From positions 1 through 37,736 of the IMG/VR virus record IMGVR_UViG_3300014887_000059: a stretch of DNA of 37,736 nt; one strand, given 5' to 3'. The notes under the pieces are model-generated. The model worked only from the letters and a program-made list of their open reading frames with translations. It did not search any database and was not told the DNA's origin. This stretch comes from a virus. Shown piece after piece: positions 1-37,736 of this stretch (positions are counted from its first letter, which is position 1; every line of letters begins with the position of its first letter). Position numbers and translations under genes: made by a program.

Positions 1-78
1 CCTCGGTGGCGGCAACGCATAACCAGGGGCGAGCAGGTTTTCCAGCACCTCCTCCCGCTCCCCCTCACCGAGGCCTAA
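1..78 (+). CDS. possible C-terminal end of an upstream gene (partial)
   Basis: Frame 1 is open from the left edge to a TAA at 76-78 and would encode about 25 residues ending LPLPLTEA. The next gene starts 24 bases later behind a clear ribosome binding site, as expected if an upstream co-directional gene ends here. The stretch is unusually C-rich compared with its neighbours and is too short to recognise. It could equally be untranslated leader. The assignment is weak. Confidence 0.3.
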   Translation, partial: PRWRQRITRGEQVFQHLLPLPLTEA

Positions 79-101
79 CTTCTTTTTCAAGGGAGGTTCC
101 G

Positions 102-368
102 ATGCGTACCGAAGTAGTTTCGCTGGGTCGTAGAAACATCCAGATGGCAGATGGTATGGCGAACGCCGAAGAGGTCTACAATGCAATCTGCGATCGGCTT
201 GAGAGGGGTGACATTCCAGTTCGTGACCGTCATGGGCATTTGCTGGGGTTCATTAAAGAGGCGGTGTTCAGAGATGGTGAAGTGTTTGTTAAGATTCAAT
301 TACTCCAAGGAGGTTCTCATGTTGGAGCAGAAGATTCTGGAACTCCTGGTACAATGGTTCAAGAATAA
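102..368 (+). CDS. hypothetical protein, 88 aa
   Basis: I do not recognise this protein. The ATG at 102 is preferred over upstream in-frame codons because GGGAGG lies at 91-96, the right distance before it, and because the upstream extension is proline-rich and looks non-coding. The product starts MRTEVVSLGRR. Its middle is mixed and charged, with NAEEVYNAICDRLERGDI followed by a short beta-like stretch around DGEVFVKIQLL. No signal peptide or membrane segment is visible. The 3' end overlaps the next small gene by 50 bases in another frame. Its position just before the 7-deazaguanine genes suggests co-transcription with them but says nothing about function. Confidence 0.55.
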   Translation: MRTEVVSLGRRNIQMADGMANAEEVYNAICDRLERGDIPVRDRHGHLLGFIKEAVFRDGEVFVKIQLLQGGSHVGAEDSGTPGTMVQE

Positions 369-483
369 CGGAGATTTGAACTACTTTGACAAACTTAGCA
401 CCGGTTGGGTGATCGACGGAATATATGACTTGGAGGATCTTGCAGCGTTCCTGGCTGAGCACTTAGAAAAGGAGGTAGCATGA
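319..483 (+). CDS. hypothetical small protein, 54 aa
   Basis: This is a short gene starting at the ATG at 319, which is preceded by AAGGAGG at 307-313. The product, beginning MLEQKILELLVQWF, reads as a small helical, acidic protein rich in Leu, Glu and Asp. It ends with a predicted helix around LEDLAAFLAEHLEKEV. It has no recognisable domain, cysteine motif or membrane segment. Its stop codon overlaps the queD start (ATG at 480), which suggests translational coupling to the que operon. A much longer in-frame extension back to 151 has no good ribosome binding site and overlaps the upstream gene. Confidence 0.55.
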   Translation: MLEQKILELLVQWFKNNGDLNYFDKLSTGWVIDGIYDLEDLAAFLAEHLEKEVA

Positions 484-857
484 AGCAGTGGATGCGTGAC
501 GCAAGGGTGCAAATTGCGGTCGTTGAAAGGTTCAGTGCAGCTCATCATCTGCCTGGACACCCAAAGTGTGGCAAAGTGCATGGTCACAATTACAGGGTGA
601 TGGTCAAGTTACGAGCGCACATTTCGGAGCTCGGTGAAAACGGGATGTTAGCAGATTTTGGGAAAGTGAAGAAGACTCTGCGGAAGGTGCTTGTGAAGTA
701 TGACCATTCGGACTTGAACGAGAGGATTGAGGTGCCGACCGTCGAAAATCTAGCTATTCGTTTGTTAGTGGAAATGAGGCATTACTTCCCTCAAGTGTAT
801 GCAATCAAAATTTGGGAGACGGAGGACTCATGGTGCGAGGTCAGTCTGCCTGGTTAA
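480..857 (+). CDS. queD: 6-carboxy-5,6,7,8-tetrahydropterin synthase (QueD)
   Basis: QueD converts 7,8-dihydroneopterin triphosphate to 6-carboxytetrahydropterin, the second step of preQ0 synthesis from GTP. The 125-aa product has the usual family length and the PTPS-fold signatures. These are the zinc ligands in FSAAHHL (H22 or H23) and HGHNY (H34 and H36), the catalytic Cys in PKCGKVHGHN (C30), the DH pair in YDHSDLN (D75-H76), PTVEN and the late Glu in WETE (E113). AAGGAGG stands just before the ATG at 480. It begins a tight operon with queE, queC and folE2, so the product most likely feeds DNA modification by the DpdA-like enzyme encoded at 7666. All key residues appear intact. Confidence 0.93.
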   Translation: MKQWMRDARVQIAVVERFSAAHHLPGHPKCGKVHGHNYRVMVKLRAHISELGENGMLADFGKVKKTLRKVLVKYDHSDLNERIEVPTVENLAIRLLVEMRHYFPQVYAIKIWETEDSWCEVSLPG

Positions 858-1414
858 TTACAACCGGCTCTGGGGCTGCAGAGCCTGGGCGAGAAGCCCT
901 AGAAGCCCACACGCGTAAGCCGTGGGAACAGCCACGGGTTGAGAGAGACAGTAGTGAGATCGCCCGCTGCTGCAAGTTTTTGGGGCAAAAGATCAACAGG
1001 CTCTTCGTTAAGCGTCCCCTGGATGTGGTGATCATGTTAGATGGTGGAGTGTGGTTCGGTTTGGAAGTGCTGAAGTATGTTAAAAACGTGAGAGTACATT
1101 TTGCCAAAGCGCAATCGTACCGAGGTACTGAACCCGGACCTTTGCGTTGGGTCTTGATTCCTCAAGTAACGCCAGATGTAGTGTTTGACGACATTGCAGA
1201 CACAGGTGAAACGGTTCGGGCAATTAAGCAACTGTGGCCGACGTGTAAGGTGTGTACGCTGTTCAAGCGCTACAATTGCAAGTATCCTCCGGATTTGTAT
1301 GGGTTTGAGGTGCAGCACGACTATTTCCTTGTCGGGTTTGGGTTGGACTGGCATGGAACGCTACGCAACTTGTCGTCAGTGTACTACATTCAGGAGGAGA
1401 GCGATGGTAGTTAA
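830..1414 (+). CDS. HPRT-like purine phosphoribosyltransferase
   Basis: This is a type I phosphoribosyltransferase, which joins a purine base to PRPP to make a nucleotide. The PRPP-binding signature VVFDDIADTGETV (residues 117-129) is clear. The C-terminal block DYFLVGFGLDWHGTLRN resembles the HPRT C-terminal block that ends in a DYN-x-x-RNL type motif, and a central Ser-Tyr loop (KAQSYRGT, 93-100) is also present. I chose the ATG at 830, with GGAGG at 821-825, giving 194 aa; a TTG at 812 is less likely. The first 37 residues match nothing I know. The gene overlaps the end of queD and the start of queE, so it is co-translated with the preQ0 pathway. It may salvage guanine or hypoxanthine, or it may act on a deazapurine. 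Substrate choice cannot be read from the sequence. Confidence 0.8.
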   Translation: MVRGQSAWLITTGSGAAEPGREALEAHTRKPWEQPRVERDSSEIARCCKFLGQKINRLFVKRPLDVVIMLDGGVWFGLEVLKYVKNVRVHFAKAQSYRGTEPGPLRWVLIPQVTPDVVFDDIADTGETVRAIKQLWPTCKVCTLFKRYNCKYPPDLYGFEVQHDYFLVGFGLDWHGTLRNLSSVYYIQEESDGS

Positions 1415-2060
1415 TGAGATTTTTGTATCACTGCAAGGAGAGGGAAGGTATGTAGGCGAACCTTGTGTCTTTGTTCGCTTTGCCGGTTGCAACCTTCACT
1501 GTCCGTGGTGTGACTCCAAGTATGCATGGGAGGATGGATACTCAATGTCGCCAGAGTCCGTCTTTACGACTGCCGTACAGATGGGTTTAAGGCATGGATG
1601 TCGTTGGGTAGTGCTAACGGGCGGTGAGCCTCTTGCGCAAACGCACCAAGAGCTTATAGAGGTCATCGCGGCTGTTAGGGAGGAAGGACTGGATGTGCAG
1701 ATTGAAACTAACGGACTGTTGTGGGAGCCGTGGAGTGAGGTGCACTGGAATGTCAGTCCAAAGTTATGGTGTATAGATCGTTATCCGAAATTCCTTTGGG
1801 AGTACTGGTCGAAGTTCTCGAAGTTCGCGGACCTTGATTTAAAGTTTGTCGTCAAAACCGAAGACGACGTCACGGTCGTCAAACGTTTGGTTGAAACTTA
1901 CCAGTTCGACTTAAGTTGTGTGTACCTGATGCCTCAAGCAGCTAGCAGGGACGAGTATCTGTCTTTGGCACCGAAGGTATGGGAGTGGTGTACAAAATAC
2001 GGATACCGTTTCGGCACGAGAGAACACATTGTGTTGTTTGACCAAAGGAGGGGCGTATGA
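1404..2060 (+). CDS. queE: 7-carboxy-7-deazaguanine synthase (QueE), radical SAM
   Basis: QueE is a radical-SAM enzyme that contracts 6-carboxytetrahydropterin to 7-carboxy-7-deazaguanine. The 218-aa product starts MVVNEIFVSLQGEG, a typical QueE opening in which the substrate-binding QGEG is recognisable. The iron-sulfur cluster motif is C29-x3-C33-x2-C36, followed by DSKYAWE. LTGGEPL (71-77) is the SAM-binding GGE motif, and IETNG and NVSPK follow in the expected order. The ATG at 1404 is preceded by AGGAGGAG. A long in-frame extension upstream to 1185 is only the shadow of the HPRT gene. The enzyme is oxygen-sensitive, consistent with the anaerobic reductase encoded downstream. Confidence 0.94.
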   Translation: MVVNEIFVSLQGEGRYVGEPCVFVRFAGCNLHCPWCDSKYAWEDGYSMSPESVFTTAVQMGLRHGCRWVVLTGGEPLAQTHQELIEVIAAVREEGLDVQIETNGLLWEPWSEVHWNVSPKLWCIDRYPKFLWEYWSKFSKFADLDLKFVVKTEDDVTVVKRLVETYQFDLSCVYLMPQAASRDEYLSLAPKVWEWCTKYGYRFGTREHIVLFDQRRGV

Positions 2061-2677
2061 AGGCTTTAATTGGATTCAGTGGCGGCATCGACAGTTTGGC
2101 GTTAGCGTATCGTCTGACTCAGCTGGGCTACAATGTACATGGGGTGTACTTTCGGTATGGTCAACGGGATGAAGAGCTGAACAAGTACACAAGTTGGAGT
2201 TTGGCTCAGCAATTGGGCATGCCTTACCGGGAAGTTGTGTTGCCAAAGTTGAAGTCAAACGTGTTGACGGACGGAAGAGGGGGCATTCCGGAGACATGGA
2301 CGCCTCAGTATATCGTTCCATTCCGAAACGGTTTGTTCCTCGCGTTGCTGGCGGCAATGGCGGAGGGTGAAGGGTTCTCTGCAATCGGCTTGGGTGTACA
2401 TCGTTCAGATCAAGCATGGCCTGACTGCCTGCCCCAATTTTATGATATGTTTTCGAGGTTGCTAGGTCTTGCTCAATGTAACTTAAAGGTATTCACTAAT
2501 TTGCCGTTTGGAAAGAGTCAGCTTGTGAGGATGCTGTATGAAGCTGGGGAACCGTGGCGTTCGTTATTGTACCAAACACGGTCGTGTTATTTCACCGAAC
2601 CACCTTGCGGCAAATGCGTTGCGTGCCAAGAGCGTCGTAAGGCTTTTGAGGAGGTAGGCGTTCCGCTGGAGGGATAA
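2057..2677 (+). CDS. divergent QueC-like PP-loop enzyme
   Basis: This is an ATP-pyrophosphatase (PP-loop) protein of the QueC family, 206 aa, overlapping queE as ATGA. It keeps the PP-loop SGGIDS (8-13), VPFRNG (87-92), an Asp-Cys motif in WPDCLPQF, and four zinc cysteines (C177, C184, C187, C190). It departs from canonical QueC where the family usually has a Glu-x-Asp followed by YPDC: this protein reads GVHRSDQAWPDC. The stretch before the zinc site is also unusual, with LYQTRSCY in place of the typical LTWSCY. A second, more canonical QueC lies only 310 bases downstream. One of the two may therefore perform a different step, such as amidation or later tailoring of the deazaguanine. The family assignment is firm; the exact reaction is not. 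Confidence 0.85.
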   Translation: MKALIGFSGGIDSLALAYRLTQLGYNVHGVYFRYGQRDEELNKYTSWSLAQQLGMPYREVVLPKLKSNVLTDGRGGIPETWTPQYIVPFRNGLFLALLAAMAEGEGFSAIGLGVHRSDQAWPDCLPQFYDMFSRLLGLAQCNLKVFTNLPFGKSQLVRMLYEAGEPWRSLLYQTRSCYFTEPPCGKCVACQERRKAFEEVGVPLEG

Positions 2678-3054
2678 TGCGACAGTGGTTTGCGATCGCT
2701 TTGATTGTATTGTCGTGCTCAAAGGGCTCAGTGCCGGTGGACTCTCACTGGGTCTATGTAGGTTTGGTCAACAAAGTACAGTACTTTGAGCTGGTTGATT
2801 GTTTGGGAAAGAGTTACCCGATAACTGCACTACACACTTCACGGTCTGTCGTTCACATTTTGGGCTTCTACCAAATTAGTTTTGGTGCGAGGGTGTATGT
2901 GACGCAGCAGGGTGACTCACTTAAGGTTGAGTGGCAAGGACGTAGGGTAGTGTTTGACAAGTTTGTCTTAACGAAAGGAGGTACAGATGAAAGTCGTATG
3001 CCTGATGAGCGGCGGTCTCGACTCAACGGTAGCTGCGGCGTTAGCGATCCGTAA
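2677..3054 (+). CDS. small putative lipoprotein, 125 aa
   Basis: The product begins with a short hydrophobic signal and a lipobox, MRQWFAIALIVLSCSKGS, with the lipidated Cys at position 14. The mature part is beta-rich, for example HWVYVGLVNKVQYFELVDCLG. No catalytic motif is visible. The ATG overlaps the stop of the preceding queC-like gene as TAATG, and the 3' end overlaps the next queC by 68 bases. It is odd to find an exported lipoprotein inside a nucleotide-pathway operon. It may be a moron-type gene, for instance for superinfection exclusion as some phage lipoproteins are, but that is inference. The last 20 or so residues lie in the overlap and may be of little importance. Confidence 0.6.
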   Translation: MRQWFAIALIVLSCSKGSVPVDSHWVYVGLVNKVQYFELVDCLGKSYPITALHTSRSVVHILGFYQISFGARVYVTQQGDSLKVEWQGRRVVFDKFVLTKGGTDESRMPDERRSRLNGSCGVSDP

Positions 3055-3652
3055 GTATGGGGTAGATCAGGTGGCATCACTGCACATTTCGTACGGACAG
3101 CAGACGAGCTCGCGTGAACTTGAAGCGTGGTTGGATGTTTGCTCTGCTCTCAGGATTCCGCACTCGAACCGGTTTCATACAACTTTGCACCTTGAGCGAA
3201 GCTTTTCTGAGCTGACCAAGAGGAATGGAGACGTACGGTACGACCCTACGAAGAGGATACCCCAAACATATGTGCCATTTCGCAATGGTGTGGCGGCATC
3301 CGTTGCTGCACACTATGCGGACGGCTTGGGTGCCGATCTCGTTGTCATTGGAGTTCATGAGGCCGATTCTCGCTATCCAGACTGTAACCGCCAATTTGTG
3401 ATGTCTTTGAGCCGAGCGTTTAGTGAAGGAACTGCGCACAAAGTGCAACTTTGGGCACCACTCATCGACTATACCAAAGCAGAGATTGTGCAAGTCGGAG
3501 TTGAGATCGGTGCCCCACTGGAGCTTACGTGGAGTTGCTACGGAGACAACCGTTTGGCGTGCGGTGAATGCGAAAGCTGTATAACGCGTTACCGTGCGTT
3601 CAAAAAAGCCGGCTACATTGATCCGATACGATACAGGAGGGTGCCAGAATGA
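2987..3652 (+). CDS. queC: 7-cyano-7-deazaguanine (preQ0) synthase QueC
   Basis: QueC uses ATP and ammonia to turn 7-carboxy-7-deazaguanine, through an amide intermediate, into preQ0. The 221-aa product is canonical. It has the PP-loop SGGLDS (8-13), VPFRNG (96-101), GVHEADSRYPDCNRQF (122-137), KAEIVQVG, and LTWSCYG with four zinc cysteines (C184, C192, C195, C198). AAAGGAGGTACAG precedes the ATG at 2987, inside the 3' end of the lipoprotein gene. Together with folE2, queD and queE it completes a GTP-to-preQ0 route. No queF is present in the window, so conversion to preQ1 is not supported here. Confidence 0.92.
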   Translation: MKVVCLMSGGLDSTVAAALAIRKYGVDQVASLHISYGQQTSSRELEAWLDVCSALRIPHSNRFHTTLHLERSFSELTKRNGDVRYDPTKRIPQTYVPFRNGVAASVAAHYADGLGADLVVIGVHEADSRYPDCNRQFVMSLSRAFSEGTAHKVQLWAPLIDYTKAEIVQVGVEIGAPLELTWSCYGDNRLACGECESCITRYRAFKKAGYIDPIRYRRVPE

Positions 3653-4440
3653 TTCCAGATGTTCAGTCAGGTTCTTCTCGGATTCGCCAGTACTTGAAGA
3701 AGGTTGGAGTGCGTAATGTAGAGGTACCGCTAAAGTACGGAGTTGGTTCCTTCAGCGTTTATACAGATTTGGCTCCGGACGTAAGGGGTTCACATCTGTC
3801 GCGGTTGGTGGAGTTCGTAGAGCGTTTGTCTGGACAGGACTTGGACAGCCTGCCGCAGAGTGTAGACTCTATGATGAAGGATTTACGTGACTCGCTGAAG
3901 TGTGAGCTGGTGTATGTGAAGTGCCGCACGAAGTTTCCGTTTCGTGTTGCGGCGCCCCAAACATCTAGGGAAGGGTGGATGTACGCGAAAGTAACTCTCG
4001 ATATGGTTGGACGGCCGGACACTCCTACAGTTTGTGACTGGACTGTAGAGGTGCCGATCACAACTGCATGTCCATGTTCCTTGGAGTTAGTTCGTTTTTC
4101 TGGCAAGCAGGGGATTCCGCACAGCCAACGTGGGTTGGCGCGAGTGACTGTACGGACGTCGGTTGAGGAGACTGAGGTTGTTGCACGTCTGACTCAGCTG
4201 GTGCGGGACACAGTAGTAGCACCGTATCCCGTGCTGAAACGTGTGGACGAGCTCGAGTTCGCTTTAAAACTCCACAAAACGCCGATGTTTGTTGAGGATG
4301 CGGCACGTCTGTTGCATAACCGGCTCGACAAAGAGGATTGGGTTCAGGACTTTGTTGTAGTTGTTGAAACATTTGAGAGCATCCACCCGCACAACGCAGT
4401 AGCCGTTACGTGTAAGGGGGTTCAGTATGGGTTACGATGA
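3649..4440 (+). CDS. folE2: GTP cyclohydrolase FolE2 (type IB)
   Basis: FolE2 converts GTP to 7,8-dihydroneopterin triphosphate, the entry step of preQ0 synthesis, and often works with metals other than zinc. The 263-aa product has the family signatures in order: SVYTDLAPDVRGSHLSRL near residue 45, PITTACPCSLE with the catalytic Cys, HSQRG, FVEDAARLL, and the C-terminal ETFESIHPHNA. The start overlaps the stop of queC. It is not the more common FolE (type IA) that many 7-deazaguanine phages carry. No truncation or missing key residue is seen. It is probably expressed as one unit with queD, queE and queC. Confidence 0.92.
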   Translation: MIPDVQSGSSRIRQYLKKVGVRNVEVPLKYGVGSFSVYTDLAPDVRGSHLSRLVEFVERLSGQDLDSLPQSVDSMMKDLRDSLKCELVYVKCRTKFPFRVAAPQTSREGWMYAKVTLDMVGRPDTPTVCDWTVEVPITTACPCSLELVRFSGKQGIPHSQRGLARVTVRTSVEETEVVARLTQLVRDTVVAPYPVLKRVDELEFALKLHKTPMFVEDAARLLHNRLDKEDWVQDFVVVVETFESIHPHNAVAVTCKGVQYGLR

Positions 4441-4897
4441 TGAACAGTTCTACGTAGGAGAAGTATGGGAGGTTCCCAAAGTAATGGTGATGGTAGATCA
4501 GGTCGGGGCAAAGTTGCCTACAAAGGGTTACGCCGATGACGTTGGATGGGATTTGTACAGTCTTAAGTCAATCAAGTTGAAGCCACTTGAGATAGCGGAA
4601 GTACCTACCGGTTTGCGAATCTGTATTCCTGAAGGGTTCTACGCGCAAACCGCACCGCGCAGCAGCGGAGCCAAGAGAGGACTGATGCCTCTTTTGACGG
4701 TGTTCGACGCAGGCTACACTGGACCTTTGGCGCCGTTAGTCGTCAACCTGTCGAAAAAGACTTTGAAGATTGAAGAGGGAGAAAAATTTTGTCAGCTGAT
4801 CATAGGTGCAGTCATTCCGGTCAAGTGGGAGTTAGTTGACTTACTCCCTGAAACTCAAAGAGGTGCAAAACGTTATGGTTCGACGGGGAGGCGATGA
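4427..4897 (+). CDS. dut: dUTPase (trimeric, Dut family)
   Basis: The enzyme hydrolyses dUTP to dUMP and pyrophosphate, keeping uracil out of DNA and supplying dUMP. The 156-aa product shows all five trimeric dUTPase motifs: DDVGWDLYS (motif 1), PRSSGAKRGL (2), VFDAGYTGPLAP (3), EKFCQLII (4) and the C-terminal RGAKRYGSTGR (5). Motif 2 carries the nucleophile-orienting Ser, and motif 3 has the catalytic Asp. The start is taken at 4427 behind GGGGG, overlapping the end of folE2. It overlaps the polymerase gene, whose product has its own uracil-recognition domain, so both genes deal with uracil in phage DNA. Confidence 0.93.
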   Translation: MGYDDEQFYVGEVWEVPKVMVMVDQVGAKLPTKGYADDVGWDLYSLKSIKLKPLEIAEVPTGLRICIPEGFYAQTAPRSSGAKRGLMPLLTVFDAGYTGPLAPLVVNLSKKTLKIEEGEKFCQLIIGAVIPVKWELVDLLPETQRGAKRYGSTGRR

Positions 4898-7182
4898 TGT
4901 ACCTTAGCCAGTGCAAAAGTTGTCCACTGTACCAAAAAGAAAGACCTATCCCAGGCAGGTGGTCAAACCCGCCTAGCGAACCTGGGCAGATGATGTTTGT
5001 AGCCGAGTCTCCCGGACCCGAAGAAGTCAAGCAGGGGAAGGTACTCATTGGTCCAAGTGGTCAATGTTTGAGCTATTGGATTCGTAAGGTCGGGATCGCG
5101 TGTGGAGTTTACCTTACGAACGTAAGCAAGTGTCCGGCCAAGGGTAACACGTTAGGGGTGACCGCAGACAAATGCTTCCCATGGTTGTTACGCGAAATAC
5201 ATATTTACAAACCAAAGGTTGTAGTCGCTCTAGGAGCGGTGTCTGCTTCGGCTTTGTTGGGGTCGCAGGTTAAGATTACCGAGCAAAGAGGAAAGGTGTT
5301 TGACTTAGGTTCTTTCAAGCTTGTTTTGACTATACACCCAGCGTACATACTTCGAAACTGGGAAGAGACGCCTTTGTTTGTTCGGGATCTCCAAATTGCA
5401 TGGGAAGTATACCAAGGGAAGGAAATTGAAGTAAGAGAACCTGAGGTACGTATCATCAGGGACCCAGGCAAGCTGTTGCGTGTGTTACAGGACTTGCCAG
5501 AAGTAGTGTCTTTGGACGTAGAAACGACTGGATTCGACTGGACAAGGGATAAGTTAGTGTCTTGTGCGGTGGCAGTGAGCTCGGACGTAGTGTACGCGTT
5601 TCCGTGGGACATCGTAGACGTCGAAACGTTCCGCGACGCTTTGTGTAGAAGGAAGTTAGTAATGCATAACGCGTCCTTTGACACTAACTTCCTTTACGCA
5701 AATGGAGTGGATGTACTCGACCAGGTGTACTATGACACGATGGTGGCTGCGCACTTGTTAGAGGAAAACGTTTCGGCATCCTTGACTACTGCTGGATCTT
5801 TGTTCTGTGACGTACAGATGGATCTTTCTTACGAGGCGCAGTTCAAAAAAGGAATACGATGGAAGGACCTGAAGGACAGCGACGAGCTTCTGACGTACAA
5901 CGCGAAGGATGCTGTTCTGACTTTCAGAGTATACGAAGCAACGCAGAGGAGGTTGCAAGAGCAAGGGCTCAACTCGTTGTTTGACTTTCAGATGTACTTG
6001 GTTCGTACGTTGACTAGGGTCGAGAGGAGAGGGGTTCTGATCGACGTTGCAAGGCTGGAGGAGCTTGACAGACAGGTAGCGTTGCAGCTTGACGCTCTCA
6101 AGCAGCGGATGTTTGACATTGCAGGACACGAGTTTAACGTGAACTCTCCTGCACAGTTGTCAAAAATCCTGTACGAGCATCTGAAGCTTCCGGTACTCAA
6201 TAGAACGCCAACTGGCAACCCCTCAACGAACGTCGCAACCTTAGAAAAGCTTGCACCTCAATCAGAGTTCGTGCGTCTCCTGTTGGACTATCGGAAACTT
6301 GTGAAGGTAAAGTCTACTTTCTTAGGCGGAAGCGAAGGGGATAAGGGGCTCAAGCGGTACATTGCTACGGACGGAAGGGTTCACACTAGTTTCAATATTG
6401 CTGGAACCGTTACGGGGAGGTTATCTTCTTCACGTCCAAACCTCCAGCAAATTCCTGAGCGCGGTCCAGTCAATGTACGGGAGATCTTTGTGGCCCCTGA
6501 AGGTTGGAAGCTGATAGTTGCCGACTTCGATCGGGCGGAGCTGTACTGTGCAGCTTACTACGCGAGGGACGCTTTGCTGCACTCGAACTTACGTCAGGAG
6601 GACTTTCACAGGTACACAGCGTCGCGCATTTTCAGAAAACCGATGGAGGAGGTAACGGACGACGAAAGGTTCGCTGCCAAGACCATCACGTTTGGAATTT
6701 TGTATGGACGCGGTCCGTCGTCGATCGCTGAGCAACTGGACATAAGTACGAGCGAAGCACGTCAGCTGTTATACAAATTCTTTGACACCTATAAGGATTT
6801 AGCTGTTTGGACTCGGAGGATTAAGGAGATTGTTAGGTCTTTCGGACAGCTTCGAAATATCTTCGGAAGACGTCGTAGGTTCTGGGGCACTCAGTTTGCG
6901 CTTCCTGCAGTACGTGCAGCGATCGAAAGGCAGGCGCTAAACTTTTTGCCCCAGTCGACGGCCTCTGACATGTGCTGCGCTGCAGCCGTTGACATTGACA
7001 TCGAGTTTCGTAGGAGGGGCATGCGTTCGGGTATTGTACTGTTGGTGCACGACTCGATCGTCGTCGAGTCGCCTGAGGAAGAGGTCGAGGAGGCTGCAGC
7101 GATCGTCAAGTCGTGTATGGAGAAGCCAAGAAAAGGTTTGCAGATTCCAGTACACGTTGAGGTTGGACGGAGGTGGGCGTAA
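4894..7182 (+). CDS. DNA polymerase A with N-terminal family-4 UDG domain and 3'-5' exonuclease
   Basis: This 762-aa replicative polymerase has three domains. Residues 1-175 resemble a family-4 (iron-sulfur) uracil-DNA glycosylase, with four candidate cluster cysteines (C7, C10, C80, C94), a motif-A-like AESPGPEEVKQGK and a HPAYILR motif near 148. Residues 200-370 are a DnaQ-like exonuclease with DVETTG (D208, E210), HNASFDTNFL (D263) and YNAKDA (D339). Residues 370-762 are a family A polymerase. Motif A is VADFDRAELY (D544, E549). Motif B has K596 and F600, ending FGILYG. Motif C is LLVHDSIVVE (D720), where Ser replaces the usual Glu of HDE. Phage SPO1 polymerase is a known case of a UDG-like N-terminus. 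Whether the glycosylase is active cannot be told by eye. Confidence 0.93.
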   Translation: MMYLSQCKSCPLYQKERPIPGRWSNPPSEPGQMMFVAESPGPEEVKQGKVLIGPSGQCLSYWIRKVGIACGVYLTNVSKCPAKGNTLGVTADKCFPWLLREIHIYKPKVVVALGAVSASALLGSQVKITEQRGKVFDLGSFKLVLTIHPAYILRNWEETPLFVRDLQIAWEVYQGKEIEVREPEVRIIRDPGKLLRVLQDLPEVVSLDVETTGFDWTRDKLVSCAVAVSSDVVYAFPWDIVDVETFRDALCRRKLVMHNASFDTNFLYANGVDVLDQVYYDTMVAAHLLEENVSASLTTAGSLFCDVQMDLSYEAQFKKGIRWKDLKDSDELLTYNAKDAVLTFRVYEATQRRLQEQGLNSLFDFQMYLVRTLTRVERRGVLIDVARLEELDRQVALQLDALKQRMFDIAGHEFNVNSPAQLSKILYEHLKLPVLNRTPTGNPSTNVATLEKLAPQSEFVRLLLDYRKLVKVKSTFLGGSEGDKGLKRYIATDGRVHTSFNIAGTVTGRLSSSRPNLQQIPERGPVNVREIFVAPEGWKLIVADFDRAELYCAAYYARDALLHSNLRQEDFHRYTASRIFRKPMEEVTDDERFAAKTITFGILYGRGPSSIAEQLDISTSEARQLLYKFFDTYKDLAVWTRRIKEIVRSFGQLRNIFGRRRRFWGTQFALPAVRAAIERQALNFLPQSTASDMCCAAAVDIDIEFRRRGMRSGIVLLVHDSIVVESPEEEVEEAAAIVKSCMEKPRKGLQIPVHVEVGRRWA

Positions 7183-7685
7183 TGTTTAATGTCGCGTTCA
7201 TTGGCAGTCATAGAGTAGGTAAGACAACGCTGGCTGAACGAGTTTACCAGACCTTGAAGGTTGACTACCCCGATCTAGTTCTGATCAGTAGACTCCACGA
7301 AGACAAGATCACCGAATTCGACCGTGCAGAGGACATAGATGTGTGGGCCGCAAAAAGTTATCTGGAGGCGTTCGAGGAAGCAAATTGGCATTTTGTGGCA
7401 GATCGTAGTGCCATCGACCCGGTCGGATATGCTTTGGCAAACGACAATTCGAAAGTGTATGAGCAAGTAGTTTGGCTGGCACTCCAGGCTGCGTCGCGCA
7501 TACGTTTTCTCATTTACGTACCTATCACTTTCCACGCAGCCAAAGACTTCAAGTACCAAAAGTTGGTGGATCGCAAAATTTTGGAGTTCCTCGATTACCA
7601 CAAAATCCCTTACTACACTGTCAAGTGTTTAGGAGTCGATGACCGTACAGAGGAGGTACTGAACCATGTTTACTCGCAAGTCTAA
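7182..7685 (+). CDS. P-loop NTPase, nucleotide-kinase-like (AAA_28 type)
   Basis: The product of 167 aa begins MFNVAFIGSHRVGKTT, a Walker A motif at the very N-terminus. It then has FVADRSAIDPVGYAL, which resembles the DRS-type motif of AAA_28 (NadR-kinase-like) proteins common in phages. Such proteins phosphorylate nucleosides or small ligands, but the substrate here is unknown. The ATG at 7182 forms TAATG with the polymerase stop; a GTG at 7173 is less likely. Its last 20 bases overlap the start of the DpdA-like gene, so the two are probably translationally coupled. A role in deoxynucleotide or modified-base metabolism is plausible but inferred from position only. Confidence 0.75.
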   Translation: MFNVAFIGSHRVGKTTLAERVYQTLKVDYPDLVLISRLHEDKITEFDRAEDIDVWAAKSYLEAFEEANWHFVADRSAIDPVGYALANDNSKVYEQVVWLALQAASRIRFLIYVPITFHAAKDFKYQKLVDRKILEFLDYHKIPYYTVKCLGVDDRTEEVLNHVYSQV

Positions 7686-8406
7686 AGTACAGTGGTGCTT
7701 CAACCGCCCACTCAAATACCTGCTCGAGTGGGATGTCGACGACTTTAAGTTTATCGAAGGTTATGTAGCTTTGCAGTCACCGTTACTGTCTCGCTTTGCC
7801 GAACTGGACACTCTCAAAGTCGTCGACAATTCCGCCTACCTACTGGGCAAGCCGATTGACGTTGAGGACTTGTGTTATGTTGCGGAACGTGTTAAGGCCG
7901 ACATCGTAATTGCACCCGACGTGTTGTTCAGCGCAGAAGCGACTCTTGAGAGTACGGAGCACTTTCTGTACCTCGTAGAAGACAAACCGTTTGATGTCAT
8001 GGGAGTAGTTCAGGGCAGCAGCGTTCGCGAACGATGTCAATGTGTCCGTACATTGCTAGAGTTAGGGTTACGGGTCATCGGCATCCCTTACATTCAACCG
8101 TCCGGAAGTTTGGAAGAAAAAGCTGTATGGAGGCAGAAGGTCGTCGAGTTCGTCCGGTCGGAGTCTGACTGTCACATACATCTGCTCGGGCTGTGTAGTC
8201 CCAAACTGGAGTTGCCCTATCTGGGCCACATTGGGGGCACGGTAACTGTCGACACCGGCCTGCCGTACGTGAATGCAAGACACAAGGTGAACCGTTTGGA
8301 AAAGTTGTCGCATACTTCGGCGGTGGATTTAATGGACGAACGGATTGCTGCGTGGCAGCGTCAGATTTTTGACGATTTAGTACAGCAACTCAAGGAGGGG
8401 GTATGA
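7666..8406 (+). CDS. dpdA: DpdA-like DNA-guanine transglycosylase (TGT fold)
   Basis: DpdA enzymes are relatives of tRNA-guanine transglycosylase that exchange guanine in DNA for a 7-deazaguanine such as preQ0. The 246-aa product reads as a short TIM-barrel protein. Candidate catalytic aspartates are in KVVDNSAYLLG (D54) and in VTVDTGLP (D196), the positions expected for the two TGT aspartates. APDVL (83-87), VVQGSS (114-119) and HLLGL (172-176) are further TGT or DpdA-like blocks. I do not see the CxCxxC zinc site of tRNA TGTs. The length fits the small phage DpdA group. An operon with all four preQ0 genes makes DNA modification the likely role. It ends in an ATGA overlap with nrdD. Confidence 0.83.
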   Translation: MFTRKSKVQWCFNRPLKYLLEWDVDDFKFIEGYVALQSPLLSRFAELDTLKVVDNSAYLLGKPIDVEDLCYVAERVKADIVIAPDVLFSAEATLESTEHFLYLVEDKPFDVMGVVQGSSVRERCQCVRTLLELGLRVIGIPYIQPSGSLEEKAVWRQKVVEFVRSESDCHIHLLGLCSPKLELPYLGHIGGTVTVDTGLPYVNARHKVNRLEKLSHTSAVDLMDERIAAWQRQIFDDLVQQLKEGV

Positions 8407-10469
8407 TTAAGAGGGTCGTTAAGCGGGATGGTACGAAGGAGCGCTGGATGGTTACGAAGGTTGCGAACGCTATTGGTAAAGCACTGGACTCTGTAGGAGT
8501 AGAGGACCATCGACTTGCGAGCAGCTTGGCTTACGTCGTACAGTCGAAGTTGTCCGGGTACGAGGAGGTATCGGTAGAACGGATCCAGGATACGGTAGAA
8601 GATGTGTTGATGAAGACATACCCGGACGCCGCGAGAGCGTACGTGCGTTACCGCTTCAAGCGACAACAGCTTCGGGAGCTCGTCAACCCTTTGCAGCTGA
8701 TCCAAGGGTATCTAGACGCAAACGATTGGAGGGTGAACGAAAACAGTAACATCGGCTTTAGCCTCCAAGGCCTGAATATTTTTGTTTCAGGAGAGACGAC
8801 TTCTCGATTTTGGTTACACGCTCTGTATTCTGAGAAAGTAGCCAACGCGCACCTAAAGGGCAAGTTTCACATTCACGACTTGAGCTTACTTGCACCGTAC
8901 TGCGCCGGGTGGGACCTGCTAGATTTGTTAACTCGCGGGTTCTATGCACCTGGCCGTATAACTTGTGAACCTCCAAAACACTTGCGCAGTGCTTTGGGAC
9001 AACTGCTAAACTTCCTGTATACTATGCAGCTTGAGTTTGCAGGTGCGGTAGCAGTGTCCAGTTTTGACACGTTGCTCGCACCTTTTGTGTATTACGACAA
9101 GCTCAGCTACGACGAAGTGTATCAATGCATTCAAGAGTTCATTTATCAGCTGAATGTGCCGACGCGCGTCGGCGCTCAAACACCCTTCACTAACCTAACA
9201 GTCGACTTAGGTCGGTCTGCCTACGACGAGTTGCCGGCTGTAGTGGCAGGAAAGCCTGTCGATGAGCCGTATAAGAAGTTCAGGAAGGAAGCTTTGATGA
9301 TAGACAAAGCGTTGTTCGAGGTGTTGCGTGATGGAGACGCCAAACAGCGTGTTTTTACGTTTCCAATTGTGACGGTCAACCTTACGAAGGATTTTGATTG
9401 GAATGCACCGGAGTTAGAGCCGCTGTGGGAAGGGGAGGCAAAGTACGGATTGTACTACTTTAGCAACTTTGTCAGTACGGGACGCGACCCAGATCTCGTT
9501 CGGTCGTTTTGCTGTCGTTTGACGTTGGATACGTCGACATTGTGGAGAGGTGGGCTGTTTTCATCTCATCCTTTGACAGGTTCCATAGGGGTTGTGACGA
9601 TCAATTTACCACAGATTGGTTACCTTGCTAGAGACTGTGGTGACCCCGAAGAAGCTTTCTTACAGTTGTTGGAAACACGTATTGCACTGGCGGCGGAGTC
9701 GTTGGAGGTCAAGAGAAAAACGCTCGAAAGGTTCATGGACAAGGGGCTATACCCGTATAGTCGTGAATACTTGAGAGGGGTTCGTCAGGCACGCGGGAGC
9801 TGGTTCGCCAACCACTACTCAACGATCGGAATAGTAGGCATGCATGAGGCATGCCTCAACTTGTTTGGAGAGGGTATAGAGACTACACGAGGAAGTGAGT
9901 TTGCCCTGAAAGTGTTGAAGTATATCCTTCGCCGGTGTAAAGAGCTGACGGAGCAGACGGGTCACCTTTACAATCTAGAGGCGACGCCGGCGGAAGGTGC
10001 GTCGTACCGTCTTGCTTTACTGGACAAGCAACAGTTCGACGGCATCATCCAGTCTGGCGAGGGCGATGAAGTATACTACACGAACTCAACGTTCCTTCCA
10101 AATTCTGTCGAGCCGGATCTGTACTGGATGTTGAGGCATCAGGAGCCGCTTCAGCAGTGCTACAACGGTGGAACGGTAGTGCATATTTGGGTTGGAGAAA
10201 AGCTGAACGCAAATCAGGCGAAACTGTTGGTAAAGAAAGTCGCTACGAACTTCAAGGTACCATACTTCACCTTGACACCCACCTTCTCAATCTGTCCCGT
10301 TCACGGATACATTGCTGGAGAGCAGTGGCAGTGCCCACAATGCGGAGCACCGACAGATGTGTATAGTCGTGTGGTAGGTTACCTTCGTCCAGTTTCTCAG
10401 TGGAACAAAGGCAAGCGCAGAGAATTCCATGAAAGAAAAATGTTTAGGGAGGGTGAATGGAAGACGTGA
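8403..10469 (+). CDS. nrdD: anaerobic (class III) ribonucleoside-triphosphate reductase NrdD
   Basis: NrdD reduces ribonucleoside triphosphates to dNTPs using a glycyl radical, without oxygen. The 688-aa product opens with an ATP-cone regulatory domain (about residues 1-90, starting VVKRDGTKERW). Its barrel domain carries TPFTNLTVDLG, typical of the family. The C-terminus has a zinc site (C631, H634, C644, C647; SICPVHGYIAGEQWQCPQCG) followed by the glycyl-radical loop SRVVGYLRPVSQWNKGK with the radical Gly at 659. All look intact. The activase NrdG, a radical-SAM protein needed to form the radical, is not in this window. It may lie elsewhere in the phage genome or come from the host. The presence of NrdD suggests an anaerobic or facultative host. 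Confidence 0.95.
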   Translation: MIKRVVKRDGTKERWMVTKVANAIGKALDSVGVEDHRLASSLAYVVQSKLSGYEEVSVERIQDTVEDVLMKTYPDAARAYVRYRFKRQQLRELVNPLQLIQGYLDANDWRVNENSNIGFSLQGLNIFVSGETTSRFWLHALYSEKVANAHLKGKFHIHDLSLLAPYCAGWDLLDLLTRGFYAPGRITCEPPKHLRSALGQLLNFLYTMQLEFAGAVAVSSFDTLLAPFVYYDKLSYDEVYQCIQEFIYQLNVPTRVGAQTPFTNLTVDLGRSAYDELPAVVAGKPVDEPYKKFRKEALMIDKALFEVLRDGDAKQRVFTFPIVTVNLTKDFDWNAPELEPLWEGEAKYGLYYFSNFVSTGRDPDLVRSFCCRLTLDTSTLWRGGLFSSHPLTGSIGVVTINLPQIGYLARDCGDPEEAFLQLLETRIALAAESLEVKRKTLERFMDKGLYPYSREYLRGVRQARGSWFANHYSTIGIVGMHEACLNLFGEGIETTRGSEFALKVLKYILRRCKELTEQTGHLYNLEATPAEGASYRLALLDKQQFDGIIQSGEGDEVYYTNSTFLPNSVEPDLYWMLRHQEPLQQCYNGGTVVHIWVGEKLNANQAKLLVKKVATNFKVPYFTLTPTFSICPVHGYIAGEQWQCPQCGAPTDVYSRVVGYLRPVSQWNKGKRREFHERKMFREGEWKT

Positions 10470-10999
10470 GAGATCAGATTTTGGAGGAGTTACGTTCAGT
10501 AAGGAGAGCAGGTATGCGATCGCTAATTCAATTTTTGGAGTCAAGTGATTTTTTCACTGCCCCAGCTTCGAGGGCCTATCACGAAGCAAGGCCAGGCGGA
10601 CTGGCACGTCATTCGTGGAACGTATATACAATACTTAAGGAAAAGGTGAAGCGTTACGAGGTGAACATCCTACCAGATTCGGTGGTCGTGTGTGGGTTGC
10701 TACATGACGTATGCAAAATAGGAATCTACAAAAAGGAAGGAGGCCGCTATGTGATACGCGATGAAATGCCTTTGGGGCACGGAGAAAAAAGCGTGTTCAT
10801 CCTGCAACGCTTCATCAAGTTGACGGAAGAGGAGATGGCTGCCATTCGGTGGCATATGGGTGCGTTTGAAGCCGGACTGATGATCAAGAGCCACCCAGCC
10901 GCTTTTGCGTTTCAGGAGGCGTTGCAGAAGTATCCCCTTGTAGTACTGTTGCATACGGCAGACTTGGAAGCCACTTACATGGTTGACGAACGTCGATAG
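10457..10999 (+). CDS. HD-domain phosphohydrolase
   Basis: The 180-aa protein has the metal-binding pattern of the HD superfamily: RHSWNVY (H52), LLHDVCK (H83-D84), GHGEKS (H108), RWHMG (H133) and HTADLEATY (D169). HD proteins of this size in phages usually hydrolyse nucleotides or cyclic nucleotides. The exact substrate cannot be told. The ATG at 10457 overlaps the nrdD stop by 13 bases and follows GGGAGGGTG. Its place next to the ribonucleotide reductase and near the dUTPase, dNMP kinase and P-loop kinase makes a role in the dNTP pool likely. A defence-evasion function, such as degrading a signalling nucleotide, is a weaker alternative. Confidence 0.8.
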   Translation: MEDVRDQILEELRSVRRAGMRSLIQFLESSDFFTAPASRAYHEARPGGLARHSWNVYTILKEKVKRYEVNILPDSVVVCGLLHDVCKIGIYKKEGGRYVIRDEMPLGHGEKSVFILQRFIKLTEEEMAAIRWHMGAFEAGLMIKSHPAAFAFQEALQKYPLVVLLHTADLEATYMVDERR

Positions 11000-11010
11000 G
11001 AGGTGGGAGT

Positions 11011-11343
11011 ATGCTGGAAGCGAAGTCTCCAAAGGAGTACGGTGGCATAGGAAGAGCACTCGAAGTTTTGAAGTTGCGTGTGGGTGAACTTGGCGATAGA
11101 GTCTTGGATCTGAGGCAGCGACTTATTCCGTTCCTTGCTACACGGAAGGCGGAAGAGAATGTAGCGGCGGCTTATTCGGATGATTCGTGTAGTCCGGTGG
11201 CAAACTTTGTTTTTCGTCAGGTGGCACGGTTGGATGCTTACATTGCAACGTTGTGCGACATCATCCGTTGTCTCGACTTGACTGAGGAAGGTGTCGCTCA
11301 GTTGATGTCGTGGGATAAGCAGGCGGACAACGCAAACCAGTAA
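11011..11343 (+). CDS. hypothetical helical protein, 110 aa
   Basis: I do not recognise this protein. The ATG at 11011 has AGGAGGTGGG just upstream. The product is mostly helical, with a probable coiled stretch from about 15 to 45 (ALEVLKLRVGELGDRVLD). It ends with a polar tail after MSWDKQADN. It lies directly upstream of the single-strand binding protein with its own ribosome binding site between them, so it may be a replication accessory protein. Nothing in the sequence shows an activity. Confidence 0.65.
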   Translation: MLEAKSPKEYGGIGRALEVLKLRVGELGDRVLDLRQRLIPFLATRKAEENVAAAYSDDSCSPVANFVFRQVARLDAYIATLCDIIRCLDLTEEGVAQLMSWDKQADNANQ

Positions 11344-11355
11344 GGAGGTGGAACT

Positions 11356-12090
11356 ATGGGACTCAACTGGGAAGCCATCAAGAAGGCAAGGGAGGAATTG
11401 AGCAAGTCAACGTCTCGTTTCTGGAGACCGGAAGTAGGGCAGAATGTAGTACGTATTCTGCCTCCACGTGAGGGCGAGGATTTGTTCTACTTCGAGTACG
11501 CCTTCCATTGGGTACCGGCTGCCAAGCGCAGCATAACGTGCCTCAAGAGGACGTTTGGGGAGGCGTGCTTCATTTGCGAGGAAGTGCAAAGGCTCCGAGC
11601 TGCTGGCAAAACGGAGCAGGCACGTGTAATGGCTCCTCGCGTCAACTACCTCGTCCAGATCATTGACCGCAACAACCCTGAAGCGGGTGTTCAGATCTGG
11701 AGCATGGGCAAGCAAATCATGGCCCAGATCCTAGATCTGATCTTGGATCCGGAGTGGGGCGACATCACTGATCCGCAGAAGGGCTACGACATCGTGATCG
11801 ACCGTAAGGGTCAGGACTTGAACACAACCTACACTGTTCGTCCACGTAGGACACCGTCGAAGGTCGACCCACACTTCCTAGAGCAGATGGTCGACCTTTC
11901 GCAGGTGTTGGAAGTCCTGACGTACGAGCAGCAGCAGGAACTGTTGGCGGGTGAGGTAGAGGAGTCTGAAGAAGTCGACGAGGAAGTGCCGAAGTGCTTC
12001 GGCATGTACGGCATGTTCAAACGATGCAAAGGCTGCCCGTACGCTCAGGAATGTAAGCTGGAGTCTGGAGAGGAAGATGAGAAGAGCTAA
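11356..12090 (+). CDS. gp32-like single-stranded DNA-binding protein
   Basis: This is a 244-aa relative of T4 gp32, which coats single-stranded DNA during replication and recombination. The zinc-finger pattern is H51-x10-C62-x8-C71-x2-C74, within HWVPAAKRSITCLKRTFGEA and CFIC, close to the T4 arrangement. The N-terminus is basic and helical and the core is OB-like. The C-terminal third is acidic (EEVEESEEVDEEV), as in many SSBs where the tail recruits partners. Unlike T4 gp32 it ends with an added cysteine cluster, CFGMYGMFKRCKGCPYAQEC, which may bind another metal. The strong ribosome binding site AAGGAGGTGG before 11356 and the terminator-like hairpin just after the gene (12102-12129) suggest high expression. 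Confidence 0.88.
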   Translation: MGLNWEAIKKAREELSKSTSRFWRPEVGQNVVRILPPREGEDLFYFEYAFHWVPAAKRSITCLKRTFGEACFICEEVQRLRAAGKTEQARVMAPRVNYLVQIIDRNNPEAGVQIWSMGKQIMAQILDLILDPEWGDITDPQKGYDIVIDRKGQDLNTTYTVRPRRTPSKVDPHFLEQMVDLSQVLEVLTYEQQQELLAGEVEESEEVDEEVPKCFGMYGMFKRCKGCPYAQECKLESGEEDEKS

Positions 12091-12640
12091 ACGCAACATG
12101 CAGGGGAGGGGCATGCAAGCCCCTCCCCTTATCGTTGGTGTCGATCCGGCGCTTCGGCACTTTGCAGTTGTAGCAGTTGAACGTGGAGTCATACGATTTG
12201 CGTTGGTTGCGTCAACTGAAGCTAGAGACGGAGAGGTCAAACGCTTGTTTCAGCTGACTGATTGTTACGTTCGGTTTTTGCAGGCCGTGATGCCTGTAGC
12301 TGCAGTTGGAGTTGAAGAGTTAGCGTTTGCAAAGAGAAGCCGTAGTGTGTCGGTGATGGGGAAGCTTGCTGGTGTAGTTTGCGCGAGTACGTATCTAGTA
12401 GGCTTGCCATGCTGTTTTGTACCGATACAAACGTGGAAAAAGAGGTTCGGAAAAGCAAACGCATCCGCTAGAGATTTGCGTCTGCAAAGTTCGGTTGAAT
12501 TACCGCCATTCAAGGAGGCATGGTTAGATGACGTATTTAGCGCATACGGAGTCGCAAGATCGGTCGAACGTGCAGACGTTCGTCCTGTCGACGTCGAAAG
12601 TAGTTGCATACCTACAATGTCCCAGGCAGTTCTATTTTAA
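12077..12640 (+). CDS. ruvC: RuvC-like Holliday junction resolvase
   Basis: The product, up to 187 aa, has the RNase H-fold layout of RuvC: GVDPALRHFAV (first Asp), VGVEELAF (Glu), a WKKRFGKANA segment, and WLDDVFSAYGVAR carrying the late acidic residues. It would resolve branched recombination or replication intermediates before packaging. The start is uncertain. ATG 12077 overlaps the ssb stop, whereas ATG 12113 sits in the loop of a strong hairpin behind GGGGAGGGG. Conserved sequence begins only at IVGVDP, so either start keeps the domain. The last 37 codons overlap the next nuclease gene in another frame and are probably unstructured. Confidence 0.83.
   Translation: MRRAKRNMQGRGMQAPPLIVGVDPALRHFAVVAVERGVIRFALVASTEARDGEVKRLFQLTDCYVRFLQAVMPVAAVGVEELAFAKRSRSVSVMGKLAGVVCASTYLVGLPCCFVPIQTWKKRFGKANASARDLRLQSSVELPPFKEAWLDDVFSAYGVARSVERADVRPVDVESSCIPTMSQAVLF
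12102..12129 (+). terminator. 11-bp GC-rich hairpin at the ssb/ruvC junction
   Basis: AGGGGAGGGGC (12102-12112) pairs perfectly with GCCCCTCCCCT (12119-12129) around the loop ATGCAA. It begins 12 bases after the ssb stop codon and closely resembles the convergent terminator at 17545. Only a short, weak T-rich tail (TTATCGTT) follows, so partial termination or attenuation is more likely than a full stop. The loop contains a possible ruvC start codon and the left arm contains its ribosome binding site. Confidence 0.6.
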
Positions 12641-13331
12641 GTACTTCTTTCATCTACCCACGAAGACAAGCCAGCGTCAGTTGTTCGGGTTGTGGATGCA
12701 TGACTGCTTTGAGCGGCAGATGCTCGGACTAGAGTTGTCTCCGCCACCTACACGGTTGTCAAGTAAGTGGGTGGACAAAGGAAGGTGCTTGGTTGACGAA
12801 GCTCGCAAGATGAATTTGACACACAAACAGTTTAATGTGAGAGATGTGGAGCGTTGGTTCGCTGTCCGTCTTAACTCTTTCTACGTGGTTGGACGAGTTG
12901 ACCTCGTTGTTGAACGCGCCGGACATCCATATGTAGTTGACCTCAAATTTTCGTCGAACGTAGAATATCTCAACAGCCCTTTCGTGCTGTTGCAGCTGAG
13001 AATTTACGCGTGGGCATACTTTAAGTTGTTCGGAGTGGTTCCTGGAACGGGACTGATCGTTGGCAATCCGGAGGATTGTAGTGTACAGTTCCGTGATTTA
13101 GGTATACCGATTGAGCAGTTAGAGTATGCCGTCAAAACTTTGAAAAAGGTTGCCAACGGCATCGAGCGTCGTTTGTTTCCCCGCTTGCCCGGCAAGGTAT
13201 GTTACCGGTGTAGTTACCGTCAGTGGTGCGAGTCAGTAGCGTTCTTGCCCAAAGGTTCGTTCTTGAGAAAACCGCGACTTACGGGTGAACGTTGGGTGGG
13301 AGGTTTCGATGGCAAAGTTGAAGGGAAGTGA
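12528..13331 (+). CDS. PD-(D/E)XK nuclease, Cas4/RecB-like with Fe-S cysteines
   Basis: The 267-aa protein matches the Cas4/AddB-type exonuclease plan. The N-terminal LSTSKVVAYLQCPRQFYFKY contributes the first cluster cysteine (C31). Nuclease residues follow: H58 in WMHDCF, D125 in VGRVDLVVE, D138-x-K140 in VVDLKF, and Q156 in LLQLRIYAW. The C-terminal CYRCSYRQWC gives C225, C228 and C234, completing four cysteines for an iron-sulfur cluster. The ATG at 12528 follows AAGGAGG at the right spacing. In this replication module it probably processes DNA ends for recombination-dependent replication. No cas1 or cas2 is present, so a CRISPR adaptation role is not supported. Confidence 0.87.
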   Translation: MTYLAHTESQDRSNVQTFVLSTSKVVAYLQCPRQFYFKYFFHLPTKTSQRQLFGLWMHDCFERQMLGLELSPPPTRLSSKWVDKGRCLVDEARKMNLTHKQFNVRDVERWFAVRLNSFYVVGRVDLVVERAGHPYVVDLKFSSNVEYLNSPFVLLQLRIYAWAYFKLFGVVPGTGLIVGNPEDCSVQFRDLGIPIEQLEYAVKTLKKVANGIERRLFPRLPGKVCYRCSYRQWCESVAFLPKGSFLRKPRLTGERWVGGFDGKVEGK

Positions 13332-14592
13332 CGTTCTCAAGGTCGTTCTGCATGATGTTTCCAGCGGACGTTACCTTTGCGAACGTTTTGACTCGGAAAA
13401 ACTTTTTGCAAGTGAAATCGATCGAGCTATCTTTGAAGCCGCTAAGCGTTATTACCAGGTTGCGAAGGAAGATGTGCCTCCGGCACGCTCCTACATTGAA
13501 GCAGAGTTGCAGACCGCCGGAGTACAGCTTCCTTGGATTGCAGGGTACTTAGACGAGCTTTACTCTGACGAGAGGGTGAGCTCGTCGTACGTCATCAAGC
13601 ACTTAGAGGACACAATTCGGCGTATCCGGTTGCAAACTCTGTTATCAGCAACAGTCGACACGTTGCAGCAGCCAGATGCTGACGTGTCTGAAGTTGTGTC
13701 CGGTCTGAGTTCTGAGTTGCATTTACTGCTGAAAGATTTGACAAGTGGACGTGAGTTGGGGATCGAGTTAAGGCAGGTCGAGAGGCACGTCAGCGTCGAG
13801 CAGGCAAAAATTTCAACCGGTTACGAATGGCTGGACGACGTTCTCAGAGGCGGACTGGGCGTTGGGGAGGTTGGCATCGTGCAGGGAGTTCCGGGGTCAG
13901 GTAAGTCGATGTTCCTCATTGCAATGGGCGCTGAGGCCTTCAAGGTTGGACATAGAGTACTGCATATAACGTTGGAGCTCAGCGCTCAACGTACACTCCA
14001 AAGGTACGATGCGTACCTTCTGAACAAGCCGACTGTCGAAATCGCAAAGTTGGCCAAAGAGGATCCTCAGGTGTTGAAGGAAGCATTGGAACGTTACGAC
14101 GGAGTTTTGGTCGTTTCAGAGTTCCCGACAGGGGTCCTTGCACCGCAGGAAATCCGCGGACTCATTTTGCAGTACATAGATGTGGTAGGTGACAAACCCG
14201 ACTTGATCGTTCTCGACTATATTGGGCTGCTGAGAGCGTATTCCGTAGAGTTGCGTTACATTTCTTTGGGTTTGGCCATCCAAGAGTTGCGTCACCTTGC
14301 AGGCGAATTCGACCTTGCGATATGGACAGCACACCAAAGCAGAAGGAGCGCAGTAGGGCATACGCATGTGACGATGGAAGACATAGCAGACTCGTTCGAG
14401 CTTGTAAGAGTTGCAGACGTTGTTTTGTCCATCGGAACAACGGAAGGAGGTGTGGCTGATGCAAGTGGAGGGGAGTGGACCCTTACTGTTAACAAAAACA
14501 GAAACGCCAAGGCTGGGTCGAGTTGGAGCTTCAAGCCTCTCTTTGAGAGGGCAAGACTTTTCCCTCAGTCTGAAGTGGAGCGAACTAGTTAA
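13309..14592 (+). CDS. replicative DnaB-like helicase
   Basis: This is a 427-aa hexameric helicase of the DnaB/RecA-fold type. The N-terminal 150 residues are helical and resemble a DnaB N-domain. The motor has Walker A GVPGSGKS (about 193-200), Walker B DLIVLDYIGLL, AIWTAHQSRR (the sensor-like H4 region) and a C-terminal NKNRNAKAG typical of DnaB helicases. The ATG at 13309 is chosen because GTGGGAGG precedes it; an in-frame codon at 13285 lies deep in the previous gene. The last 134 bases are shared with the primase gene in another frame. It would unwind the fork together with that primase. Confidence 0.9.
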   Translation: MAKLKGSDVLKVVLHDVSSGRYLCERFDSEKLFASEIDRAIFEAAKRYYQVAKEDVPPARSYIEAELQTAGVQLPWIAGYLDELYSDERVSSSYVIKHLEDTIRRIRLQTLLSATVDTLQQPDADVSEVVSGLSSELHLLLKDLTSGRELGIELRQVERHVSVEQAKISTGYEWLDDVLRGGLGVGEVGIVQGVPGSGKSMFLIAMGAEAFKVGHRVLHITLELSAQRTLQRYDAYLLNKPTVEIAKLAKEDPQVLKEALERYDGVLVVSEFPTGVLAPQEIRGLILQYIDVVGDKPDLIVLDYIGLLRAYSVELRYISLGLAIQELRHLAGEFDLAIWTAHQSRRSAVGHTHVTMEDIADSFELVRVADVVLSIGTTEGGVADASGGEWTLTVNKNRNAKAGSSWSFKPLFERARLFPQSEVERTS

Positions 14593-15409
14593 AGTATCAG
14601 GGCAGGAATTCATCTTCCGTTGCCCCCGCTGCCACGAAACGAAAGGACACTTGTACGTCAACTTCAGCAAAGGCGTATTCATTTGTTTTCGTTGTGGATG
14701 GAGTGGAGTCGTTCAGGGGTTTGCTCATAAACCACCAAGTCTCCCGGCAGACAATGGCGAGCTGTTGAAAGAGGTGACTAAACCTAATAGCGTCAAATCT
14801 TTGGAGGGTTTGACTCTGCAAGAGGCTATTCAGTTGGTACCTAAAGCCTTGCGTAAAGTTGTACTAGACCACGGAGTGAAGTTTTCGACATTACAACGGT
14901 TTCAAGTAGGGGTTGACCCCTTTCACGAAAGGCTGTGGTTTCCTGTGTATTGGGGTTTTTCGTTGGTGGGCTATCAGTGGCGAACTTGTGGTGAAATTAA
15001 GTATTTGAGTTACGGCCCGCTGAAAAAGTGTTTCTTTGGGGTGTTGAACCCTTTGTCGAGCAAGGAGGTAGTGCTAGTGGAGGGAGTGTTTGACGCAATG
15101 AAGGTGTTTCAAGCGACAGGTTTGACTGCCGTAGCGTCCTTTGGAAAGAGTTTGTCGAGGTTTCAGAAGTTGATGCTTAGCGGCTGCAGGAGAGTATATG
15201 TAGGGTGGGATGAAGACGCATTGCCCGAAATTTGGCGTTTTGTACGGTTACCGGATAGTGTAGAGGTGTTGATCGTTCGGTGGGAAGCTAAGGATCCTTG
15301 CGAGTTGACTGACGATGAGGTTCGCGAGAGGATCCAAAGTGCAGTCCCAATGTATCGTTTCTTCGCGAATTTACCGACTAAGGCTACGGAGGCACAATGT
15401 CAGAACTGA
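14459..15409 (+). CDS. DnaG-like primase (CHC2-type zinc finger and TOPRIM)
   Basis: The 316-aa product has an N-terminal zinc ribbon with C55, C58, C76 and C79 (FRCPRCHETKG and FICFRCGW), as in CHC2-type primases. A DnaG-like middle follows, then a TOPRIM domain with VEGVFDAMKV (the catalytic Glu), TAVASFGKS and VGWDEDALPE (the DxD). It makes RNA primers for lagging-strand synthesis. The ATG at 14459 has AAGGAGGTG at ideal spacing, although this puts the first 44 codons inside the helicase gene. That region is poor in recognisable structure. The protein is shorter than bacterial DnaG because it lacks the C-terminal helicase-binding domain. Confidence 0.87.
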   Translation: MQVEGSGPLLLTKTETPRLGRVGASSLSLRGQDFSLSLKWSELVKVSGQEFIFRCPRCHETKGHLYVNFSKGVFICFRCGWSGVVQGFAHKPPSLPADNGELLKEVTKPNSVKSLEGLTLQEAIQLVPKALRKVVLDHGVKFSTLQRFQVGVDPFHERLWFPVYWGFSLVGYQWRTCGEIKYLSYGPLKKCFFGVLNPLSSKEVVLVEGVFDAMKVFQATGLTAVASFGKSLSRFQKLMLSGCRRVYVGWDEDALPEIWRFVRLPDSVEVLIVRWEAKDPCELTDDEVRERIQSAVPMYRFFANLPTKATEAQCQN

Positions 15410-15606
15410 AAGAGGTTATCGAGAGCAGTTTTCAGCAACTGAAGAGGACTCTCATCCAACACGGATTTCGGGGCGGGGTCGTTGTGGCCGTGCTGCTTGA
15501 GACGGATGAGGAGGTGATGCAGATCGTTCGAACTGACGTAAATGCGCAGCAGGCAAAAAGTTTGGTAAGTTTTTTGACGAGACACCTTTTTTCGGGAAGG
15601 AGGTAG
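15397..15606 (+). CDS. hypothetical small protein, 69 aa
   Basis: I do not recognise this protein. It starts inside the end of the primase gene at ATG 15397 and ends three bases before the kinase start. It has a helical N-terminus (LKEVIESSFQQLKRTL), a short hydrophobic strand (GGVVVAVLLETD) and a second helix (NAQQAKSLVSFL). The hydrophobic strand is too short for a confident membrane segment. The coding frame is supported by its tight fit between two clear genes. Confidence 0.5.
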   Translation: MSELKEVIESSFQQLKRTLIQHGFRGGVVVAVLLETDEEVMQIVRTDVNAQQAKSLVSFLTRHLFSGRR

Positions 15607-15608
15607 CG

Positions 15609-16388
15609 ATGAGAACTTTTGTTCTGGTTACCGGTCACAAAGGGGTCGGGAAGGATGCGTTCGCAAGCTTCCTGTGTGTATGCCTACCGTCGTCGACCCA
15701 CTTTAGCATTTCAAGCTACGTGCACAAAGCTGTAGCGACGCTTCTAGGGGTTTCCGAAGACTGGGTCAGACTTTTTAAGGATAAAGAGGTTGTGCAAGTA
15801 GCAGGAAAGGAAGTGACGATTCGGGAGTTGCTGCAGCGGCTAGGAACAGAGGTTGGACGTCATATGTTTGGTCCCGAGTGCTGGCTACGTATGTTGTATG
15901 AAGACATTGCAGAAAGTTCTGAGCGTTTTGTAGTAGTTACGGGCATACGTTTTGTGAACGAGGTTGAGTTTTTCAAAGCAAGAGGGCACACAGTCGTATG
16001 TGAGATACGCAGGCCGGGTTACGAAGGCGACGGTCATGTTTCTGAAAAGGGATTGGATGAGTCCTTGGTGGACTTTGTAGTGAACAACGGCGGAACGATA
16101 GAAGATCTCAGGGAGCAAGCACGTCAGATAGCCAGAAAAGTCCGCAGATCACGTTTGGTCGAGCTTTTGGCTGACCTGGAGCACCAACAATGGGAGTTTT
16201 GGAGTAAAGCGATTGCAAGCCATTTGACTACGTCTGGGAACATTGAAGAGGCCTTACAGAAAAAGGTAGAAAGATGGAAAACGTTGTGGGTTCCTTACAC
16301 GCAGTTGAGCGAAAAAGAAAAGGACTCTGATCGTGTTTGGGCTGAAAAAGTTCTGCAAGCAATCGAGTCGGAGGTGGATTTGCTATGA
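15609..16388 (+). CDS. deoxynucleoside monophosphate kinase with C-terminal RyR-like domain
   Basis: The N-terminal part (1-175) resembles phage dNMP kinases, with the Walker A FVLVTGHKGVGKDAFA, a substrate-side region around LGTEVGRHMFGPECW and VVTGIRFVNEVEFF. It would phosphorylate dNMPs for the polymerase. Residues 180-259 form a second domain with LLADLEHQQWEFWSKA and RWKTLWVPYTQLSEKEKD. This Trp-rich helical pattern is common in phage proteins and is similar to the RyR domain, whose role there is not established. AAGGAGGTAG lies directly before ATG 15609. A kinase acting on an unusual nucleotide is possible, but the deazaguanine here is expected to enter at the DNA level through DpdA. 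Confidence 0.8.
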   Translation: MRTFVLVTGHKGVGKDAFASFLCVCLPSSTHFSISSYVHKAVATLLGVSEDWVRLFKDKEVVQVAGKEVTIRELLQRLGTEVGRHMFGPECWLRMLYEDIAESSERFVVVTGIRFVNEVEFFKARGHTVVCEIRRPGYEGDGHVSEKGLDESLVDFVVNNGGTIEDLREQARQIARKVRRSRLVELLADLEHQQWEFWSKAIASHLTTSGNIEEALQKKVERWKTLWVPYTQLSEKEKDSDRVWAEKVLQAIESEVDLL

Positions 16389-17002
16389 ATACAAGTAGGA
16401 GTTTGTGGATCGGCTGGGCCGTCACGCCGGAAGTTCGCGAAGACTACGGAGTACTCGTGTGTGCCGGTCACGGTTTCAAGGAAAACGGGTTGGACACGGG
16501 TGCGGTGAGTGACGGGTTGCTAGAGTGTGTAGTCAATGCAGCGATAGTACGCCGAATTGCCGAGATGGCGTTTACATGTCATCTGCCCGTTATTGGCTAT
16601 TCAGGCTTCACGTATCCCATCAAGACGCAATGGATCAAAAGCGTACGCAGGTACTTTCGTTTGGCGATTGATGTGCATGTGAATTGGTATGAGAGCAAAC
16701 GTGTAAACGGAGTTGAGGTGTTAGTTCACGAAAGACACAAACGGAGTGACGTGAGACGCACTGCCGAAGTGTTATGTCAGATGATCTCACATGAGTTGTC
16801 GTACCGTAATCGGGGTGTCAAATTCCGTCACGACTTGGAGTTTTTGAACGTCCTATACCCTACGCCGGCAATGGTGACGGAAAGCGGATTCTTGTCGAAT
16901 AGTGATTGCTGGGAGGACATCGTCCGTGGTGAGTTTGTAGAAAAAGTGGCTCTGGCACACATTAAGTTTATTTCAGAATACATAAGGGAGGTGAGAGGAT
17001 GA
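16385..17002 (+). CDS. endolysin, N-acetylmuramoyl-L-alanine amidase (Amidase_3)
   Basis: The 205-aa protein has the zinc-amidase residues in the Amidase_3 order: VLVCAGHG (H29), LLECVVN (E47), AIDVHVNW (H98) and the catalytic Glu in MVTESGFLSN (E166). The family cleaves the bond between muramic acid and the peptide stem of the cell wall. No signal peptide is present, so release from the cytoplasm needs a holin. Two small membrane proteins encoded just downstream are candidates. The start overlaps the kinase stop as ATGA. No separate cell-wall binding domain is visible. Confidence 0.87.
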   Translation: MNTSRSLWIGWAVTPEVREDYGVLVCAGHGFKENGLDTGAVSDGLLECVVNAAIVRRIAEMAFTCHLPVIGYSGFTYPIKTQWIKSVRRYFRLAIDVHVNWYESKRVNGVEVLVHERHKRSDVRRTAEVLCQMISHELSYRNRGVKFRHDLEFLNVLYPTPAMVTESGFLSNSDCWEDIVRGEFVEKVALAHIKFISEYIREVRG

Positions 17003-17226
17003 AGTTCCCACGGGAAGTTGTGAGCGTAGAAAAAGTCGGTAATCATTGGCGTATAAGCTTTCCAGAATGGGGTGGGCAATACATTGAGGTGTACTTCACG
17101 CCGTTCCGGGGCAATCGTTATGCAGGGGACATCTTATCTTTGCCGAATATGCTAAGGGACATGTCTCCAGCACCAGGCTTGCCTACATTAGGTGAGCTTG
17201 AACAAAAGTACAGCCAAGGGGGGTGA
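16999..17226 (+). CDS. hypothetical protein, 75 aa
   Basis: I do not recognise this protein. It starts in an ATGA overlap with the endolysin stop and has GGGAGGTGAGAGG just upstream. The N-terminal half is beta-rich (VVSVEKVGNHWRISFPEWG, then YIEVYFTPF). The C-terminal half is a proline-rich linker and a polar tail. It has no membrane segment, so it is not a holin. Its position suggests a lysis or late accessory role without direct support. Confidence 0.55.
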   Translation: MKFPREVVSVEKVGNHWRISFPEWGGQYIEVYFTPFRGNRYAGDILSLPNMLRDMSPAPGLPTLGELEQKYSQGG

Positions 17227-17230
17227 TAAC

Positions 17231-17410
17231 ATGAGGAACGTCATTGCGATTATATTCGCAGTGATGCCGTTTGCTGTGCTGGATGCGTTCATTTTCAAGG
17301 TCGCACGACTTATTAGTACATCTTTCACGTCTGGTGCGCTAGCTTCAGTCGCCGCTATCGCGGCAAACGTTGCAATATGTTACGCTTTGTTCAAAACAGA
17401 GGTTGAGTAA
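17231..17410 (+). CDS. small membrane protein, possible holin, 59 aa
   Basis: The product has two hydrophobic segments, VIAIIFAVMPFAVLDAFIF (about residues 3-21) and LASVAAIAANVAICYALF (about 36-54). A short polar stretch separates them and the tail is charged (KTEVE). The ATG at 17231 follows AAGGGGGGTGATAAC; an in-frame ATG at 17192 lies within the previous gene. Two-span topology, small size and position right after the endolysin fit a holin, but no sequence signature proves it. Confidence 0.6.
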   Translation: MRNVIAIIFAVMPFAVLDAFIFKVARLISTSFTSGALASVAAIAANVAICYALFKTEVE

Positions 17411-17425
17411 AAGGAAGGAGGTACT

Positions 17426-17539
17426 ATGAGCTGGTACGAGTTGGTTGGCATTGTCGTTTGGGCTGCGTCGGTCTACGGGTACTTCAGGGTATACAAACTG
17501 GTCAGACTTACAATCGAGTTGCTAGCGTCGCTCGAGTGA
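17426..17539 (+). CDS. tiny membrane protein, 37 aa
   Basis: This short gene begins at ATG 17426, directly after the ideal ribosome binding site AAGGAGG (17414-17420). It starts MSWYELVGIVVWAASVYGYF and ends VRLTIELLASLE, with one membrane segment and a short basic-amphipathic tail. It lies between the holin candidate and the terminator. It could be a second holin, an antiholin, or a lysis regulator. Coding is supported by the ribosome binding site and the hydrophobic pattern; the function is inferred from place only. Confidence 0.5.
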   Translation: MSWYELVGIVVWAASVYGYFRVYKLVRLTIELLASLE

Positions 17540-17544
17540 GTAGA

Positions 17545-17573
17545 AAGGGGAGGGTGTTCAACACCCTCCCCTT
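17545..17573. terminator. bidirectional terminator between convergent operons
   Basis: AAGGGGAGGGTGTT (17545-17558) is followed, after one base, by its perfect complement AACACCCTCCCCTT (17560-17573). In practice the innermost bases form the loop. It sits between the last + strand gene (stop at 17539) and the last - strand gene (stop at 17589). The arm read on the - strand ends in CCCCTTTC. T-runs are short in both directions, but position and stability make a shared terminator the clear reading. Confidence 0.85.
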
Positions 17574-17588
17574 GACTTGTTAATCTAC

Positions 17589-17909
17589 TCACCCAAAAAC
17601 TACGACGTTAACGTTTACAGTGGCTCCGTCAGTGACCCCGAAGTACATCCTGTCGATGACTGTATCGCCGTATGCAATTTCAAACCTTCCACTCATCATG
17701 GAGTTATCTAGAAAGATTGGGTCACTATCCAACCAGTTAAGTTTAAAGAATACGTCGTTGTCGAAGTAGATGATTCCTGAAACTGCGGGACGTCTGTTTG
17801 GAGAGTTCCACAGTTCCTGTAAATCTGCACCCACGTCCAATACATGAGAGGAATAAGTACTTCCAGCCCCGACTTGCAAGATATACTGTTTGTGCATCCT
17901 TTGAATCAT
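17589..17909 (-). CDS. hypothetical beta-rich protein, 106 aa
   Basis: I do not recognise this last gene of the - strand operon. The ATG at 17909 is preceded by GAGGTGA. The product reads as alternating strands (YILQVGAGSTYSSHV, FEIAYGDTVIDRMYFG) with a hydrophobic C-terminus, TVNVNVVVFG. It has no signal peptide. A beta-sandwich virion or chaperone-like accessory protein would fit the tail operon, but there is no family motif to confirm it. The stop codon is 16 bases from the shared terminator. Confidence 0.6.
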   Translation of the reverse strand: MIQRMHKQYILQVGAGSTYSSHVLDVGADLQELWNSPNRRPAVSGIIYFDNDVFFKLNWLDSDPIFLDNSMMSGRFEIAYGDTVIDRMYFGVTDGATVNVNVVVFG

Positions 17910-17923
17910 TACACATCACCTCT

Positions 17924-18310
17924 TCAAACTTTTCGAAATACTCTTCCGCCCAAGACGAGAAAGTCTCCTGTGACTTCGTAAGATAAAGCGTACGACCCTC
18001 CAACGAAGTTCCGGTCAGGACAGTCCGTCACAAAAAAGAAAATCTTACCCTTCGAAACGGAAAACTCACCGCTTTCCCACCATGTATTTTGACCTGTCTC
18101 CTTCGCGTTAATCTGCAAAGTGTATGTGCCATCGACCTTGAATGTGAACTCCCAAATGTAGTGGTACTCGTACATTCGACCACTACGCAAAACGGTTTTG
18201 ACTTGAATGGCTCTCCACTTACCACATAACATATCTTCCGGCTTAAGGATTCTGTTAGAGCCGCACGCTACAAACATCAAAAACGGTAGGATGTACGCAA
18301 GTCTATTCAT
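17924..18310 (-). CDS. putative lipoprotein with lipocalin-like fold, 128 aa
   Basis: The product begins MNRLAYILPFLMFVACGSN, a signal peptide with lipobox and a lipidated Cys at position 16. The mature part has the alternating-strand pattern of small lipocalin-like lipoproteins: LCGKWRAIQVKTV, a strand YHYIWEFTFKVDGTYTLQ, then WWESGEFSVSKGKIFFF. The ATG at 18310 has GGAGGTGAAC upstream; the in-frame extension to 18343 overlaps the kelch gene. It is the second phage-encoded lipoprotein in the window. A surface-exclusion or envelope role is possible, and a virion role is less likely because it carries an export signal. Confidence 0.65.
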   Translation of the reverse strand: MNRLAYILPFLMFVACGSNRILKPEDMLCGKWRAIQVKTVLRSGRMYEYHYIWEFTFKVDGTYTLQINAKETGQNTWWESGEFSVSKGKIFFFVTDCPDRNFVGGSYALSYEVTGDFLVLGGRVFRKV

Positions 18311-18312
18311 GT

Positions 18313-20892
18313 TCACCTCCAAATCCCATAAACTCTCCACCAAGTCCTTTTTCTCCCAATCGGTGCGCGACGTATCTGTAGCTCGAGGCTGTCTCCAATT
18401 AGGACAGTGTCGTAATCCGGTTTCTGAATTCTGAACAGTAGTGAGTCCGTAGGAACTTCGTCGTCGGCAAGTGTGAACGTCAAGGTTTTGCTCAGTAAGT
18501 CTTGGAGCAGTACTTGTTCAGCTGGGCTACACTCCGGCGTTCCTTCCCAACTGTCATTAACGTACAGACTTTCGTAAACGTCAGCATGCTTTGCAGGCCT
18601 TTGTTCTGTCTGAAGTGTCTCAGCAGGCTCCAAATCTTCGTACAGGTCTTGAGTCAGTGATGAAGCGCGGTCGTACAAATTGACATACTCAGCAAGCTGC
18701 TTGAGCCACTTAAAGTATTGCTTAACCTTGTCATATACGGTTACAGAATCGGAGATCTTAACTATGTATGATGCAACGTGAACGGCGTCACTACTTGTCA
18801 ACTCGTCAGATACTTCAAGTAGAGGTCCTTTTGACACTTGGTCTGTTACGTTCAAAACGTCGTCGAGGTCTACCGTAGGTAAAGTACGGGAGACAGTGTC
18901 GGAGGCGTAGACGTTGTCTCCGACTGGGTAAATTTGACTGATGTAGATTTCAATCTGCTCCTGCAGTTGACACTGGTCAGTTGCCGGAACATTGGAAGTT
19001 GTCAGCTCTTCTTCAAACTCAGTTACATCCTCAGGGTAGAGGACGTTTGTTTGAAGCTGGTCGGACAGGGTGACTTCGTCGGCAGACAGACTTCTGAGTG
19101 ATGCAACGACTTCGTCGACCGAAATAATGTCGTAAATCGGGCGTTCGAATTGCACTAGGTCTGTAACCTGTAAGATTTCTTCGACATATTCTTGCACACG
19201 GCGGCACGTTACAGAGTCAGTAACTGTAAGAGACTCTTGAACGAGAGGATTCGCCCAGTTTCGTACTGCATCGTACAGAGTGACTCCGTCTTCATTGAGT
19301 TTGACGTTGAGGTCCAACGAGTCGTTCAGTGCAGCACTGTCTGCCGTTGACGTCTGCCACCGGAACAGTAAGGCGAGACCATGCTGAAGTGTAACGTAGC
19401 TGTCGACCTGCCGTCCATACCGAAGTTCAGTTTCGGTCGTTTCGCTGACAAAAACGGATTCACCGATCTCCAAGATATATGTAGTGTGAAACTCGGATTT
19501 GAGCTCTATTGCTTGAGTTAGTGTTGCAGTGTCACTGCAATCTCGAACCCTAAAGACTCGGATCTGTTCTTGAGTTTGTAGGGTTTCTGACAGATCGATG
19601 CCCAGACCCGAGGACAAAGTTACGGTGTGTAACGTTGGAGTGGTGGAAGACTTAAGTTCAACGTCTTCAGAAAAGGTGATGACATCGGTCGTTTCACGTA
19701 AACGGAAGCAGCCTACCGTCTCTTCCAACAGTACGCAATCATCGAGCCTTAGCGGCACTGGAATACGGGAGACTTGTTCAACAAGTTCAAGGGTTTCGTA
19801 AACTGAAAGGGAACTCTGCCAGTTTAAACCATCCTGAAGGGTAACCTGGTCCAATACGGAGTACGGAGAGGTTGCAACGACGTCTGAAGACTCTAGCGTG
19901 TCGTCGACGTTTATCGTAATCTCAACTGGTTCAACCTCTCCAAACTCTGTTACTCCAACTTCGCGAAGCGCTGAAGGTAGGTTTGTGATGGACGTCCACG
20001 TATCCGTACTGTCATCAAACTTTTCACTTTCTGCAATAACGATGCGAGTAGAATCAGTTAAACTATGTCCTCCGAACACGTAAATGAGACCACTTTCTGT
20101 GCCGGAGGCAGTGGCAGCTCTTGCGGTAGGCATCGATGCTCTGCTTGTCCAACTGTCTTCTGACCACCTGTTGTTTTGGGTACCGGCCTGCCACTTTCCA
20201 AAGTTAAAAAAGTGGTCTCCTGTTGTACTTCCGCCAATTCGGTACTCTCCACCGACGGGGTCGTCGGCTTTTGACGTCCATGAGTTAGAGCTCCAAACGT
20301 ACTTGTAGTGACTGGATTCAGATGACGATGTATAACCTGCGGATTTGTGCGCAGCAGCGTTTGTTTGATATCCTCCACCAACGTTTCTGGAGGCAACAGG
20401 TACGTTGGCTCTCGTTTCCCAAGTTTCCGAGTCAAAGTTCCATGCTTTGCAGTAGGAAACATTGGATTTGTTGGCTTTATCGTAACCATTAAAGATCAGT
20501 CCGCGTGGCACGTCTGATAGGGATGCAGAGCCTACTGCGTGATATGCGCCAGCACCGGAAAGTGAAGTCCACGTGTTGGAGGCGGAGTCATATTTGTAAT
20601 GATTGTTTTGTGACTCTCCGGAAGCATTGTAGCCTTGACAGAAGTGAACTTTAGAGGAGTTTTCTTTGAAGCTGCCTAGATACGTGGACGCTTGAGGGAG
20701 GCTAGCAAGAGAAGTATATGAGTTTGTTGAGGGCGTGTACTTGTGAGCTGCATCAGTAGCGTTCCAACTCAACGCGCTAGGGTTGCCGCCAGCGACGACG
20801 ATTTCAGGGTCCGCTGCAGCACTTCCTAACAACGTACCGACGGCAACGACAGCAACGTGAACAACATCTTTCAGTGTGACTTTGTCGCCCAT
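18313..20892 (-). CDS. tail fibre-like kelch-propeller protein A, 859 aa
   Basis: Residues 30-315 form six kelch-type blades at about 48-residue spacing. The Gly-rich turns include AGGNPS, CQGYNA, FNGYDK, SAGYTS and FGGHSL, followed by Trp-containing strands such as SNTWTSL. Before them is a short hydrophobic N-terminus (VVHVAVVAVGTLLG). From about 320 to 840 the chain is a long run of short acidic beta repeats with the pattern V-x-L-x-D-x-V or L-x-V-x-D. The C-terminus is basic and aromatic (GRKRTWWRVYGIWR). GGAGGGACA precedes ATG 20892. The propeller closely resembles that of the fibre at 22893, so the two are paralogues. A receptor-binding or fibre role is likely but not proven. Confidence 0.75.
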   Translation of the reverse strand: MGDKVTLKDVVHVAVVAVGTLLGSAAADPEIVVAGGNPSALSWNATDAAHKYTPSTNSYTSLASLPQASTYLGSFKENSSKVHFCQGYNASGESQNNHYKYDSASNTWTSLSGAGAYHAVGSASLSDVPRGLIFNGYDKANKSNVSYCKAWNFDSETWETRANVPVASRNVGGGYQTNAAAHKSAGYTSSSESSHYKYVWSSNSWTSKADDPVGGEYRIGGSTTGDHFFNFGKWQAGTQNNRWSEDSWTSRASMPTARAATASGTESGLIYVFGGHSLTDSTRIVIAESEKFDDSTDTWTSITNLPSALREVGVTEFGEVEPVEITINVDDTLESSDVVATSPYSVLDQVTLQDGLNWQSSLSVYETLELVEQVSRIPVPLRLDDCVLLEETVGCFRLRETTDVITFSEDVELKSSTTPTLHTVTLSSGLGIDLSETLQTQEQIRVFRVRDCSDTATLTQAIELKSEFHTTYILEIGESVFVSETTETELRYGRQVDSYVTLQHGLALLFRWQTSTADSAALNDSLDLNVKLNEDGVTLYDAVRNWANPLVQESLTVTDSVTCRRVQEYVEEILQVTDLVQFERPIYDIISVDEVVASLRSLSADEVTLSDQLQTNVLYPEDVTEFEEELTTSNVPATDQCQLQEQIEIYISQIYPVGDNVYASDTVSRTLPTVDLDDVLNVTDQVSKGPLLEVSDELTSSDAVHVASYIVKISDSVTVYDKVKQYFKWLKQLAEYVNLYDRASSLTQDLYEDLEPAETLQTEQRPAKHADVYESLYVNDSWEGTPECSPAEQVLLQDLLSKTLTFTLADDEVPTDSLLFRIQKPDYDTVLIGDSLELQIRRAPIGRKRTWWRVYGIWR

Positions 20893-20902
20893 TGTCCCTC
20901 CG

Positions 20903-22243
20903 TTACGTTGTTTGCCTCAGCGTGGCACGGAACTGAACGTATCTACACTGTAGTTCGCTAGGAACTTGCTGTCCGTTTTCAACCTCCCACCATGTAATGC
21001 CTGCAGTACCCCATACTGGGTCGGAGTCGTTCGGTAACTCAAGGTTACTCCACGGGTCACCGTTTTTGTCGGTTTGCGGTGGAGTCGACGAGGCTCTAAC
21101 ACTAATTGTTTTTGGAGGTCCCGAAACGGTGTCAACTTCCGTCCCGTACGGTTCGGTTGCCTCCCATTGGACTTTGTATAGCAGCTGGTTTTCTCCCAAG
21201 TCGATAACCCCCGAAGTAAAGGTTCCTTCGCTGGCGTAGCTGCCGGGAACACCTGCAAGTTCAACATGCATATCTTCCCAGGTTCCTTCAACTTCAGTGT
21301 CGTTTAGGGGGTCCGTTTCGCTTGGACCGAATTCGTTCCAAAGGATATCGAAGTTTTCGCCGCCTACTTTTAACGTTCCGGCGTGCCACCCGTAGATTCT
21401 GACGTAGTTCATCGCTATGGGAGCTCCGCATGCGCTCGGAACTGCGGTCTTGTTTGACCACGAGTTACTAGTAAGGTCGTACCTCGCATGCTCAGTCCCG
21501 TTGTACTTACAAAATGAATCAACGGAATTAAGTTTGACTAATGTCATGGCACTCGACCAGTCTACAGACGTAGTCGTCGCTTTTGACGACCATGTGTTGG
21601 AGTCCATGTTGTAAAGTTTTGTCACGCTACCTATACTGAACAAGCCTTTTCTACTGTAGATTCCTGAACTGTTTCTAACAGTCGCAGCATGCCCTGTATT
21701 AGCAAGCTGCACCCAACTACCTGTGGTTTCGTCAAACTTGTAAGCGTCTTGTTTAGAACCGTATCCATCATTTCCCGCAAAAGCGATAAAGCACGGAATG
21801 GCAAAAGAGCCTGCCCTAAAGCGTTTTCCAGGAGGATAGACGGGTTCAGTGCTCCACGTGTTCGTTGCCGATACGAACTTGTGATGTGAATTTACTATAG
21901 CGGTATCTGACCTGCCGCAAGCTACACGACTTTGAGGATTTTCTGACTTGGACGTCGCATCAAATTTACTTTCAGGGTGGCTCTTCCGACTCACATGAGT
22001 CCAGGTACTCAAATTCCAGCATCGATGCCAGTTAACTGGATCTTGGCTAGAGTCTTTGAAACCACATACCTGAGACACTCGATAATCGGATTCAAACATC
22101 GCAGCACTCGCTCCAAAGCTACTGTTAAAATCGTAGCTGAACTTCTGCGTAAAGGAGTCCGCCGAGGGGTTGTAATCCCATGCGTAGGTGTGTTCGTGTT
22201 CTTCACTTCCAGAAACTACACAAGGACTCACCCAGTTCGCCAT
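20903..22243 (-). CDS. kelch-propeller tail protein B with C-terminal jelly-roll domain, 446 aa
   Basis: Six kelch-like blades fill residues 1-290, for example VVSGSEEHEHTYAWDYN, ACGRSDTAIVNSHHKF, FAGNDGYGSKQDAYKFD and FCKYNGTEHARYDL. Each is followed by a strand such as TGSWVQL or SNSWSNK. The blades are clearly different in sequence from those of proteins A and C. The rest looks like a beta-sandwich of the kind found after propellers, with GTFTSGVIDLG, a KVQWEATEPYGT strand and a C-terminal CRYVQFRATL. The ATG at 22243 has GAGGTG nearby. The gene ends 11 bases before the ATG of protein A, so the two are co-translated neighbours. Confidence 0.72.
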   Translation of the reverse strand: MANWVSPCVVSGSEEHEHTYAWDYNPSADSFTQKFSYDFNSSFGASAAMFESDYRVSQVCGFKDSSQDPVNWHRCWNLSTWTHVSRKSHPESKFDATSKSENPQSRVACGRSDTAIVNSHHKFVSATNTWSTEPVYPPGKRFRAGSFAIPCFIAFAGNDGYGSKQDAYKFDETTGSWVQLANTGHAATVRNSSGIYSRKGLFSIGSVTKLYNMDSNTWSSKATTTSVDWSSAMTLVKLNSVDSFCKYNGTEHARYDLTSNSWSNKTAVPSACGAPIAMNYVRIYGWHAGTLKVGGENFDILWNEFGPSETDPLNDTEVEGTWEDMHVELAGVPGSYASEGTFTSGVIDLGENQLLYKVQWEATEPYGTEVDTVSGPPKTISVRASSTPPQTDKNGDPWSNLELPNDSDPVWGTAGITWWEVENGQQVPSELQCRYVQFRATLRQTT

Positions 22244-22303
22244 AGTTTCGCACCTCACGCTATTGTAAAGGACGTCTTCAACGCCTCAACTGAGTCGGAC
22301 TGA

Positions 22304-22714
22304 TTACGACACGGTCACAGTCCACTTCACGATTAGTGTGTCGCCGCTATTAAGTGCCACGTCGGCTATATTGTACTCGGCGTACTCCGACGTCAGCAGA
22401 GTCGCGCCAGCGGCAACGCCAAGCTTCACTTCGGTGATGGTGACCGTCTCGGAAGCGGTATAGTCCGCCCTCCAGCGGATCCAGTTTTCGCTTCCAGTCC
22501 CTCCACCATCGATCGTTGTAGGCTGGCTGTTACCCCAACCCGTGTCCTGGCGCTTGAAGTCGATAGCGTCGACCGCAGTGAAGGTCGTGTGACCTAAGGC
22601 GTAAGCCATTTCCTGCTTCATCTTGTCCAGGATGGTGTTAGGACCTTCCCAGCGGTCAACGACCTCGCCGTTAGGACGTACGTGCATCCATTCTACTTTG
22701 CCCTTGAGCTCCAT
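22304..22714 (-). CDS. small beta-rich virion-like protein, 136 aa (paralogue 1)
   Basis: The product starts MELKGKVEWMHVRPNGEV. It ends in three beta-strand blocks: WIRWRADYTASETVTITEVK, LGVAAGATLL, then GDTLIVKWTVTVS. It is a clear paralogue of the protein at 25725-26105, sharing VDAID or VDAVD, the LGV turn and the closing GD-x-V-x-W-x-V-T pattern. The ATG at 22714 is preceded by GGGGAGGTGAAAAGA, which is better than the GTG at 22723. It lies after a kelch fibre gene and before another. I do not know its family; it may be a fibre-attached or decoration protein. Confidence 0.68.
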   Translation of the reverse strand: MELKGKVEWMHVRPNGEVVDRWEGPNTILDKMKQEMAYALGHTTFTAVDAIDFKRQDTGWGNSQPTTIDGGGTGSENWIRWRADYTASETVTITEVKLGVAAGATLLTSEYAEYNIADVALNSGDTLIVKWTVTVS

Positions 22715-22844
22715 TCTTTTCACCTCCCCTTACAACTTGTAAGGTTACTGGACCATCTTGAATGGTATACGAATTGGAGGTGGCCTCTCTACGTTTGACC
22801 ACCTGCAGCTGAACTATTTCACCTAAGGACGTACGTTCGTGCAT
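22671..22844 (-). CDS. hypothetical small protein, 57 aa
   Basis: The ATG at 22844 follows AAAAGGAGGTGAGACT, one of the best ribosome binding sites in the window. The product starts MHERTSLGEIVQLQVVKR, continues with YTIQDGPVTLQVVRGG, and stops at 22671, overlapping the next gene by 44 bases. It is polar and beta-leaning, with no motif I recognise. The final 17 residues are in the overlap. A candidate promoter lies just upstream (22862-22890), so this may be the first gene of a separately transcribed section. Confidence 0.5.
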   Translation of the reverse strand: MHERTSLGEIVQLQVVKRREATSNSYTIQDGPVTLQVVRGGEKNGAQGQSRMDARTS

Positions 22845-22861
22845 AGTCTCACCTCCTTTTT

Positions 22862-22890
22862 AATTTAAAAGTTTAAGGGTTCTATATCAA
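22862..22890 (-). promoter_or_regulatory. candidate sigma-70-type promoter upstream of the 57-aa gene
   Basis: In a 48-base AT-rich gap between two - strand genes, TTGATA (complement of 22885-22890) is followed after exactly 17 bases by TAAATT (complement of 22862-22867). This matches the -35 consensus at five of six bases and the -10 at four of six. Most other junctions in this operon are overlaps without such an AT-rich gap. The assignment is by consensus only. Confidence 0.4.
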
Positions 22891-22892
22891 GC

Positions 22893-25721
22893 CTATTTCA
22901 CTTCGTAGAGTCCAGTAAAGTCTTTGACGTGCACATAAACTTTACGGCGTACAACTCGTGGAACTATCGGACGAAGTGCTCCATGCCCCACACGAGCGAC
23001 AGCGGGATGCACAACGCTAACTTCTAGCGTATCCCACAGTACACAGTCGTGCAGCACGAAGGAGTACCTGGTGGGTGGTTTTGTAACATCTATCGCATCA
23101 CTCATCACTAGAGAATCGTCCGCGTCTCTCTCGGCCTTTTCGTAGTCTACTTCGTCTCTCAAGTAAACGACTTCAACTGAGTGCGGAGTCGTTTTGGTTT
23201 CGGCAACTGGAAAGTCGCGGACGTAGAAGTTTAGGTGGATTTGCCTCCACAACAACTCAACTGAATCTTTCAGCTGAATCTTTTCCTGCGGCCAATAGTT
23301 GTCGAAGTAATCGAGCTTTTGACACGCATGGCATTTCGAGCGTGCTGTGTTGTAATCCTCCTCGTAACGTTCCATCCGGTATTTGATGCAATCCCAACAC
23401 CATTGTGTGTACTGTCTCCTCCACCAACTCCATGAGCGTGGTTTTCCACCATAGTACTTCCCTTGGTAGTAGATGAACCACTGCCTATACCAGGGGTATG
23501 GGACGTGGATTTCAACTACTTTTTTGCATAGTTGTGATGTCGTAGCGGATTCGAACAGTGGAGTGATTCTCCATTTTGCTTCAGCTAGGTCGGTGGCCGA
23601 CAGCACACTTGTAATGCCGGGAATTTGATGGTACACTTGCACCTGTTCTGCTATACTGCTTACATCTTCGGGAAATCTCCGAAACGTTTCGACCTGCTCG
23701 CTTGCAATGACAGTGTCGCTAATGTATCTCGACAGAGTGTAGTAGTCTATTGCATCCGTGACGTCAAGAAAGTCACCCGCTTGTCCAGTTATATGCCACC
23801 ACTGCACGCTTTGGTGCAAATCTACGGACTCCAAGAAGCCCCACGGTCCAGAGGTTGTCGTTACGAAGTCCGACGCTACGACCACTTCTTCTAATCCAAC
23901 CTCTTGACCCCCCGGGTAAGCAATGTGCCAGTAGCCCTCGACCTTTAAAGTTTCGACTGTAGGCTTCGTCGCGTCGAAGACTATTTGGTCGGCCGTTGCG
24001 ATGGAGTGGCCGGGGCAGTTGAGTAGAGATCCGACTGCGTCCGTCATCCCACACACGTCAGCGACAGCAATTTGCCCAATACCCCAGTATGCATAGTGCG
24101 TTATAGCAACCGAGTCTTGGACGGAAGTGGTCAGGCTGACGTTAGGTGCAAACGTTTCAAGTAGCCTTATCTCGTCCTCAACTGGTTCGGTTTGAGAACC
24201 CCCAAAGTAAACGTCTTCGTCCCATAGGAAGGTCCAGACATGCTCGTCTGAGTATATGGAATGCCTCTTGACCAAATGGAGTGAGTAGTCGAATCCTTCG
24301 GTCAAAGTGACCGTCGACAGAACTGGCACGTTAATACCGGTTACCTTAACGGTGTCGGTTAACGTGCACTCGTCAGACGTGAGTCGAGGGATTTCAACGT
24401 GAGGCTCGTCGGTGAGCGTAACGGATTGAGATGGAGTTGCACTTGAACTTGCCTGGAGAGTTACTTGGAGCAGCCTCGGAGTCGCAACAAAAATCGTTTC
24501 AACGCTGTCGACTAACGGAACTGAGTCGGAAATTTCTGCCTCTTGCTGTACGCCTGCGATGACACTCTCGGAAGGGGTCAAAGAGTCTGCGGCAGAACGT
24601 GTGACGTCGACGTGAGGCTCGTCGGTGAGCGTAACGGATTGAGATGGAGTGACCGCGGAGCTGGCTTTTAATGTCACCTGGTTCAGACGCGGGGTGTTTT
24701 GTGTTTCACAGGAGAGCGTATCGTTGAAGTTCGTTGTGTCTTCGAGTGAGTAGGAGATTTCAACGTTTGAGGCGTCTGAAAGACTAACTGTATCTGAGGG
24801 ATTCGAGGCGGAACTGGAGCCAAGTTCAGTTACACCTAGCTCCCTCAGAGCTGTTGGGAGGGATGTAAGGCTAGTCCAGGAATCCGTCGAGTCCGAATAC
24901 TTTTCGCTCGCTGTCAAGTTGTGACGTCCGCCTACGTCACTATGCCCACCAAAAACGTAAATGTACCCGCCTTCAGTGCCGGACTGTGTCGCGGCACGGG
25001 CTGTGGGCATAGTTGCGCGGTTGGTCCAACTGTCCTCGTTCCACCGGTTGTTCTGTGTACCCGATTGCCACTCACCAAAGTTGAAAAAGTAGTCACCTGT
25101 AGTGCTTCCTCCGATGCGATATTCGTTGCCGACCGGGTCGTCCGCTTTACTTGCCCAAGTGTTGGATGTATATACGTACCGGTAGTGGTCCGTTTTGTTA
25201 TAGCCGGCAGAAGTGTGTGCACTGTTTCCTTGGTACCCGCAGCCGACGTTCCGCATTGCAGTGGGAACATCGGTACGGGACTCCCATGTTTGGGATGGGA
25301 AATCCCAAGCTTTGCATATGCTCTGGTCGCTGCTGTCTCCGTATCCGTTATAGATTAAACCCTTGGGTGGAGTAGAGTTGTATGCGTGCCCGCAGTTACG
25401 TATCTGCCCTGCACCACTCAGAGACGTCCACGAGTCTGTAGTAGTGTCATACTGGAAATGATTGTCCTGAGGGTCTCCCAAACCTTGGGTATCGGAACCC
25501 TGACAAAAATGAACTCTAGTGTCATCTCGCTTAAAGCTTGAGAGGTAGGTAGAACTTTGCGGAAGGTTTGTTAGGGAGGTGTAGCTGTCAGTGGAGGGGG
25601 TGTATTTGCGCGCGACGTCCGTAGAGTTAAAGCTGTCTGCACTAGGGTTGCCGCCCGCAATGATTATTTCCGGGTCCGTCCCTGCAATACACTGACGCTG
25701 CTCCTGTGTTATGCTTTTCAT
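22893..25721 (-). CDS. tail fibre-like kelch-propeller protein C, 942 aa
   Basis: Residues 17-300 are a six-bladed kelch propeller very similar to protein A. Both contain EYRIGGSTTGD, a NNRW-x-EDSWT strand and MPTARAAT. After about 305 comes a long acidic beta-repeat region with motifs such as SQSVTLTDEPHV, one of which is duplicated (24398 and 24611). At about 740-815 an aromatic insert rich in Trp and Tyr interrupts the repeats and carries two CxxC pairs (WCWDC and KCHAC), a possible zinc site absent from protein A. The C-terminus is basic (RPIVPRVVRRKVYV). The start at 25721 lies four bases after the upstream stop. It is probably a structural fibre or adhesin. Confidence 0.75.
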   Translation of the reverse strand: MKSITQEQRQCIAGTDPEIIIAGGNPSADSFNSTDVARKYTPSTDSYTSLTNLPQSSTYLSSFKRDDTRVHFCQGSDTQGLGDPQDNHFQYDTTTDSWTSLSGAGQIRNCGHAYNSTPPKGLIYNGYGDSSDQSICKAWDFPSQTWESRTDVPTAMRNVGCGYQGNSAHTSAGYNKTDHYRYVYTSNTWASKADDPVGNEYRIGGSTTGDYFFNFGEWQSGTQNNRWNEDSWTNRATMPTARAATQSGTEGGYIYVFGGHSDVGGRHNLTASEKYSDSTDSWTSLTSLPTALRELGVTELGSSSASNPSDTVSLSDASNVEISYSLEDTTNFNDTLSCETQNTPRLNQVTLKASSAVTPSQSVTLTDEPHVDVTRSAADSLTPSESVIAGVQQEAEISDSVPLVDSVETIFVATPRLLQVTLQASSSATPSQSVTLTDEPHVEIPRLTSDECTLTDTVKVTGINVPVLSTVTLTEGFDYSLHLVKRHSIYSDEHVWTFLWDEDVYFGGSQTEPVEDEIRLLETFAPNVSLTTSVQDSVAITHYAYWGIGQIAVADVCGMTDAVGSLLNCPGHSIATADQIVFDATKPTVETLKVEGYWHIAYPGGQEVGLEEVVVASDFVTTTSGPWGFLESVDLHQSVQWWHITGQAGDFLDVTDAIDYYTLSRYISDTVIASEQVETFRRFPEDVSSIAEQVQVYHQIPGITSVLSATDLAEAKWRITPLFESATTSQLCKKVVEIHVPYPWYRQWFIYYQGKYYGGKPRSWSWWRRQYTQWCWDCIKYRMERYEEDYNTARSKCHACQKLDYFDNYWPQEKIQLKDSVELLWRQIHLNFYVRDFPVAETKTTPHSVEVVYLRDEVDYEKAERDADDSLVMSDAIDVTKPPTRYSFVLHDCVLWDTLEVSVVHPAVARVGHGALRPIVPRVVRRKVYVHVKDFTGLYEVK
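24398..24437. repeat. 40-bp perfect direct repeat, copy 1
   Basis: These 40 bases recur exactly at 24611-24650, 213 bases (71 codons) away and in the same reading frame of the 942-aa kelch fibre. Each copy encodes the repeat SQSVTLTDEPHV. Perfect identity at the DNA level points to a recent duplication or gene conversion within the repeat region. Confidence 0.9.
24611..24650. repeat. 40-bp perfect direct repeat, copy 2
   Basis: This is the second exact copy of the 40-bp unit at 24398-24437, within the same fibre gene. The flanking codons on one side encode TPSQ in both copies with similar bases, whereas the other side differs. The repeat has therefore been partly preserved or recently copied. 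Confidence 0.9.
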
Positions 25722-25724
25722 CCC

Positions 25725-26105
25725 TCATGTCGCTGTGATTTTCCATTCTACAGTAACGACGTCGCCTTCGTTTGCAACAATTGCCTCGACTTCAACTTCC
25801 GAGTACACTTTTGCAAGAAACGATCCACCTTTCACCCCAAGCCTTGCAGCAGTGATAATGGTCGGACTGTCTACAATCCATGACGTTCTCCACAGAGCGT
25901 AATTGACGGATCCATCGCCGCCCTCAACCAGTGCGATGTCTCTAGCGTGGCCCCAACTGTCTTCAATGTACAGGTCAACGGCGTCGACGGCATCCATACT
26001 ACCATTGCCTGCCGCGCGCATCAGCTGCTTGTTGAACTCCTCAGTGAGTGTGTTCGCTCTCCTTACCTCCGTCCCGTTCACTTTGAAGCAAACGCAACCT
26101 TGCAT
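25725..26105 (-). CDS. small beta-rich virion-like protein, 126 aa (paralogue 2)
   Basis: The product starts MQGCVCFKVNGTEVRR and is a paralogue of the 136-aa protein at 22304. Shared features are AVDAVDLY (AVDAIDF in the other), an ALWRTSW strand, ARLGVKGG (VKLGVAAG), and the closing GDVVTVEWKITAT. The ATG at 26105 follows GGAGGAGACACCCC, and the first 65 bases overlap the coiled-coil gene. It is placed directly before the long kelch fibre C, as its paralogue is placed before proteins B and A. The repeated arrangement suggests that this small protein works with kelch fibres, perhaps as an adaptor or chaperone, but no activity can be read. Confidence 0.68.
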   Translation of the reverse strand: MQGCVCFKVNGTEVRRANTLTEEFNKQLMRAAGNGSMDAVDAVDLYIEDSWGHARDIALVEGGDGSVNYALWRTSWIVDSPTIITAARLGVKGGSFLAKVYSEVEVEAIVANEGDVVTVEWKITAT

Positions 26106-26814
26106 GGGGTGTCTCCTCCAACTGTTTGACGTTACGGTCCGTCCGCAAACTGGCTTCAAGTGCGTCTCTAAGCACCTGTTTCAGGTCTTGAGACGTTTGC
26201 ATTAGTCGAGCGAGGAGCTGACGTTCTTCTTCAATGTAAGGAGGTAAAGGCATTCCAGGGTCGTATTTGCGTCTCATCAGTACTCGCGCATACCAGTTGA
26301 AGGGCTCTGCATCTTCGTGGTGCTCGAACACTCGCTGACGTTTAGCTACTCGGTACGCATCCAGAAAGGCCTTCGCTTCGTAGGAAGTATCTTTAATCTG
26401 CCTCAATACAAATGGAATGCGGCGTTGAGCTTGCTCTGCCTTTTCGCGCTCGAGTTGCGCCTTTAACTTCAACTCCTGTCTTTCTAGTTCGTCTGTACTG
26501 TTCGATGCAGCACGTTCATACTTCTTTTGTTTGACCGTGTGCAACTCTGCTTTGATCCTCAGCTGACGCAACTCACTCTCTAGACCGGCCAGGCTGTCAA
26601 ACCGTCCAATAAGCTCCCTCAAGCACTGATGCCAGACTGAGTCTGGCGTAGGAAACTCGACAGGGTTCAACACGAACTTGTGGATTTGGTACCGGCTCAT
26701 CCCCGACTGGAGTTCGGTGAATAAGTCATGAAGCAGCTCCTTGAGTTCATTGTCGTCTTCCACTAGTCTCTTTACAGCTTCCGGTACCTCCGTAGGAATG
26801 AGTTTTTCGTTCAT
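26041..26814 (-). CDS. hypothetical coiled-coil protein, 257 aa
   Basis: I do not recognise this protein. GGAGGGTGCG lies before ATG 26814. The product is almost entirely helical and charged, with a strong coiled-coil between about 75 and 135 (ELRQLRIKAELHTVKQKKYE, then ELERQELKLKAQLEREKAE). Its helices near 180 contain the WYARVLMRRKYDPGMPLPPY segment. It has no signal or membrane segment. Position among tail genes suggests an assembly or baseplate-related protein. The last 21 codons overlap the next gene. Confidence 0.65.
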   Translation of the reverse strand: MNEKLIPTEVPEAVKRLVEDDNELKELLHDLFTELQSGMSRYQIHKFVLNPVEFPTPDSVWHQCLRELIGRFDSLAGLESELRQLRIKAELHTVKQKKYERAASNSTDELERQELKLKAQLEREKAEQAQRRIPFVLRQIKDTSYEAKAFLDAYRVAKRQRVFEHHEDAEPFNWYARVLMRRKYDPGMPLPPYIEEERQLLARLMQTSQDLKQVLRDALEASLRTDRNVKQLEETPHARLRLLQSERDGGKESEHTH

Positions 26815-26823
26815 CGCACCCTC

Positions 26824-27657
26824 CTATGACTTTGGAATGTGAGTCAGTAGCTCAATGCCTCTTAAAGGTATGATCGCTTCGTATCCTATTTGAACGTTTC
26901 GTGGGTAACGCCTTGCGTATTCCTTATCCCACACAACCGGAACTACAAAGTCGTTGTCGTTGTGTGGGAAATAGAACATATACTCCGCCTCTGCCAAAGC
27001 TGCACGTGCCTGTTCCTGCTCTGCTGAAATCCTGATATACTCAATTCGGCCGACAAAACGCCAGCCGAGAACGTACTCCTTTGTGGATCCATCCAGCATT
27101 GTGTAACTCGCCATTACCTCCTTTTCATATGTAGACTCGATCGACTCCTGAGGCAATGGCATAGTCACGACTTGTTCGAGCTTACGCAGTTGCACACGGT
27201 CGATTTCTACAATTTCGTCTCCGGCAATTCCGAACTTTACTGTCACAGTGTTTGTAGACTCCGCAAAACATGTACCTGACAATGCATACAGTTTCTGTTG
27301 AGACGGCGCTGTAACGACTTCGTCGACGACCGTCTCGGTTTCGGAACATACTTGAACCCGTACAGTAGCGCCATTGGCACTCCAAAGGCTGAACGACACA
27401 ACTACTTGCTGTCCCTGCAGGTCTTCGTCGAAGGACGTCTCGCAGGAAACGTAGCCGAAAGATTCTGGAGACATACCCGCTACAGCCAACACGTACAGTC
27501 CGTAGTTTGTATTGTAGGATTCAAGCTTTTGCGCAGTTAGGTTTGCAGTATCGATGTCCCACCCCTCCAAGCTTTCTTCGAAACTACCGTTACTGATGAC
27601 GTCATCCCCGCAGATCCAAAACTCTGGAGGCCCCGTTCCGTCAAACACGTAGTTCAT
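26824..27657 (-). CDS. tail-associated beta-sandwich protein, 277 aa
   Basis: The N-terminal half looks like a carbohydrate-binding-type jelly roll: ISNGSFEESLEGWDIDTANL, a long set of strands (QQVVVSFSLWSANGATVRVQ) and VEIDRVQLRKLE. This 'NGSFE...GW' to 'ID-x-V-x-L' pattern is typical of CBM-like modules. The C-terminal half (about 175-277) is different, with YVLGWRFVGRIEYIRIS, an Ala/Glu helix and FPHNDNDFVVPVVW, and may be the attachment part. It overlaps the large tail gene as ATGA. A virion protein with glycan-binding ability is a reasonable inference. Confidence 0.65.
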   Translation of the reverse strand: MNYVFDGTGPPEFWICGDDVISNGSFEESLEGWDIDTANLTAQKLESYNTNYGLYVLAVAGMSPESFGYVSCETSFDEDLQGQQVVVSFSLWSANGATVRVQVCSETETVVDEVVTAPSQQKLYALSGTCFAESTNTVTVKFGIAGDEIVEIDRVQLRKLEQVVTMPLPQESIESTYEKEVMASYTMLDGSTKEYVLGWRFVGRIEYIRISAEQEQARAALAEAEYMFYFPHNDNDFVVPVVWDKEYARRYPRNVQIGYEAIIPLRGIELLTHIPKS

Positions 27658-30600
27658 GACTCACCCTCCAACAGCTCGATCAGTTTTGCTCTCCACGTAA
27701 GGTTCCGCAAGTCGAACTCCATCCCGACGACTTGGTATTCCACGTCTTCGGCAGTCCAAACAGCAGGTACAACTAGCTTAACTCTGTCAAAGTTTTTGAT
27801 CGCGGCAAGCCAACTTCCTTCTACCTGCCTTAAACGCCTCCGCTTGTGCCAGTACTTTAGGTATTTTGCCGCGACGAGTGCGGCAGTCAGAGGGTCTTGG
27901 ATGAGAGGGTTGCTGATTTCGAGAATAATGGACCCCGGCCCCTCCAAACCGACAACTACACTGCCAGAACGGTCCTCATATTTCCACTCGACTTTGACTC
28001 CGTCAAAGCGCTGCAAGAACTCTCTCTGTCCGACACTCTTCAGGAACTCAAACGTCAAAAAATGACTATCACTTCTCGCGTATTCTCTAGGGACGACTCT
28101 AAGCGTTCTATAGGGGTCAACTTCAATTAAGTAGTTACTGACTTGTGCAACGTTTTGCAGCATGACACGAACTGAATTTGTAATAGGCAGCTGAGGGATC
28201 ACTATGAAGTGAGAACGAGAGAACTCAATCAGTTCAGGCTCGGGACCGGTTACGAATCTGAGGAAACCTCCATTGACGGAGGGCGGACCTAGAAGCATGT
28301 AACCGCTACCTTTGACTTCAGTAACCTCATCGATGCCGAATGGATCGAGGTTGACTTTCGCAATTTGTACTGGCCTCCGTCCCGTGCGTCTATCACCCAA
28401 AATGACATAACATTCGTCCTCCACGAGTGCGAACGCTTCTGGGTTTCTGAATCCGGTTATCAGCAGTGACTCTGTGGACCCCGAGTCTAGCGACACTTTC
28501 TTGAGCCAGTAGTGGAGGAACTTTTTGTCGCACGCTCCGAAGACGACATAATCTCCAACTTTGGTTAAACACACTGGAGTTAGGTACTCAACGTCATACT
28601 TGGAATTCCAAATAACGTCCCAAACTTTTGTCGTTTGTGTGACTGTAGCTGAATGTCCGGCCGAAGCTGCAAGTGAAACACGTACGCGTGTGTAAAAACG
28701 CGGGGTAGGGTCCAGTCCGGAAATGCCTGCAGCAGTGTTGAGATCTACCTTAGTCCAGTCACGAGGCAGCGATACTGTAAGGTGGCCGCTTTGCTGCAGC
28801 GACAACGTTTCGTCGCGCAAGGTCGGGAAATGAGTCCACGTCAGACCGTCCCAGTACTCCACTTCAATCACGCCGTCAAAGTCGGAAGAGCTAATGTTCA
28901 ACCATGAAGACACAAACTCGCGGTCGTCGCCGAGGTAAATTGCGTCATTCAATCTGCTCAAGTGTACACAATCGCCAGTGTCTAGAGTGGTTTCCTCAAA
29001 CGTTGTTCCCTCACTGCAGTAGACAACGTAATCAAAGCTATCGATCTTGCCTCCATCGACGTCTAGGTGCCCCAAGGTGAACCGAGTCACGTATGAGTAG
29101 TTGCCGATCAACTCATCTTCCCATTGAGCTTGATACGCCAAATACACGGTCAACCCGTCGACGTAACCGCACAAAGGCCACTGGTATGCATCAGGAATGT
29201 CTTTTTCGGGAAGTCGGATGTGACTTAGCTCGTACACTGTAGACCCTACCACGTTCAACTCCAAAACTTGTGTTAAGGAGTCGTCGGATGGGAACTTAAA
29301 GTACATTACAGCATCCAGATCGGTACAGTACTCCACAAAGCCTTGCTGCCCAATGGAATAGACGATCCTCTGATCGATCGGATAATCAGTAAACGCCACG
29401 AAATGTCCGGCCGGGCATTCATCACAGCGTGTGCCGTGAGGGTGATCTTCAGTGGTCAAATATTGGAACTCCCACGCGATTCCTTCGGACGTATTTGGCG
29501 TGATAGTCCCAGTTAGTCCGGCTGCGTAATAAAGTTTAGTAGACCACCCCGAAGGTGAAAACACTACTTGTGGATAAGGTATCGCCAGATTTTCCCCTGC
29601 GACCTTGTCTGTCGTGGCGTCGGAGTAGTGTCCGGTTACCGTTGTGTCGTCGGCAAATTGGTGACCTTTTCTGAAGAACCGTTCTGCAACGTTCACGTTT
29701 TGTCGGACAGTGTAATCTGTAATCGTCAACCCTCTCCCTCTAAATAACTCAAGGAACACACTCCTTCTTGAACCCACGCCTAACTCGATTCCAGAGGGAC
29801 TGGCAGCCGTATTGATGAAGTTTTCTTCGAAGTCTATCCATGCAGCTCCGACGAACTCGAGTCCTTCCGACCCCTCTCTTATCCATAGACGTCTACAGTG
29901 AGCGGGTGCGACCTCTTGATACCCCGAAGGGTAAAGTTTGAAAGGCAGATGCTTCTGTGGTAATTCTCCTAACTTAACTAGACCGGTCGCATTGCTTAAG
30001 CTCCAAACTTCTGGGCCCACACCAATCAAGGTTGTAACGCTAGTGCCAGCTGCGACCTCTGCTTTGTACTTGTAGTACGGCACTGGCACACTTCCATAGC
30101 TCGACACAGTCAAGTCGGGCGTTTCAAAGTTGAACTCATTATTCAAACTTTCTCTATCCACGTTTGCCATACGGCTTATTAAGTTCACCAACTGACCCAA
30201 AGTAACGTTTGGGCGTATCGTCGCGGGAGTCCAGTTCCCAAACTCGTCCTTGACAAATGCTACGGGTACGTCAATCGTTTCCTGGTCCGGAACATCAACT
30301 GTAGGGTCCCAACTAAATGTCAAACTCAGGTCTTTAGATTTGACTGTCACATGTCTTCTGATTTCGGACACAGTGATACCTGCTGCTTGAGGAACAATTT
30401 TGATCCAGTAGGTGTCGTTAAAGATTTTGCCCCCTACGTTCAAGTTGGATGGTACCCAATCTTGAGGAGCCTCGAAGTACACACGTCCGGAAAAGCTGAA
30501 CTTTTGAGTGTCGTCAGTGACGTTTAACTCCTTCCAATGTACTCCATCACCCGTGTCACTGTTGCCCACACTGTAATACCAAGTCACTGTCACACCGGTA

Positions 30601-32870
30601 GATTGTTGAAGCAGTTCGAAGTCAAGACTGTCAAACACATCCCAATCGCCCAAGTACAAAGCGTTACCGGCGGCATCGAACAACTGCGTCGGATTGTTTG
30701 CAACAACGTCTTGAGTAATTTCACTTCCGTCATGCCTAACCACATAGTCTAGGTAAGGTTTGACTACAACCTCGGGGCCATCCTCAAGTTGGGCTGTGAC
30801 TATAATTTGTTTTGCTCTGGCAGGGCAAAACTTCTTCTTCGGCGGTACCTCTTTGATGTACACGAAGGAGTTTTTGCCCGGATACTTCCTCAGTTCGGCT
30901 GTAATCGTCTTCTGGTCAGCAGCCTTCAACACAACGTCCTGTCCGATGGTTGCTCCTGCCCAGCTCCCGTATCCGTATCTCATCTTGTTGTCGTACGCCC
31001 TGTAGTGAAACGCGTGCATTCCATATTCGTGGTACCTGTCGACGGACAGAGTCAGCTTCAAGTCTTCAGTCTCTTGCTGTGTCAGCTTGAGCTTTTTGAT
31101 GCCACCCTTTGAAGTTCCTCCGTCGCAGTCGACGACTTTGAGAGCTGGAACGCGATGGTCGTACGACCAAGGGATTGCGAGCTTGTAAGCGGGAACTGCT
31201 TCGAGGTCGATCGCAAAACCTTTAAAGTTGACTTCTACAGACTTGTGAGGAGGGTCGAACTTCCAGCTCGGATCAGCGACTCCTGCGAACAAGCGGAACG
31301 TAGGGAATGAACCTCTATCCCATCCAGAGCCGATCGGAGTTACAAAGGTCGTTTCGACCTTGACTAGAATCTCGTTCGGAGGTTTGATCAAGAGGGCGTG
31401 GCCCGTCCTTGCATCAATCGAATCGGTGAGAACCAGCTCAGTGCCGTCTACGGCCTGAAACACTGTCGTTTGACGTCCGTTGTCCAGGTCTACAACGCTC
31501 CATCCAGAGACATCTTCATCGGGGGTTGTGCCAATGAAAACCGTCGAGCCGTTAGCTGATTGAACTGACGCAGGAACAGGCTGTCTGTCAAAACAGTAGG
31601 CAACGAACCCTTCGTTCAGAAAGCCGAGGCTCAGTGCACCGGTAGATACTGCCCCCAGTTCAACTTCCACGTCTCTTGAAATGGATCCAAGTTTTTCCGA
31701 TATCAGACTCGAAGTTACTCTCCTAAGTTTGCATACGTATTCCGTCGTTTTGTTGTAAAGTGAAACCGAGCCATGATCCTGGCTGCCGATGGACAGCGGA
31801 GTTTCAGCGGAGTAATTCCATGAATCACTTGAGGGACTGTACCGAAAAACGTCACGACTATTGTTGTAACCTCCGAAAGTCAGAAAACTATCTTTTATGC
31901 GAGAGGCAGACCAGTGGTACTTAAGTGAGCTCAAAAGTGCCATCGTCTGCCATGTGGACGTTAACGGGTCGAAGTAGAGTGTGTACGACGGGTTGACCGG
32001 TCCGACTCCGTACCCTCCAAAAACCCAAAGCCCATTGTAACCCGAAGCGAATGCAAAATAACTCTTAGACAAGAACGTAGTGCTCGTTTCTTCCGTCCAA
32101 CCGTCACATTGCATCGAATATTTTTCACATCCTGTTGTAATCCCTGCATCTCCAAGCCCTCCAAAAATGTAACCGCAGTCCTTGAACTGTCCTGCTCCGT
32201 GTTGGTATCTGGCAAAGTTGAAGGACGACTTACTCGTCCAAGTCATACCGGAGTCGTTCCAACAATCTAAGAAGTTGACACTTGAAAAGTTGTCCGCTGG
32301 GTTCGTACGCCCTCCTGTAACGTACACTGAAGGTAACCTTTGGAAAGCTGCGGTTTGTGTTCTGGATTGTATCGGCCCGTGTTTCGTTTGCCACACTTCT
32401 CCGGACTGTAAGTACCTGAACATCTGGGTTTGCACTACGCTGTCTTTCGTGTGACCTCCAATTTGGAAGGCTTTCCAACCTCCAGCAAAAGCAGGATTTA
32501 GAACTTTAACAGGAGGGCTCGGCTTGGGGGTCCAAACAAGTGAGGCAATGTCGTACTCTTCGGATAGGTTGCCCGTGCCTCCGAACACTAAAGGACTGTA
32601 GTTCAGGTCTATGTCACAATCGAGAGAGATACGTGTAAACTTTTCATCTGTACTTAGCTCAACGTCCGTAACTCGATATTCGTTCAAATTAGAGTATCGG
32701 AACACAACCAAGTCGTTCGTGCCGATCAAACTCGCTGCGTTTCCCTTGACTCTCACTCTACGAAAGTCTTCGAATTCCAAAACTCTCTCTGGAAATTTGA
32801 GAGCAAGGGACGTCGTGGTTTTGACTTTAGGTTTGGGGCTTTTGAGAGCACGTATGTAGTCCTGACTCAT
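27654..32870 (-). CDS. large tail protein with internal kelch propeller, 1738 aa
   Basis: ATG 32870 overlaps the tape-measure stop as TAATG, so the start is firm; an upstream in-frame codon is the shadow of that gene. Residues about 90-360 form six kelch blades, with Gly-Gly turns GGTGN, GGHTK, GGRTN, GGLGD, GGYGV and GGYNN at 42-51 residue spacing. The remaining 1370 residues are mostly beta-rich, with several jelly-roll-like stretches (for example EVEYWDGLTWTHFP and YFEAPQDWVPSNLNVGGKIF) and a C-terminal part that may contact the tail tube. A gene of this size right after the tape measure is usually a tail-tip or central fibre component. Family identity is not established. Confidence 0.75.
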   Translation of the reverse strand: MSQDYIRALKSPKPKVKTTTSLALKFPERVLEFEDFRRVRVKGNAASLIGTNDLVVFRYSNLNEYRVTDVELSTDEKFTRISLDCDIDLNYSPLVFGGTGNLSEEYDIASLVWTPKPSPPVKVLNPAFAGGWKAFQIGGHTKDSVVQTQMFRYLQSGEVWQTKHGPIQSRTQTAAFQRLPSVYVTGGRTNPADNFSSVNFLDCWNDSGMTWTSKSSFNFARYQHGAGQFKDCGYIFGGLGDAGITTGCEKYSMQCDGWTEETSTTFLSKSYFAFASGYNGLWVFGGYGVGPVNPSYTLYFDPLTSTWQTMALLSSLKYHWSASRIKDSFLTFGGYNNSRDVFRYSPSSDSWNYSAETPLSIGSQDHGSVSLYNKTTEYVCKLRRVTSSLISEKLGSISRDVEVELGAVSTGALSLGFLNEGFVAYCFDRQPVPASVQSANGSTVFIGTTPDEDVSGWSVVDLDNGRQTTVFQAVDGTELVLTDSIDARTGHALLIKPPNEILVKVETTFVTPIGSGWDRGSFPTFRLFAGVADPSWKFDPPHKSVEVNFKGFAIDLEAVPAYKLAIPWSYDHRVPALKVVDCDGGTSKGGIKKLKLTQQETEDLKLTLSVDRYHEYGMHAFHYRAYDNKMRYGYGSWAGATIGQDVVLKAADQKTITAELRKYPGKNSFVYIKEVPPKKKFCPARAKQIIVTAQLEDGPEVVVKPYLDYVVRHDGSEITQDVVANNPTQLFDAAGNALYLGDWDVFDSLDFELLQQSTGVTVTWYYSVGNSDTGDGVHWKELNVTDDTQKFSFSGRVYFEAPQDWVPSNLNVGGKIFNDTYWIKIVPQAAGITVSEIRRHVTVKSKDLSLTFSWDPTVDVPDQETIDVPVAFVKDEFGNWTPATIRPNVTLGQLVNLISRMANVDRESLNNEFNFETPDLTVSSYGSVPVPYYKYKAEVAAGTSVTTLIGVGPEVWSLSNATGLVKLGELPQKHLPFKLYPSGYQEVAPAHCRRLWIREGSEGLEFVGAAWIDFEENFINTAASPSGIELGVGSRRSVFLELFRGRGLTITDYTVRQNVNVAERFFRKGHQFADDTTVTGHYSDATTDKVAGENLAIPYPQVVFSPSGWSTKLYYAAGLTGTITPNTSEGIAWEFQYLTTEDHPHGTRCDECPAGHFVAFTDYPIDQRIVYSIGQQGFVEYCTDLDAVMYFKFPSDDSLTQVLELNVVGSTVYELSHIRLPEKDIPDAYQWPLCGYVDGLTVYLAYQAQWEDELIGNYSYVTRFTLGHLDVDGGKIDSFDYVVYCSEGTTFEETTLDTGDCVHLSRLNDAIYLGDDREFVSSWLNISSSDFDGVIEVEYWDGLTWTHFPTLRDETLSLQQSGHLTVSLPRDWTKVDLNTAAGISGLDPTPRFYTRVRVSLAASAGHSATVTQTTKVWDVIWNSKYDVEYLTPVCLTKVGDYVVFGACDKKFLHYWLKKVSLDSGSTESLLITGFRNPEAFALVEDECYVILGDRRTGRRPVQIAKVNLDPFGIDEVTEVKGSGYMLLGPPSVNGGFLRFVTGPEPELIEFSRSHFIVIPQLPITNSVRVMLQNVAQVSNYLIEVDPYRTLRVVPREYARSDSHFLTFEFLKSVGQREFLQRFDGVKVEWKYEDRSGSVVVGLEGPGSIILEISNPLIQDPLTAALVAAKYLKYWHKRRRLRQVEGSWLAAIKNFDRVKLVVPAVWTAEDVEYQVVGMEFDLRNLTWRAKLIELLEGES

Positions 32871-35800
32871 TACGTCATCAACTCCTTGCTCAAAACTTGC
32901 CTCACTGCAGCAACACGTCTTTTTCTGGCAGGCAACCACACATTGCGGTAAATCCTGTCAACGACTGCCGTATCGTCAATCATTGGCAAGGACCCAGAGA
33001 AGTCTATGACGTCACCCTCGAAAGTGATGTTGACTTCCTGTGCTCGCGTAGTCGCGGGTTGCAGCTCACGTAGTGCCTCTCCAGTAAGCTGCAAACGGCC
33101 GGCGACCTTGCGTAAAGGCAGTACCAGCTCCGGACCTTTTTCTCCAAGGGTTGCAACTGTTTCTCCAAGGACTACTCCTCCTTTCTGCAAACCGCGAACC
33201 TTGCTTTTCAAACCCTCGACAAACGTTTTTCTGGCCAAGAGGATTAAACCGGCTGCAGAAGCAATGCCGGCAGCGATGCCCCAGGGTCCAAGTTTTGTGA
33301 CTAGCCACTTGAATACCGCTGCAGCTGCAGTGTAAATATGGGACCAGATCTGTTTGATGCTCGACCACAGAGTCTGTGCGGCCGTCTTGATGGACGACCA
33401 CCGTGCAGTTTTGACGATGTTAATCAATGCATCGACTGCGACTCGTCGGACGCCAGTCCAAACGTCGGTAAGCACTTCCTTTAAGTTCTTGTAACGTCCT
33501 TTGGTTTCCGCGGCAAACTGCTCGTCTAGCGCGCGTATTTCAAGCAGGTAGCGCTCGTAAGAGATTTGCCCCTCCTCGTACTGTCGTAACAACTGCTCTT
33601 TCTGGTCTTCCATCCTGGCGCGGGTCAACTCAATTTGGGTCTTCGACATTTTTTCTTCCAACCCTAGCATCCTTTCTAGCATAGGGCGGAGAACGTCTCT
33701 TTCAATTGTGTTGAGTACCCTGACTGCAGCGTTTTGTAGGATATCGAACGCGTCTCCAGCGTCCGAAGCGTAACGATACCATGCATACCGTAACGCGTTC
33801 AGCCCTGTCCTTTCGTACTTCAAAATCCACTGCCACTTTTCCCTGTGCAGCTCCTCCTCTGACGCTCCTTGCAGCTTTAACATTTCCAAACGCAGATCGA
33901 GCCAACGACGGTAAAACTGTGGAACACGTTTGAGCTCGTCCTGATAAAGTGCAATACGTTTTGCTTTCAGGTCGCGAGCTACAAGCAACTCTCTTGTGTA
34001 TTCATCTTGGATGTTGGCGTATTTTTCCTCTAAGTATTGTCTGTAAACGTGTAGTTCCTCTCTTACACGCTGCTCAAAGGGTTTGCCCGACTGCTGAATC
34101 AGTTCGGACTGCTTATCGTAGTACTGCTCCCAAATGCCAACGCGATCTTCGGAAAACTTTTGCAGTAGATATTTGAGAAACTGCTCTCTCAATTGCTCAT
34201 CTTCGATGTACTTGTTCGCGAGGATTTCAATCTGAGCGTAATACTCCGTCAAGCGCTGCAGACTTTCGTTGAGCTGTTGCTCGTTCTCAAGTCCTATACG
34301 TTGCAACGCTTCATCGTACATCGACAAAAACTGATCGATAAGGTAGTAGTGTTCCAGTCCAAGCTGCCTTAGTGTGTCCCTCAACGTCTCTGCGGTTACT
34401 CCGGCTTTGTGGAGTGCCTCTACGAGCTTGTTATATGCCTGTACCAGTACGTCGATAGGTACTTTAGCTTCAGCAATCCTCCGGAAGTGTGTCACGGCCT
34501 GCTCTACAGCAAGTTGAGTTTTTCGGGGTATGTCTATCGTAAAGTCGACGAAGGCCTCGAGTTGCTCCCAACTCAATCCAGTAATTGATTTGTTGAGTCT
34601 TTCAATCTGCTGTGCGACTTCCGGTGCATCCTTCCTCAACGCATTCATCGCTTGACGGAACTTCGGGAAGAAGGTGCGCAAATACCACTCAATTACAGTG
34701 GAAGGTTCTCTGGCAAAACGCGACTGCAATGCGTCCAAGTACTTGACCAACTCCACGACCTCGTCTCCTGCCAGCCTGCTCGTTTCTCCGACCGCTTTCA
34801 GACCGCGGCGTACCCTTTCGATAGCTATCAGCGTCTCCAGTGACATTCCTGCGAGACTTTCGATTGCAGTTTGCAAAGTTGATGGGATTTGCTTGCCCAA
34901 TTTGATGTAGGCGTCATAGATTTTTGGAAAAACGTTTTCGATCATCCACTTGCGAACTTGCTCTGACGTATAAGTAGTCTTGAACGCAAACTCCCTCAAA
35001 CTTGTCTCCAGCTCCAGGGGGAGCCTACCTAAGTCTCTGTGCAGCTGAGTATACAATCCGCGTACGATGTCCTGAGCCTCCTCTCCACTTGTTTGAAGCG
35101 TCATCAGCATGCGTGCGTACAACGCATTCCACTCGTCTGGGATTTGTTTTCCGAAGCGCATCCGCACCCAGTTCCAGATTTCGGACGCAAAAGTTTGGAA
35201 CATGTCGCGCGAACTCATCGTCGCTGCATTGAGAAAGTCCATAAAGCGCTGCCACCCTTCACGCCCTACTGCCGCCGAGCGTACCATCTCGTCACGACTT
35301 GCCTGCCAGAACTTCGCAAGTTGAGTCAAGTTGACCTCTGAGGACTCGCTGATGTCATACATCAACTGTGTCAGTGTACGTCGTGTGTTTTCACTGACGT
35401 CTTCTGCGTTTTCGGTGATGTACCACAAAGTTTCCACTACGTACTTTCTGAGGTCTTCGTCCGTCATAGTCGACAACTGGTGGAAATTTTGCTGCAGTGA
35501 CTGCAAGTTGTCTGGCAGTTGTCCGAGCTCCTCTTGCAACATATCCAATGCCTGCAAAATTGTTTGCCTCAGTGTCTCGACGTCACGACGTGCGCGCTGG
35601 GTCAATCTTGTCATCGCACTTTGTACGTCCTGAGCAGCACGCTGTGCGGAATCGCCCTGCTCCCTCCACCGCTCGGGAAAACCTTCGAGTATGGCACCGA
35701 GCCTCTGCCGTATGACGTCAGCGGTTTCGCGTCCTACTTGCTGGATCCTCATCAATGCCACGACTGCGCCAGCTGCAGCCGCTTCCACATCGGATGGCAA

Positions 35801-37736
35801 CTCCAGACCCAAAGTTCTGAAGTCTTCACGAAGTTTCGTCAACTCCGCTCTTGCTGTTCTAGTTGTTAGAGCTAAATTGCGAAAACGTACAATTGCACTC
35901 AGCGTACTTTGGTCCAATTCCTGAACCGCTTTGGCTGCGTCGTAGTTATGCTGTTTGAGCACTTCTAGCGCGTGGATGAGCTGCCACGTCAAGTCCGACT
36001 CCGTAATAAGCCCCTCCCTTCTCATTCGTTCGATGTCGTTCAAAGCCTCAGTTGCGTCTCTAAGTAGTTCCTGAGATCGACGGTACTCATTCGTCGCGCG
36101 GGTGGCGGCAGAGAAGAAGTTCTTGATTGCTCTCCATGCCGCACTCAAACCCCGTCCAATAAGTCCGAAGAAGTCACGAATCGGTTTAGGGATGATGTAC
36201 CTAAACAGTCTTACAATAAACTTTCCGAAGGTCTGACCCCACTCAGTATTCTTTAACCACCAAGACGCCATACGGATCAACGTAACGGTCACTATTGCTG
36301 CCATCGCAACCAAAGCACCTTTGGCACCTAAAGCTCCGCGACCCAGCATGATTAAAGCCGAGCGTACTGTATATGCAGCCGAGCCTGCTGCAACAAGACC
36401 TTGGAGGAGAATCTTTAGTTGTTCGTTCAGCCCTTCGAGTTGACCTACGTAGTCAACTATGTGCAAAGCCGCAAACATTGCGCCTAACACCGCAAGACGC
36501 GACGCAGCTACACGCACGTTGACGCCCAAGATTGAAAATGCAGTTGCGATCATCTTGATGACCCCGACTGCAGTTAACCCTACTGCTACGAATCCTGCAA
36601 AGACCGCGACGGTGCCATTGACGATGCCGGGCAAACGAGAAAACCCTGCGATGACATCTGCAATGGCACCAACAATCCTTCCGATGAAACGGTTAGTCGG
36701 CATAAGAGCACGTACGCGTAGTGCGTTGATGGCTTGCGATAACCTCTGCATTTGGACTTGAGTTGTTTCCAACGCCTTATTGGCCGCTTCCTGAACAGCG
36801 TTATACGCTTCTTGCTGCGCGGCCAAGTCCTCTAAAGCATCCCTGTAGCGACGGTGCATGATGGAGACCGCACGCAAAGCGCGGATGTTGCTGAAGAACT
36901 GCGCCACTTCCTCAGGAAGTAGGAAATTCATTTGTGCGATAGTTTTGATGTAGCCTTGCTTTCTCAAAGTCGCCAAGTCCAAATCGAAGGCTAGAGCACG
37001 CACTACATCACCTGACGCAGCCAATTCACCGCGCCAACGTGCGACAGCTGCAACCGCCCTGCGCGTCGGAAGCATGAAATTTCTCACTGACTGAATTGTA
37101 GAAGTTACTGCCTGGGACATCCTCATACCCGCTCGGGTCAAGGTCATCATAGTAGCAAGCAACTCATCTAAACTCAAACCGGCTGACGCCCATACAGGTA
37201 AAGCACGTCCCAGACGCTGAGCGAGTTCACTGAACTCGAAGCGTCCTCTACGTACAGCCACAAACAGCTTCCCAACGATGTCGTACACGTCTCCAGCTTC
37301 CGTTCCAAAAGAGCGGAGAATTCCGGTGAGAAGCTGTGCAGACAGTGAGGTCTCTATAAAACCTGCTCGTGCTGCCAGTGCAGCAGCAGCTAACGTAGTC
37401 ATCGCGTCTGCAGGCGGGATCAAGGACGACAGAATGTCGTATAACCCCTTCAGAAGTGTACGCGTCCCTTCACCAAATTGGACGGCCAAATCGAGTACAC
37501 CTTGGGCCATCTGCCGACGCCAAGCTTGGAAGACCATGCCCGTTCCCTGTAACATAGTCATCGCATGGGCTAAGTTGTATTCGAATTGCACAACTGGAGC
37601 GATCGCATTGGCGAAAGCCCTTGCAATGACGTATGCTCCACCAGCCGCTGCCATCGCCATAGTAGCGGCGCTTGCTTTGACGTTCCCTGCTACCGCACGC
37701 ATACGCCATGCAAGTTGGCGTGCCGCGCGGTCCGCC
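32870..37736 (-). CDS. tape-measure protein (N-terminus beyond the window)
   Basis: The reading frame stays open to the right edge, reading ADRAARQLAWRMRAVAG before the first internal ATG at 37702, so the true start lies outside. At least 1621 residues are present. The N-terminal part is Ala-rich and helical (ASAATMAMAAAGGAYVIARA) with several hydrophobic segments between about 340 and 480, typical of tape-measure proteins. A very long charged coiled-coil follows, about 530-1440, with many heptads such as TLRQTILQALDMLQEELGQL. The C-terminal domain has WSSIKQIWSHIYTAAAAVFK and VVLGETVATLGEKGPELVLP, the latter a motif often seen at tape-measure C-termini. It sets tail length, so the phage has a long tail (siphovirus or myovirus). 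Confidence 0.92.
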   Translation of the reverse strand, partial: ADRAARQLAWRMRAVAGNVKASAATMAMAAAGGAYVIARAFANAIAPVVQFEYNLAHAMTMLQGTGMVFQAWRRQMAQGVLDLAVQFGEGTRTLLKGLYDILSSLIPPADAMTTLAAAALAARAGFIETSLSAQLLTGILRSFGTEAGDVYDIVGKLFVAVRRGRFEFSELAQRLGRALPVWASAGLSLDELLATMMTLTRAGMRMSQAVTSTIQSVRNFMLPTRRAVAAVARWRGELAASGDVVRALAFDLDLATLRKQGYIKTIAQMNFLLPEEVAQFFSNIRALRAVSIMHRRYRDALEDLAAQQEAYNAVQEAANKALETTQVQMQRLSQAINALRVRALMPTNRFIGRIVGAIADVIAGFSRLPGIVNGTVAVFAGFVAVGLTAVGVIKMIATAFSILGVNVRVAASRLAVLGAMFAALHIVDYVGQLEGLNEQLKILLQGLVAAGSAAYTVRSALIMLGRGALGAKGALVAMAAIVTVTLIRMASWWLKNTEWGQTFGKFIVRLFRYIIPKPIRDFFGLIGRGLSAAWRAIKNFFSAATRATNEYRRSQELLRDATEALNDIERMRREGLITESDLTWQLIHALEVLKQHNYDAAKAVQELDQSTLSAIVRFRNLALTTRTARAELTKLREDFRTLGLELPSDVEAAAAGAVVALMRIQQVGRETADVIRQRLGAILEGFPERWREQGDSAQRAAQDVQSAMTRLTQRARRDVETLRQTILQALDMLQEELGQLPDNLQSLQQNFHQLSTMTDEDLRKYVVETLWYITENAEDVSENTRRTLTQLMYDISESSEVNLTQLAKFWQASRDEMVRSAAVGREGWQRFMDFLNAATMSSRDMFQTFASEIWNWVRMRFGKQIPDEWNALYARMLMTLQTSGEEAQDIVRGLYTQLHRDLGRLPLELETSLREFAFKTTYTSEQVRKWMIENVFPKIYDAYIKLGKQIPSTLQTAIESLAGMSLETLIAIERVRRGLKAVGETSRLAGDEVVELVKYLDALQSRFAREPSTVIEWYLRTFFPKFRQAMNALRKDAPEVAQQIERLNKSITGLSWEQLEAFVDFTIDIPRKTQLAVEQAVTHFRRIAEAKVPIDVLVQAYNKLVEALHKAGVTAETLRDTLRQLGLEHYYLIDQFLSMYDEALQRIGLENEQQLNESLQRLTEYYAQIEILANKYIEDEQLREQFLKYLLQKFSEDRVGIWEQYYDKQSELIQQSGKPFEQRVREELHVYRQYLEEKYANIQDEYTRELLVARDLKAKRIALYQDELKRVPQFYRRWLDLRLEMLKLQGASEEELHREKWQWILKYERTGLNALRYAWYRYASDAGDAFDILQNAAVRVLNTIERDVLRPMLERMLGLEEKMSKTQIELTRARMEDQKEQLLRQYEEGQISYERYLLEIRALDEQFAAETKGRYKNLKEVLTDVWTGVRRVAVDALINIVKTARWSSIKTAAQTLWSSIKQIWSHIYTAAAAVFKWLVTKLGPWGIAAGIASAAGLILLARKTFVEGLKSKVRGLQKGGVVLGETVATLGEKGPELVLPLRKVAGRLQLTGEALRELQPATTRAQEVNITFEGDVIDFSGSLPMIDDTAVVDRIYRNVWLPARKRRVAAVRQVLSKELMT

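Follow-up and report, generated by a model that had tools for sequence, protein, structure and literature searches.

We identified two different QueC-family genes in one phage operon: a canonical queC and a paralogue that, from its kept and changed residues, probably encodes an active enzyme that depends on ATP and has a changed substrate pocket. The operon opens the plus strand of an IMG/VR virus record of 37,736 bases (hereafter the window, meaning the whole stretch analysed), and the record may be incomplete. Functional divergence of the paralogue is the likeliest reading. We estimate a probability of roughly 0.4 that the protein acts on the CDG/ADG side of the 7-deazaguanine pathway and yields a 7-substituted base other than preQ0.

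The operon includes plus-strand genes for QueD (6-carboxytetrahydropterin synthase, 480–857; Pfam accession PF01242, E 4.6e-28; phrog_2389, QueD-like), QueE (radical SAM CDG synthase, 1404–2060; phrog_2076, QueE-like, E 1.4e-48; Pfam accession PF04055), the QueC-family paralogue (2057–2677), canonical QueC (preQ0 synthase, 2987–3652), and a FolE2-type GTP cyclohydrolase (GCYH-IB, 3649–4440; Pfam accession PF02649, E 1.4e-56). Further downstream, it contains a dUTPase gene (4427–4897), a DNA polymerase ORF, a kinase gene, a gene for a DpdA-like protein, and a ribonucleotide reductase ORF that begins at 8403. Successive operon genes overlap or abut, a strong Shine-Dalgarno sequence precedes most of them, and GC content by codon position is uniform. 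No tRNA gene was found in the window.

The candidate DpdA-type DNA guanine transglycosylase (7666–8406, plus strand) scores weakly against DpdA models, under the NCBIfam cut-off (NF041059, E 6.7e-5). It can be aligned with 25 DpdA-like phage proteins, all encoded on viral contigs that carry QueC and in most cases also QueE or PolA. The residues common to these 25 proteins (D54, D85, Q116, G139, H172, and D196) are kept, and TGT-type catalytic residues are present. In the predicted pathway, FolE2, QueD, and QueE would make CDG from GTP, canonical QueC would make preQ0, and DpdA would swap a 7-deazaguanine into phage DNA. By gene content and established pathway logic (PMC6884629), this putative route from GTP to 7-deazaguanine in DNA is complete with canonical QueC alone, the candidate DpdA supplying its last step. 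The first-pass annotation had held canonical QueC to be enough for preQ0, and the complete preQ0 gene set bears this out. A second QueC is thus not needed for preQ0.

A gene for a 6-oxopurine (HGPRT-type) phosphoribosyltransferase (830–1414, plus strand; TIGR01203 HGPRTase, E 1.3e-15; DDIADTG and GFGLDW motifs) sits between queD and queE. Its product possibly salvages guanine released by DpdA or participates in deazaguanine nucleotide synthesis. At 80 viral QueC loci, no relative of this gene lies near QueC, and its matches in the phage collection fall in records that are unannotated or bacterial-looking. FolE2 relatives are likewise absent near QueC (0 of 80 viral loci), and FolE2 matches in the phage collection are confined to three records, all unannotated. 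Elsewhere, the window encodes a T4-type deoxynucleotide monophosphate kinase (15609–16388; Pfam accession PF21448, E 5e-18). A nucleotide route for a modified base through this kinase, the phosphoribosyltransferase, and the ribonucleotide reductase is conceivable.

Both queC reading frames are open and intact and match PF06508, in agreement with the earlier proposal of two QueC-family genes. The paralogue (206 amino acids) and canonical QueC (221 amino acids) share 32% identity. Both are preceded by a strong Shine-Dalgarno sequence (aaaggagggg and aaaggaggt, respectively) and show the same GC content by codon position as neighboring genes, and the paralogue start overlaps the queE stop (ATGA). 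The paralogue (PF06508, E 9e-35; model pLDDT 91.3) reaches 120.5 bits against a curated PF06508 cut-off of 22, while its TIGR00364 score of 92.4 bits lies below the QueC equivalog cut-off of 150.3. Canonical QueC (PF06508, E 3.7e-55; TIGR00364, 157.6 bits) is the only copy that passes this NCBIfam cut-off and keeps 45 of 45 conserved positions. Between the two genes lies a small lipoprotein-like ORF (2677–3054, plus strand; LSC lipobox read from sequence) with no match in Pfam, PHROGs, NCBIfam, or PADLOC. A second small lipoprotein-like ORF with no family match is located on the minus strand (17924–18343).

We compared the paralogue with QueC loci collected by conserved patterns (80 viral and 80 cellular), with seven annotated phage loci, and with 60 chromosomal QueC loci added through pattern-free searches with a profile or a protein. 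Invariance was counted over 227 other sequences, including Cap9, three Gat-QueC proteins, and the Bacillus subtilis and Pectobacterium QueC. The two window proteins and two degenerate second copies from other viruses (loci L087 and L088, described below) were left out. We rejected a tally of lost conserved positions as a gauge of divergence, as B. subtilis and Pectobacterium QueC themselves lose 10–12 positions defined by the pattern-selected set.

Of the columns that are at least 95% conserved, 31 hold a residue in the paralogue and 28 of these are kept, whereas ordinary columns are barely kept. This pattern suggests selection for the catalytic site. Kept features include the ATP-binding PP-loop (SGGIDS, residues 8–13, 2078–2095), VPFRN (residues 87–91, 2315–2329), both pocket aspartates (Asp118 and Asp123), Lys153, and the SCY(x)5CxxCxxC zinc-binding region with its C(x)6C spacing (2582–2626), all on the plus strand. 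The first-pass annotation had likewise noted the PP-loop and the zinc cysteines, of which four of four are present. Retention of the ATP loop, VPFRN, the base-recognising aspartate, SCY, and the zinc cysteines argues that the paralogue is probably active.

The few exceptions lie mostly on the substrate side. First, Asn42 (2180–2182), the last residue of YGQRDEELN (residues 34–42, 2156–2182, plus strand), takes the place of the YxQxHxxE glutamate, which all 225 other sequences aligned at this site have. The histidine of this motif corresponds to Asp38 in the paralogue, and the canonical form (cluster 1, PMC13329287) is not matched. Predicted structures support the register, with Asn42 and QueC Glu44 each the fourth residue of the helix that follows YGQ. 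Second, Trp121, in WPDC (residues 121–124, 2417–2428, plus strand), replaces the base-stacking tyrosine of YPDC, a residue common to all 221 other sequences aligned there. Finally, Tyr85 replaces a threonine, and the C-terminal DPxxY tail common in the collected set is missing. The collection pattern permitted tryptophan at the YPDC tyrosine and the 60 chromosomal sequences were picked independently of the motif, so the invariance of this tyrosine is not a selection effect.

Both positions have been connected to the substrate site. In Escherichia coli QueC, the opening of the pocket is lined by YxQxHxxE, and substitution of the YPDC tyrosine gives an inactive (Y131A) or partly active (Y131F) enzyme (PMC13329287). 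In Cap9, the equivalent tyrosine stacks on the base, and an aspartate reads its Watson-Crick edge (PMC13279940).

The first-pass annotation had based divergence on other features, namely an arginine where QueC usually has glutamate and an altered approach to the zinc site. The first of these does not distinguish the paralogue. The Arg116 position (2402–2404, plus strand) is variable in ordinary QueC, which has Ala, Ser, Glu, Val, Lys, or Arg there. Counts are Ala 89, Ser 31, Glu 14, Gly 8, Lys 4, and Arg 4 among 171 aligned sequences and Ala 17, Val 6, Ile 4, and Glu 3 among 30 Pseudomonadota; glutamate dominates only in the Bacteroidota sample (25 of 30). Arginine also occurs at this column in chromosomal QueC, with three cases from Succinivibrionaceae-type genomes in which the gene adjoins queD and queE. 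The zinc approach is indeed shorter, with C(x)6C rather than C(x)7–8C, but two viral QueC (L017 and L034) have the same spacing. Canonical cluster 1 QueC has C(x)8CxxCxxC; the paralogue has all four cysteines, and their spacing varies in ordinary QueC. Because the arginine and the spacing both occur in ordinary QueC, neither is evidence of divergence. The claim of an extra QueC paralogue with substrate-side changes thus stands in altered form, with changes beyond those first cited: Asn42 and Trp121 now carry the argument. The first-pass annotation had also put forward three chemistries (arrest at the amide, addition to the nitrile, or action on DNA-bound base), and the analysis does not favor one over another.

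The paralogue could alternatively be a redundant second preQ0 synthase, arising from a queC gene that was acquired or duplicated and is now drifting while catalyzing the same reaction, perhaps for more flux. Equivalents of the essential E. coli QueC residues Y35, R99, and Y189 (PMC13329287) are kept, the Y131 equivalent is still aromatic, and the fold is indistinguishable from that of QueC. Moreover, Glu39 or Glu40 might stand in for the lost glutamate, and tryptophan can stack as tyrosine does, which would weigh against a changed product. Drift fits poorly with the loss of two never-varying positions while the ATP and zinc sites are kept, and the score under the equivalog cut-off also argues against redundancy. 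We consider redundancy possible but doubtful.

Phylogeny and structure do not separate the copies further. The tree proposed as a check on the two proteins neither joins nor separates them, and long branches dominate. The paralogue branch (2.87, versus 1.72 for canonical QueC) is among the longest and fits a changed function. A topology in which the two copies are sisters was not rejected (p-AU 0.57), and the pair may have arisen by duplication inside the phage or by two separate acquisitions. Fold comparison was uninformative: both copies superpose on Cap9 slightly better than on QueC, and the paralogue is not separated from plain QueC.

Among characterized proteins, canonical QueC (B. subtilis, 3bl5; Pectobacterium, 2pg3) has the fold, SGGxDS, VPxRN, PDC, SCY, zinc cysteines, and queE neighbor in common with the paralogue. 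It differs in having glutamate at the Asn42 site, tyrosine at the Trp121 site, a longer zinc loop, and a score above the equivalog cut-off. The purine-salvage QueC-like proteins of PF06508 cluster 4 are defined by YGQ(x)6E and CH(x)5CxxCxGCxK; the paralogue lacks this glutamate and has CY(x)5CGKCVAC.

Gat-QueC functions in dG+ synthesis in phages 9g and Vid5; like the paralogue, it has a QueC domain and is encoded beside DpdA in an operon for 7-deazaguanine. In BFVD, the paralogue is matched best by a Gat-QueC-type protein (TM 0.85, normalized by query length) from Pantoea phage Vid5, whose DNA carries dG+ (PMC8306585). These likenesses raise the possibility of an archaeosine-type synthase that converts preQ0 to G+ with free ammonia, and the separate canonical QueC would supply its preQ0. 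Gat-QueC has an N-terminal class II glutamine amidotransferase domain, which the paralogue lacks: its PP-loop begins at residue 8, and Pfam returns only QueC and weak PP-loop matches. The three aligned Gat-QueC proteins have YPDN and GNN and keep the invariant glutamate and tyrosine, whereas the paralogue has WPDC and GVH, and its Gat-QueC PHROG score is far under its QueC PHROG score. An archaeosine-type activity is thus improbable.

Cap9 of type IV CBASS (9nto) resembles the paralogue in its small QueC fold, truncated C-terminus, and ATP and zinc sites. It is also the best structural match of the paralogue (Z 22.5, 176 residues, rmsd 1.9), and it too lacks a glutamate at the variable site and the DPxxY tail. 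By this analogy, the paralogue would ligate CDG to an amine on a phage or host protein, either its N-terminal glycine or a different one. We rejected the structural lean towards Cap9 as evidence, since canonical QueC, used as a control, behaves alike (Cap9 best, Z 24.7). Cap9 also keeps the invariant glutamate and tyrosine that the paralogue has lost, and its Y/FxQ(x)5E and H(x)4YxDCxxxF motifs are not matched (Asn42 and H(x)5WPDC in the paralogue). The Cap9 gene adjoins that of a CD-NTase, but a PADLOC scan of the operon and neighboring proteins returned no CBASS model besides the QueC profile itself. Nor did we find a partner with an N-terminal glycine: no MGGS or MGTS N-terminus is present, and the only genes with both an ATG-GG start and a Shine-Dalgarno-like site encode the dUTPase (4427–4897, plus strand; an N-terminal extension beginning MGYDDEQF), a gp32-like protein, and a kelch protein. 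On the minus strand at 18313–32939, a region that looks like tail genes encodes several large kelch-repeat-like paralogues. A Cap9-like ligase is very improbable.

QatC of the qatABCD system (9y01; Z 16.4 against the paralogue) has the QueC core in common with the paralogue. It is approximately 400 amino acids long with N- and C-terminal extensions that the 206-residue paralogue lacks, and it has threonine residues at the PDC aspartate, which the paralogue keeps. The paralogue has no QatC model match. Judged by defining sequence features, the paralogue is not a Gat-QueC, Cap9, or QatC protein, and the Cap9-like and archaeosine-type readings fail on the features that define those families.

A second QueC gene is rare in viruses. 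Whole-record searches of 80 QueC-bearing viral records revealed it in only one other lineage (records G078 and G079, loci L087 and L088), and our literature search found no paper on a second phage QueC. In that lineage, a degenerate QueC-like gene (6678–7367 in each locus) lies in tandem with queC in a phage queDE cluster. Its product has lost the ATP loop (SGGxDS) and YPDC while keeping the zinc site, and it is likely a non-catalytic QueC. This example indicates that a virus can retain a QueC-like protein that is not catalytic, and the paralogue could similarly be a partner subunit that alters or regulates canonical QueC in a mixed complex, with no product of its own. The paralogue, unlike the degenerate copy, keeps a full ATP site, and such a role is unlikely.

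The canonical QueC query matched 314 places in 312 records of the annotated phage collection. Two spaced patterns found no viral QueC with WPDC in IMG/VR (a match in L171 was rejected as chance), and no relative with a conserved Asn/Trp pair was found there. Single-protein queries with the paralogue, QueC, PolA, and the phosphoribosyltransferase also identified no close phage relatives in IMG/VR. The single record returned by the ribonucleotide reductase query (L170) was rejected, as it has no QueC, and alignment query A1 was too divergent for scanning.

The kept core, the pocket rebuilt at two otherwise universal positions, and the preQ0 step already covered by canonical QueC make a product other than preQ0 most likely. 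We propose that the paralogue, a QueC-fold enzyme, works in the same pathway and uses ATP: it would bind a 7-deazaguanine (CDG, ADG, or preQ0) and activate the C7 group of this base with ATP. The product might be the amide (ADG), an N-substituted amide, or an amidine. We infer this activity, its substrate and product, and its order relative to DpdA from the genes, the fold, and the kept and lost residues. A more specific version, which we regard as unlikely, is that the paralogue represents a new kind of QueC. It would couple CDG with some amine besides ammonia, or else halt at the amide or nitrile or add a group to it.

If this new-kind reading is true, the phage would contain a 7-deazaguanine not yet described in DNA, and the paralogue is a lead to such an undescribed base. 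QueC folds have recently been found in defence protein tagging (Cap9 and perhaps QatC). A plain QueC and a pocket-altered QueC in one phage provide a paired system for how this fold changes its product, in which exchange of the YxQxHxxE glutamate and the YPDC tyrosine might convert one activity into the other.
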